In this document: piece by piece, positions 1 to 64,000 of the stretch
How positions within the stretch are numbered: the first letter of the stretch is position 1
How the letters are laid out: each line of letters begins with the position of its first letter
Origin: Muricea muricata
Taxonomy: Eukaryota > Cnidaria > Anthozoa > Malacalcyonacea > Plexauridae
Assembly (NCBI GenBank): GCA_963855995.1
Contig: OY979724.1
Coordinates: forward strand, 2,143,858-2,207,857
Direction of reading: 5' to 3'
DNA length: 64,000 bases
Made by a program: the position numbers and the translations under genes
The notes under the pieces: generated by a model
The model's input: only the letters and a program-made list of their open reading frames with translations
Database searches by the model: none
What the model was told of the DNA's origin: nothing

Positions 1-114
1 ATTAAAGTTAACTATGATTAGTGGAAACGTCAACCAATCAGAACCACGTATTTTGTACTTAATCACTATTTAATTAAATTAAAAAAGTGATTAAGAGTTT
101 TCTACAACCGGCCC
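1..114 (-). mobile_element. Terminus of a Harbinger-like element, cut by the window edge
   Basis: Read on the minus strand the end starts GGGCCGGTTGTAGAAAACTC and continues with TTAATCAC and AATAGTGATTAAG motifs. This parallels the left end of the three larger Harbinger elements in this window (GGGCCGGTTGTATAAAGCTC). The flanking triplet at 115-117 is CAG, which fits the CWG target of this family. The other end lies outside the window. Confidence 0.6.
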
Positions 115-688
115 CAGAGGGTCAAGTATTGCCTACTTTGATCTGAGGCACCTAAAATCGCGTGTTTTTTAAAGTAATTTAATTTTCTCGCGTGATTGAA
201 AGATCTGTTTCATATTGTAAAGGCGCTGTCACACACCATGCAACCTGACTCGCAATTTGTTACGACACAAATTGCAAGCGAAATAGCAAGGTGTAATAAC
301 ATGCCTCGCAATCACAAAGTCACGCAACATGAACAACGAATTTCCTGAGTGTGTCATTGGAGCATTTCTAACTATGTAATTGACATTCATCCAAAGGAGA
401 GAATGCGAACGATCCTAAATCAATAAAAAACCAAACAACCCACGCGTTTATCACAAGGTTTGTCCAAAAATAATCGCGCAACAACTAAATTCAAAGCTGA
501 AGACGAAAAACTTCCGTCCGTGTTTTTCTCAGGCCACTTCAACTCAAGGCACTTTAACAGCAAGAAAGATTTCTTAAACACAGACATCGAGAAACGTTTG
601 GAATGAAAGCAACACTTTGAGTAGGGAGTCTTCAAGTGTCGTAGCATGTCGCAGACGTGTACGAGCAAGTGAAATAAGGTAGGGCCTG
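115..688. other. No gene recognised
   Basis: I see no coding region, RNA gene or clear repeat here. The minus-strand ORF at 420-668 has no recognisable motif and looks like chance. Confidence 0.5.
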
Positions 689-689
689 A

Positions 690-1074
690 GGCCTGGTTTA
701 TACGGCGTGCTATGAGCGCACCGAACTAATTACTTAAATAATGAGCACGCTCATAGCACGCCGTATAAATCAAACTGGTTCGCTCCCTGAATTAGGTTCG
801 CTCCTGACCGTGCGGCTCGCTCGTCAATGGCGTTCCGAACGCTAATAGCACGGCTAAGCACGTCTCTGATTTAAAGCTAGCGCTAGCAGCGAACCAAATT
901 ACATGCTAATTGCCTATAATTATTATAATTTAAAACATATTTATAGCTCAACTAACAAATTTGGCTCGCTGACCGTCGTTACGTATAAATCAAAAATACA
1001 TGCACAAGCGTGCCAGACTGTGCTACGTAAATAATTAGTTCGGTGCGCTCATAGCACGCCGTATAAACCAGGCC
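690..1074. mobile_element. Foldback/MITE-like element with ~45-bp terminal inverted repeats
   Basis: The two ends are inverted copies of GGCCTGGTTTATACGGCGTG followed by CTATGAGCGCACCGAACTAATTA. A third, internal inverted copy of the same terminal sequence lies at about 740-772, so the left end is itself a small hairpin. No coding capacity is visible. The superfamily is not clear because the target duplication cannot be separated from the palindromic ends. Confidence 0.75.
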
Positions 1075-1075
1075 T

Positions 1076-1974
1076 CATCATCTCATCTGAAGTATTAGAA
1101 ATCCTTTCAATAGTACAGGTTCATTAAGATGGTTCGATAGGAACAAATTATGTATAATCAAACGCGCCTCTTTTAGATGCTTAATACTGCTGATTCATGG
1201 TTCGTTCAAGTTTCTTGCACAGCCTTAGAGGCGCTTGAAGAGTTCATGAAGCGAGAAATCCTTGTCCAAGCTCAATCAATCAATCAATCAATCTAGCAAT
1301 TTTTATTCAGGAAGCCCACGTCACAATATGTGTTTTTCAGTAGGGTCCTGTCGGCTTAAAAATGATTAGTCGGTCCTGTCGGCTTAAAAATTATTAGTCG
1401 GCTTAAAAATGATTTAAACATTCTCATTTAGTTTAGATTTGCTTGAGACAATAAATAAGTAGATTGAAGTACGGTGTCTATAGTGGAGAGTTTATAAGCT
1501 GATCATAGATAGGCTGATCCTATATTCTGTGATATTTACTAGAAAATATTTTAAACGAGGAATCGTTAATTTATAGAATTTTCCTATCCAGTTACCTTAA
1601 CCAAATGCGTTTTACATCAAGCAGTTAACTAACCAAAAGGCAGAGATGATTTTTCAGTACGATCTTTACTTGATATTAACTAGGTCTAACCTGAATTGCG
1701 AAGGACAAGTGAATGAAGTCCAGGCTATCCAAGAAAGCTGCTGGAAGGAAGCCCTTGGGATCCCTACCTCACTTCTCGCACTCTTCCCACCCTCATGACT
1801 TCCATCCCATAACAAAAACAAAAAGCGTATATAGTTACATTAGACGAGTATAATTCGTACAGTTCGGGCAAATCTTGGCCAAGAGCTGTTAACACATGCA
1901 CTGTGTAAGAAGGGTATAGTGTAAAACTAATGGAATTAAGACATATTAAAAGTGTTTAACTCATTCCTGATCCG
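1076..1974. other. No gene; short simple repeats
   Basis: This stretch holds an (AATC)n run near 1275-1293 and a degenerate tandem repeat at 1343-1411 whose unit contains GTCCTGTCGGCTTAAAAAT. Nothing else is recognised. Confidence 0.5.
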
Positions 1975-2212
1975 GGGCCGGTTGTTCGAAGCCCGTTTAG
2001 CGTAAACGGTGGATAAGTCAAAATTAAATAACACTCTCAATCACTCGTTAAACAGTTAGCTTCAATATTTTGCAGTAAATATGTAGTTGTAAGCATAATC
2101 ATTCTATTAAGGTTCAAACCTTTTAGTTTTGGTGTTGAATGAATCTCTAAACTTGGTTTCTATTTTGAGCTTAACCACCGTTTAAGCTAAACGGCCTTCG
2201 AACAACCGGCCC
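1975..2212. mobile_element. Harbinger-type MITE
   Basis: The ends are inverted copies beginning GGGCCGGTTGTTCGAAG and continuing with CCGTTTAGC and AAACGGTGG. The ends resemble the larger Harbinger elements here (GGGCCGGTTGT). Flanking triplets are CCG on the left and CTG on the right, close to a CWG target. The hexamer CTGATC also occurs on both sides (1968-1973 and 2213-2218), so the exact duplication is uncertain. Confidence 0.7.
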
Positions 2213-2328
2213 CTGATCTGGCTAGAGTTAAAAAAATTGAAAGAAACCCGTGGAATTCTTTGCAAGTGATCCTTGTGGTAACCCATTAAAATTTCACATA
2301 AATCCTTAAACTTCAGCAACGAAAGCCC

Positions 2329-2564
2329 CATAGAAATAAAAGATATAGAATGCGCGCTCCTATCTATTTTCAGGTAAACAAATGACGCCACATTAAAATT
2401 CAAAATGGCCGATTTATAAGGGCAAATTAAACTCGCCCCACTGTAATTCGCATAGACCGCTCCTCGGACAAATCCAACATGGCGGATTTATAAGGGCAAT
2501 TTTTTTTTCAATTTGGGTACCGGCTAGGTTACCAAGCACGCATTCTATATCTATTATTTCTATG
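2329..2564. mobile_element. MITE with 8-bp target duplication (hAT-like)
   Basis: The terminal inverted repeats begin CATAGAAATAA and continue to GATATAGAATGCG with one mismatch. They are flanked by a perfect 8-bp duplication, GAAAGCCC, at 2321-2328 and 2565-2572. An 8-bp duplication is the hallmark of hAT elements. The short related phrases (GGCCGATTTATAAGGGCAA and GGCGGATTTATAAGGGCAA) inside are an internal direct repeat. Confidence 0.75.
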
Positions 2565-2572
2565 GAAAGCCC

Positions 2573-4085
2573 ACATGTGTAAAAAAAGGCAATCCAACAG
2601 GCTCGCGCTTTTAATAAGCGTTCAATTAAATATCAAGCGTGGAATTTTAAATTTAGATTATGATAGGGTTTGAGATTTTGAGTGCATGAGCCCTTTTTTA
2701 ACATTCCAGCGAGCGGAAATGACCAAATAAGGTAGCAAATAAATTTAATTCAGAAATCGCATATTTTTCTTGCGATGGCGTAGCTATAGCGGTTGACAAG
2801 GAATAAAAATTTGGGCAAAATTAGACAGAAAAATAGTTTTCCATCTGAACTTAAACCATTGCCGAAGCTTTGAGAATTATCACAGTCGGTATTTGCCGGT
2901 CTTTTTCCGTCAATACTTTTTTCATTTTTTCAGCCTTTTATGAGGTTTGTACAATTTCACAGCCTTAGCCTGTCAGTTTGTCTGTTACCTACTGGTAGAT
3001 GTACTTGTTCCCACGCGATTCGCATGTCGCAGTCCTATATCGTCGCTATATTCTGGAGGCTAAAGTTGCTGCAATATTTAACATAAGTTCGAGATTATTC
3101 CAAGCTAGAGTTGCTACGATGTGCTTTTTTGAATGTGAAATACAGTTTCTAGAGTTGGGAGTATGCAATGTTTATTTTAAATGAGCGGCCCTATTTTATA
3201 TATACATTCGTAGTGCTTAGATACGTGTCCCCAGTTAGCTTCCTGTAAACTAGAAAGTAATTTGACACATTAATAATATTTTTAAATTGATTGATTGATT
3301 GATTAAAAAACGTATACTCAATACAACAGGGCCATGCAGTGGTATTCCAAACATTACATAAAAGTCAATTTACTCCCAGCTCTAGAAATACAATTTCCAT
3401 TTAAAATTAAGTGGCCCGGTACTATTATAACATACAAGATCAGAAACCCTCGTTTTTTATGCAGTTTGGTGTTACCTACACGGGTGAAAATGATTATTTG
3501 TGGTGTTACACCGAGTTTATATCCATGAAAAAATTATGCCTGCTCATTCATGGTAAGAATTGAACCTACGAGCCTACGCCGGAAAAGATAGAGCGTTATC
3601 AAACAAGACGCTTGCTAAGCGTTTACTCGAGCTAAAGCGCTCAGCCGCGCTCTGCATGTGACGCGGCATGTTTACATATATTAAAAGGTGACTGAGTTAT
3701 TATCTTTACAATAAGCATATTAAAATATATATTGAACCAATATTGGGCTAACTATGCTAACTAGCGGCGTAACTAGCGTCAGTATATTTCATATATAAAT
3801 ACGTCATCGTGAATTTTGCTACTCAGAATCTGACTTGGGTCTCGAGCACGCTGTTGTCGATATTTACAGCTGTGCTTAATATCAAATCATATAGCATATT
3901 GTATTCAGCCCATTCACATCAAGATTTCGACACTGAGGTCTTTTTCAGTACATAATTAATACTGTTAGGGCAACATATTCTCCCGTATAACTCGATCGCG
4001 ATAGAAGTAAGTTTGATATAGTGTAGATACATGCGATGGTGTATATTTGTATAAAGTAGACGAGTAGACAAATTAAAGTATGCGT
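2573..4085. other. No gene recognised
   Basis: An (ATTG)n run lies near 3288-3305. At 3540-3660 the minus strand carries a B-box-like GGTTCAATTCT and an A-box-like TAGCTCGAGT, but their spacing is too long for a tRNA, so this may be a decayed SINE. No exon is recognised. Confidence 0.4.
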
Positions 4086-4480
4086 TTGTCAGGTTGAGCG
4101 GCGTTTGAAAGGCGTATACATATACAGCCATTTTGTTTGGATCAAGGACGCGTAGAAGCAAATATTCCCATATATTTGATCGAGTGCGCGTGTTAAAACG
4201 CACGTTTACAATCACAATACAGCGCAGCTGCCACTTGCCAGACCAGTCGTGATAAATGTGTATAGTCATTTAGTTTTGATCAGGTACGCCTAGAAAGCGT
4301 ATATACAGCCATTTTGCTTGGATCGAGTATGCATCAGCGTAGTGCCGTTTTGTTTGGATCCGGAGTAGGCATAGAAAGCATATATACATCTTGCCATTTG
4401 CCTGACCCGTCGTGGTCAAGGACAGGAAGTCGAATGAGATGATAAACTGATGTGACTGAAGAGCAGCCAATCAGAAAAGC
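4086..4480. repeat. Degenerate tandem repeat
   Basis: Phrases such as ACAGCCATTTTGTTTGGATC, GCGTATATACAGCCATTTTG and GCCACTTGCCAGACCAGTCG recur three to four times at spacings of roughly 60-120 bp with many differences. The minus-strand ORFs here are made of these repeats and have no recognisable domain. Confidence 0.45.
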
Positions 4481-4563
4481 TTAAGCCTGAAAGACTTGCC
4501 ACGATTGGTCAAAATGTAGAGTGGCCGCGTGACCGAAGGGAATTTATGACTCTCGCTTTAGCT

Positions 4564-5059
4564 CAATCTCGTTCCCCGAGCCTGCGATCCCTTGGGAAGG
4601 AAACGGAGGCTCTGGGATAATCCGTGATCGACATACATAAAACTGTATGTCGCCCGTACTGCGCATGCGTTGGAAATAAATAGTTCAATAAGACGAAGGG
4701 AAGAAGCTGGTATATAAGTGACTTTCCGAAACCAGTAGGCAAGATACAAATCGTGTCTTTCCGCTCGACAACAACAGCCTTTACCACTTCGTATTGACAC
4801 TCCTTCAATTTGAGATTCTTCTTACCCAGTCGCTCTAACGCTTCGTCCAACACAGAATTAAATAAACTAATATTTTCCACTGACATTACAAACAAAATAG
4901 TAAAAGTACTGTTCCAAAAAGCTTTAGAAAAAGGCTATTGCGGCTTACTGAATCGCATGCGCAGTACAGACAACATACAGTTTTTTGTATGTCGGTCACG
5001 GATTATCCCAGAGCCTCCGTTTCCTTCCCAAGGGATCGCAGGCTCGGGGAACGAGATTG
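4564..5059. mobile_element. MULE-like non-autonomous transposon with long TIRs carrying a helicase fragment
   Basis: The ends are inverted copies beginning CAATCTCGTTCCCCGAGCC; about 64 bp are identical and about 105 bp are similar up to ACTGCGCATGC. The element is flanked by a perfect 9-bp duplication, GCTTTAGCT, at 4555-4563 and 5060-5068. A 9-bp duplication with long TIRs is typical of Mutator-like elements. The roughly 290 bp between the TIRs is not repeat-like and encodes the start of a RecQ-type helicase on the minus strand. The element at 21720-21939 has related ends (CAGCCTCGTACCC) and also a 9-bp duplication. Confidence 0.8.
4672..4895 (-). pseudogene. RecQ-like DNA helicase N-terminal fragment inside the MULE-like element
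   Basis: The minus-strand reading frame starts at an ATG at 4895 or 4886 and encodes about 72 residues before it runs into the TIR. The frame contains LKECQYEVVKAV, the Q-motif region of RecQ-type helicases, followed by CILPTGFGKS, the Walker A motif, and LIYQLLPF. Motifs II to VI and all C-terminal domains are absent, so it cannot make a working helicase. After residue 72 the frame reads through TIR sequence to a stop that has nothing to do with helicases. Such RecQ-like fragments are common in cnidarian genomes (general knowledge). Whether it was captured from a host gene or belongs to the element's own lineage is not decidable here. Confidence 0.75.
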
Positions 5060-5180
5060 GCTTTAGCTCGAGTAATAATCCCTTCTTTGTAGAAAAATAC
5101 AGTGGACTTGCGAGACGAATCTAAAATGATCAATTACGATTCTGTGCCACTCCACTCGATCTTGAGTAATTTCTAAAGGG

Positions 5181-5476
5181 TTACTCTCGACTTCAGTTCG
5201 CTTTTGAAAAATCACTTCGAATGTTCGTTTGTAAGTTCAGAATGTTCGTTGCAAAGTTCCCATGTTTGTTTTGAGTTCGTTCCGACAATTTACGATGAGC
5301 CAGCTTTGCAAGTTCTGATTGGCTGCCATAATAAGTCAGCTAATCCAATTGCTCACTGTTCAATCAAGTCGTAAATACTCGGAACGAACGAACATTGGAA
5401 CTTTGCAACGAAGATTCTGAACTTACAAACGAACATTCGAAGTGATTTTCCAAAAGCGAACTGAAATCGAGAGTAA
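5181..5476. mobile_element. Foldback element with ~110-bp inverted repeats
   Basis: TTACTCTCGACTTCAGTTCG and the following sequence (CACTTCGAATGTTCGTTTGTAA, GAACGAAC motifs) recur as an inverted copy at 5368-5476 with a few mismatches. The spacer is about 70 bp. No target duplication is evident and no coding capacity is seen. Confidence 0.7.
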
Positions 5477-5702
5477 TCTCTTGTCGAAATCATAGACATG
5501 TCGAGATTCAAGCAGGGAACATTGCAGAAAGTTTCGTGCTTCACTATAGGTCCTCAGGCAGGACTCGATCTATCACAAAGGCGTAGGTTCTATTCCTTCC
5601 GGAGGATCTGAAGTTGATGATGAGTTTTCTCGACTCTTCCCGGCTTGAATTTCTACATGTGTGTGATTTCAACTCGAATTAAGACACATTTATGCCCTTT
5701 AA

Positions 5703-5949
5703 AGCCTGGTCCTCACTAGCGACATAAGCATAAGCAAAATGACAAAGGATAAATTTTCCGTTGAGGTTTGCGAAGACAAAGCAAATCGAATTTTCTTTTG
5801 AATTTGCTTTTGTTCTGCCATAGCTTATACTCGTAGTCTTATGTGCTTGTGCTTATGTCGATGCTTATGTCATACGCTTCAGTGGATTTCTTTGTTTTGT
5901 CTTTTGTTTTATCTTGTGCTTATGCTTATGTCACTAGTGAGGACCAAGC
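5703..5949. mobile_element. MITE at a TTAA target (piggyBac-like)
   Basis: The inverted repeats share GGTCCTCACTAG followed by GACATAAGCATAAGC. TTAA flanks both ends (5699-5702 and 5950-5953), as in piggyBac-type insertions. There is one extra base on the left, so the exact junction is uncertain. The plus-strand ORF starting at 5841 is repeat-derived. Confidence 0.6.
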
Positions 5950-6209
5950 TTAAACCTGTTTTCTACTTCAACCGTACCGTAGCGAAACGCAGCGCGTATT
6001 TATTGTTTCGTGAACAGTCAGGCAGAAGTAATGATATGGAAACACAGAATGCGCTACGTCTCGCCACGATACGTTAAAGTGAAAAAAGAGCTTTAGAATT
6101 TTGTCTTAACGAAATTAAAATGAAAATTGAACGTTTATTGTTACAAAAATTCGACTGCCTGAGGCATAAACAGTGATTTGAGTCTTCTGGTTCAACAATG
6201 CGACCTACA

Positions 6210-6382
6210 TTAGCAATATTCGCTTAGTTTTTGTGGATTCGCCGAGAGTATGTGCGATGCAGGGACAAGGTCGATGGTACCAGGGATGGTTTGTGTCTCC
6301 AAAAATTCCTCCATTTCTCGAAGGTTTAGTACCTCTTCTTCCGCCAGGCGAAGAAGTGCGTCAATAAATACAATAGACAACA
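6210..6382 (-). CDS. Possible 3'-terminal coding exon, unrecognised
   Basis: On the minus strand a frame follows a possible acceptor (TCTAG at 6383-6387). It encodes about 56 residues rich in Glu and Leu (ALLRLAEEEVLNLREMEEFL, then ETQTIPGTIDLVPASHIL) and ends with TAA at 6210-6212. About 80 nt downstream on the same strand there is an AATAAA inside AACAATAAACG near 6135, which would suit a terminal exon. I found no convincing upstream exon, so this may be chance. The sequence matches no family I know. Confidence 0.22.
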
Positions 6383-6542
6383 CTAGACTGCTAGACCTAT
6401 CTCAATCTGCAGCTAATAGACTGTGAGCACTTAATAACATAGGGTGAGGCTACCAGCTCGTTCAAATTACGCCTATCTAATACATTCACTGATATGAAAA
6501 GAATTAATCAGTAAATGTCTAAGAAAGGCGCAATAACAAGTT

Positions 6543-6715
6543 GTGGAGAAAGGATCAATAAGGGATCAATAAAGAATCAATGAAGGATCAATAAAGAATC
6601 ATTAAGGGATCAATAAGGCATCTATCTATTAAGGATCAATAAAGGATCAATAAATTATCAATAAAGGATCAGTAAGGGATCAATAAGGGATCAAAAAAGA
6701 ATCGATAAAAATCTT
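6543..6715. repeat. Minisatellite, ~10-bp unit
   Basis: The unit GGATCAATAA, with variants AGATCAATGA and GAATCAATAA, is repeated about 15 times with small length changes. Confidence 0.85.
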
Positions 6716-9700
6716 TACGAATTAATAAGCAGTTAGACTCAATAGTAATCGAAGATTCTTTCACGAAGTAAGCAACATGCAACCAAACAGACCAACGACC
6801 GACTGAAAAAGAAGAGATTCAAAACAAAGCATCATTGATCATTCTACTATTTAACATCACCAAAAGCAAGCATGTAACTCTGACTGATTCATCTCTCACA
6901 CGCAAGCGACTGCGACGAAACTCCATTTAAGCAGATATGCAATTTGCTCAAAATAGCACACAGGTTATATAGAGATAAAGGTATGTACATACTATACATA
7001 GCAAGCCAAAACGTCCCTCCTCGAACATAAAAGAAAGCTTTGCTTAAATGTCAAGGATTTGAAACGCGTCCTTAATTAGGATGACATATTAAAGTGGCTA
7101 AAATAAGTTTGAACAAATAAGACGAGACCTCCCAGGAAGAAGCACTATGATAATTGACAGACTGGACAAGGATTGGATTCGTGCAGGCATGCCTAATTAT
7201 TTTTTTAAGTTCTAGAAATCTAAGAGGTATTCTTGGTAAGTTTGACAGCTGTTGCCGAGAATATCATAACCACTTGTTAAAAAATGCTGAAGAGGAACGT
7301 GTTTATATGTCACCTGTTTCTGATTAATTTTGTTCACCTCGAATGGACTCTTTCACTACGTGAATCGATACAGGGAAGTTAACTCGAGGAAACCCTTCGC
7401 TCAAAACATCCAATCAGTGAACTCTATAAATACTGGAACGATAACTCCAGATAAAAACCCTACGTTTGGGTGAAGCCAAGATGGCAGCAACAGCTACAAG
7501 TACAACTGTCGCAAACAGTCTTAGTACTATTTTCCGAGGTATTTGCTATTTTTAAAATAGTCTGTATCGCAAACTAGGTTATAAGTTCATGAACCATAAA
7601 ATTACCTCTTAAATCGAAATAAAAACATCAAATATCGGTACATTCCCAGAAGAATGGTGTCAACCGCGCCGAGAGATACAATAGAAAAGGACTGAACTTG
7701 ATAACCTATTGATAACCAATTTGGCTTCAAAGATGGCGGCCAAGTTATGGCTCCAGTCTAATTTAGAGTTCACTTCATCCAATTTAACTTTTCGTTTCTG
7801 CTAGTGAAAGAACCTCGTGTACTATTAACTGTGCTACCCACACTGGCAACGTTTCAACATTGGTTGACGTACGGAAATTTCCCAACAGCTTGTTGATAAA
7901 CTTGAAAATATTTCTCCAGAAATCTAGTCTGGATCACTGATAGTTTTTGTATAAAAAAATTGAAATAAATGGACGTGTAGGGAGGGGGAATTTCGACCAA
8001 ATAGGTGAACAGGAAAATTAGGCAGACAGGTAAGGTTTTTTACTATATCCAAGCTGTGATCCAGGGTTAGAGCTAACCCAGCATAATTTGAACAACTATA
8101 GTTATGGATGATTCAACCAGATTATAAAACTAAGCATTCTGTTTAATTCAACTGTAGCCTGGTCAAATTAAACCCATCGGACGAAGCTTGTTGAGCCGAA
8201 ATGGTGAACCGGCCCAACAGGAGGCCAACAGTCATGGCCTAAAGCATAAAGTTAAGTTTGCACAGTGCCTTAAAAGTTGAGACTGCCTCTTAAACGATTT
8301 ACACGTCGCTGAGTTTTCGAATCTTCTTGATATTTTTTGCATGACATGAAAAAACGTAATTCTCTCGACATTACGAGTTCTTGTGTAGGCGTAATAAGAC
8401 CCCTATAAGGTGTTCAGCTGATCTGACCGTGACTAAAAGGACTGGAGCTAGCTACGGAATATAAATCCATTTTCATGCCTTCAAGTCACTTATATCTTTT
8501 ATTTTCCTTTGTGAAACTTGTCGAAACTTAGTAATAATGTTTAGGTATTTGTAAGTAAGATATTTGTAAGTGTACGAGATATTTTGAAACAAACTAAACT
8601 CTATTTCATGAGGAAATTAGTTTTAATTTTAGTTTAAAAAATAAATTTTTATATCTTTTTGTGTTTCCAAAAGACGTGGGAGCAACATACATATTTAGTA
8701 TTTCTACACGCCCGTTTATTTTAAAACTTCAGAAACCAAAAATACTATTCATCCAGACAAGATTTCTGAAGAAATAATTCCAAGCTCATGAGACAAGGCC
8801 TGGGCAATGTTTCGGCATGTTCTTTTAAATTAAGTCAGAGTTAACTGCCGACAATCTTTAAAACCACCAGCTCATGGATTTCAAAGCTGTTTGCATGTCA
8901 AGGTAGCGATCACGTTTGTGTGCAGCGAACTACATTGCACTACATCGTTGCTGTGGAAACGGTATATAGAATTGTAAGTTTATTTTAGCTCGAAAATTCT
9001 CTTGCCAAAAGTGCCTCGAAAAACGTGCCACTGTGTATGTAATTTTACCAAAGAAGCTTTCACCGACTGCCAAATATTATTTTTGATATCACTGCATTGT
9101 GGTTGAAAACTCCCACAGAGAGATAAAGACCCTGCCTGCCTTAAGACATCAATTGCTCTTGGCTAGGAAAAAAGAAACTCTCGCAAATAGCAGAACCAAG
9201 CATCACGTAGCTCAACCAATTCCACAAACATCATGCAAAAATGATAGAGACCTTTGTCGTAAGGTAAAATCCGTTGACGCAAGAGAACTGAACGGATTGC
9301 GCAAACAAACCTGCAAGGTTCGGCATGTATATTTTACATATGCGGTTTAATGTGTGGTATATATTCGTTAAGATGACGCAACCTTATAAAGATGTTATGC
9401 GCAACTTCGAATGAGTTCCCATATTGATGGCGGAACATTGACGCAAGAAATATAGTACACCTATTAGCACCGATCGTGAGGAAACAATGTAATCTGCGTT
9501 TAAGTCCCCCATCCAAGTCCTTCGCTTACGAAAGCTAGGGTTGAACAATAAAAATACCTCAAAGAACCGTTAGCAAAACTTCCTAAAACATCAAAAAACT
9601 GCATTCTTTGAAGAGGACAATAAAACAGATCTTACACAATCTCAGAAGTGACAAACGTCAAGTGGTCACTTGAGGCAATTTCACTACGCAAGATTATCAC
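6716..9700. other. No gene established; a possible short first exon at 7481-7538
   Basis: At 7481 an ATG in a GCCAAGATGGCAG context opens a 19-codon frame (MAATATSTTVANSLSTIFR) that ends at a GTATTT donor at 7539. The frame could join a downstream exon, even the FAM181-like gene, but nothing proves that it is used. The ORF at 9099-9350 lies between a possible acceptor and donor but has no recognisable motif. The remaining sequence shows nothing I can name. Confidence 0.35.
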
Positions 9701-9728
9701 GTCCCGCCTACATTGGTTGGATATATAG
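9701..9728 (+). promoter_or_regulatory. Core promoter of the FAM181-like gene
   Basis: A GC-rich CCCGCC (9703-9708), an inverted CCAAT box ATTGG (9712-9716) and a TATA box TATATAG (9722-9728) occur in order and at normal close spacing. Transcription would begin near 9750. The leader up to the ATG at 10708 would be about 950 nt unless spliced; it contains an upstream ORF at 9962-10162. Confidence 0.5.
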
Positions 9729-10707
9729 CAACACTGATCTGTGTCACTCACATCGTCTAGCAAACGCTCACACGAAAACGAAGGAGGACAGCCGAGTTCC
9801 CAGCTGGAAGACTTACACTTGTCTGGTGTAAGATACCGCCATACGGGAATCCGCCTAAAGTAATTAGGGCAGAGTTACTCTGATTTCTTCGCTCCGGTTG
9901 TCTTCAAGGAGTACATACACGAGAAGCTTCCAAAATAATACAATATAGAACAGGGAAAGGATTGATTCACAGTTTTAAAACTTGCCTGGAATGCGACGAG
10001 ATCTATTTTGTAATCACAACACGGAAGAACAACACTTTAAACCATAAAGGCTACCACTTCGCTTATAAAACGATTTCAAGGCCAACGATTAAGGATACAG
10101 AGCTGACGCAGCAAGAATACAGACGTTGGCATTACGAAAGCTCACAGCCTTTTCGGAGGTGAAAGCTACAGGAGAATTCTCGCTACGCCAAGTCACGATT
10201 CCTCTGAATCAATTTTGGAATTTTGCCCACTTGATATATATTAGAACTTGACCGGGGATTCCGCTGGAAATATACACACAAGGAAGCAGTTGCAAATAAA
10301 GGGTGAGAATACGAGCGAAATATTTCTTCGCGAACACTTCCAAGCATCGATAACATTGGCAAAGCGTTTCTTTCACTGATTCCTGACTCAGAAATCCTAT
10401 CGACTTGTGAAGGTAAAATTTTAGACTTTTATAAACGGTGACCTCAGATACTCTCGTCACGCATAACGAGTCTATACCGCACAGAAACAATCCATACCAA
10501 AAAACACAAGTCAGAACATTCCTGCACATTCCACGAGCTCAAGTGCGAAGTTTGAGAGATTTGAAAGAAGCAGAAAACAACTGCTGAAATCGTAAATTTC
10601 ACTTTCTTTAAAAGGAAATCTGATAAGACGAATTTAAACTACAAAGGCTGAAACCTGAAAGAATAGAACGCCTCAAAGAACTTAAAGAACGCGTTTCAAA
10701 AACAGGA

Positions 10708-11430
10708 ATGAAGTGTCGTGCTCAAGAACCGAGCGCTCAATCGCTGCTCGAATTCATGGACGTCGCTTCGGACGCCGTCAAATGCGCACTGAAGAAACCC
10801 ACAACGTTTAAACGAAATATCAACCATCGACGCTACCTACAGAGGCAAGTGAAAACGGTTGTGCGAAGCAGAAGAACGCCGAGGAAACTAAATCCGTGCG
10901 ATTTGAAAGAAGATGTGCAGGATTTAGTCCGAGAAGCGATCAACGAACTCCGCCATTCACAATGCTATGTTAACGCTTTAGGAACATTTGAACACAGAGG
11001 TGTAGCCCCACAATGCATCTCATTCCCACAACATAATTTCCACAATCCCGGACGGCTGAACACCACCTATCGCCTGACCCACCTCCCAGCGCCAACCCAA
11101 CAATTGCAGACCTCCCATCTGGCACAAAACACCGCCGGCCAAAGCTCCGACTCCCGTTTATATACCCCGGCAAATTTCGCTTCAGCGTGCTCGACCTTGA
11201 GGCTAAACTCCGAAGACGAATGCTTCATGTCTGGCGAAGAGCTAACGCACAATATTGACATTAATGATTTGTATATCCCGGAACTGCACGAGCCACGAAG
11301 CCCGGTCGTAAAATGCGAAGACTACATCGTAGAGAACGATTTGGAAATACCGAGCCCGATGTATGATGAGCAAGGCAACCAGCATTTTCAATTTGATCCC
11401 AATCTTAGAAACTTAGATCAATTCCTTTGA
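10708..11430 (+). CDS. FAM181-like protein
   Basis: This intronless ORF encodes 240 aa. Residues 12-50 (LLEFMDVASDAVKCAL, then KRNINHRRYLQRQVK) match the signature of vertebrate FAM181A/FAM181B, which reads roughly LLSFIDSASSxIKxALDK then VDHRKYLQKQIKR. That block is a predicted helix followed by a basic stretch. A further basic run (RSRRTPRK, 53-60) and a helix (LKEDVQDLVREAINELR, 66-82) follow. The rest is low in order, proline-rich, and ends with an acidic tail (residues 168-240). Vertebrate FAM181 proteins are neural-developmental and bind TEAD transcription factors through an LPxSFF-type loop (from the literature). I see no such motif here, so TEAD binding is not supported. Length is close to FAM181A and shorter than FAM181B. 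The start is the first in-frame ATG. AATAAA follows at 11633-11638. Confidence 0.75.
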   Translation: MKCRAQEPSAQSLLEFMDVASDAVKCALKKPTTFKRNINHRRYLQRQVKTVVRSRRTPRKLNPCDLKEDVQDLVREAINELRHSQCYVNALGTFEHRGVAPQCISFPQHNFHNPGRLNTTYRLTHLPAPTQQLQTSHLAQNTAGQSSDSRLYTPANFASACSTLRLNSEDECFMSGEELTHNIDINDLYIPELHEPRSPVVKCEDYIVENDLEIPSPMYDEQGNQHFQFDPNLRNLDQFL

Positions 11431-11632
11431 ACAATGAGTGGTCTTTGTATAAGTGCATGCTTAATCATTGTCTTGAATACCGTATTAATTATTCTTGTAC
11501 ATTAGGAATCTTAATTGCAGTCGATGAACGAACTGACTCGTGCAATTTATACTGGATAGCTCTTTGAGTACAACACTGTTTTAGCTAGGGTTCTAGTAAG
11601 GATCATAACATCTCAATTCCAGGGTAACTTGA

Positions 11633-11638
11633 AATAAA
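11633..11638 (+). terminator. Polyadenylation signal of the FAM181-like gene
   Basis: AATAAA lies 203 nt after the stop codon and is followed by the GT-rich CTGTTGTATTGCTC, as expected for a cleavage site near 11655. Confidence 0.6.
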
Positions 11639-11659
11639 ATCTCAAGTTCTATTTATTCT

Positions 11660-13313
11660 GTTGTATTGCTCTTCTCTTATAAGATTTATTGTCTATAGTG
11701 CATATCACATTTGCATAATTGCAACATTTTTCGGTGGCTGACGTGCAAAAGAGCATGGGGTCCAGATGCCCCCAGTTGTCGAGGCATAACCCATCTAATA
11801 CAACTAGGCATGCTAACTACAACAATTAGCATTAATTCTCTGCGGAGGCTGGTACATTTTACGCAACGAATATAGCGGGATTTGTTCACTGCAGCCAATA
11901 TTAGCCCTGTAATATTTCTCAAAGCACCTGTGGATGATACATGTCAGGCCCAGTGAACGGAAAAGGAATTATGCGGTATTTAATACAAACTGAAGTGGTT
12001 AGTCATTACGAAACTGGTTTAGTATAATTTGTTAATCACATAGACCGTCGGCAAGCTAAAACCATACACGTTGCTTTGGAGAATGGTAAACAAACTTCAG
12101 AGACCGACTAAGTTACATAACTGTCCACAGCTAAGACTGTGCCATTTTTGCTATATACATTTTTTAAATAAGAACATTTAAGGAACATTTTGGGTTGTCA
12201 TTGTTATCAAAGAGCTGAGAAGAAACAATGAGAATACATATATATATCGGCTTGTTCGAGCAATCGTTCATTTCCGAATTACGAAATCATAATGTGACAA
12301 CTGCATATTGGGCGTGAGAAGCACATTCTGTTGCATGTTGTCTCTCGCCACCGGGAAGATAACTTAGGACTACACTTGCATTTGATACTGTCGTTGTGGA
12401 TGTCCCCTGTACTACAGGTACCCTAGTCCCCCCCCCCCCCCCCACTTCTTTGCCTCTCAAATCGACACACTGAAGTAGTAAATTAAGAAAGTGTAATGTG
12501 TGCAACTGCGTGTCAGGAAATTGTTGAAAATGGTTAACCTTGCCATTTCTCATTCAAGGACGTGCATATATGCCTTCGACAACGGCAGGTATACATGCAC
12601 TCGCATACATTGCAATGCTATATACATACAGTTCCTCTTAGCAACTGGGTCTCCGTAACTTAGCGATCAGAGCAGTACACATCGCATGCACACGCGTGGC
12701 CACGTAGGTCTGATAGCTGCATGCTGCATGACATATAGTTTTCCTAACAGTCAGTCTAGGTTTGTGAAAATGTCACAGATATATGATTATATTTCCAGTC
12801 AATATTTTCACTCTTACATTTCTCCCACACAAGTCCAACAAAATCATAAGATATTAAATTTCACTGCGCGAGTGTTGTATCATTAAAAACTCGTTAGGAC
12901 ATATTTGGTGCATTCAAATGTGATATTTCGAGGTTCTTTTACAAGAGCTGCGGCTTTCTAGTCCTTTACTTCTCCAGAAAGTTCAAACGCTTTCTCATTT
13001 AGAAAACAAAGAGTGTGTAAAGGTTTCTTTACTTTCTGTGCAATCCTAAATTTCTCATGCATGTTTTGAATTTGGGTAATGTCAAACGCCTCAAGACGTT
13101 AATAATTGGGGTTGGATGCTTCATTAAGGTTGAAAATATCGCTCGAATATTTAAGAACTCACTTCACACGTCGCGCATGCATGAGTGAATGACATAGATC
13201 GAGTTGCACTTGAGGTTTTACTTTTTCAATCACGCCACTAATCACACAATAACACTTGAAGTAACGCGGAAATTGGGGGAACCGCATAACTGTTCTGGCC
13301 AAATGATGAACTC
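11660..13313. other. No gene recognised
   Basis: There is a 17-base C run near 12428 and a short (AT)n near 12240. The ORFs in this stretch have no recognisable motif. Confidence 0.5.
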
Positions 13314-13655
13314 AACCGCCTCGTAATTCAACTATTTTTGCCTCGGCAAATAATTGCCGAAGACTTTCGATAATTTTCGATTTTGCCTTGGCAATTATGA
13401 CGTAAACCAGCAACATACAGGGAGTGAATTCGCTGAAGTGAGAAATTTTACTTGCCTACAATTATTTCCCAATATTTTGGCTATAGGCCATGCTAATTTT
13501 AGCCTACAGATATGAAGTCCACGAAGGGAAAAGCCGCTGTAGTTTGTAAATTTAAGATATAACGGATGGAATTGCCTCGGCATTTGTTTTTTGCCCGGGC
13601 AAACTATGAAAATCGTAAATTGCCTCGGCAATTGCCGAGGCGAATTACGAGGGTT
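13314..13655. mobile_element. Foldback element with GCCTCGGCAA arms
   Basis: Both ends carry CTCGTAATTC preceded by AACC in inverted orientation. The inner arms contain repeated GCCTCGGCAA and its complement TTGCCGAGGC, and the right end is a near-perfect local palindrome (GCCTCGGCAATTGCCGAGGC). ORFs on both strands here are shadows of the repeat. Confidence 0.6.
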
Positions 13656-14453
13656 AGAACTGCATGTAAGCACGAATGTATATTGTGTCTTGTGTACTGT
13701 ATACAATTGTTACAGCTTCGATCGATTTCAAAAATATGGGTTATATTTTCCTCTGACGCAGTCTTGAAATATCCAAAGAGCATAAAACCCACTTTCAGTT
13801 CACTGTACTCCATGAAAAACGAACCATATGTTGGCGAGAACGGGAAAATTAAACTCTCACCATTAACTACTCCTACCTTCTTCACTAGCACACAAACAAA
13901 TCTGGTGTCATATTTAAGTTTCCTTCAGATTTCAACCATGACTAAAAAGTAACAATAGTTAATGAGTCTCATCAGAGGTGACATTTCAGACTTGGCAGTC
14001 ACATGTGTGGTTACATTACGAACTAATCAAGGTCACGTGATCTCTAACTGTCACCAATTATTATTCTACAATAAAGTTATACAGGGTTCATCAAAAAAAG
14101 GTGATCGAACTTTGGAGCGTTCTAAAGCGCTCAATATTCAGTATAAAGAAATGGTTGTTTCGCTGCTCAAAAAAACAGCCGTTTAGCTTGTGGAATGTCA
14201 ATGATCAAATACGAATCAGATTATTTTCTTATTAGCTGCGATATACGAATCAGATTATTTTCTTATTAGCTGCGATATTCTTAGAGGAGAAGGCATGCGA
14301 TTTGGACCGGTTATCTTCAATGGATTCGTACTTGCTTAATCTCCCAAAAATGGTGACAATCGAAAGCTAAACGATGCTGAATGCGCTAGTAGAACAAGCT
14401 AAAGTGCGATTAATGACCTTCTTCGATACACCCATTATAGAATCTAATTCTAT
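13656..14453. other. No gene; one 34-bp tandem duplication
   Basis: A unit containing ATACGAATCAGATTATTTTC and TTATTAGCTGCGAT occurs twice in tandem at 14208-14275. Nothing else is recognised. Confidence 0.5.
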
Positions 14454-14632
14454 ATCTAGTTAAAAAATCAGACTTGCACAGTGATGGTGTCTGGTAGCTT
14501 TGGACATCTATGAATACGTTTTCGTCTACATAGCAAATTATTCATAAGGTTTCTACCACATCTTTGACATTAAATTTTATACTTTTAGCATTGCATGGCG
14601 CTCATTTATTATTTAACAGAAACACAGAAGTA

Positions 14633-14666
<34 letters not shown>

Positions 14667-14931
14667 CAAGTGAGATTTGCAGTTGTAAGTATATAAAATT
14701 AAATAAAGTTTTCATTATTATTATTATTATTATTTCAAGTCTTTATTACAAAATTAAGAGACACATCATACGTGTGACTTTACATGAATGGATTTATAAT
14801 ATTATGTTATTTGTATTATTACACCAATTACTTAGTTAAAATAATTAAAAAGGCATCTATTTACATAACTTCGCTTGAATCTCTCAGTCTTGACTAGCAG
14901 AAGGATAAAATTATGTTCACGTCTTCGTAAA

Positions 14932-15112
14932 AATTTTTCCCTCTCTTCAGGAAGAAGTTTATAAAGAACATGTCTCTCAGGAAGAAGTTTATAAAGAACA
15001 TGTTCTTTATTATTAGAAATTTTACTAAATAAAACTTTGGATTTTTAAAATTTCTAATGAAAAAGGACATGTTCTTTATAAACTTCTTGCTGAAGAGAGG
15101 GAAAAAATATCT
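14932..15112. mobile_element. Foldback element within duplication copy 1
   Basis: TTCCCTCTCTTCAGGAAGAAG and AGTTTATAAAGAACATGT recur inverted near 15060-15110. The left arm includes a direct 31-bp duplication of GGAAGAAGTTTATAAAGAAC plus flank. Copy 2 of the surrounding duplication lacks it, so it inserted after the duplication or was lost from copy 2. Confidence 0.6.
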
Positions 15113-15834
15113 CACAAGCCTTCTAGAGATTGGACTGGTATAAGTATGTTTTAGAAAATCACGTCCCATCATTGACGAATAGAGGTGTAAATCAGGAACA
15201 AAAATGTTCTTGGAGAAAAATTATTAAAATACTTCTATAGTATATTCATTCGTATAATTACGATGCAATCTCTTAGAACATAACTGTTTAATTATTATAT
15301 GCCACTGTAACAGATCTTGTAGCCCCGGAGATGAACAATCATGTTATTCGTTCTCACGCTCTTTGAGTGCCACAGAAACAAACTATTCTTTCAAAGGTTT
15401 ACTTTAAAAAAGTCTCAGAGTAGCCAACCCAAAAGACAGAAAATGAGATTTGGGGACGATAATGAATTGAATATAATCTGTATGATTCATCCGTTCATTT
15501 CTGTAATTGATTGGAACCTTCTTATTACTTAACTTTAAGACGCTCTCTAGTTTGAAAATTTACTGTATCTATTAAATAGCGACTTCTTTAGTGAGCCCTA
15601 CTTGGACGGCCAACCATACTTGCTGCGTTTATATGAAAAATTTCCATAGAGTAGGAAATTTTCCTTTCCTTATATAAATCATTTCCTCATAGGGAAAAAA
15701 ATAGCAACAAGGCTAGCTCTCATGTAGGGCTCTATTGCACGCATGAGTAGTAGAAGACAAAGGTGAAGCTAGCAAATTGCGGGCGGGTAAAATTAAGGCA
15801 GGAGAGACAGGCAAACCGTCTCTCAGGCAGGCTA

Positions 15835-15910
15835 CAATGCAGTGTATGCTGTTGGAAAACTTGCTTCGTAGAGTGTGGTTTACTAAACTACTCTTCATAG
15901 TCTATTTAAG
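15835..15910 (+). promoter_or_regulatory. Putative promoter of small-ORF copy 1
   Basis: The sequence ACTTGCTTCGTAGAGTGTGG through CTATTTAAGACGACTGCAG is conserved upstream of all four type-I small ORFs. The TATTTAAG at 15901-15908 is TATA-like. A start about 30 nt downstream would place the ATG of MEEMS/MSADD first in the transcript and skip the ATG at about 15925. Confidence 0.35.
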
Positions 15911-16024
15911 ACGACTGCAGAATCATGGCTCACTTAAGAAGATTTGAGGGGCACTACAACGTAAAAGTCTGTGTCGAAGATTTCATTAAAGAATTCAACT
16001 ATAAGTATAAACAAAATATTTTCC

Positions 16025-16237
16025 ATGGAAGAAATGTCAGCAGATGATGTAAAAATTGAAGTGTATGTACACACATCCAGATCTGAACACACCGTTCACA
16101 TCAAAAAGACTGAATTACAACAGCATGTTGGCCTGCGATGCGAGCTGATAAAAGTCATGTTTTGGAGAAATCAAGCCGATGAAGTCAGTGTGACGACCGT
16201 GTACCAAAGAAGACCTGGGCGCACGCCAGAACTGTAG
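16025..16237 (+). CDS. Small-ORF family type I, copy 1 (70 aa), function unknown
   Basis: The ORF encodes MEEMSADDVKIEVYVHTSRS followed by about 50 residues and ends NQADEVSVTTVYQRRPGRTPEL-stop (shown in part). I do not recognise the family. There is no signal peptide, membrane segment or cysteine-rich pattern. Predicted content is short beta strands (KIEVYVHT) and a helix near ELQQ. Copies at 18205-18411 and 20002-20217 keep the frame; the copy at 22961-23230 is broken. The start is the first ATG after the TATA-like element; the conserved core begins nine bases later at MS. An ATTAAA signal lies at 16288-16293 and is conserved in the other copies. It could be a host micro-gene family or part of a mobile element. 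Confidence 0.4.
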   Translation: MEEMSADDVKIEVYVHTSRSEHTVHIKKTELQQHVGLRCELIKVMFWRNQADEVSVTTVYQRRPGRTPEL

Positions 16238-16884
16238 TAAACTATTATACTGTATACATTGATCGTAATCTACGTCTGATACCAAGAATTAAAGAGGACA
16301 TTTATATATGTTATGGTAATTTACGAAGTCAAATATGATGAAACATTGATGTGATTATATAGGTAGACATTCTTTGTAATACTTGTATCTCATACAGTAC
16401 GTGGAGTATAATAGTTTAGTCAGAGAATCTACAGCACAAGAAAAATATATTCATAAATTCCGTGTATTGGTTTTCCTTCCTTGTGTGTGTGTTTGGGAAC
16501 TGACTTACATGCATGTACAGTATAAACTATATTTTAAATATAATCCGGCCGTGATTTTAATGGGAATAGTCAATTGAAGGCTTGAACGTTATCAAGGTTC
16601 TTAAACTGAAAATATGATAGGAAAATCTTCATGATACGATAAAATATGTGCGACTGTGGAAGAACCACTTCAATTCGGGACTGCGTATTCCTGTCACAAA
16701 CATCGGGAGACTTGCTGTGGCAATAACTTGCATGGTTTTACTCAACGCGCACGAATATAAATAATATTCGAATCAGCGTATAAAATTCGTTGAGATGTAT
16801 TTCTTTTGTATTTATACAGTGCAATGCAATGAATTTATGACTGTTTTAAACCATACGAAATTTGATACGTCATAAAATCTTGGT

Positions 16885-16953
16885 CGAGTTCGAGGTTTCT
16901 GTGAGGTGATAGTCAGTTATTTACATATTACATAGAAACCTCGAACTCGTAAT
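16885..16953. mobile_element. Small hairpin element (GAGTTCGAGGTTTC family)
   Basis: GAGTTCGAGGTTTCTGTG and its inverted copy CATAGAAACCTCGAACTCG flank a short spacer containing GGTGATAGTCAG. Related hairpins occur at 17311-17358, 24015-24063 and 28819-28985. Confidence 0.65.
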
Positions 16954-17310
16954 CTGGTAAGTCCTTGTTTTTTAACTTCTTTGCGAATTCTATACCTATT
17001 GATGTGAAATCTAGCTCTCAAAAAAAGCTTTTCAAGACGATTCTGCTGGTATAATTGACAAGAAAAGACGGTTAAAAGAAGCGAAGTTATTTTACATTTA
17101 AAGACAACTATTTACAAAATGCATCTGTTGTCGGGAGACATGCTGTGGCAAGAACTAGGGTTTATGCAACGCGCACGAATATAAATACCACCATTCGAAC
17201 CAGCGTATAAAATTCGTTGAGATGTATTTCTTTTGTATTTATACAGCGCAATGCAATGGATTTATGACTGTTTTAAACCATACGAAATTTGATATATTGT
17301 AAAATCTTGG

Positions 17311-17358
17311 TCGAGTTCGAGGTGATAGTCGGTTTCATAGAAACCTCGAACTCGTAAT
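17311..17358. mobile_element. Small hairpin element, shortened copy
   Basis: TCGAGTTCGAGG, then GTGATAGTCGG, then AAACCTCGAACTCG: the same hairpin as 16885-16953 with a shorter loop, inside the second direct repeat. Confidence 0.6.
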
Positions 17359-17554
17359 TAATCTGTAAAATTCTTGTTCTTTAACTTCTTTGCGAATTGT
17401 ACACCTACTGATGTGAAATTTAGCTCACTAAAAAAAGGCTTTTCAAGGTGATTCTGCTGGCATAATTGGCAAGAAAAGACGGTTAAAAGAAGCGAAGTTA
17501 TTTTGCATTTAAAGACAACTATTTACAAAATGTATCTGTTGACGAGATTAAAAA

Positions 17555-18204
17555 TTTTACAATATATCAAATTTCGTATAGTTTAAAACAATCATAAATC
17601 CATTGCATTGCGCTGTATAAATACAAAAGAAATACATCTCAACGAATTTTATACGCTGATTCGAATGGTGGTATTTATATTCGTGCGCGTTGCGTAAAAC
17701 CCGAGTTATTGCCACCTGCAGCAAGTCTCCCGATGTTTGTGACAGGAATACGCAGTCCCGAATTGAAGTGGTTCTTTCACAGTCACATATATTTTATCGT
17801 ATTATGAAGATCTTCCTATGTTATCTTCAGTTCAAGAACCTTGATAACGTTCAAGCCTTCAAGGTGACTGTTGCCATTAAAATCATCGACGGATTATATT
17901 TAAAACATAGTTTACTGTACATGCATGCAAGTCAGCTCCCGAACACACACACGAGGAAGGAAAAACAATACACGGAATTTATGAATATATTTTTCTTGTA
18001 CTGTAGATTTTCTGACTAAACTCTTATACTCCATGTACTGCATGAGATACAAGTATTACAATGAATGTCTACCTCTATAATCACATCAATGTTTTATTAT
18101 ATTTCAGTTCGTAAATTACAATAACATCTAATGTCCTCTTTAATTCTTCGTATCAGAAGTACATTATTACGATCAATGTATACAGTATATTAGTTTACTG
18201 CAGA
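17555..18204 (-). repeat. Shared 3' region of the small-ORF cassette, containing LINE-ORF1-like sequence
   Basis: The plus-strand sequence CGCTGTATAAATACAAAAG onward is the same as the tail of the LINE-ORF1-like frames at 19408-19535 and 21583-21681. It encodes INTKEIHLNEFYTLIR-like residues in one frame. The cassettes therefore contain a piece of the ORF1-like sequence. The 109-aa ORF at 17690-18019 is built from this repeat and has no known domain. Confidence 0.5.
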
Positions 18205-18411
18205 CTACAGTTCTGGCGTGCGCCCAGGTCTTCTCTCATACACGGTCGTCACACTGACTTCTTCGCCTTGATTTGCTCGAAACATCACTTCCATCAGCTC
18301 AATGCCTCGCACCCCACCTTCCTGTTGTAACTCAGTTCGTTCGATGTAAACGGTGTGTTCAAATCTGGATCTGTGTACATAGACCTCAATTTTTATATGC
18401 ACTACAGACAT
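18205..18411 (-). CDS. Small-ORF family type I, copy 2 (68 aa)
   Basis: The minus-strand ORF encodes MSVVHIKIEVYVHRSRFEHT and continues to EEVSVTTVYERRPGRTPEL. The upstream ATG that opens MEEMS in copies 1 and 3 is GAG here, so the start must be MSV, which is the conserved core start of the family. Compared with copy 3, 19 codons differ and 15 of these change the amino acid. There is no frameshift or stop, and the last 22 codons differ by one silent change only. A divergent promoter module and a coiled-coil ORF lie upstream, on the opposite strand. Confidence 0.4.
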   Translation of the reverse strand: MSVVHIKIEVYVHRSRFEHTVYIERTELQQEGGVRGIELMEVMFRANQGEEVSVTTVYERRPGRTPEL

Positions 18412-18489
18412 TTCTTCCTCGGAAAATATTTTGTTTATAATTGAATTCTTTAATGAAATCTTCGGCACAGACTTTTACGTTGTAGTGCC

Positions 18490-18876
18490 CCTCAAATCTT
18501 CTTAAGTGAGCCATGATTCTGCAGTCGTCTTAAATAGACTATGAAGACTAGTTTAGTAAACCACACTCTACAACGCAAGTTTTCCAATAGCATACACTGC
18601 ATTGCAGCCTGCATGAGAGACGGTTCGCCTGTTTCTCCTGCTTTAAATTCCCGGAAACAAATTTCATTGGACGCCACCACTTCGGCGCACTGAGGATGGA
18701 TATATGACAAAGTCACTACAAAAACGCCTCACTCTGCTCAACCAAGGCTTTGGAGAACATCTCAAAGGCCCAGTGTAGGCCTCAACATATACCCATCTTG
18801 TCCGTCGTTGAGAACGGAGCTCGGTTGTCTACTGTGCGTAGATAAATGATTGCACAAACTTACCAACTAGTACAAT
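18490..18876. promoter_or_regulatory. Divergent promoter module, copy T1
   Basis: This stretch lies between small-ORF copy 2 (minus) and the coiled-coil ORF (plus). Going leftward it has a TATTTAAG box near 18530. In the middle is GGAAACAAATTTCATTGG, with an inverted CCAAT (ATTGG) at 18666-18670. Going rightward it has GTCACTACAAAAACGCCTCA, CTCTGCTCAACCAAGGC and CCCAGTGTAGGC. The block 18651-18780 recurs at 20451-20570 and 24954-25081. In the last copy it has a true TATAAAAAG and a splice donor; here both are altered. Confidence 0.5.
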
Positions 18877-19245
18877 ATGACAGATACTAGTATTGGAGTG
18901 ATTAGAAAAGAAAACGAAGCTTCGAAAGAAGGAGGCAACGCTGTCGTGAAAGAAATGTTGTCGCTGAAGGAAAAATATGACAAACAATCCCAGCTATTAC
19001 AACCAAGCTCAACTGCGCAAGCAAAAAGTTTACAATACCTCAGTGAAGAATACGACGATTTCAAGCTATTTAAATCCTCGACAGAGAAGGAAATGAAACG
19101 CTTGAGTACCAAGCTAACTGATAAAACTCTAAAATTCGACAAGGTTCCGAACAAAAAAACGAAGCGATTGAGCAATATAGCTATAAGTATACAACGTGAA
19201 AATCATTGGCAAACCACAAGCGATAGACCAGAACCAAACCGCTGA
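18877..19245 (+). CDS. Coiled-coil ORF, LINE-ORF1-like N-terminal part
   Basis: The 122-aa ORF contains a strongly helical, heptad-like stretch (KEMLSLKEKYDKQSQLL, then LSEEYDDFKLFKSSTEKEMK and LSTKLTDKT). It ends with RENHWQTT, where the frame leaves the LINE-like reading. In the next frame, ISVLIYFIKLEQLTSHC and an IAH-IP motif region continue, as in the coiled-coil-plus-RNA-binding ORF1 proteins of non-LTR retrotransposons (family knowledge). A second, expanded copy follows at 20697-21681. The ATG lies just after the T1 promoter module. It is probably a decayed or truncated retrotransposon ORF1, or a host coiled-coil gene copied with it. Confidence 0.4.
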   Translation: MTDTSIGVIRKENEASKEGGNAVVKEMLSLKEKYDKQSQLLQPSSTAQAKSLQYLSEEYDDFKLFKSSTEKEMKRLSTKLTDKTLKFDKVPNKKTKRLSNIAISIQRENHWQTTSDRPEPNR

Positions 19246-19249
19246 AGAC

Positions 19250-19535
19250 ACTGGCCAATATCTGTATTAATATATTTCATAAAACTCGAGCAACTAACGT
19301 CACATTGCAGGAAAAAGAGATTGCCCACCAAATTCCGACTGGAGGTGACAGCAGCAGACCCAATAGTATTATCAACCTCGCAAGCCAGGGTCTTCATCTA
19401 CGCCCGGCGCTGTATAAATACAAAAGAAATACATTTCAACAAATTTTATACGCTGATTCGAATAGTGGTATTCATATTCGTGCGCGTTGCGTAAAACCCA
19501 AGTTATCGCCACAGCAAGCCTCCCGATGTTTGTGA
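19250..19535 (+). pseudogene. LINE-ORF1-like C-terminal fragment, frameshifted
   Basis: The frame at 19305-19535 encodes EIAHQIPTGGDSSRPNS, resembling the IAHRVP..RPKPI motif of ORF1-type proteins. It switches frame near 19370 to one that gives STSQARVFIYARRCINTKEI. No intact frame spans the region, and no endonuclease or reverse transcriptase follows. Confidence 0.5.
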
Positions 19536-20001
19536 CAGGAATACGCAGTCCCCAATTGAAGTTGTTCTTTCACAGTCGCATTCATTTTATCGTATTATAA
19601 AGATCTTCCTACCTTATTTTCAGTTTAAGAACCTTGATAACGTTCAAGCCTTCAAGGTGACTGTTTCTATTAAAATCATAACCGGATTATATTTAAAATA
19701 TAGTTTACTGTGCATGCATGCAAGTCAGTTCCCGAACACACACGCAAGGAAGGAAAGCCAATACACGGAGTTTATGAACATCTTCTCTTGTACTGTAGAT
19801 TCTGTGACTAAACTATCATACGCCACGTACTGTATGAGATAACTACAAGTACACTGAATGTATACCTATATAATCACATCAATGTTTCATCATGTTTCGG
19901 TTCGTAAATTACAATAACATATAATGTCCTCTTTAATTCTTCGTATCAGAACTACCAGGAGGTCCATTACGAACATATACAGTATATTAGTTTACTACAG
20001 A

Positions 20002-20217
20002 CTACAGTTCTGGCGTGCGCCCAGGTCTTCTTTCATACACGGTCGTCACACTGACTTCTTCGCCTTGATTTGTTCGACAAATCACTTCCATCAGCTCAGT
20101 GCATCGGACCCGACCTTCCTGTTGTAATTCAATTTGTTGGATGTCAACGGTGTATTCAGATCTGGATGTGCGTACATAGACCTCAATTTTCATATGAACT
20201 ACAGACATTTCTTCCAA
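20002..20217 (-). CDS. Small-ORF family type I, copy 3 (71 aa)
   Basis: The minus-strand ORF encodes MEEMSVVHMKIEVYVRTSRS and ends EEVSVTTVYERRPGRTPEL. It is intact, with both the outer start (20217) and the core start MSVV (20208). The CCTTTAAGTTG..TTAAGT leader and TATTTAAG box are as in copies 1 and 2. It lies convergent to the LINE-ORF1-like sequence at 18877-19535. The family is not recognised; see copy 2 for the substitution pattern. Confidence 0.4.
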   Translation of the reverse strand: MEEMSVVHMKIEVYVRTSRSEYTVDIQQIELQQEGRVRCTELMEVICRTNQGEEVSVTTVYERRPGRTPEL

Positions 20218-20284
20218 TGAAAATGTTTTGTTTATATTCTGTAATCAAGTCTTCGACACAGACTTTTAAGTTGTAGTGCCCCTC

Positions 20285-20696
20285 AAATCGTCTTAAGTGA
20301 GCCATGATTCTGCAGTCGTCTTAAATAGACTATGAAGACTAGTTTAGTAAACCACACTCTACGAAGCAAGTTTTCCAATAGCATACACTACATTGTAGCC
20401 TGCGTAAGAGACAGTTTGCCTGTTTCTCCTGCCTTAAATTCCCGGAAACAAATTTCATTGGACGACGCTACGTCGGCGCACTGAGGATGGATATATGATA
20501 AAGTCACTACAAACAGGCCTCATTCTGCTCAACCAAGGCTTTGGAGTACATCTCAAAGGCCCAGTGTAGGCCTCAACATATACCCATCTTGTCCGTCGTT
20601 GAGAACGGAGCTCGGCTGTCTACTGTGCGTAGATAAATTATTGCACAAACTTACCAACTAGTAAGTATTGAAGCGATTAGAAAAGAAAAGGAAGCA
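20285..20696. promoter_or_regulatory. Divergent promoter module, copy T2
   Basis: It has the same order of elements as T1: a TATTTAAG box on the minus side, GGAAACAAATTTCATTGG at 20443-20461 in the middle, and CACTACAAACAGGCCTCATT then CCCAGTGTAGG on the plus side. The plus-side TATA is again lost. It separates small-ORF copy 3 from the tandem coiled-coil repeats. Confidence 0.45.
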
Positions 20697-21340
20697 TTGG
20701 AAGGAGAACACAACGCTATCGTGAAAGAAATGGTGTCGATGAAGGAAAAATATGACAAATAATGCCAGCTATTACAACCAAGCTCAACTGAGCAAGCAGA
20801 AAGTTTACAGCACCTCAGTGAAGAATACGATAAAGGAGAACTCAAAGCTGTCGTGAATGTTGTCGCCGAAGGAAAAATATGACAAACAATGCCAGCTATT
20901 ACAACCAAGCTCAACTGAGCAAGCAAAAAGTTTACAACACCTCAGTGAAGAATACGACGAAGGGAGAACTCGAAGCTGTCGTGAAAGAAATGTTGTCGCT
21001 GAAGGAAAAATATGACAAACAATGCTAGCTATTACAACCAAGTTCAACTGAGCAGGAAAAAAGTTTACAACACCTCAGACTCAGTGAAAAATAAGACGAA
21101 AGGAGAACTCAAAGCTGTCGTGAAAGAAATGTTGTCGCTGAAGGAAAAATATGACAAACAATCCCAGCTATTCCAACCAAGCTCAACTGAGCAAGCAAAA
21201 AGTTTACAACACCTCAGTGAAGAATACGACGATTTCAAGCTATTTGAATCCTCAACAAAGAAGGGAATGAAACGCTTGAGTACCAAGCTAACTGATATAA
21301 CTCTAAAATTCGGCAAGGTATCCAAACAAAAATAGACGCG
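20697..21340 (+). repeat. Four tandem units of ~130-138 bp encoding a coiled-coil segment, now broken
   Basis: Units start GGAGAACTCAAAGCTGTCG (or a variant) and run through AAGGAAAAATATGACAAACAA, ACAACCAAGCTCAACTGAGC and CACCTCAGTGAAGAATACGA, starting near 20697, 20835, 20962 and 21101. Each would encode KEMLSLKEKYDKQ-like residues, but stops (ATGACAAATAATG) and short deletions break the frame. The T1 copy has a single unit, so T2 expanded by tandem duplication. Confidence 0.7.
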
Positions 21341-21369
21341 ATTTAGCAATAAAGCTATAACTATACAAC

Positions 21370-21681
21370 GTGAAAATCATTGGCAAACCGCAAGCGATAG
21401 ACCAGAACGAAACCGCCGATGACACTGCCAATATCTGTATTAATCTATTTCATAATACTCGAGCAACTAACGTCACATTGCAGGAAAAAGAGATTGCCCA
21501 CCAAATTCCGACTAGAGGTGATAGCAGCAGACCCAATAGTATTTTCAACCTCGCAAGCCAGGGTCTTCATCTACGCCCGGCGCTGTATAAATACAAAAGA
21601 AATACATCTCAACGAATTTTATACGCTGATTCGAATGGTGGTATTTATACTCGTGCGCGTTGCATAAAACCCGAGTTATAG
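21370..21681 (+). pseudogene. LINE-ORF1-like fragment, second copy
   Basis: The frame encodes MKIIGKPQAIDQNETADDTA, then INLFHNTRATNVTLQEKEIA and HQIPTRGDSSRPNS. This is the usual layout of an ORF1 central domain (KIxGxP...ETA..., IAHRxP...RP). A second frame (21419-21667) continues with STSQARVFIYARRCINTKEI. It ends abruptly at 21671, where the duplicated GTTAAAAAATCAGACTTG segment begins. Confidence 0.5.
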
Positions 21682-21719
21682 TTAAAAAATCAGACTTGCA
21701 CAGCAATTGTGTCTAGCAG

Positions 21720-21939
21720 CAGCCTCGTACCCAGGCGCTTTATGTGCTTATAGTACAGTTATATATAGAGAGATCAGTAGATAAATTAGCGAGCGCGCGG
21801 GGGTGCTTGGGGAGGTTTTAAAGAGCGGCTTCGCTCTTCAAAACCTCCCCAAGCACCTCCGCGCGCTCGCTACTTTAGTAACTGACCTCTATATCTATAA
21901 CTGTATTAAAAGCACACAAAGCGCCTGGGTACGAGGCTG
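21720..21939. mobile_element. MULE-like palindromic MITE with 9-bp duplication
   Basis: The element starts CAGCCTCGTACCCAGGCGC and ends with its inverse. The whole element is nearly one palindrome, with a central hairpin (GGGGAGGTTTTAAAGAGC, then GGCTTC, then the inverse). A perfect 9-bp duplication, GTCTAGCAG, flanks it (21711-21719 and 21940-21948). The unoccupied site is preserved in duplication copy 1 near 14487 (GTGTCTGGTAGCTTTGG). Its ends resemble those of 4564-5059. Confidence 0.85.
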
Positions 21940-22960
21940 GTCTAGCAGCTTTAGACATCTATGTAACGGTTTTCATCTACATGGCAAATTATCATAAGGT
22001 TTCCACCACATCTTTGACATCAAATTTACTTTTGGCATTGCATGGCGCTCATTTATTATTTAACAGAAACATAGATGTAATATCACACAAGCGTTCTAGA
22101 ATGGATATACACCGTCCCCTAATACTCTTGGTATATTTTTGTCAAAGTATGTCTTAGAAAATCACGTCCCACCATTGACAAATAGAGGTGTAAATCAAGA
22201 ACAAAAATGTTCTTGGAGAAAAATTATTAAAATACTTCTATAGAGTACTCATTCATATAATTACGATGCAATCTCTTACAACTGTTTAATTATTATATAC
22301 CACTATAACAGATCTTGTAGCCCCGGAGATGAACAATCATATTTCTGGTTCTCAGGCTCTTTGAGCGCCACAGAAACAAACCATTCTTTCAAAGGTTTAC
22401 TTCAAAAAAGTCTCAGAGTAACCAACACAAAAGACAGCAAATGGGAACGATAATAAATTGAATATAATCTGGATGAATCATCCGTTCATTTCTTTAATTG
22501 ATTGGAATCTTCTTATTACTTAACTTTAAGACGCTCTCTAGTTTGAAAATTTACTGTATCTATTAAATGGCGATTCTTTTAATGAGCCCTACTTGGAGAG
22601 CCAACCATACTTGATGCGTTTATATGAAAAATTTCCATAGAGTAGGAAATTTTCCTTTCCTTATATAAATCATTTCCTCATAGGGAAAAAATAGCAACAA
22701 GGCTAGCTCTCATGTAGGGCTCTATTGCACGCATGAGTAGTAGAAGACAAAGGTGAAGCTAGCAAATTGCGGGCGGGTAAAATTAAGGCAGGAGAAACAG
22801 GCAAACCGTCTCTTAGGCAGGCTACAATGCAGTGTATGCTGTTGGAAAACTTGCTTTGTAGAGTGTGGTTTACTAAACTACTCTTCATAGTCTATTTAAG
22901 ACGACTGCAGAATCATGGCTCACTTAAGAAGATTTGAGGGGCACTACAATGTAAAAGTCT

Positions 22961-23230
22961 GTGTCGAAGATTTCATTAAAGAATTCAACTATAAGTATAA
23001 ACAAAATATTTTCCATGGAAGAAATGTCAGCAGATGATGTAAAAATTGAAGTGTATGTACACACATCCAGGTCTGAACACACCGTTCACATCAAAAAGAC
23101 TGAATTACAACAGCAAGTTGGCCTGCGATGCGAGCTGATAAAAGTCATGTTTTGTGACGACCGTGTACCAAAGAAGACCTGGGCGCACCGTCGCCAGAAC
23201 TGTAGTAAACTATTATACCGTATACATTGA
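22961..23230 (+). pseudogene. Small-ORF family type I, copy 4, frameshifted
   Basis: It is nearly identical to copy 1 up to GTCATGTTTTG at about 23154. There a 26-bp deletion (relative to copy 1) shifts the frame and replaces the conserved VSVTTVYQRRPGRTPEL tail with unrelated residues. A 4-bp insertion follows near 23189. The promoter-side sequence is intact. Confidence 0.6.
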
Positions 23231-24014
23231 TCGTAATCTACTTCTGATACCAAGAATTAAAGAGGACATTATATGTTATCGTAATTTACGAAGTCAAATA
23301 TGATGAAACATTGATGTGATTATATAGGCATACATTCATTGTAATAATTGTATCTCATACAGTACGTGGAGTATAATAGTTTAGTCAGAGAATCTACAGT
23401 GCAAGAGAATATGTTCATAAAGTCCGTGTATTGGTTTTCTTTCCTTGTTTGTGTGTTTGGGAACTGACTTACATGCATGTACAGTATAAACTATATTTTA
23501 AATATAATCCGGCCATGATTTTAATAGGAATAGTCAATTGAAGGCTTGAGCGTTATCCTGGGTTCTTAAACTGAAAATAAGATAAGAAAATCTTCATAAT
23601 ACGATAAAATATGTGCGACTGTGAAAGGACAACTTCAATTCGGGACTGCGTATTCCTGTCACAAACATCGGGAGACTGCTGTGGCAATAACTAGGGTTTT
23701 ATGCAACGCGCACGAATATGAATACCACCTTTTGAACCAGCGTATAAAATTCGTTGAGATGTGTTTCTTTTGTATTCATACAGCGCAATGCAATGGATTT
23801 ATGACTGTTTTAAACTATACGAAATTTGATATATTGTAAAATCTTTAATCTCGTTGTCAACAGATACATTTTGTAAATAGTTATCGCTTCTTTTAACCGT
23901 TTTATCTTCCCAATTATGCCAGCTGAATCACCTTGAAAAGCTTTTTTTTAAAGAGCTGGGTTTCACATCAATAGGTATACAATTCGCAAAGAAGTTAAAG
24001 AACGAGGATTAACA

Positions 24015-24063
24015 GATTATGAGTTCGAGGTTTCTATGTAACTGACAATCACCTCGAACTCGA
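24015..24063. mobile_element. Small hairpin element (GAGTTCGAGGTTTC family)
   Basis: ATTATGAGTTCGAGGTTTCTA and ACCTCGAACTCGACC form the arms around a spacer with GTAACTGACAATC. This is the third copy of the family in the mosaic. Confidence 0.55.
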
Positions 24064-24221
24064 CCAAGATTTTACAATATATCAAATTTCGTATGGTTTA
24101 AAACAATCACAAATCCATTGCATTGCATGGTATAAATACAAAAGAAATACGTCCCAACGAATTTTATACGCTGATTCGAATGTTGGTATTTATATTCGTG
24201 CGCGTTGCATAACGGAGACAT

Positions 24222-24233
24222 TGGTGCCGTGAC
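24222..24233 (+). promoter_or_regulatory. Primer-binding site of an LTR retrotransposon fragment (tRNA-His type)
   Basis: TGGTGCCGTGAC is complementary to the 3' end of histidine tRNA (CCA plus GTCACGG..). It follows GAGACAT, which fits an LTR end in CA plus one spacer base. The LTR itself is not present upstream, because the small-ORF 3' module joins directly at GCATAACGGAGACA. Confidence 0.5.
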
Positions 24234-24237
24234 GACG

Positions 24238-24486
24238 ATGGACGGTCAACAAAGATGGACGCGCAAAGGCCAGTCGACGCATTCAAATATCACAACTCAC
24301 AAGGCACAAGCGACAAAGACGACATGGAATAAAGCACAAACTCTGATGACCAGGCAGATGAACGAGACAAATTCTCACAATTTGCAAGTGGCTCTCGAGA
24401 CATTTGACGCAAAATTCGAACAGCTAAAGAAGTTAGCCGCACACATTTCCTGTAAAATCGAGACCTACACAGAACTGAAAACCTAG
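24238..24486 (+). pseudogene. N-terminal gag fragment of an LTR retrotransposon
   Basis: The ATG follows the primer-binding site by four bases. The 83-residue frame is basic at the front, then helical (TRQMNETNSHNLQVALETFD, then FEQLKKLAAHISCKIE), like the coiled-coil start of gag proteins in BEL- and Gypsy-like elements. After the stop a similar frame continues with IAKTDDYLNELMW. No protease, reverse transcriptase or integrase follows, so this is only the 5' piece. Confidence 0.45.
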
Positions 24487-24953
24487 ATCGCAAAGACAGA
24501 CGACTACCTAAACGAACTAATGTGGTAATGGGTAAGAAGTACTGCATTTAGCATTTTATTAGTTCTAACCGGCCAATTGCATAACGCAGTCCATATGAAT
24601 TCAGAAAACAAGAAACAGTCAGGACAGAGTCTGCCAAAGTCCCACAGCCTTCGCTGGAACGTCGAATTTCTGCTCAGTGACAGTGTATCGTTCAGGTAAT
24701 AATGACTAGTGAAACCAGCTACGATTGTGTGTGTGTGTGTCGTTTATAGACTCGTTCAGTTTCTTGCGCTTACTCTAAAGCTAGCTTATATTTATTTTAT
24801 CGCTATGGAAGTTTGAAGTTTCATAGAAAATGTTGTTTGCCAAATCAATTCGTTTGCCAAGCCATGAGTTAGTCTTATAATGACCAGCACACTAGGTCGT
24901 CCAGACGGAAGTGGTGATGTGGCCAATGAAATTTCCTTACCGTGATGTATTTC

Positions 24954-25081
24954 CAGGAAACAAATTTCATTGGACGACACCACTTCCGCCCACTGAGGAT
25001 GGATAAATGATAAAGTCACTATAAAAAGTCCTCATTCTGCTCAACCAAGGCTTTGGAGAACATCTCAAAGGCCCAGTGTAG
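24954..25081 (+). promoter_or_regulatory. Promoter module and first (non-coding) exon of small-ORF type II
   Basis: The block shares GGAAACAAATTTCATTGG, CACTGAGGATGGATA and TCATTCTGCTCAACCAAGGC with modules T1 and T2. Here the TATA box is intact: TATAAAAAG at 25020-25028. A start near 25050 and a donor after CAGTGTAG (25081/25082, GTATAG) give a short 5' exon. An inverted partial copy of the module lies just upstream (about 24893-24936). Confidence 0.5.
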
Positions 25082-25161
25082 GTATAGCTCTGCGATACCT
25101 AGTGACCTTGTAATGATAATCTAAAGGTTAGTTTTCTTTACTATTTTAGCAAGAGACAACA

Positions 25162-25554
25162 ATGTCTGTGAAAATTACCCTGGACGCAGCTACGCATGAA
25201 AGTTGTATACAGACAAATGGTAGCGAGATTCAGTTATCACAAGTGAGAACACGTAAATTACAAGGAGACAGATTGCAATATGAGCTGGTGCTTCTAAAAA
25301 ATTATAATGAACCTGAAACTTGTGCCATGTCTGTGAAAATTACCCTGGACGCAGCTACGCATGAAATTTGTATACAGACAAATGGTAGCGAGATTCAGTT
25401 ATCACAAGTGAGAACACGTAAATTACAAGGAGACAGATTGCAATATGAGCTGGTGTTTCTAAAAAATTATAATGAACCTGAAACTTGTGCCATGTGTCAT
25501 GGCCAGCTCAGTCGCCAAGCAAGAACAAGGCTAAGTCCTCTGCCGGAACTTTAA
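25162..25554 (+). CDS. Small-ORF family type II (130 aa) with internal 165-bp duplication
   Basis: A 68-bp intron (25082-25149, GTATAG..TTTTAG) separates the promoter exon from the coding exon. The ORF begins MSVKITLDAATHESCIQTNG and repeats its first 55 residues exactly once in tandem (25162-25326 and 25327-25491). Two bases differ, changing S to I and L to F. It ends CAMCHGQLSRQARTRLSPLPEL. Without the duplication it would be 75 aa. The MSV start, the strand-like opening and the R..R....PEL ending loosely resemble type I, and the upstream module is shared with type I cassettes. True homology of the proteins is not proven. The function is unknown. Confidence 0.45.
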   Translation: MSVKITLDAATHESCIQTNGSEIQLSQVRTRKLQGDRLQYELVLLKNYNEPETCAMSVKITLDAATHEICIQTNGSEIQLSQVRTRKLQGDRLQYELVFLKNYNEPETCAMCHGQLSRQARTRLSPLPEL

Positions 25555-25647
25555 ACTGTATAATAAGACACTGATGTAAGATATTGTACATAGAAATAAC
25601 AGATAGTTAGCAGTTAAAAACCAACCTAACTACCAAAAATAACACGG

Positions 25648-25858
25648 GGCTGTAGTGGTCAGACCACTCGCCTTGTTGGCTCTGCTGAAAGTCGTGGGTT
25701 TTCTCCGGGTACTCCGGTTTCCTCCCACAGGGAAAGTTGACAGGGTGGGATAGGTAATACGGGCCCAAAGCTAAATGAAGAAAAAAAAAACAAAAAATAA
25801 AAAACAAAAAAAAATAAAAAACAAAAAAAAAAAAATAAAAAAAAACAAAAAAAACCAC
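25648..25858 (+). mobile_element. tRNA-derived SINE, internally deleted, with A-rich tail
   Basis: GGGGCTGTAGTGGTCAGACCACTCGCC is the tRNA-like head with an A box. It is followed by the conserved body (GTGGGTTTTCTCCGGGTACTCC, GGTTTCCTCCCACAGG) and an A-rich tail (25777-25858). Compared with the copy at 45815-46085, about 100 bp with the B box are missing. The minus-strand ORFs rich in Phe are the tail read backwards. Confidence 0.7.
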
Positions 25859-25941
25859 ACACAAAAAATGTACATCAATTACTGAATATAGAGAGTATGA
25901 CTATATGTAAATATGTAGAATATTTAAGGATTGCAAAAACT

Positions 25942-26036
25942 AGACACTCTGAAAATTGTAAGCATTTTAATTCTGCACGTTTTGATTATTAGTCAAAACG
26001 TGCAGAATTAAAATGCTTACAATTTTCAGAGTGTCT
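25942..26036. repeat. Perfect 44-bp palindrome with 7-nt loop
   Basis: The arm AGACACTCTGAAAATTGTAA continues to CGTTTTGA at 25985, and its exact inverse occupies 25993-26036. The loop is TTATTAG. It abuts a 150-bp segment that is repeated directly at 26989. Confidence 0.85.
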
Positions 26037-27143
26037 ATTTTTTGTGCTTTGCATGCATGCAAATACATATCTTTTTTTATAATAGAAATATGTTCAGTTG
26101 TAATGGACATACATTTTTGTGTGCAGACTTTTTGGTATTTTGGTTGGTTTTTAACTGCTAAATTAAGCAGCCCAGAACCCATCTTCAAACGACCTTATTC
26201 GATTATGGCCTCCTCACAGATGATTTGGCGCTTACGCTAAATTGGACACATTTTAACAGTAAGTATTTAATTTAAAATAATTTTTAAAATAGGGTCAAAA
26301 TAGGCTATAAAGTTTTTGCCCAGAGAACTGCTCAATTCTAAAATTGAACTATGTGGCAAAAAATGACATATGTTTGTTGTATGTTTAGCCTAAGTATAAT
26401 TTTAAATTTTTTCTCAACATCATTAATTCTCTTTGAGTTACTTAGTTTTCGAGAATATTTATGCTGACATCAGCATTATTTTTCCCCATAGGACGATGGT
26501 ATATGTGAAATTTTCATAAAAACATCTGATGTGTTTTAAAAAGTCATTATTTTCTACAACTATAAAGAAATCATAAAAGTATTTGCTAAGGCAAACTTTA
26601 TTTTAGCATTTCATTCAAATTACTGAGAAAATGGCCGCCAAAAACTGAAATACTGGAATAAAGTTTTTACTACTAAATATTTTTATAGTTTCTTCATAGT
26701 TGCATAAAATAGTCACTTTCTAACACACATCAGATATTTTTATCAAAATTTTGCATTTCCTATCTCCCTAGGGAAGATTTAAAATAATGCCAACATCGGC
26801 AAAAATATTTTTGAAAACTATGTAACTCAAAGAGAATTAATGGTATCAACTAAGATTTTGAAGAAATACCATGATTTTAAATCAATCAAATTTATAAGTT
26901 TGATTGCGCAAGAAATACCCCTGGCACAGAATAGTGTTTGTCTATGATCTTTCAACACCACTCTCTGTTGATAATGCAAGTAGAGTGCTTATTTTTTGTG
27001 CTTTGCATACATGCAAATACATATCTTTTTTACAACAGAAATATGTTCAGTTGTAATGGACATACATTTTTTGTGTGCAGACTTTTTGGTATTTTGGTTG
27101 GTTTTTAACTAATTAATTAAGCAGCCCAGAACCCATCTTTGGA
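26035..27143. repeat. Direct repeats (~150 bp) flanking a foldback
   Basis: TTTTTTGTGCTTTGCATGCATG through GCAGCCCAGAACCCATCTT at 26035-26188 recurs at 26989-27143 with few differences. Between them lies a large foldback (26418-26845). Confidence 0.75.
26418..26845. mobile_element. Foldback with ~200-bp inverted arms
   Basis: CATTAATTCTCTTTGAGTTAC through ATCTGATGTGTTTTAAAAAG and CTATAAAGAAATCATAAAAG recur inverted in the right half with roughly 80-85% similarity by eye. No coding region was found. Confidence 0.65.
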
Positions 27144-27290
27144 ATGCCAAATTGGACACAAAAGTATCCTTGTATAACATAAGAGACAGGCAGATTGACA
27201 AACTTCAATTTGAAAGAGAATATTAAAACCTCTATCATATCAATTCCTTGTTTCCGTTTTATTTTGTAACTGCAGAACTGCTTTATCATT

Positions 27291-27445
27291 ATACTTGTTA
27301 AGCTTTGTGGAAACACTACGTAAATTATTATTGCAGAGCTTTCGATCTGTAAGCTCGGACCTTCATCAGTGAAGATCCGAGCTTACGGATCGAAAGCTCT
27401 GCAATAATAAATTTACGTGGTGTTTCCACAAAGCTTAACAAGTAT
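27291..27445. mobile_element. Near-perfect palindromic element (~74-bp arms)
   Basis: ATACTTGTTAAGCTTTGTGG through CGATCTGTAAGCTCGGACCTTC is followed by a six-base loop (ATCAGT) and its inverse, with only a few mismatches. A decayed relative occurs at about 41140-41260. Confidence 0.8.
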
Positions 27446-27835
27446 ATTGTATTCACCATGCAAACGTACAAGAAACTTATTGCTTTATCATTGTCATTGT
27501 ATTAAATTTGTACTAATTTAGCACGGTGGAGAAAGTTATTTGTGCGTGTAGATGGTTAAATATATCCTGTACACAGACCTAAATTGGAATCTTACTTCTT
27601 TAGAGTTACGTCTGTGAACAGGCTACGTTGAATAATCAACTAAAATGGCGGCATTGCATACTATTACGTATTACCTATTCGTTTCAAGTAGTCAAATACT
27701 TAAGACAATGAACAGTTTATAACAAGAACGAAAATCTTACCTTTAATTGATGAATTTCTTTTGAAACCTTGCCAGTTTTCAAGCATTATCGGTGTTTCTA
27801 ACAATAAATTTGAGTTAAAAAAAGTCGTACTGGAC
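27446..27835. other. No gene recognised
   Basis: Nothing recognised between the palindrome and Harbinger element A. Confidence 0.5.
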
Positions 27836-28022
27836 CAGGGGTCGGTTGTATAAAGCTCTTAACTGCTTTTTAACTACCCAAAAAGTAGTTAAATAGTGGT
27901 TAACTTTAATCACGTAGTTAGGCCGGTTGTACAAAAAAGCAGTTAGCGTTAACTGCAGTTAAAAAGTAGTTAAAGTTAACTCTCCTCAATGGCATAGTTA
28001 ACTTCTCAAAACCTAGTTAAAT

Positions 28023-28241
28023 ATGGCGGCTGTATTAAGAGTGAACAACTTTTATGAGCGAGATAATACTGAAAGGCAACTCTTACTTAGAGTTTTTAAT
28101 CGTCAGTTTCCCTGGGAAGATTTCTCAGATAAAGAACTCCTAAAACGCTATAGATTTGGCGGAGAATCTTTGCTTTTTATAGCGCGACTCATCGACGGCG
28201 AAGTGAGACCACTAACAAAGCGAAACCAGGCTCATCACTAA
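28023..28241 (+). pseudogene. Harbinger transposase N-terminal fragment (72 aa)
   Basis: The frame starts MAAVLRVNNFYERDNTERQL and contains FSDKELLKRYRFGGESLLFI, then RPLTKRNQAH. This matches the N-terminal segment of PIF/Harbinger transposases (DxEFxxRFRLSKETFxxL...RPTxRxxAL). The catalytic DDE domain is missing: directly after NQAHH the sequence passes into the antisense end of the Myb-like gene. The element cannot move on its own. Confidence 0.7.
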
Positions 28242-28253
28242 AGACTTATAATT

Positions 28254-28560
28254 TTAGCAGTGGTAGTGGTTGGTGGTCTTGCTGCAGGACGTCCACCAGT
28301 TTTCCATTGAGACTGCATTACCCCAGAATTTGTTTTTTTTTGTCAATTTGGGCCATGTTTTGCAATTTTCCCGTATTTCTATTGGTGTACGTTTTTCATA
28401 GCTGTTAATCTGGGAAGTAAATAGTTTCACACAACTTTTGCTTTTAGGCATTTGTTATTGTGCTCGAAAATTGGCCCCGTAATGTGTCTAAATTTTGTTC
28501 AACTACATTAACCAGTAGGTTGCATTCTACTGAATTAAAATTTTGTTTTGGTTTTCTTCC
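28254..28560 (-). pseudogene. Myb/SANT-like Harbinger accessory protein fragment (element A)
   Basis: The minus strand reads NFNSVECNLLVNVVEQNLDT, then LRGQFSSTITNA, then a stop. A frameshifted continuation follows (INSYEKRTPIEIRENCKTWP). The pattern is that of the Myb/SANT-like (NAIF1-type) DNA-binding protein encoded by Harbinger elements beside the transposase. Here it is inactivated. Confidence 0.65.
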
Positions 28561-28818
28561 CTTGTTTTGGATTAGTTGCTTTATGGGCAGACATTTTGAA
28601 TTTGTGTACATGTAATTAGTAATTCAATTTGAAAAATACCTGTAAGCTTGGCAACTGTGGTTACATTGGAAAATATGACCTCAGACATGATACAAATACA
28701 TACAGTATATATGACATGAGTTGTATATTGATTTTTGTTACATCTGACAACCCATCAAACAAATATTGATTATTGTGTATAACACAATATTGAAACATAC
28801 AGTGTACCTTCTAATTAA

Positions 28819-28985
28819 CAATTAGATTACGAGCTCGAGATTTCTATGCGGTGATAGTTGATGAGGGCAAAGCCCAAATCAACTATCACCGCATAGAAAT
28901 CTCGAGCTCGTAATCTAATTGTTTTAGAGGGCAAAGCCCAAATCAACTATCACCGCATAGAAATCTCGAGTTCGTAATCTAATTG
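28819..28985. mobile_element. Nested hairpin element: perfect 44-bp arms plus a tandem third arm
   Basis: CAATTAGATTACGAGCTCGAG through GTGATAGTTGAT (28819-28862) is exactly inverted at 28878-28921 across a 15-bp spacer, GAGGGCAAAGCCCAA. Spacer plus right arm are then repeated directly at 28927-28985. It is the same family as 16885-16953. Confidence 0.8.
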
Positions 28986-30465
28986 TTTTAGTAGAATCAG
29001 TGGTCAAACATGGAATATTCAACAAAAAATTTGATTTTCAGGCAATTTTTTAAAAGAAATCTCTATAGGAAGATGATTGTTTCGCTACTCGCTATCTATC
29101 GAGGAATAGATAGCGAGTAGAGTAACCAATCAAATTGCAGCATTTGCAATAGTATACTAGTATGATTCTACTAATAGTGAATAAACTCATACAGATTGAA
29201 ATATTTAAACTTTAACAACATTAGCCAAGTTGGTTTTAATCTAGGCTAACCCAGATTAGGTTTCATGATGAAAATGACTTGAGTTTATTTATAAATTTAT
29301 CCATACTGCAGAATTGAAGGCAACAAATTTGCAATTATATAGTGCAAATTTGATCATTTGAAATTCATATATTCTTCATATATTTATATAAACTGATATA
29401 TTCTTCTTTTAGACAGATATTGCTTCGACAATTTGCCACACATTTGAATGATTTGTGCACATTTGATGCATTTGCATTTTGGCACCCAGGTGCAAATTTA
29501 ATGTGAATCTGGTTTTTCATTTTATTTATGGGTTTCAAATAATCAAATTTGCACTGCAGCAAATGTTTTGCTTTCACAGCATTTGCATTTTGGCACTGGG
29601 TTGAACATGTATTGCAAATCTAATTTTTCATCCTGTGATTCTGTAAGGGCCAGTCATTATTCATGGTGGAGGTTTGCACCAAAGAGAAATGTCTCTTGCT
29701 AAAACCTTGCTGATTAAACCATTAAAATATTGAAGTAGTTTCTGTAACAAACTGCCACCTATAGCCAAAAACTTTACAAAAGGATACCATTAAGTTGTCA
29801 CACATGTATTTCACCACTTCTATGACTGAGTATGACATGAGTTTGATAACTGCTTGTTTTAATTATTAAATAGGTGACAGTGTAACCCCCACCATAAACA
29901 ATGACCAGTATGACCAGTCCCAAAATATCCAGTAATCCATTTCCAGTACATGTCTTGACTTCGCTTTTCTTCATTAGCATATGTGTGCAAAATAAACATT
30001 TTAACATCTTTACACAAATCTGCTTGGCACTCCCGATACAGTCAGCGAGTCAGACAAACAAATTACACAATTTAGCACATGTGACGTCCAGTGATCCAGA
30101 CAAATCATTTGAAATTTACAAACCAACGAATTAGTACTTTCTTCAATAATGGTGAATGTTTGTATTTGTACGAAAAAAAGTACGATTGCTTTTATCACAG
30201 ATCAGGCGCATTCTTCTGCAATTATTTGAATCGAATTTGTTAGCCACTGTTAAATAAACAAGACTTAATTCATTTTAATTTATGTTAACTGCACCACGCG
30301 AGCCCCACGCAAGTTAACTACGTGATTAGTTAACTATCCGACTAACTGCGTTTTGTGCAACGCAGTTAAGTCGTGCAGTTAACTAACTACGGTTAAGGAT
30401 TTAACTAGGGTAGTTAACGCTAACTGCAGTTAACTTTAACTACTTTTTTATACAACCGGCCCCTG

Positions 30466-32985
30466 ATGCATAAATATTTGAATTTTATAGTTTCCATATT
30501 TATGTACCTGTATGATTTGAGAACTGGACTGAATTTATTGCATCTACTTCAAAACCATGGACCTAGTTTATAAAATTAATTATAAAAATGAAAATTGTAT
30601 ACCAATGTCATATACCACCCAAGATCAATTTTGGCCACTAATCATTTGCTAAAATAATGTTCATTTTATTCTAGCACCTTGAGCATGCATTAATGTGGAA
30701 AATTTGAAGATTAGAATTATGCTGAAGATATTAGTGACAGCATCGACCACAGAGATAGCCAAAGGTTTTAACTCTGCCTAACACGACAGCCTGTCTAACT
30801 ACACTTATAGCAGATCCAGCCTACTACACCCTGTTGTTGGATAGGGATCAATTGATTTATTTAGTATATGCTAATCATTGAAGATACAGATTTTAAACCT
30901 TGGAGATACATATATGTAGTGTGGATATTTCATGTATGACATTTCAAATACTACATTACTAATATCTACGACCCACTAATGCTTTATACTCTACATGTAT
31001 AAAAATAAATTCTGTAGCATTTAATGTTTTTTACCGGTATATATAATATATTTTACCTGCAGAGGAAATGTTGCAGATTTATTTCCAACATATCCATGTA
31101 CAACATGGCTTTGAATAGATAATACACGGAAATCACACATTCTATGATATCGCCTTACAAAATACAATGCAATCTTGTAAAATCACAAATAAAAAAAAAT
31201 ACTGTATCACTGACCAATATATATGATTTCCGCCAAAGCTAAATTTGACTTCAAAAAACCCACGGGTAAATGTCAATAAGGATTATCTGCATAAAGACAA
31301 ATGACTTATTAGATAGAAAATACTTAAACAAAATAGTTTCATATATTTCTTTTATAAGAACCATGCAAAATTATGCTACATAAATTGAAGCTGACGTTTT
31401 CAGATTTTGACTGAAGTTTCTTTATCATTCATAGAATGGCTAAACCCGTCAAATCATCATCGAACAAACGTTGCTGAACTATTTATAAAAAAAGTTATTA
31501 AATTAAACTTAGGAAATGTTAGCAGCACTATATGTATTGATATTTTCTTGTTATATAACATTATATATCATTGATAAATGATAGGTGATAATTACACATT
31601 TTATGCTCCATCACCTCCACGTCAATATAATATTCTTGTCTTCGGGTGGATCAGGAATCTAACCAGGTAACCATTAAAACCTATTTGGTCACACGCTCAT
31701 GGCTGCACAACTGCACAAGCATAAGAACTTTTACAGAAATGATAATCATTATGGCTTGATACGCAGGCTAAACAATAAATTAAGCCTGATGTGTAGATGT
31801 GGATGGTGAAATTGGAACCATTGATCACCATTCATCACTGATGCAAAGTTTTTATACTTAGGCCTGTCCAATGAGAATTCGTGTAATTTGTGAACTAAAA
31901 TGCATGGTCCCAAACATGGCCACCCTTTTTTTTTAACGCGGGAAACCTAAACTAAGGCCTGATTTATATATACTGTACGTACATTTCAGTCATGCGGAAT
32001 GCAATTCAAACAATATACTAGCTAGACGACTTGCCTCATTGTGTATTGTTTAAATTGTCAGGCCTTAATTACGGTAAAAACCCTCGATACATGCAATTAT
32101 TTATCTATTTATTTATTTATATAAATTTGCCAATGAAAAAACAACACATTACATGCAGAAATAGTACATACGTATAGACCATTTACAGGGTACCTGGTAT
32201 GAGGAGGTCTTGCATCGGTTTGTCAGATGATCAGGGTTGGATCATACGGCTTCTCTTCTGTTGCTATTTGTTGTTGATGTCAGTAAATTTGTGTCATTTT
32301 TTTTTCCGTCCATTTTTTTTTCAAAGACAGTATGCCTGTATGGTGTAGCTTATACGCCGGATAAATAAAAATTTTGTTTTTCTCAACAGCCTAAGAATGA
32401 CGCAAGAAGTGCTCCTTACTTGGATTGCGTCGAAGATTAATGTTTGCCGAATTCTGAAAGTATATGTGAAGAATCGCGGATTTCTTTTTTTCTATTTCTT
32501 TTTTCTATTTTTTACATATAACTTTCAATAATACTATGTTGAGCTAACATTTAACTCAACATAGAAACATTCAGGCTCAGAAAACTGGTCTTAAACGAAC
32601 ACGCACATTCTATTTTATTGTTCTTTTTCCGGATTCGCCATTTTGTTTTTACTCTATATTTGTTTAATCCCAGAATTCCATATAGCCTGATGGTCTGTAT
32701 ATCTGATCCGCGTTCTATAATACTATGGTCAGCACTTGTAGAGATACACACTACATATTACATTTATTATTATAATATTCCCCGAAGGGTGTTCCGGCAA
32801 TATCTAATTTGTCTAATTACGTATTAATAAGCAAAAATTATCGATAATTATCTAATTATACTAAAATAGTCTACATATTAAAATTATTTACGCTATCTAT
32901 CTACCAAATAGACGACACGGTCAGTTTGGACTTTGGTAGATGGAAACAAGTGCTGACCATATATACTTGTTAGCATAAGCTCCAT
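30466..32985. other. No gene recognised
   Basis: This is A+T-rich sequence without a supported exon. Short inverted repeats occur (for example near 32535-32565, ATGTTGAGCTAAC..TTAACTCAACAT), and there are T-rich runs at 32300 and 32490. The ORFs have no recognisable motif. Confidence 0.45.
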
Positions 32986-33019
32986 ATATACCATGAATAA
33001 GAACTCAAGCCAGTGCAAA

Positions 33020-33220
33020 AGCCGAAGATGGTAGAAAGGAGTTATAAGACGTCAATCTTAATCCTCTGCGCGATCAAAATAGAGATATGTTGCTATGTTA
33101 ACCGCGCAGAGGACTGAGATTGGCGCCCTATAGCTCCTTTAATTTCCGCCATCTTTGACTTTACCTTTCTTAAGGCCGACTGACTAGAATTCCTACTCCA
33201 GATATATATGGAGCTCACTA
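33020..33220. mobile_element. Foldback element (CCTCTGCGCG family), copy 1
   Basis: GTTATAAGACGTCAATCTTAATCCTCTGCGCG is mirrored by CGCGCAGAGGACTGAGATTG through TATAGCTCC (shown in parts). The following TTTCCGCCATCTTTG and ATATATATGGAGCTCACT recur with it at 59770-59955. Confidence 0.6.
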
Positions 33221-33224
33221 ATCT

Positions 33225-35734
33225 TGGTGGTGTGTGCAATGTAGCCTGGTTTCGATTTAGTTCTAACAGTCGCCGTAAACACGAAAGTTTCGACTAAATA
33301 TAGAAACCGACCATACATAGTTTTTTAAGTCATGTATTTTATAGTTATAAAAATCCTAACTGATCTCTTAGTATTTTTCGATTCTGATCACCTGACGATG
33401 AACTGTCGTTGTCGAAACCTGAAAGGCAATGTTAGTACCCGACCGAATTGGGACTTAAGGGTTGGGGCCCCCACCCGGGCCCATATACGTTACCAAAAAA
33501 GACGTCCACCAATCCTTCTGTGTCCAACACTCGCGTACCTGAAACTTAACCTAGGTACCATTTGTACCGCTTACATTATAACATGCACTCCTAATTCATG
33601 CACTGCTAACATGCATTTTTGTTCAAAAATCAAAATAAGCTTAAGATTAAAGCTGAGTAACGTAATTTGTTCTTTCAAAATTGTTCATCAACGAAATGGT
33701 ATGCTCTTTGTAATTCTAATGAAAATTTGGTGGTAAAAATTGAACTGCTTAAGTCGTGTTGACATTACTCAGCTTTAACCCTCACCACCAAGATTCTTCT
33801 GAAAGGTGTAATTAGCCGCAATAAAAAGAAAGCTATACTTGATTGAGAAACATACAACTACCTGTAACTTCCCGACAAAGGACCTTTTCTCAGAAGCTTT
33901 TACATTCATTTTCAGGTAGTTCCATTTTTCTCAATCAGAAGCTCCTCCATTCATTATTAAACTATTGATGTACACCTTTTTTCATGCACCTTGTTTTATG
34001 CCCATTCTACCCTTTCAGACCCTTGTTGTTCATCTTAATTTCAATTCCCTTTTTCCCTGTTGACCCCATACGTTCATTGAACGTACGCTTGCGTTTAATT
34101 TTTTTACCCTTTCAGCAATCCTGAAAGTCATTAGATATACAGACCGAACGCAAGTAATGATTTAAATTGTTCATCAGTCATTAACGTATGGACATGTAAG
34201 TCAGTCAGTAACGTAGTCATGCTCAAGGAATTTTTCGGTTTGAGGAGACTTGTCTAATGAGGTCATATCATATGAGACATTGCTTGCCAAAGTAAAATGA
34301 TATCATGCATTTCTGACTCTTTTTGTAACAAAATAAGGTTAGGTATCTTTCTTGTTGGGTTTTGTTGTTTCTGAATTTGTCAAGTTTGATTCGAATTTTC
34401 TCAAAAAGAATACAAAATGAATCAACTGGATTGAAATATAAGAGGTATTTCGTTAACGTTTTCTAAAATTATATACCAACAGCCAGTCTATGACCTTATC
34501 TCCAACAAACCTTATAAACCCTTCATGAGTTTAATCCTACTATTTTTTTGCCAGTGATGGCGTTGATTTTTTAATCAGATTATAATGTCATGTTCATTTT
34601 AGTAATGCAATTTTTTCAGTTATAATCAAATTCATACAAGCAAGGAGAGCACAAAATCAAAATGATAGCTTAAACTTGTTTGAAGGGTTTATAATGCCAA
34701 ATATAAAAACCTACGACAGAATATCAGCTTATATCAAATTCAATATAAGCGACCTCTGTCGTTATTGAAATGTTAATATATAGAAGTTCATGGATGCCGC
34801 GCAGCCATTGCTGTTTTACTTTTTTATTCATCAAAATCCGCCATGTTTGCCATTCACTCCTCTATATCATTTCAATAGTCCTTTCTTTTCTACCAGGCTT
34901 GGTTTCTGCGCGTGCATTTTCATTTTGTTATTTCATTTTACATCATCACTATATGTTCTTGATACGTGCATTTTAAGAGTAGCAATGCATATTTATGTGA
35001 CTGTTTTTAACATGATTTATGCAAGAATGTACGTATGTCGTGCATTTGAGGAGTAGCTATGTGTATGAAGGCTATTAATTAACATTACGTCCTAGTGTGT
35101 AATGACCTAATTTGATGAGGAGTATAACTATGCATGTATTTCTCACATTTCTTATTTAATTTTTACCAAGCCTGAATTACTTCCATCTTATGTCACTCGA
35201 GACATTCCTGAGTAATGTTACTGAATGACTTCAACACATGTACATACTGTGGTAAATCATGCACTATAATTATAATAACCTATGTTAAAGCAGGCAAATC
35301 CTGGTGGTTGAGCACGGTTGCCTGGAAGAGAACCTTAGGAAATAGAGAAAAACTCTCTTTCCTCCAGTTGCTTCAAGCACAACCCCTAAATTTTGCCAAT
35401 TGTCTGAACTAATGTCTAATGAGCAGCATATATTAGTTTTGTAATCGAATATTATGCAACCTCCATAACATAAAACCTTTATACAACTCCGTTTCGAGCG
35501 CTTTAAGCGAAAGCCCTTCAAGGCCCTTTGTCGGAAAGTTAATAAATATCATAGACTTATATCCGATTCTTTAACCGGTTGCTCTCGACGAAAGACATTA
35601 ATGACTAACTTAATCTAACCGTTTTCCAGACAAAATCCACTTAAATTCAGCTTAGTTATTCAACTTTAATTCTGACCACCAGGATTCTATACTAATTACC
35701 TTTTACCATTTGTGTCACCTTGTTGTCATTCGTC
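33225..35734. other. No gene recognised
   Basis: Scattered short inverted repeats are visible (TTAAAGCTGAGTAA at about 33649 and its inverse at about 33766; TTATAAACCCTTCA at about 34513 and its inverse at about 34682). They suggest eroded MITEs. No coding exon is recognised. Confidence 0.4.
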
Positions 35735-36510
35735 AGGCATCTGGTCATTTGGCACTGCTTATCTGGCATTTGGTCATCTGGTACTGTACGTCTGGCATCT
35801 AGTCGTCTGGTACTGGTCGTCTGACATCTGGTTATCTTCCCTGGTCGTCTGACATCTGGTACTTGCTGTCTGGAATCTGGTCATCTGGCACTGGTCGTCT
35901 TACATCTGGTCATCTGGCACTGGTCGTCTGGCATCTGGTCATCTGGCACTGGTCGTCTGACAGCTGGCACTGGTCGTCTGGCATCGGTCTGGCACTGGTC
36001 GTCTGACATCTGGTCATCTGGCATCTGGCACTGGTCGTCTGGTCATCTGGCACTGGTCGTCTGACATCTGGTCATCTGCCCTGGTCGTCTGGCATCTGGT
36101 AATCTGGCACTGGTCGTCTGACATCTGGTCATCTGCCCTAGTTGTCTGGTATCTGGTCATCTGGCACTGGTCGTCTGGTCATCTGGCACTGGTCGTCTGA
36201 CAGCTGGCACTGGTCGTCTGGAATCTGGAACTGGTCATCTGACATCTGGTCATCTGGCACTGGTCGTCTGACATTTGGTCATCTGCCCTGGTCGTCTGGT
36301 ATCTGGTCATCTGGCACTGGTCGTCTGACAGCTGACACTGGTCGTCTGGAATCTGGAACTGGTCATCTGACATCTGGTCATCTGGAACTGGTCATCTGAC
36401 ATCTGGTCATCTGGAACTGGTCATCTGACATCTGGCACTGGTCGCCTGACATCTGGCACTAGTCGCCTGACATCTGGTCATCTGGCACTGGTGACCGGGC
36501 ATCTGGCTCT
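35735..36510. repeat. Minisatellite, ~15-bp units (CATCTGGTCATCTGG / CACTGGTCGTCTGAC)
   Basis: About 50 units alternate GGCACTGGTCGTCTGAC and ATCTGGTCATCT with higher-order patterns of 30-45 bp. The ORFs on both strands (WSSGIWSSGTGRL-type repeats) result from the array. Confidence 0.9.
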
Positions 36511-36549
36511 CGTTTTGACGATTTTCCTCCCCGTACACGTTTTAGATCA

Positions 36550-38890
36550 TGCATGAAATCGAAATTATATATGCTAACTGAAAGCATTAAGCAACGGAAA
36601 GGCAAGAGCGATGGGATGGATGGCCTTAAAAACTGGTTTAATATATTTAATTTAATAATAAACTATAGAAAATTTATCAGCTGTCCGATTGCTGTTGTCT
36701 GTTCCACGGTTGCCATGTTATATAGAGTCATTTTGAAATGTCTCATTTTGATTGTCATTTTTTCGTTAATAATGTTCATCGAATATTATCTTCTCATGAT
36801 ATTAATTTTCTTCAAATGTTGTCCTCTCGCTATCAATCTTCCGTATTTGTAATTGTATTGCTCCATAGTAAGGGATAATCAACTCGAAATTCAAATAAAC
36901 TCTAAAGCGGGTATTTAGAAGAAGAATTGTGCAAAGGAATATCGTGTTACACAGCTACCAACGAGATAAGAAAACGTAAATATTATGAGGAAAATAAAGA
37001 AAAGAAAATTTAAATATTCATTTATAGTGGAGACTGGAGTACCAGTTTTAATTGACATTGCTTCATTAATGTTTCCAATGTTTAAACTGATTCTTCCCAT
37101 GATATTAATTTTCTTCAAATGTTTTCCTCTCACAAACAGTCTTCCATAATTGTAATCGTTTTCCTCCATAGCTAAGTTTGACAACCATTTCGAAGTACAA
37201 AGAAACTATACAGAAGGTACTTAGTACAGGAAAAATGGAATACCATGTCACGTAGTTACCAACGAGATAAGAAAGCGTAAATAACCAAAGGAAAATGAAA
37301 AAAAAAAAGAAAATTTAGATATTCATTTATACTGGAAGGCCATTACCCATTCATTTATACCCATTTTAATTGCAATCCTTCATTAATGTCTCCAATGTTC
37401 ATCAGGCATTATCTTCAAATGGTCCAAATTTTCTTTAAATTTTCCCTCTCACAATCAATCTTCCATTATTAACGTTTGCTCCATAGTAATGTTTGATGCG
37501 TGGACTTCAAAACTTATTTACTATTTATTAAAATATTTACATATGTTTAATCATTATTATACTATCTAAAGTTTATCAGCTGTCCGCCGCTATTGTCTCT
37601 TCCACAATTTTAAAGTTCCGTAAAGAGTTAATATGAAATGGTCCACTTTTATTGTCATTCCTTCATTAGTATTTCCAATGTTCAATACACGCTCTTCTCA
37701 TGATCCTAATTTTCTTCAAATGTTTTCCTCTCACAAACAGTCTTCCAAATTTTTAATCATTTTGCTCTATAGTTAAGTTTGAAAACCATTTCGAAGTACA
37801 AAGAAACTATACAGAAGGTACTTAGTAGATGAAAAATGGAATAACATTTCACGTAGTTACCAACGAGATAAGAAAGCGTAAATAATCAAAGAGAAATGAA
37901 GAAAGGAAGATTTAGATACTCGTCTATGCTGGAATGCGCAGTACCCATTTCAATTGCCATTCCGTCATTAATGTTTCCAATGTGCATCAGGCATTATCTT
38001 CTCATGATCCTTTTCCCTCTCAAAATCAATTTTCCATTATTATCGTTTGTTCCATAGTAACGTTTGATGCGTGGACGTAACTGTTGACTATTATTATTAC
38101 TTAACTATTTACTATTTATTAAAATATTTACATATCTAAAATTATCAGCTGTCCGATCGCTATTGTCTGTTACATGAAATGTTCCATCTTTATTGTCAAT
38201 CCTTCATTAGTATTTCCAATGTTCATGTAGCACCCTTTTCGTCATATTAATTTTCTTCAAATATTTTCCTCTCACAATCAATCTTCCACAATTGTTATCG
38301 TTTTGCTCCGTAGTTGGGTTTGATAATCAGAATTTAAGAATGAAGTAAAGGAATATCATGTCACGTACTTACTAACGAGATAAGAAAACGTAAATAATCA
38401 AAGGCAAATGAAGAAAAGAAAATTTAGATATTCATTTATAATGGAAGCCGGAGTACCCATTTTAATTGCCATTCCTCCATTAATGTTTCCATGTTCAACA
38501 GATTCATCTCATGATTCTAATTTTCTTCAAATGTTTTCCCTCTTTAAATCAATCTCCCATCTTGTTATCGTCTTGCTTAATTATCATTGATTATCAATTT
38601 GCTCATTATCACATTCCTTCACTAATGTTTCAAATGTTCATCAGACAGTATCTTCTTATGATTCTAATTTTCTTCAAATGTTTCCCTCTTACAGTCAATC
38701 TTCCATCTTGTTATCTTCTTGCTTAATTATCACATTTGCTCATTATCACATTCCTTCACTAATGTTTCCAATGTTTATCAGACATCTTCTCATAATCATA
38801 TTTTTTTCCAATGTTTTCCCTCTCATAATCAACCTTCTATCAACAAGTTTGATAATTTTAAAGCAGACACGTACTAGAAGAGTTAAGTGA
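36550..38890. repeat. Diverged tandem array, ~300-bp unit
   Basis: The landmark AATGTTTCCAATGTTCATC..CTTCTCATGATCCTAATTTTCTTCAAATG (shown in parts) recurs about nine times, at roughly 36768, 37070, 37385, 37670, 37970, 38210, 38480, 38625 and 38765. ACGAGATAAGAAAACGTAAAT and GAAAATTTAGATATTCATTTAT recur in between. The last units are shortened to about 140 bp. ORFs here are repeat-derived. Confidence 0.8.
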
Positions 38891-39239
38891 ACAAAGATCA
38901 TATAGATTGGAATACAACTGAAGGCAGGGCCCGAATTTGAAAGAACAAGGTATCAGTGACAGAATATCATCAAGGCTACCAGTAAGATATGAAAACGTTC
39001 AAAAGAAAATGAAGGGAAGAACGGGAGGTCTGTGTTCTCTTAAGTTAATAAAGCAAGCCAGAGTACTCGAAGCAAACCTTTAAATTCCAAAAATAATTTT
39101 GTGCATATGATTGTATATGACAAAGTGCTGTAAAGGACAGTTACAATACGAAGACATGACAACACAACACAATACGATCGCAAGCGCGCGCAGGGTAAGT
39201 GTGAATCCGTGACGTCACCCCATCCACAACCTCATCCCT
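38891..39239. other. No gene recognised
   Basis: This is the unremarkable end of the tandem array and a short unique stretch. Confidence 0.4.
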
Positions 39240-39468
39240 CATGTCTCGCTGTTTTATTATTAAAAACCTGCCTGCCTACCTGCCTGTCTAAGCTAGCTAA
39301 AGGCCATTTTCCATTACGATCGCTTTGCCGCATGTGCGGAGCGAGCTATGAATATCTGCCACGCCTAGTGCGGGCATCAAAACAACGCAGGCTTCGCCCG
39401 TACATGCAAATAGATCAAAATGGAAAATGGCCTGAATTCACGACCGTATCATTAAAACAGCGAGACAT
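39240..39468. mobile_element. Foldback element
   Basis: CATGTCTCGCTGTTTTATTA and its inverse (TCATTAAAACAGCGAGACATG) form the ends. A second pair, GGCCATTTTCCATT and AATGGAAAATGGCC, lies inside. The ORF starting at 39209 is repeat-derived. Confidence 0.6.
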
Positions 39469-39899
39469 GAAACCATAACCACACCAACCACCACACAAGC
39501 CAATGGAACGGTAGCGCAGACGCAGCGTAGCGCAATATACAATATACAACAACGATAAACAACAAAATATACTGCACATCACTTTTTCATATAACCATAT
39601 GTAAAAATATTTTTGGTCCTATAAAAGATCTCGAAAATCGAAAATCTTAGAAGTAGAAGTGAGAATATATTGAAACATAAGTTCATCAAGTTCTTTATTC
39701 TTAAAGAGAAAAAGCCAGGATGCATTCAAACAATCAATACAACGATAATGACGGATGTAATCACAGGTAGATCATAGTACAACTGAGGAAGTACGAGTTT
39801 AGAGTTGAAAGAAACAAGGTGTCGGTGAAAGGATAATATGGGACGTTGTTGACAAATAGGACGCAGTAATAAAGAAGATAGTGAAACTGTGAAAGGATG

Positions 39900-40760
39900 A
39901 TGAACCACTACTGAATTTAACGAATTATTGGCAAAAAATGGGAAAATAAGTCATTATTGTCTGAGTATGGAAAACGCTGACTGACTGGTTTAAAATCGGG
40001 AAGAAAATGATAAATAAATAAGATTGTATTTTAATTCAAGAACCATTGATCAGAATGAGAGACGAATTGCGGTAACAGATATGGTAACATGAAGTAATCC
40101 TTTGGTAACCTTTGGTAATCCTTTGGTAACCTTTGGTGTAGCGAAGATAATTTGACATCTTTCAATCATACCACAATAGAATTTGGAGAGTTATTGGTAA
40201 AGCAAATGGTAAAATAGGAGATGATTGTCAAAGTATGGAAACTCTGACTGACCGCGGTTACAAAGGAAGGAATTCAGGAACCATCGATTGGGAAAATTAA
40301 TTTTGGAATTTAGAGACAAATTGCGGTAATAAATGTGACAAGGTAAAGTAATCACTTGGTAACCAGATTACGTGTTGGTACATGGTAATTTCATGTGTTT
40401 AAGAGAAGGAAGCAGCCGTTCAGAAAGGAACAAGAAATTAACGAAAGGGTCAGGATGCGGCTAATACGGAAGAAAGGGAAAATGTTGTAAACCACTTTAG
40501 CGAATTATTGATACAGCAAAATAGCAGATGATTGTTTGCGTATGAAAATTCTGACTGACTTGTCCAAAATCAGGAAGAAAACGATGAATCCATAAGGAAC
40601 TATTGATCATGCGGGAAAAGTGTACTTTAAATTATGACTTTAGAAACGACTTTCAGCAACAATAATGGTAACGTTAAGCAATCATTTGGTAATCAGATAT
40701 ACGTCTTGATGGATGGTAATTTCCAACGAGTAGCGAAGAAATTAATTGACATCTTCAAAC
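39900..40760. repeat. Diverged tandem array, three ~290-bp units
   Basis: GAATTATTGGCAAAAAATGG through ATTCTGACTGACT-like phrases recurs at about 39918, 40186 and 40500. It is followed by GAACCATTGATCAG and GGTAACATGAAGTAATC-like stretches. The short CCTTTGGTAACCTTTGGTAAT run at 40090-40140 is a local repeat. Confidence 0.65.
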
Positions 40761-41351
40761 CATTGATAAGAATCTTCTAAAGAATCGTATGTCTTTCTTT
40801 ATTGTTCGCTGTCCGTTCATGATTAGCTATTATTTTATTATTATATCATGCATTTATGTTTTTTATTATTACCTCTAACCCTAAATATCTGACGAGCCCG
40901 GGACCCAGGGTTCCAGTACTTAATGCCTTCAAAACATGCACTTATCTAAAATATTTTAGGACGAAAAATCAATGCGTACAGAGAAAGTAAACCTCCAAAA
41001 CAATTGCTCAGCTAAATATTTGCACCTGAAAGAAAAGTAACATAAGTTGGAGCGAAAGATGATGGAAAATGACACCCGTTTTCACTTGTTTTGTACTCGT
41101 TTTTAATGCTTTGAAAAATAACAGTTTTATTAGTTTTGTGGTAACAGCACGAAAACTTATTATTGCAAAGCTTTCGATCCCTAAGCTCAGATCTTCATCA
41201 GTACTAATACATTATTGCGACTAATAGATTTACGCAGTGTTTCCACAAAATTATGCTGTGACTTTTAATCAACATGCAAACAATTATTCACTTTATAGCT
41301 TTTATGAATATCATCTCCGCTAACTTTGGCACCGTCTTTTTACACATCAAA
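40761..41351. other. No gene; relic of a palindromic element
   Basis: At about 41140-41260 TTATTATTGCAAAGCTTTCG, then GATCTTCATCAG and CAGTGTTTCCACAAA, are a decayed copy of the element at 27291-27445. Nothing else is recognised. Confidence 0.5.
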
Positions 41352-41592
41352 CAATAGACCTTACCCATAATGACGTTATTTAGTAGTTAAGCGAGTAAAA
41401 CTACTTAAATATGGCAATATTGTTAATTTTTTAGGTCCTTATTTGTCCAGGACATTAAATGAAACAAATAATTTAACATATTTGTTTCACAAATAATCTT
41501 TTTGTTACTTAAACCATTCAATTATATTGGCACATTTAAATAGTTTTACATGCTTAACTACTAAATGACGTCATTATGGGTATGGTCTATTG
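41352..41592. mobile_element. MITE with ~60-bp inverted repeats
   Basis: CAATAGACCTTACCCATAAT, then GACGTTATTTAGTAGTTAAG, is mirrored at the right end (GGTATGGTCTATTG). The arms differ at a few positions. Confidence 0.75.
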
Positions 41593-42461
41593 AAGTACTT
41601 TTTTCTTGGTATATTTTATCAATGCATAGCGCGACTTTCCGCATGAGGAGCTTGGTAAACGGTACAGTCACATTTTTAATAGGCAAATCACTAAGACGAC
41701 CAGATTTTAAAAAACCCACTTCACACCACCCCCTCTATGTACACTAGAAAATATCGCCAATTTTGACCTCGTTTTACCACAAGAATATTTAATTTCAACA
41801 TGTCTCAGTTTCTTTTCATCTGTTATAGTTTTGATATTTGTAATAATAATAATGTCGATATACCTATAGTACTCAGGAGCCAAATCTGTCTTTTTATCAA
41901 AGGTTAGTAACATTTTACATAATTCCAAACACGTAAAAGACCTTTCTATTAATTACGTCATCCCCAGGTAACAACAAGGCTGGCAGACCCACCAATAGTC
42001 AGCAGTACCACTGCCTCGCTTTCCACATAGTTGTGACGTAATTACAAGAAGGACCTATTAAGACACACTATATTCAGACTTCATACCTTTCTCGCTAGCA
42101 AGTTCCATTTTGTCAAGGTTTCTAATTTTAATTACCTGAATTACGTACTTCGACATCATATCGTGAGGTGCAAATGCTCTCATACCACTACAAAATATAA
42201 CGATGAAAACAATTATTGCTTGTTTAATAACAAATACATTTCAATTTTTCATTCAGATTTCAGTTCATAGCATGCCAAGATAAAAAAGGGTATTCTTTTA
42301 CGTTTTGATCACCACAAATGTTCCGTTCTCTGATCCCAGTCCTAAATTCGTGATGAGATCAAATGTGGAAAATTCGTGACTCGTAAAATGAAAGAATAAC
42401 TATAAGAAAGTACGCGCAAAAGAAGATATGGTGACTTTTTGCCCTTCGCAGACCATGACGT
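41593..42461. other. No gene recognised
   Basis: Nothing recognised. ORFs here lack motifs and splice context. Confidence 0.4.
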
Positions 42462-42583
42462 CTTCTGTAATCCATTACAGTACATAAACACAAAAAAAAA
42501 ATGAAATCGATTTGATTGATATAATAAATAATTTGGATAAACGAGGATCGAGGGACCCCGATATTTGTAACAATTTTCATTCA
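42462..42583. repeat. Duplicated segment (other copy at 45440-45557)
   Basis: The block from ACAGTACATAAACACAAAAA to GACCCCGATATTTGTAACAAT occurs again at 45440-45557 almost unchanged. With the matching SINE copies and flanks it shows that the region on both sides of Harbinger B is a local duplication. Confidence 0.7.
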
Positions 42584-42587
42584 CTAT

Positions 42588-42715
42588 ACTCTTTTCACAT
42601 GAGGACTGGGTTCGAGTCCAACTAACTGGGGATCAAACTCGGAACCTTAGAGGTGAAAGCCGAGTGGTCGGACCACTTCACCACCGAAGCCCCTATGTGA
42701 TTATATCATGTGATA
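42588..42715 (-). mobile_element. SINE, tRNA-like head only
   Basis: On the minus strand AGGGGCTTCGGTGGTGAAGTGG holds the A box and CGAGTTTGATCCCC the B-box-like sequence. The head ends in CAGTCCTCATGTGAAAAGAG as in the full copy at 45815-46085, but the body is absent. Confidence 0.6.
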
Positions 42716-42751
42716 TGACTAATAAATTATTGAAAGACAGATGCAGACCAG

Positions 42752-45288
42752 GGGCCGGTTGTATAAAAAAGTAGTTAAAGTTAATTGCAGTTAGCGTAGT
42801 TAGTTAACTGCACGACTTAACTGCGTTGCACAAAACGCAGTTAGTCGGATAGTTAACTAATCACGTAGTTAACATGCGTGTGGCTCGCGTGGGGCAGTTG
42901 ACATAAATTAGATTAAAATAAATTAAGTATTGTTTGTTTAAAAATGGCTAACAAATTCGATTCAAATAATTGCAGAAGAATGCGCCTCATCTGTGATAAA
43001 AGCAACCGTTATACATTTTTTCGTACAAATACAAACATTCACCATTATTGAAGAAAGTACTATTTCGTTGGTTTGTAAATTTCGACCTTAAAACTGGCCA
43101 AAACTTGTCTGGATCACTGGACGTCACATGTGCTAAATTGTGTAATTTGTTTGTGTGACTCACTTGACTGTATCGAGAGTGCCAAGCAGATTTGTGTAAA
43201 GATATTAAAATGTTTAGTTTGCAAACATATGCTAATGAAGAAAAGCGAAGTCAAGACATGTACTGGAAATGGATTACTAGATATTGGGGGACTGGTCATT
43301 GTTTATAGTGTGGGTTACACTGTCACCTATTAATTAATTAAACAAGCAGTTATCAAGCTCATGTCATAGAAGTGGTGAAATACATGTGTGACAACTTAAT
43401 GGTATCCTTTTGTAAAGCTTTTGGCTATAGGTGGCAGTTTGTTACAGAAACTACTTCAATATTTTAATGGTTTAATCAGCAAGTTTTTAGCAAGAGAAGA
43501 CATTTCTGTTTGGTGCAAACTTCCACCATGAATAATGACTGGCCCTTACAGAGTCACAGGATGAAAAATCAGATTTGCAATACATGTTCAACCCAGTGCC
43601 AAAATGCAAATTCTGTGAAGGCAAAACATTTGCTATATAGTGCAAATTTGATCATTTGAAACACATACATAAAATGAAAAACCAGATTCACACAAAATTT
43701 GCACCTGGGTGCCAAAATGCAAATGCATCAAATGTGCACAAATCATTCAAATGTGTGGCAAATTGTTGAAGCAATATCTGTCTAAAAGAAGAATATATCA
43801 GTTTTCAAATGATCAAATTTGCACTATATAATAACAAATTTGTTGCCTGCATGGCATTTGCATTTTGGCACTGGGTTGAAAATGTATTGTAAATCTGATT
43901 TTTCATCCTGTGAATTGTACTATCCTTGGTTACCAGACTGCAGAGTTGGTCAGAGTTGCCCCCAAGATTTTTTGGGGAAAAGTTTTTAGTACCCCTGGGA
44001 AGTGCTTCATTATTTAAGCAATTAAAACTTAAATCTGCCCCAAATCTCTAAATTTTACTGTGTTTGGTACCTATTTGCATGGTTACTTTTGTACTGTTTT
44101 GCACCCCTGCCCCTAGATTTTACACCTTCAAGATCTTGTAGAAAATTCTGCAGTGTAGATAAATTTATAAATAAACTCAAGTCATTTTCATCATGAAACC
44201 TAATCTGGGTTGGCCTAGATTAAAACCAACTTGGCTAATGTTGTTAAAGTTGAAAGAAATATTTCAATCTGTATGAGTTTATTCACTATTAGATGGTACA
44301 CTATATTTTTCAATATTGTGTTATACACAAGAATCAATATTTATTTGATGTGTTGTCAGATGTAACAAAAGTCAATATACAACTCATGTCACACTGTATG
44401 TATTTGTATCATGTCTGAGGTCATATTTTCCCATGTAACCACAGTTGCCAAGCTTACAGGTATTTTGATTTACTCAGTTACATTAAGTTGAATTACTCAA
44501 TTACATATACACACAAATTCAAAATGTCTGCCCAAAAAGCAACTACTCTAAAATAAGGGAAGAAAAGAAAAGAAAACAAAATTTTAATTCAGAAGAATGC
44601 AACCTACTGGTTAATATAGTTGAACAAAATTTAGACACATTACGGGGCCAATTTTCGAGCACAATAACAAATGCCAAAAAGCAAAAGTTGTGGGAAACTA
44701 TTTACTTCCCAGATTAACAGCTATGAAAAACGTACACCAATAGAAATTCGGGAAAATAGCAAAGCATGGCCCAAATTGACAAAAAAAACCCCAACAAATT
44801 CTGGGATAATGCAGTCTCAAAGGAAAACAGGTGGACGACCTGCAGCAAGACCACCAACCACTACCACTGCTAAAATTATAAGTCTTAGGCGATGAGCCTG
44901 GTTTTGCTTTGTTAGTGGTCTCACTTCCCGGTCGATGAGTGACGCTATAAAAAGCAAGGATTTTCCGCCAAATCTATAGCGTTTTAGGAGTTCTTCAACT
45001 GAGAAATCTTCCTAGGGAAGATGACAATTAAAAACTCTAGGTAAGCGTTGCCTTTCAGTACTATCTCGCTCATGAAAGTTGATCACTCTTAATACAGCCG
45101 CCATATTTAACTAGGTTTTGGGAAGTTAACTATGCCATTGAGGATAGTTAACTTTAACTACTTTTTAACTGCAGTTAACACTAACTGCTTTTTTGTACAA
45201 CCGACCTAACTACGTGGTTAACGTTAACCACTATTTAACTACTTTTTGGGTAGTTAAAAAGCAGTTAAGAGCTTTATACAACTGGCCC
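42752..45288 (-). mobile_element. Harbinger-type non-autonomous element B, empty site preserved
   Basis: It is the same element as A and C in reverse orientation and very close to C. The ends are GGGCCGGTTGTATAAAAAAG and the inverse of GGGCCAGTTGTATAAAGC. A perfect CAG duplication flanks it (42749-42751 and 45289-45291). The unoccupied target, GCAGACCAGAAGTATTATTA, survives at 46126-46145 in the duplicated flank and proves the boundaries. Confidence 0.92.
44574..44895 (+). pseudogene. Myb/SANT-like Harbinger accessory protein fragment (element B)
   Basis: The frame 44580-44717 encodes NFNSEECNLLVNIVEQNLDT, LRGQFSSTITNAKKQKLWET, then IYFPD and a stop. A shifted frame continues with INSYEKRTPIEIRENSKAWP and KTGGRPAARPPTTTTAKI. 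This is a Myb/SANT-like domain followed by the usual RRP..TTTAKI linker of such proteins. One frameshift breaks it. The N-terminal transposase piece lies beyond it on the opposite strand and is also broken. Confidence 0.7.
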
Positions 45289-45291
45289 CAG

Positions 45292-45780
45292 AAGTATTAT
45301 TAAACTATGGTAGGTAAAAACTGACCTAACCACCCCCACCTGCCCATGCATACAACCCAACACTCTCCATTCCACCCTATATTTCTCTGAATTACAGTAC
45401 ATAAACACAAATTACAGTATTATAAATTAGTATTAAATTATAGTTCAGTGAATTACAGTACATAAACACAAAAAAAATGAAATAGATTTGATTGATATAA
45501 TAAATAATTTGGATAAACGAGGATCGAGAGACCCCGATATTTGTAACAATTTTCATCTTGATATCCGTATTCTTTAATACTTTTTCTTACATCTTATATA
45601 AAAAAAGTGTTTACTGACAAATGGATTACTGAAAAGTTCCTGAAACCAGGATTCCTAGAATTCCAGTGAATTGCTCAAAACGGCAAATTCTGTTTATATA
45701 GTTTCAGATAGTGAAAGATCCCATTTTCTGCTTTTACCTGGACTAGCGACGCTGGTAAGCTAGCCCAGTTAGTTAGGTTT
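45292..45780. other. Duplicated flank of Harbinger B
   Basis: AAGTATTATTAAACTATGGT through CCACCCTATATTTCTCTGAA (45292-45390) recurs at 46137-46233. 45440-45557 duplicates 42462-42583. No gene is seen. Confidence 0.6.
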
Positions 45781-45814
45781 GCACTGCATACAAGCTTGTC
45801 ATAATATAATGCTA

Positions 45815-46085
45815 TTTCCTATGTTTTTTTTATTAACTAAGCCACAAGGGCAGGGTCACCACAACAGCGTGAGCCAATTACTGTGGGCCCATATTACTTA
45901 TCCCACCCTGTCAACATTCCCTGTGGGAGAAAACCGGAGTACCCGAAGAAAACCCACGACTTTCAGCAGAGCGTTGACTATACTCTTTTCACATGAGGAC
46001 TGGGTTCGAGTCCAACTTACTGGGGATGACCTTAGAGGTGAAAGGCGAGTGGTCTGACCACTACACCACTGAAGCCCCTATGTGA
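45815..46085 (-). mobile_element. tRNA-derived SINE, fullest copy
   Basis: On the minus strand the order is: GGGGCTTCAGTGGTGTAGTGG head with A box, CCAGTAAGTTGGACTCGAACC, GAAAGTCGTGGGTTTTCTTCG, GGGTACTCCGGTTTTCTCCC, and a 3' part ending GTGACCCTGCCCTTGTGGC. It shares both head and body with the copies at 25648 and 42588. Confidence 0.7.
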
Positions 46086-46534
46086 TTATATCATGTGATA
46101 TGACTAATAAATTATTGAAAGACAGATGCAGACCAGAAGTATTATTAAACTATGGTAGGTAAAAACCTAACCACCCCTACCTGCCCATGCATACAACCCA
46201 ACACTCTCCATCCCACCCTATATTTCTCTGAATATGGGCCACAATTATCACAAACGTAGTAGGCAACATACTGAATGATTTCCCTTAAACAACCACTTGC
46301 CCCCCTTCCACCACTACCCCTTCTTACCTAAACCCACAGCCCTGGCTAGTCCCACTGCATCCTGCAGGATGGTTACTTGCCAGAATATGAATGGCTATTT
46401 TTGCCCACTTGAATAAAAAACAATACAGCTTAATAATACAGCTTAATAAAAAACAATTTCCAGGGGGGGATTCCCTAAATGACCAAAGCTTGAGAAGTTG
46501 AGTCAAACAACATTGAAAATAATATAGAAAAGAA
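46086..46534. other. No gene; duplicated flank with empty Harbinger site
   Basis: It contains the empty target at 46126-46145 and a diverged piece of the downstream array (GAATATGGGCCACAATTATC). Confidence 0.5.
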
Positions 46535-46709
46535 TATCCGCTCATACCATGAATATATACCCACATCTATGCCAGCACAATCATGGTCTCCGTCCATGTA
46601 ACCTCACTGCCTCTCTGTCACTCCCTTTGCCCAACCTTATCTCTCCCATCCCAATCTCTAACCTCTTGAATATGGGTCATCCTGACAATCTATATACAAC
46701 CCATCCTGA

Positions 46710-46796
<87 letters not shown>

Positions 46797-48813
46797 TATC
46801 ACAAACTAAACTTTGTAAATTCAAAATATTTTTTATTACATTCACATCCCAACGTTTCGGGGCATGCCCCTTCTTCAAGGATGATTATTACAAAACTATG
46901 TAGGCTACAAACTAAATTATTATCTCAACACCTATCTCCCCCCTCCTACATAACCATCTCATTCCTACCACCTCCTTCTCACCCCAGCCCCCCCAAAAAA
47001 AAAAACACAAAAAAATTACAACACAGTGCAAGGAATTTGGCACGAATATATTTTGTACACTGAAATGCAACAACTTCAAATGCAGAACTTCAAAGACAAA
47101 GGCTCTAGTTTCAATTCTTCGCTAAAAATACCTTAATTGTACAAATTTGGTTGAATTTGACTAAACAACCCCTTCCTAAGTTAAAAAGTACAAAATATTT
47201 CAGTTAAAATATGCTTACATGTAAACGTGCAATTTCGGTCTATCAAAAGAAAAAACCCAGAAAAACTGAATTACTGAATGAATTGTATAAATTTTCGTTA
47301 ATATACGCTAAATAACCATTTTCTAAGCTTTGTAGTCCTTGAAAATAAAGTAAAAGGCCAAAATATTTGTTATAAAGCATGCTTAAATCTCAGTTGTCAA
47401 AGTTGTAAATAATATACATCTGCGACCTTCGTATTCGATTTCGGGCTGTCAAAAACCAAAAATAACTCGCTAAAAATACCTCAATTGTACAAATTTTTGA
47501 TAAAATACGCTAAATAACCATTTCCTAAGCTTTTTAGCCGTTGAAAATAAAGTAAAAGGCCAATGTTGTTCAGGAATGCTTTGATATGTTAGTTGTCAAA
47601 ATTATAAAATTAATACATTTGGCCTCCTTCGTGCATTCAACCAGTACTGGGTTGTGAAAAACCAGAAAATATTCGCTAAAAATACCCAAGTTATACAAAA
47701 TTTCCCTAGGTTACGCTAAATAAGCATTCCCAACATCTTGTAGTCGATAAAAAGAAAGGAAAAAGTCGAAACCTTGTTAATAAACCTTGTTTAAAAAGTC
47801 TTCAAAGCGAACACATGTGGCCGCCTTCGTGAATTCGGTACCGCCGCTTTGGCGTGTCAAAATCGCAAAATTTGACAAAAAAAGAACAACTTTCATAAAT
47901 TATTACCTGTAATGGGGGAACACCTGTTATACCACTTCTTTCTTGTTTTTTTCCGCCTTCTGTAAGATTGTTTTACCGGTTTTTTTTATGATTGAAGGCA
48001 CAGATGGTTGAATTAGACGTGTGGCCATCAAAAATCTTATTTCTTGTTCCCGCTTCAGCGCTCAAATCGACCGTTGATTGGTTACTCACATTAATAACTT
48101 AATTAGCTATATTTTTCTATATTCGCTCATGTGAAATACGATCAATTACGTGTAAATGATGAAATATTAATTATAATTGATTTATATTTTAAATTAATCA
48201 GTCAAATGTTACTTTGAACATTGCAAAATGAAGTTTGATAAACCTAGAAGTATTGAACTATGCTATGATTTTACCCAGCACCTACCCCCTACCCCTACCC
48301 TCATTCCAACCTCCTTCCCCCTGAATAGGTCTCATTTCATGAAAAAAAAAATCAACCAATAAAATTAAAATTTTACCGATGTTCCCCTGTCTTCTCCAGA
48401 CCAGATTTTACTACTATCTAGCACCCCACCCCCTACCTCCACCCCTACCCATCCAGACTTCAATCCCTCTGGAAAGGTCTCCTTTCCTTTCATAAAAAAT
48501 AACTCTTGAACACTTCACCATAACTCTCCAAAATTTCATCTATTACAAGGCTATGATAAGCAACAAACTGACCATGAATAATTTACACCCTCACTGCTCC
48601 TCCCCTATACCAGTAAGTCTATGTACCCCTCATGTTGAATCACAACACCTCTAAAATTTTACACTTTGCTTTAAATACAATATTTTCTGTCAAATATTTA
48701 TCCGATATATCTATGAAAACATCAAAACAGAGTGCTAAACACAATTATATGGCTGTCCCATCTCACCCTATATCTCTCTATATCAAAATCTGATATATAT
48801 ATATATATATATA
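46535..48813. repeat. Tandem array unit 1 (~2.3 kb)
   Basis: It runs from a CT-rich start (CTCACTGCCTCTCTGTC, TTGAATATGGGTCA) through TTATTACAAAACTATGTAGG to the (TA)n at 48794-48813. It matches unit 2 (50111-52479) over its length. It carries an extra ~204-bp insert (46679-46882) with (TA)n and CAACGTTTCGGGGCATGCCC. Inside each unit a sub-repeat of about 180 bp (TACGCTAAATAACCATTTTC, GTCGTTGAAAATAAAGTAAA-like) recurs four to five times. No coding region is recognised. Confidence 0.8.
46710..46792. repeat. (TA)n microsatellite
   Basis: An uninterrupted TA run of about 80 bp inside the insert of unit 1. ORFs of alternating Ile-Tyr result from it. Confidence 0.95.
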
Positions 48814-52479
<3,666 letters not shown>

Positions 52480-52821
52480 CTCCTTCCAAATTCCAATTAC
52501 ACTGCACGCCTCCCTCCAACCTCCTTCCTAACTACAACTACCACTACAAACCCACCACCTTTGCCCAACTTATTTAATTCTGTATCTCCCATCTAAACCT
52601 CTAATTCCTTGAATATGGGTCAAAATTATTACAAAACTATGTAGGCTACAAACTAAATTACTATCTCAACACCTATCTCCCCCTCCTACATAACCATCTC
52701 ATTCCTGCCACCTCCCTCTCCCCCCCCCAAAAAAAACTCCACAAAAAATCAAAACAACACAGTGCAAAGAATTTGGCACGAATATATTTTGTACACTGAA
52801 ATGCAACAACTTCAAATGCAG
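52480..52821. repeat. Tandem array unit 3, truncated by Harbinger C
   Basis: The first ~340 bp of the unit (CTCCTTCCAAATTCCAATTA to CAACAACTTCAAATGCAG) are present. The unit stops at the Harbinger C junction and does not resume after it. Confidence 0.85.
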
Positions 52822-52824
52822 CTG

Positions 52825-55308
52825 GGGCCGGTTGTATAAAGCTCTTAACTGCTTTTTAACTACCCAAAAAGTAGTTAAATAGTGGTTAACGTTAACCACG
52901 TAGTTAGGTCGGTTGTACAAAAAAGCAGTTAGTGTTAACTGCAGTTAAAAAGTAGTTAAAGTTAACTATCCTCAATGGCATAGTTAACTTCCCAAAACCT
53001 AGTTAAATATGGCGGCTGTATTAAGAGTGATCAACTTTCATGAGCGAGATAGTACTGAAAGGCAACGCTTACCTAGAGTTTTTAATTGTCATCTTCCCTA
53101 GGAAGATTTCTCAGTTGAAGAACTCCTAAAACGCTATAGATTTGGCGGAAAATCCTTGCTTTTTATAGCATCACTCATCGACCGGGAAGTGAGACCACTA
53201 ACAAAGCAAAACCAGGCTCATCGCCTAAGACTTATAATTTTAGCAGTGGTAGTGGTTGGTGGTCTTGCTGCAGGTCGTCCACCTGTTTTCCTTTGAGACT
53301 GCATTATCCCAGAATTTGTTGGGTTTTTTTTTGTCAATTTGGGCCATGCTTTGCTATTTTCCCGAATTTCTATTGGTGTACGTTTTTCATAGCTGTTAAT
53401 CTGGGAAGTAAATAGTTTCCCACAACTTTTGCTTTTTGGCATTTGTTATTGTGCTCGAAAATTGGCCCCGTAATGTGTCTAAATTTTGTTCAACTATATT
53501 AACCAGTAGGTTGCATTCTTCTGAATTAAAATTTTGTTTTCTTTTCTTTTCTTCCCTTATTTTAGAGTAGTTGCTTTTTGGGCAGACATTTTGAATTTGT
53601 GTGTATATGTAATTGAGTAATTCAACTTAATGTAACTGAGTAACTCAAAATACCTGTAAGCTTGGCAACTGTGGTTACATGGGAAAATATGACCTCAGAC
53701 ATGATACAAATACATACAGTGTGACATGAGTTGTATATTGACTTTTGTTACATCTGACAACACATCAAATAAATATTGATTCTTGTGTATTACACAATAT
53801 TGAAAAATATAGTGTACCATCTAATAGTGAATAAACTCATACAGATTGAAATATTTAAACTTTAACAACATTAGCCAAGTTGGTTTTAATCTAGGCCAAC
53901 CCAGATTAGGTTTCATGATGAAAATGACTTGAGTTTATTTATAAATTTATCCACACTGCAGAATTTTCTACAAGATCTTGGGGGTGTAAAATCTAGGGGC
54001 AGGGGTGCAAAACAGTACAAAAGTAACCATGCAAATAGGTACCAAACACAGTAAAATTTAGAGATTTGGGGCAGATTTAAGTTTTAATTGCTTAAATAAT
54101 GAAGCACTTCCCAGGGGTACTAAAAACTTTTCCCCAAAAAATCTTGGGGGCAACTCTGACCAACTCTGCAGTCTGGTAACCAAGGATAGTACAATTCACA
54201 GGATGAAAAATCAGATTTACAATACATTTTCAACCCAGTGCCAAAATGCAAATGCCATGCAGGCAACAAATTTGTTATTATATAGTGCAAATTTGATCAT
54301 TTGAAAACTGATATATTCTTCTTTTAGACAGATATTGCTTCAACAATTTGCCACACATTTGAATGATTTGTGCACATTTGATGCATTTGCATTTTGGCAC
54401 CCAGGTGCAAATTTTGTGTGAATCTGGTTTTTCATTTTATGTATGTGTTTCAAATGATCAAATTTGCACTATATAGCAAATGTTTTGCCTTCACAGAATT
54501 TGCATTTTGGCACTGGGTTGAACATGTATTGCAAATCTGATTTTTCATCCTGTGACTCTGTAAGGGCCAGTCATTATTCATGGTGGAAGTTTGCACCAAA
54601 CAGAAATGTCTTCTCTTGCTAAAAACTTGCTGATTAAACCATTAAAATATTGAAGTAGTTTCTGTAACAAACTGCCACCTATAGCCAAAAGCTTTACAAA
54701 AGGATACCATTAAGTTGTCACACATGTATTTCACCACTTCTATGACATGAGCTTGATAACTGCTTGTTTAATTAATTAATAGGTGACAGTGTAACCCACA
54801 CTATAAACAATGACCAGTCCCCCAATATCTAGTAATCCATTTCCAGTACATGTCTTGACTTCGCTTTTCTTCATTAGCATATGTTTGCAAACTAAACATT
54901 TTAATATCTTTACACAAATCTGCTTGGCACTCTCGATACAGTCAGTGAGTCACACAAACAAATTACACAATTTAGCACATGTGACGTCCAGTGATCCCGA
55001 CAAGTTTTGGCCAGTTTTAAGGTCGAAATGAAAAAATGTATAACGGTTGCTTTTATCACAGATGAGGCGCTGCATTCTTCTGGAATTATTTGAATCGAAT
55101 TTGTTAGCCATTTTTAAACAAACAATACTTAATTTATTTTAATTTAATTTATGTCAACTGCCCCACGCGAGCCACACGCAAGTTAACTACTATACGTAAT
55201 TAGTTAACTATCCGACTAACTGCGTTTTGTGCAACGCAGTTAAGTCGTGCAGTTAACTAACTACGCTAACTGCAATTAACTTTAACTACTTTTTTATACA
55301 ACCGGCCC
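52825..55308 (+). mobile_element. Harbinger-type non-autonomous element C
   Basis: The ends are GGGCCGGTTGTATAAAGCTC and the inverse of GGGCCGGTTGTATAAAAAAG, flanked by CTG (52822-52824) and CAG (55309-55311). The left 180 bp contain two successive terminus-like sequences (the second is GGTCGGTTGTACAAAAAAGC) and more than ten TTAAC/GTTAA motifs. It is nearly identical to B in the opposite orientation. The transposase start (53010, ATGGCGGCTGTATTAAGAG) is broken by a stop near 53100. Confidence 0.9.
53218..53540 (-). pseudogene. Myb/SANT-like Harbinger accessory protein fragment (element C)
   Basis: It has the same frames as in element B (SEECNLLVNIVEQNLDTLRG, then INSYEKRTPIEIRENSKAWP) on the minus strand, with the same stop after IYFPD. 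The shared stop shows that B and C derive from one already defective source. Confidence 0.7.
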
Positions 55309-55311
55309 CAG

Positions 55312-55797
55312 GCATTTAAACTTTTAGAAATTTTCCCGCTCTTTTTTCAGCCCGATTTCAGGAAACTTTTGAAAGCCAACAGGCGATGCAGGCAAATGAA
55401 ACCTTAGTATACTCTCCTTTGAAAAGGTAAAATTGTTAAACACGTTGTTTTGTACTTACAAAGAAGCATTATACAATCTTAACAATGACTAAATCAGCCT
55501 CCCTTTATCAAGTAAACCCCCATCTTCAGAAACCTCTGCTTACCGGCCTGGCGGCCTGGCGGCCTTACGCCCCCCCCCCCCCCCACCCGAAAAGGGCCTA
55601 AAAATAAGCCCCTAAAGGCTTAATAGAGAGAACATGGTATTATTAATTTAGAATTATTTAGGTAGTAGCTAAAACACGCGCATCTTCACAAAATGGGTAA
55701 AATTTAAAAAGTATTGGTCAATTTGTTGAAAAATCCTAGATCTCCAATCTTCCGAATAGCCTGTAAAACCTGCCACACTACGCCCTAAAATTGGGCC
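55312..55797. other. Upstream region of DDX49
   Basis: It contains a GGCCTGGCGGCCTTACG stretch and a C-run at 55570-55585. No TATA box is obvious at a fitting distance. Nothing else is recognised. Confidence 0.4.
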
Positions 55798-58226
55798 ATG
55801 AAATCCAATATGGCAGACGACTTGAACGAGTCTTTCGGCGATTTGGGCATAAAAACTTGGCTGGTAAAACAGTGCAGCGCGATCGGTATTAAAAAACCGA
55901 CGGAAATCCAAGCTAAGTGTATTCCCGAGATACTAAAAGGCCGAGATTGTATTGGTTGTGCTAAAACTGGAAGTGGAAAGACTGCAGTTTTTGCACTGAG
56001 CATACTACAGCATCTTTCGAACGATCCTTATGGGGTATTTGCGGTGATTTTGACTCCAACAAGGTACATATAGCCACTTAATTTCGTTGCTGAAATGCCT
56101 TGTTCTTCGCTTTCTCAAATTTTCCAAAATAACCCTTTATAGTTTCCCGAGATCCTTTAATTTTTATAGCTATTAAATTTTCATTGAAAATCAAAACTTA
56201 GCGAAAGATTTGTTGTGGGTCTCTTTATACTTAATACGAAGTAGGTTCTTATAACATAGCCTTCATATTTCACTGTAAGATTGTCTTGTTTCCTATAAAT
56301 GACACTTCCTAAAGGCAAAGCGTTTATAGTGTTGATTTCATATTCAGAGAACTAGCATTTCAAATTGGGGATCAGTTCAAGGCACTGGGCAAGCCAATCA
56401 ACTTACAAACTGCAGTAATAACAGGTGGCATGGACATGATGACACAAAGCCTTGCGCTTGCTAAGCAACCACATGTTGTCATAGCAACGCCAGGCAGATG
56501 TGCCGACCACTTGACGAGTACAGACACTTTCAACCTGCGTAAAATCAAGTACTTGGTGTTGGATGAGGCAGATCGTCTTCTGGAAGACACATTTGCAGCC
56601 GACTTGGAAGTGATATTTTCTCACGTGGCAGAGAAACGACAGACTCTGCTCTTTAGTGCGACCCTAAATGACACAATCGAAGAGCTTCGGCAAATCACCA
56701 CAACAGAGCCATTTTGTTACAGTGTACAAGATAAGTATGTAAAATATATATGTATTATATGTCTTTTCTCTCAACTGTACTGGATGGGATTTGGAATTCC
56801 ATGCATAACCCCATAAGATGACCCCTTTAAACTTTCCTTGTCATAGAGGGAAAACTGGAGTACCTTGAGAAAACCAACCCGCTGCCAGATTGACCATTCA
56901 TTTCACGAAAGCCTCAGATTAATTACTAATAATTTTAGTTTACCACTTAATTATTGATACATGTTGGTATTTTCTCAGATTGTGCGTAATTTCCAATCAT
57001 TAAGCAACAAATTTACCCTGCCTAAAAGCAAATTGGGCCCTTCATCCACTGAAGCCAATCCCTTTCACTGAAAATGACAAAACTCTGTTAAATTGAAAAA
57101 CTAGATTCATATTAACCTGACACTGCAGGGACCAATGAAAAATTTGTTGTATTCGAACTCGCATCTTCGGGTTTCTAGACCGCCGCGCTACCAATTGAGC
57201 TATCGAGTCAACTGGGATTGGTAGTGAGTCCTATCCAATTTAAGTGCATGAAATATTTTTGTGACGACTTAACGCTTGTCTTTGAGGACGCGCAGTGTTT
57301 CAATTCTATTTCAGAACCATCCTCAGAGATATAAAAAACTAGATTTATACTAATCTGACACTGTTCGAGACAACGAATTTTTCGTTGTTCTCTGCAGTGT
57401 CAGATTAATATAAATCTGTTAAATTGTTCTACCAAAATTGCAAAGATATTTTAAGGTTTTGCATCTTAGCAGAATAAACTTACCCCTTTGCAAACATGGC
57501 CACTGTTTCAACCCTAGCCTGGAGTTTCAACCCCTCGCTCATGAGATGCCATGTCGTTCACCCCATAGGATTGCAACGGTCAGTGAACTTGACCAGAAAT
57601 ACCTTCTGATACCTGATCAAGTCAAGGACTGTTACATGGTGTACATTTTACGAGAACACACGGAGAATAAGTCCGTTATAGTCTTTACCAAGACCTGCCA
57701 AAGTTGTCAAGTGCTTGCGGTGATGTTCAGAAAGATCGAGCTCCCTTGCGTCACCTTGCATTCCCTAATGTCCCAGTCACAACGATTGGCATCCCTGGCA
57801 AAGTTCAAAACTGGAATCGTGAATATCCTGGTTGCAACCGATGTTGCTAGCAGGGGCTTGGATATACCCGAGGTTGAACTAGTGTTGAACACAAATGTGC
57901 CAAGGTCTCCAGATGACTACATCCACAGAGTTGGTAGGACCGCCCGTGCAGGGCGAGGGGGTCTGGCACTGACCTTACTAACCCAGTACGACATCAAAGC
58001 ATTGCAAAACATCGAGGAGAGAATTGGAGTGAAGCTAGCTTCGTTCGAGACCAAAGAAAGCGAAGTTCTGGCATACCTGAAAGGCGTTTTGGTCGCAAAA
58101 CGCGAGGCCGAGCTGCGCGTCAGAGACAGCGGATTGTTTGAGAAGAGAAACATTCATAAGCAAAAAAGAGCAATCTTGGAAAGCGCCCGGCAAAATACTA
58201 GTCGAAAAAAGCGAAAGAAAATTTAG
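55798..58226 (+). CDS. DDX49: DDX49, DEAD-box ATP-dependent RNA helicase (3 exons)
   Basis: Exons are 55798-56063, 56348-56734 and 57569-58226, with introns GTACAT..TTCAG and GTATGT..CATAG. The joined frame is 436 aa. DDX49 (yeast Dbp8) acts in the nucleolus in maturation of the small ribosomal subunit. Motifs seen: Q-motif KKPTEIQ (32-38), Walker A AKTGSGKT (55-62), PTRELA (87-92, split by intron 1), TPGR (136-139), DEAD (161-164), SAT (192-194), [10 protein letters not shown] (307-316), [11 protein letters not shown] (337-347). The diagnostic stretch [20 protein letters not shown] and the QYDI after motif VI match DDX49. The tail is basic (KKRKKI) and shorter than in human (483 aa). The start could also be the second ATG (55810, MADDLNESF), which has the better context. 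No AATAAA was found close downstream. Confidence 0.93.
57093..57420 (-). mobile_element. tRNA-derived SINE in DDX49 intron 2
   Basis: The minus strand contains GACTCGATAGCTCAATTGGTAG (A box) and GATGCGAGTTCGAATAC (B box) at tRNA spacing. Flanking sequences CTGACACTGCAGGGACCAATG and CTCTGCAGTGTCAGATTAAT are inverted copies, so the SINE is combined with a foldback. Confidence 0.6.
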
Positions 58227-58239
58227 GAACTTGCCATTT

Positions 58240-58726
58240 AAGAACTTGCCCAAGCTAAGGCTTACGAACCATATTTATATTAGTACAGACTAACATTGTG
58301 TACAAATTGATCTTCTTACGCGATATTACATTACATCTTTCAGTAGTGAGTGGAGATCTGACTCAGCGCGAATACGTTTAAAGGCCACGTTCAAGACACG
58401 AGGTAATGTTTCCTGCAACTTGCAATGCAATTCTGACACGCAAACCACAGGCAAACACGCGTAAGTTGCCGCAAGTCTGCTGGCATCTTGTAACATACGT
58501 GTTATCAACAAGCCGATATCAGGATGCGTTCGCGAACGCATGTCTTGCGACAGGTTGCTGAGGACAAGTCTGTTGGAAGTTGTCTACAGACTTATTTCAA
58601 GTTGATTGTTAAAACTTCTTATCCACAGGATTGCTGCAAGTTGTTTCAGCAAGTTGTAACAAGTCTGCTAACGACAAGATATCATGCATGATACTTGCAA
58701 AATCATAAATCCAAAGAGCTAAAATT
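58240..58726. other. 3' region of DDX49; CAAGTTG-type repeat
   Basis: GCAAGTTGCCGCAAGTCTGC, GGAAGTTGTCTACAGACTTA and CAAGTTGTAACAAGTCTGC are decayed copies of one short motif. The minus-strand 71-aa ORF at 58326 is made of it. Confidence 0.45.
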
Positions 58727-58728
58727 CT

Positions 58729-58868
58729 GTAGTGAAGCCAGCCCGACAATTTGGTCATGCTATGCAAATTAAATCATTATTCATTTCTTTAGAAATTCAT
58801 TCCTTATACGGTCAAAAACACAGAAAAATTTGCATTTGCATGAACAAATGTCGGGCTGGCTTCGCTAC
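58729..58868. mobile_element. Short MITE with GAAGCCAGCCCGACA ends
   Basis: GTAGTGAAGCCAGCCCGACA and its inverse (TGTCGGGCTGGCTTCGCTAC) bound a 140-bp element. Confidence 0.7.
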
Positions 58869-59765
58869 TGCTAAAATTGCTATAATGAAAATATCAAACA
58901 TGATACTCAAATACTGTACAGGCAAATAATGCAACAGATAGTGACAATAGTTTGGTTCTCTATTCTTGGTCACAATCATTGAATCCCAAGTGCCTAAACT
59001 ATCTAGCAACCACAATCTGTCCAGGGTTGAGCCCCCCCCCCCCCCCATGCATCGCAAGAGCTATTAATATATTTCTGAGCCATGTGATGGAGTATGTATC
59101 CACAAGCGAATGGACAGTAGGGCCAGTTAGCAGTGCAACACGGCGCTTTTTGATTATGCAGTTTACCGGCTGCCACCAGCCAGTTCAGGGTTCTTGCTGG
59201 CCAGAAAATGCAATTGACTGGCCGGCATAATGGTAATGATATGCGTGGACACACAAATTATACTGTGATGTATGCCGATCTACACTTAATATGACCAATT
59301 TGATTGAACACAATCCACAAAAGAAAAGCTAGATCCACACTATATCACATCGTCCAGAATGACTTTGCTTCGACAGTTACGACCAAATGGTGACTGGGCT
59401 TTACAAAGGCGCTTGCTCAAAAACACACAAACCAGTTTCTACCATAACTAAATTTAATTTAAACAGCAAATAATTCTATTCTTAATTTAATACTTTGTAC
59501 ATCAATGAACGAAATTTACAATCTCTCCCCCTATAATTTATAAATCTCCAAAAACAAAACTTTAAAGTTTAGGCTAAATTTGTTGGGCATCTTAAATTTA
59601 CAAATCTCCCAAAAAAATATCTAATGTTACAATAGCCCGGAGAACAAATTTCAAGTTCCCAGGAAAAATCGCAAAAACGTCGCAACCGAAATGCTTAAAT
59701 GCGCCTGAGGCTTGTTTGAGTTCCATTTATATCGGGAGTGAGAGGTTGAGTAAAAAATGTGAGGC
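58869..59765. other. No gene recognised
   Basis: A run of about 15 C lies at 59032-59046. Nothing else is recognised. Confidence 0.45.
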
Positions 59766-59769
59766 CAGA

Positions 59770-59955
59770 CTCAAATTGATGGAGCTATAAGACGTCCATA
59801 ATCCTCTGCGCGGTCAACTTAATTTCTGTGACTGTGTCGACCGGGTAGAGGACTAAGTTGACGGACGTCTATTTCCGCTATCTTTGGCTTCACTTTTTTG
59901 AAGGCCAAATGACTGAAGCTCTCACTCCAGTTATATATATGGAGCTCACTGGTGA
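59770..59955. mobile_element. Foldback element (CCTCTGCGCG family), copy 2
   Basis: GAGCTATAAGACGTCCATAATCC and CCTCTGCGCGGTC have an inverse in GACCGGGTAGAGGACTAAG. ATATATATGGAGCTCACTGG follows. It matches 33020-33220. Confidence 0.6.
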
Positions 59956-60211
59956 GGTTTCGTTCTTAATAAATGTTAATAACAAATTGGCCAGCGATTT
60001 GCTAGCGTTTACCTGGCAAGTACTTCATTTCCCCGGGCTGAGTGGACTTTTTTAAGAACGAAGCAGTACACATATATTAAGTTTCGTGCACTGATCCACT
60101 TTAGCACGGGGAGATGAAGTAGTTACCGTTTACCTTACTGTCAAGGGCTAAACGTGTGAGATTTAGCCAGATATATATGAGTCAATAACCATATAAACAA
60201 ATGAATGACAA

Positions 60212-60579
60212 TAGACCATTTGCACATGACGTCACACTGGGTGTTTCGGGGACAAATATATACATTCTCAAACAATTGAATTTTGATAAAATGTTGAAAT
60301 AGAACCCTTACTTCGATTTTTAAATATACGTTACAGTCGCTTATTACTTATTATTTTTTTATTATTAGAATTGCCACAGATATTCACAATAACATATAAA
60401 CATATAACATTCTACAGGACAACGTACGTGACTGGAGTGTGGAACAGAACTATCGTCCCAATTAATACCTCACACCTCACCTCATAACAAATGCGGCCAA
60501 CAAATGTAAACAATACCTAAAGTTTCGGTGAAAAGTTAGCCGAAATCGAGCGTAAAATGACGTCAGTGCAAGTGTTCTA
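60212..60579. mobile_element. MITE-like element overlapping the RGS 3' end
   Basis: TAGACCATTTGCACATGACGTC and its inverse TGACGTCAGTGCAAGTGTTCTA form the ends (two to three mismatches). The probable polyadenylation signal of the RGS gene lies inside. Confidence 0.5.
60358..60363 (-). terminator. Candidate polyadenylation signal of the RGS gene
   Basis: On the minus strand TCTAATAATAAAAAAATAAT contains AATAAA about 410 nt after the RGS stop codon. No closer canonical signal was seen. Confidence 0.35.
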
Positions 60580-60774
60580 AAGCTTCCATCTCAAGTGCAA
60601 TGACGATATGCGGTCAACCTTCACGCTAGCTAGATAAAAAAAAAACGTGCCAAGTCTGGTCGTCGTTGCACAAAACTTCACCACAAGGTAAACAAAAGCT
60701 GGTCCTCGCCAGTCCTTGTTGCACAATTTGCTCTCAGTTAAACCTTTGCGATTCCTTGCAATCTGTTTCGTACA

Positions 60775-63700
60775 TTATTTCTTCCGTGATTTGCCAGTGG
60801 TATCCTTTAGAATTTGATTGTATTTGTCCGAGCGTATGAATCGTGGATAGCTGTCTGTCTTCATGAGTTGAAAAATATGTTCCTAGCAAGAAAAAAAACA
60901 AAGACGTGTTTGTGGCTGTGCGAGCTTACTGGCACTAAACGAGGCGATAATAGAAGAAAGAGATGAGATGGAGTCCATACCTGTGCCTCGTCGAACGTGT
61001 TATAAGAGGGATTGTTCAGATTTAATTTGACATGATTGTAGGTTTTCGAGTCAACGTTTATGGCATGAGTTGATTCTTCATCCAGAAAATCACTGAAAAA
61101 AAAACAAGAGACATACAGACTTGAGTAACAATAGTAGCTCTCTGTCAGTTTTAAACTTTTTTTTTATATTCGATAGCTCAGTCAGTTCTAAACTGTTTTT
61201 TCTGGGGGTCCAGTAAGGGTCATCTCTTATTGATCCAGTGTTACTACAGGAGAAAACCAAACTAAACTAACTTTATTTATATTGGATAGTTCTATCAGTT
61301 CTAAACTGTTCTTGCTAGAGGTCCAGTAAGGATCATCTCTTATTGATCCAGTGTTACCACAGGAGGAAACCTACACTAAACTCACTTTATTTATGGTAAA
61401 TCTTACCTAAATATTTTATTGACCAAATTCGGCACGTTCATTCGTGGAGTTTGTTTTAATTCTTGACATGCTAACCAAAACCTACACGACAGAAATTAAC
61501 GATAAAACATTATAAGTTATTGATAACCATTCACTTTACCACTTTCACACAATTTTCTGGCCGGAAAGTTTATAAACCACAACCTGTCACGACAATTCTC
61601 ATCAATTCTCATCTTCGTTTAATCAGGACATGACAGTTGAGAAAACTCTCATAAAACTCTAGCTAGTTGTCAACGATGATCAACTCTTGTTCTCGTTTGA
61701 ACAGAATATGAGAGCTGAGAAAACTCTCACACAAACTCTCGCTTGTCAACTTTCAACAACTCTCATACAACTCTTCTTTTCGCTTGACCAGGACATGAGA
61801 GTTGAGAAAACTCTCACACAAACTTTCGCTTGTCAAGTCTTATCCTCGGATTTATAACAGTCAAACTTAGTAGCGACGTAGGTCGTTAAATCCGTCTCAT
61901 TTCGAAGCTGTTATTTTAGTTACCTTAAGTTCTCTGCACTAAATTCTTTCTCAAGAAAAGCGAGAAACATTTGTATTCCAACATGGTCGCTAAGCAGATC
62001 CAGAAAAGAATACGACCATCGCTGAATTCTGTGAGGAGTTAGCTTTTCCCTGAAAAATATTATAAAAAAATGTACTATAAGTTATGAGGATAAGCGTAGG
62101 AACCACTTAATAATTAAATAATTTAGAACACCTTTATATAACATGCAGATAATGTGGTGTTGTGGTTTGTGTCTGTATTGAGTCACAGACATTCACGAGA
62201 ATGAATGGAAACGATGGCTAAAGCGCTAAGGACGTTCGTGATATGCCATGATACGCTTTACTTTACAACACTGTAACTTCGCTTTAAATATACTCTAAAC
62301 AAGAACAGAAATGTCTATTATGCAACGATCGACTTTTTTTTAAACAAGGCCGAAAACCAGCGACTATTGTTTTGACAAAACTATTTTAACCGACATGCAA
62401 TCGCGATATTACTGAACTCGAAATTGCCGCTAACATTCAGTGCCAATTTCTAGCTTTATTAAACGCAAACGGAGTTTTAATGGTCGTTAGTAGTACAGAG
62501 ATTACCCTTCTGTTTTAAACTATGTAAAGATAAAGTCCTGAAATCTAGTTGCAGTAAAGTTAAAGGGCGCCAAAGTAAAGCGCATCAGGCCGTATCACGG
62601 ATGTAGCATCAGAAACGTTGGTGCTTCAGCTAGCGTTTTCAGTCCATCCCTTTGATTGTCTACGATTCAGTTCAAACACGAGCTTATCTCGAGTTTATTA
62701 TTTCTTCTTTATGGCAAAAACAGGTGAAACGATTAAAAATCGTACTTATTATTGCCAAGTGTTCTACGTTTCATGTTTCGTCTCGTTTCATTCATGACCC
62801 TTCAAATGCTGAGCACCGCAAAACTATTCCGGAATAAATATCAAACATGTTTTGTGCTGTAGATGAAGTGAATGCCAAATTTGTTGGCAGCACAGGAAAT
62901 TAGTGTCGTCAATGTATACCAAGAGGCAATGAAGGCAGCATTAATCTCACATGCCATCTGTTAAATCAATGTTATTAACACACATAACGTACTGTAGAAG
63001 GAAACTTAAACTAAACTAACTTTATTTCTACTGAACAGCTCTATCAGATCTAAACTGTTCTTTCTAGAGGTCCAGTAAGGATCATCTCTTATTGATCTAG
63101 TGTTAGTACAGCAGGAAACCTAAACTAACTTATACTGGATAGCGCTTGTTATAGCTAATGATAACTTTTAAAGCTTTGGCATTTTTTTAAAACAAAATTT
63201 TCCCATACACCATTAAAGGGCTAGGCTACCCAGTTTTCGTTTGCGACCAGCTACCAGTAGCTTATTTCGTTAGATCGCTGAACCAGAATAGCGCGGGCGC
63301 CACGAAGAAAGAAAAAAATCACATACAATTCTTATATGTAAGCTTATATGTATACACAATAGAAAACGAAACACATCCTTCCCAAGGATCTCCAATTTAA
63401 CTGCAGCACGTTTTTCTGAGGTAAAGGACGCGAAAACGAAAAAAAAGCGCTGCGAAGACGAAAATATCTCAAGATATGAAAACGTTGAACTTAATTGCCC
63501 GCGACACACATCCGCGGCAACTCGAAATATTGGACCCTCCACTGACGTCACGGCGCTCACAAAAAGAATAAGGCAACAAGATTTCAAGCGTGTAGGCACG
63601 AATTACAACGAACTGGTTAAGCGATATATATACATATATATCCTGTAAATTGGTATATACTTATAGTTTTTTTATGTCGTTTTCAAATATCTTCCAATTC

Positions 63701-64000
63701 ACTGGTGGATGATAAATTGGACAAGAGTTTTAGCAACAAAGTAATTTCATATTTGCATTTCACTCGAGGATCTGCATCATATCCGGAGGTAGCCAAAACT
63801 GGAAAAAGAAAGCGAGCAAAAAAGAGGCCAATCATCTCCACAAACGTTGAATTCTTCTAAGAACGGCCCGACTACATCAAGAACTAAGACATGTGCTTAG
63901 GTTTTGTAGCATTTTAAAGTTTCAAACGCTCTCAACACGAAGAAACGAATCCACATACCCTTCAATATCCCATCCGGCTTGGGAACAATTAACCCATTTG
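60775..64000 (-). CDS. R7-type regulator of G-protein signalling (RGS6/7-like), 3' five exons
   Basis: The gene runs leftward from beyond the window. Coding exons are 63959-64000 (partial), 61924-62049, 61407-61481, 60981-61092 and 60775-60882. All have GT..AG borders and compatible phases, and together they give 153 aa plus stop. The fragment begins with the end of the GGL region (WVNCSQAGWDIEG, compare WDIE in RGS6). A complete RGS domain follows: LTPHRIQRWSYSFLDLL, FLAFLEKEFSAENLRFWLAC, ELKQTPRMNVPNLVNKIF, INVDSKTYNHV, FDEAQEHIFQLMKTDSYPRF and IRSDKY. The RGS domain speeds GTP hydrolysis by G-alpha of the Gi/o class at the membrane. R7 members also bind Gbeta5 through GGL. The C-terminal tail is short (KDTTGKSRKK). 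DEP, DHEX and most of GGL must lie outside the window. It is convergent with DDX49. Confidence 0.88.
61163..61385. repeat. Two ~115-bp repeats in an RGS intron (third copy at 63008-63130)
   Basis: CTATCAGTTCTAAACTGTTC, GGTCCAGTAAGGATCATCTC, TTATTGATCCAGTGTTAC and CAGGAGGAAACC recur in this order in all three copies, separated by AACTAAACTAACTTTATTTA. Copies 1 and 2 are in tandem; copy 3 is in the large intron. Confidence 0.8.
61608..61836. repeat. Three ~75-bp tandem units in an RGS intron
   Basis: The unit runs TCTCATCTTCGTTTAATCAG, GACATGACAGTTGAGAAAAC, TCTCACACAAACTCTCGCTTG, with variants. It lies between the exons at 61407-61481 and 61924-62049. Confidence 0.75.
62050..63958 (-). other. 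Large intron of the RGS gene
   Basis: It is bounded by GTATGT (63953-63958) and TTTTTCAG (62050-62057) on the minus strand. It contains the third 115-bp repeat (63008-63130) and no recognised exon. The minus-strand ORF at 63270-63599 shows no RGS-gene domain (DEP, DHEX, GGL). Confidence 0.6.

Follow-up and report, generated by a model that had tools for sequence, protein, structure and literature searches.

A single-locus cluster of very short, possibly protein-coding orphan genes in Muricea muricata

Type-I and type-II reading frames

In the window, meaning here the whole 64,000-nt stretch of DNA that was analysed, four copies of a very short ORF (type I) and one type-II ORF were found where the original prediction had placed them (16025+, 18205-, 20002-, 22961+ and 25162+). 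Three type-I copies keep an open frame with an MS start, as had been described, and measured from the common ATG these frames have 67 to 68 codons: copy 1 (16034..16237, + strand, 67 codons), copy 2 (18205..18411, - strand, 68 codons, ATG starting at 18411) and copy 3 (20002..20208, - strand, 68 codons, ATG starting at 20208). Longer versions arise from alternative starts, a second in-frame ATG at 16025 in copy 1 (70 aa) and a TTG in copy 3 (71 aa). The fourth locus was also correctly recognized, but position 22961 is the GTG start of a mechanically called ORF and the shared ATG lies at 23024. In the alignment, copy 4 (23024..23230, + strand) is out of frame after codon 43 through a 26-nt deletion and a 4-nt insertion, and the type-I frame is intact in 3 of 4 copies. 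Our recount of copies 2 and 3 agrees exactly with the earlier figures, with 19 differing codons (15 nonsynonymous and 4 synonymous changes), no indels, no stops, and a single, silent change in the last 22 codons.

The window contains 138 stop-to-stop segments of at least 70 codons, compared with 70 to 91 in 8 first-order Markov simulations, so an open frame of type-I length is unremarkable here. Three copies would all be free of stops with a probability of 0.16. Considering neutral substitution together with the indel rate of the flank, all three would remain open with a probability of about 0.16 x 0.12 = 0.02, a rough figure, conditional on the reader having picked the open copies. The 3' flanks of copies 1-3 show 4 to 8 indels per pair, and the type-I frames of these copies have no frameshift.

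The type-II ORF (25162..25554, + strand) encodes 130 aa, consisting of two tandem 55-codon units and a 20-residue tail ending in PEL. The units result from a 165-nt in-frame tandem duplication and differ at 2 positions, both amino-acid-changing. Upstream there is a 132-nt module, P2 (24951..25082, + strand), with TATAAAAAG at 25020-25028 and a putative 5' non-coding exon. Its homology with the other two P2 copies ends at a putative splice donor (25081/25082), and a predicted 68-nt intron (25082..25149, + strand), beginning after AG with GTATAG and closing with TTTTCTTTACTATTTTAG, would precede the type-II ORF. The other P2 copies (18648..18779 and 20439..20570, both + strand) adjoin, head to head, the cassettes of copies 2 and 3, respectively. 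The global alignment of type I with the second unit of type II has a score attained by none of 2000 shuffles and by none of the 131 other segments of the window, and it also ranks above those of the 82 other frames that start with ATG and span 55-95 codons. After trimming of the start Met and the terminal PEL, 28 of 2000 shuffles do as well (p=0.014); BLASTP gives E-values of 0.15 and 10, and MAFFT aligns the pair differently. These comparisons are no more than suggestive of one family comprising both types.

Cassettes and putative regulatory motifs

The type-I copies lie in repeated cassettes, with six cassette-to-cassette matches of 1056 to 1748 nt and 83-92% identity, far beyond chance. The cassette common to copies 1, 2 and 4 (15790..16881, + strand) includes the putative promoter, the ORF and a 3' region with a foldback arm at its end, while copy 3 shares it only up to the equivalent of 16822. 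As aligned, the remaining cassettes occupy 17540..18649 (copy 2, - strand), 19395..20440 (copy 3, - strand, in tandem to copy 2 and ~1.8 kb apart) and 22780..23860 (copy 4, + strand). The 1.7 kb surrounding copy 4 are a direct duplicate of copy 1 (92%). Between these two copies, the tract 15624-16363 differs at 9/710 positions against 75/983 outside it (0/200 permutations), a pattern expected from gene conversion or from constraint along the transcription unit.

Conservation within the cassette is highest in an island at 15868..15959 (+ strand) with 2 variable columns across the four copies, and 10 of 5000 permutations were as low for 88 columns. It contains TATTTAAG at 15903-15910 in all four copies and an initiator-like TCACTT with its A at 15932, motifs that we take to be a TATA box and an initiator, and it probably corresponds to the core promoter and transcript start. 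For the whole promoter stretch (15790-15930), significantly stronger conservation than in the 3' flank is seen in just 2 of 6 pairs. An ATTAAA poly(A)-like signal (16288..16293, + strand) is located 3' of the ORF in every copy. An upstream overlapping frame of 40-42 codons (MAHLRR..., ATG at 15925) is open in all four copies and carries deletions of 6 and 12 nt, both in frame. We provisionally set it aside as the gene because a TATA-directed start would fall at or past its ATG. Its splicing onto the type-I frame was rejected, the sole in-frame acceptor seen by eye leaving a 31-nt intron.

Divergence among copies

An unsupervised scan revealed a segment that is hyperdiverged between the pairs (1,4) and (2,3) at 16039..16205 (+ strand), inside the ORF 16034-16237, with 18/141 differing columns against 14/843 elsewhere (0/300 permutations). 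It runs from codon 2 to codon 58-59 of the type-I ORF. Pair-defining differences are concentrated in codons 1-46 compared with the remainder (Fisher 3e-7), being 16/129 in the front and 16/855 elsewhere, and those of the front comprise 9.5 nonsynonymous and 6.5 synonymous changes. With a sample as small as four copies, two of which (1 and 4) are almost a single lineage in the ORF, one event might suffice to explain the divergent segment.

Promoter and UTRs are far less different between copies than the ORF front. The front is more diverged than the 3' flank between copies 1 and 2 (29/138 vs 43/577, Fisher 1.2e-5) and between copies 1 and 3 (30/138 vs 66/576, p=0.0032), and similar to it between copies 2 and 3 (18/141 vs 64/583, p=0.55). 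Silent sites are also raised in the front: dS reaches 0.37 between copies 1 and 2, where 9 silent changes were found and 2.3 are expected from the flank (P=0.0007; P=0.029 for copies 1-3). Copies 1-2 likewise have more nonsynonymous change in the front than the flank rate predicts (20/104 vs 43/577, p=0.0006).

The dN/dS by region, which had been suggested for a genome-wide family, was calculated on the local copies, and none of the values differs from 1: omega is 0.77 for the whole type-I ORF (p=0.48), 0.83 for the front and 0.42 for the tail (p=0.38). The front of copies 2-3 has 15 nonsynonymous and 3 synonymous changes (omega 1.64), with a bootstrap interval starting at 0.53 and having no upper bound. 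Changes are nearly evenly spread over codon positions (12/8/14, 12/8/14 and 6/7/6). The proposal of a conserved tail with a diversifying front is sustained only in part. The front does diverge more than the flank when copy 1 is compared with copies 2 and 3, but silent sites rise with it and omega does not exceed 1. As for the tail, conservation beyond that of the 3' flank is significant in copies 2-3 (2/73 vs 64/583, p=0.023) and in none of the other five pairs.

Genome and database searches

In the window's own 453-Mb genome, all counts being lower bounds, type I was found by DNA or by protein (E<=1e-3) at 4 places, all in the window (the copy 1 protein retrieving 3 other places at this threshold); P2 has 3 copies, all at this locus, and type II matches at E below 1 nothing besides its own two tandem units. 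Their detection at one locus only argues against both a dispersed transposon and the genome-wide family that the original prediction had envisaged.

The earlier statement that no known family matches is supported, as far as the collections reach, by the lack of acceptable matches in Pfam, NCBIfam, PHROGs, PDB and the viral and bacterial collections; relatives were sought in these and in the own genome. Neither a transposon nor a viral domain was found in type I or type II with Pfam and PHROGs, which returned weak listings at chance level, and the viral and bacterial collections contained no relative. We regard as chance the Pfam listings for type-I copy 3, which stay under the cut-off (E 0.052 and 0.072), the PHROGs listings for type II (E 0.00054 and 0.00071, where no stretch passes alone), the NCBIfam listing for type II (0.0069, far below cut-off) and the PDB match of the type-I profile to an antibody light chain (0.018). 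Nowhere in the window did a sequence attain the threshold of an Rfam family, so there is no known RNA either. AlphaFold models are poor (mean pLDDT of 54.0 and 54.3), and a fold search with the weak type-II model gave a best E of 0.011 with a TM-score of 0.30, with 0 of 631 matches at E<=0.001. Among the literature titles, none names such a family.

Possible origin and nature of the locus

We tentatively suggest, at nearly even chances, that the locus is a single-locus cluster of very short, TATA-driven, probably protein-coding orphan genes, duplicated locally and with flanks probably subjected to gene conversion. The type-I cassette would be a compact pol-II unit composed of TATA box, initiator, a leader of ~90-105 nt with the type-I start as the first usable ATG, one coding exon of 67-68 codons, and ATTAAA. 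Its product would be an 8-kDa protein, in which no hydrophobic leader is visible by eye, and our guess is a small cytosolic protein with partly beta structure. Type II, possibly distantly related to type I, would be a second unit, in which a separate TATA box precedes a non-coding first exon and a single coding exon. The cassettes would have been copied locally by inverted and tandem duplication, probably via the foldback arms at their 3' ends. Later gene conversion would have homogenised the shells (promoter, leader and 3' region) but not the coding body, of which two versions persisted; the simplest reason would be selection opposing body exchange between functionally different copies.

A serious rival, which we consider somewhat less probable, is that the frames are open by chance, the surrounding segment being non-coding (or a non-coding RNA), locally duplicated and subject to neutral drift, with one patch that happened to escape or to receive gene conversion. 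The omega values, indistinguishable from 1 in the whole ORF, front and tail, are compatible with it, as are the abundance of long open segments in the window, the probability of 0.16 for three copies without stops, the broken copy 4 and the joint increase of silent and other changes. However, drift does not easily account for three copies free of frameshifts among so many flank indels (the joint chance of ~0.02 given above), for a patch that lies within the ORF and has an edge at codon 2, or for the conserved TATA/initiator island.

We consider it improbable that the front half is under true diversifying selection of the kind acting in toxin or immune genes. Such selection would agree with the excess of nonsynonymous changes in the front of copies 2-3 and with the nonsynonymous rate above that of the flank in copies 1-2, but the omega interval of the former includes 1, the front omega of the model does not exceed 1, and the pair-defining changes are shared between nonsynonymous and synonymous sites. 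As the sole cause it is rejected, given that such selection could not by itself have raised the silent sites too. A transposable-element protein is the least credible alternative, very improbable in our opinion, even though inverted and tandem repeats with foldback-like arms occur in the locus and transposase remains are found elsewhere in the window. Type I, type II and P2 were found at this locus only, and no acceptable Pfam, PHROGs or PDB match was obtained; we reject this explanation on the whole-genome searches, whose counts are lower bounds.

Within the reading as orphan genes, a more specific and rather unlikely version is that the shells of all copies were converted alike and two allele-like bodies of 67-68 codons were shielded from it, the start codon marking the boundary. 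This would form a miniature specificity cassette, possibly tied to the divergently placed second member through the shared promoter-exon module. If translated, the frames would represent a de novo or fast-lost gene family found in just 10 kb of the 453-Mb genome, and its sister copies are similar enough that the duplication, homogenisation and continued distinctness of a young gene could be followed in them. Because the divergence is sharply limited at the ORF, the locus would also lend itself to a test of selection against gene conversion. Should they not be translated, the frames warn that open frames and repeat structure alone can mimic a gene family.

Comparison with known systems

Venom phospholipase A2 genes have conserved non-coding and fast-evolving coding parts, with dN/dS above 1. 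Type I resembles them in having a coding part more divergent than its non-coding parts, but its dN/dS does not exceed 1. Another comparison, by description, is with the Sp185/333 (SpTransformer) immune genes of the purple sea urchin, described as more than 40 genes of less than 2 kb with two exons (PMC3091723), the second containing repeats (PMC3091723, PMC5491942). In both cases small clustered genes were duplicated together with their flanks, the flanks are similar and gene conversion is discussed (PMC3091723). In contrast, type I appears to consist of a single exon of 67-68 codons and its coding body is the most divergent part, while the gene diversity given for Sp185/333 averages 0.084, not above one neighbouring flank region at 0.164 (PMC3091723). 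A novel Hydra family of taxonomically restricted small-protein genes (PMC2586386) is similar, as described there, in its short proteins without known relatives and, possibly, its narrow lineage, although that report includes expression data, and types I and II are known here from sequence alone.

Neighbouring ORF

Downstream of the P2 copy at 18648 lies an ORF of 122 aa (18877..19245, + strand) that appears coiled-coil-like by eye. It resembles a LINE ORF1, an assignment that we do not claim; nothing exceeded the Pfam cut-off, and one piece searched against PDB had no match. Decayed copies of this ORF are observed at 20664-21416.

Organization of the cluster and its occurrence

The cluster is built from four copies of a cassette, a copied unit of promoter, leader, type-I ORF and 3' region, which align at 15790-16900 (+), 18649-17540 (-), 20440-19395 (-) and 22780-23860 (+) for copies 1 to 4. 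The type-I ORF is present in all of them within 10 kb. It is open in copies 1-3 (67, 68 and 68 codons from the common ATG); in copy 4, a 26-nt deletion and a 4-nt insertion have shifted the frame. Copies 2 and 3 lie in tandem, with a spacing of about 1.8 kb. Copies 1 and 4 form a direct duplication at a distance of about 7 kb, in inverted orientation relative to the tandem pair. The original prediction of a family of small ORFs in a 10-kb mosaic was real and correctly described as a whole, and its codon counts for copy 2 against copy 3 were exact on recount.

Foldback-like elements of about 510-545 bp bound the cassettes at 17158-17701 and 23699-24212, with inverted arms of about 150 nt and complementarity of 96% and 90%. 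The arms of an inverted repeat at 21720-21939 are 108 nt long and 89% complementary, separated by a 4-nt loop. At 20664-21229, a coiled-coil-like ORF region is degraded to tandem repeats of about 130 nt, stops included.

In the window's own genome (453,007,491 bp, 74 contigs; match counts are lower bounds), the DNA of the copy-4 ORF region has at least 4 matches, all inside the window (4 of 4 candidates scored). The copy-1 protein recovers the same 4 places plus one chance-level match at E 0.2 (5/5 scored), and the type-II unit matches its own two tandem units plus one place at E 1.6 (3/3 scored). P2, a 132-nt module upstream of type II, occurs in at least 3 genomic places, all within this locus (3/3 scored). 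The cluster was found at one locus only in its own genome, these counts being lower bounds. As anticipated from the sequence, where no matching family had been recognised, no acceptable match was found in Pfam, NCBIfam, PHROGs or PDB, nor were relatives among viral or prokaryotic contigs.

Divergence bounded by the ORF

An unusual feature of the cluster is a divergence that follows the limits of the ORF. In the ORF front (codons 1-46), copies 1 and 2 differ at 29/138 sites; their differences amount to 43/577 for the 3' flank, 10/141 over the promoter stretch and 4/97 within the leader. Copies 2 and 3 lack this front/flank contrast (18/141 vs 64/583). The pair (1,4) is set apart from (2,3) by 16/129 sites within the front, compared with 16/855 outside it. 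For these pairs, a scan blind to the ORF delimited 16039-16205 (18/141 vs 14/843, 0/300 permutations), which spans codon 2 to codon 58-59 of the type-I ORF. The same limits, 16039-16205, were obtained for copy 1 against the state shared by copies 2 and 3 (24/167 vs 27/845, 0/300), and 16025-16180 for copy 1 against copy 2 (33/156 vs 58/863, 1/300 permutations). Scans of 1 vs 3 and 2 vs 3 pointed instead to 16257-16274, a small group of differences in the 3' UTR close to a copy-3 insertion.

The 16 pair-defining front sites comprise 9.5 nonsynonymous and 6.5 synonymous changes. Silent changes in the front exceed expectation between copies 1 and 2 (9 vs 2.3 expected, P=0.0007) and between copies 1 and 3 (P=0.029). 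Since silent change is in excess there together with nonsynonymous change, the type-I coding body is, on these alignments, older or less homogenised than the shell (the cassette minus the coding body). Positive selection as the only cause of the front divergence is ruled out by the silent-site excess. Copies 1 and 4 have in common a tract at 15624-16363 (9/710 differences vs 75/983 outside, 0/200 permutations), resembling the effect of gene conversion or of constraint on the transcription unit, and the copy-4 frameshift is probably later than this tract.

Type II and module P2

The type-II ORF (25162-25554, +), open for 130 codons and positioned downstream of P2, contains an in-frame tandem duplication of 165 nt. 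Pairwise identities among the three P2 copies, one at type II and the others adjoining type-I copies 2 and 3, are 122/132, 121/132 and 123/132. Homology of the type-II P2 to the other copies stops at a predicted splice donor; TATAAAAAG (25020-25028) is found in this copy only, and a putative 68-nt intron with a good-looking acceptor would precede the type-II ATG.

Both types share an MS start, a PEL end and a similar make-up, and a common origin is possible. Their global alignment scores 17.0 vs -21.0 +/- 8.3 for shuffles (0/2000), or 28/2000 shuffles with the ends trimmed; BLASTP gives E values of 0.15 and 10, and the pairing in MAFFT differs from the global alignment. AlphaFold models are weak for type I (pLDDT 54.0, beta-beta-alpha-alpha-beta) and type II (pLDDT 54.3, almost all beta), the latter with 0 PDB fold matches at E<=0.001.

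Coding status and origin

The function and coding status of the cluster are putative. Our preferred reading is one of short orphan genes clustered locally, whose cassettes would have been copied via inverted repeats, the foldback-like arms at 17158-17701 and 23699-24212, with the shells homogenised afterwards and the coding bodies kept apart. This reading, with the genes as a translated, functional family, has close to an even chance; neutral drift of non-coding DNA is less likely but a serious alternative. The length of the type-I ORF carries no weight as coding evidence, because the window holds 138 stop-to-stop segments of 70+ codons (70-91 in 8 simulations). Under the codon model, omega is 0.77 over the full ORF (p=0.48 for a difference from 1), 0.83 for the front and 0.42 for the tail (last 22 codons). 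Under neutrality, three open copies would be expected with a chance of about 0.16 for stops and 0.12 for frameshifts, about 0.02 jointly, a rough value conditional on the copies having been selected at first reading.

Counted in favour of coding is the fact that TATTTAAG, with an initiator-like TCACTT 29 nt further on, occurs in all four type-I copies, within an island (15868-15959) that is better conserved than any other part of the cassette (2 variable columns; 10/5000 permutations as low on 88 columns). Over its full length, the promoter stretch 15790-15930 shows a significant excess of conservation over the 3' flank for just 2/6 pairs. ATTAAA follows the ORF in 4/4 copies; the functional meanings given to these three motifs are our assumption. 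The type-I start is the first ATG past the predicted transcript start in copies 1-3; an ATG-TAA lies ahead of it in copy 4.

The nearest described case of duplication with flanks considered here is the sea-urchin SpTransformer cluster (PMC3091723). The likeness lies in this mode of duplication, but membership of that family fails on gene structure as described there.

A second small frame, MAHLRRFEGHYN... (MAHLRR...), overlaps the type-I leader at 15925-16047, with counterparts from 22915+, 18514- and 20305-. It has 40-42 codons, is open in 4/4 copies with 6- and 12-nt deletions, both in-frame, and might be an alternative coding frame.

Other features of the window

The clearest cellular gene is a DEAD-box helicase, split by introns, with exons at 55789-58226 (+) (Helicase_C, Pfam, E 1.7e-29 for 57423-58226), which we take to be DDX49-like. 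Its intron-split exons mark the host as a eukaryote, of animal-like character. An inverted duplicate (44487-44973 / 53140-53626) carries a Myb/SANT-like open segment matching on opposite strands (44487-44714, PF13873, E 1.1e-8). A DDE_3 transposase-like fragment lies at 49198-49656 (-) (PF13358, E 2.1e-11), near a (YI)n-translating stretch, i.e. a simple repeat. A 92-nt repeat, presumably SINE-like, is found on opposite strands at 25679-25770 and 45972-45881 (93%).
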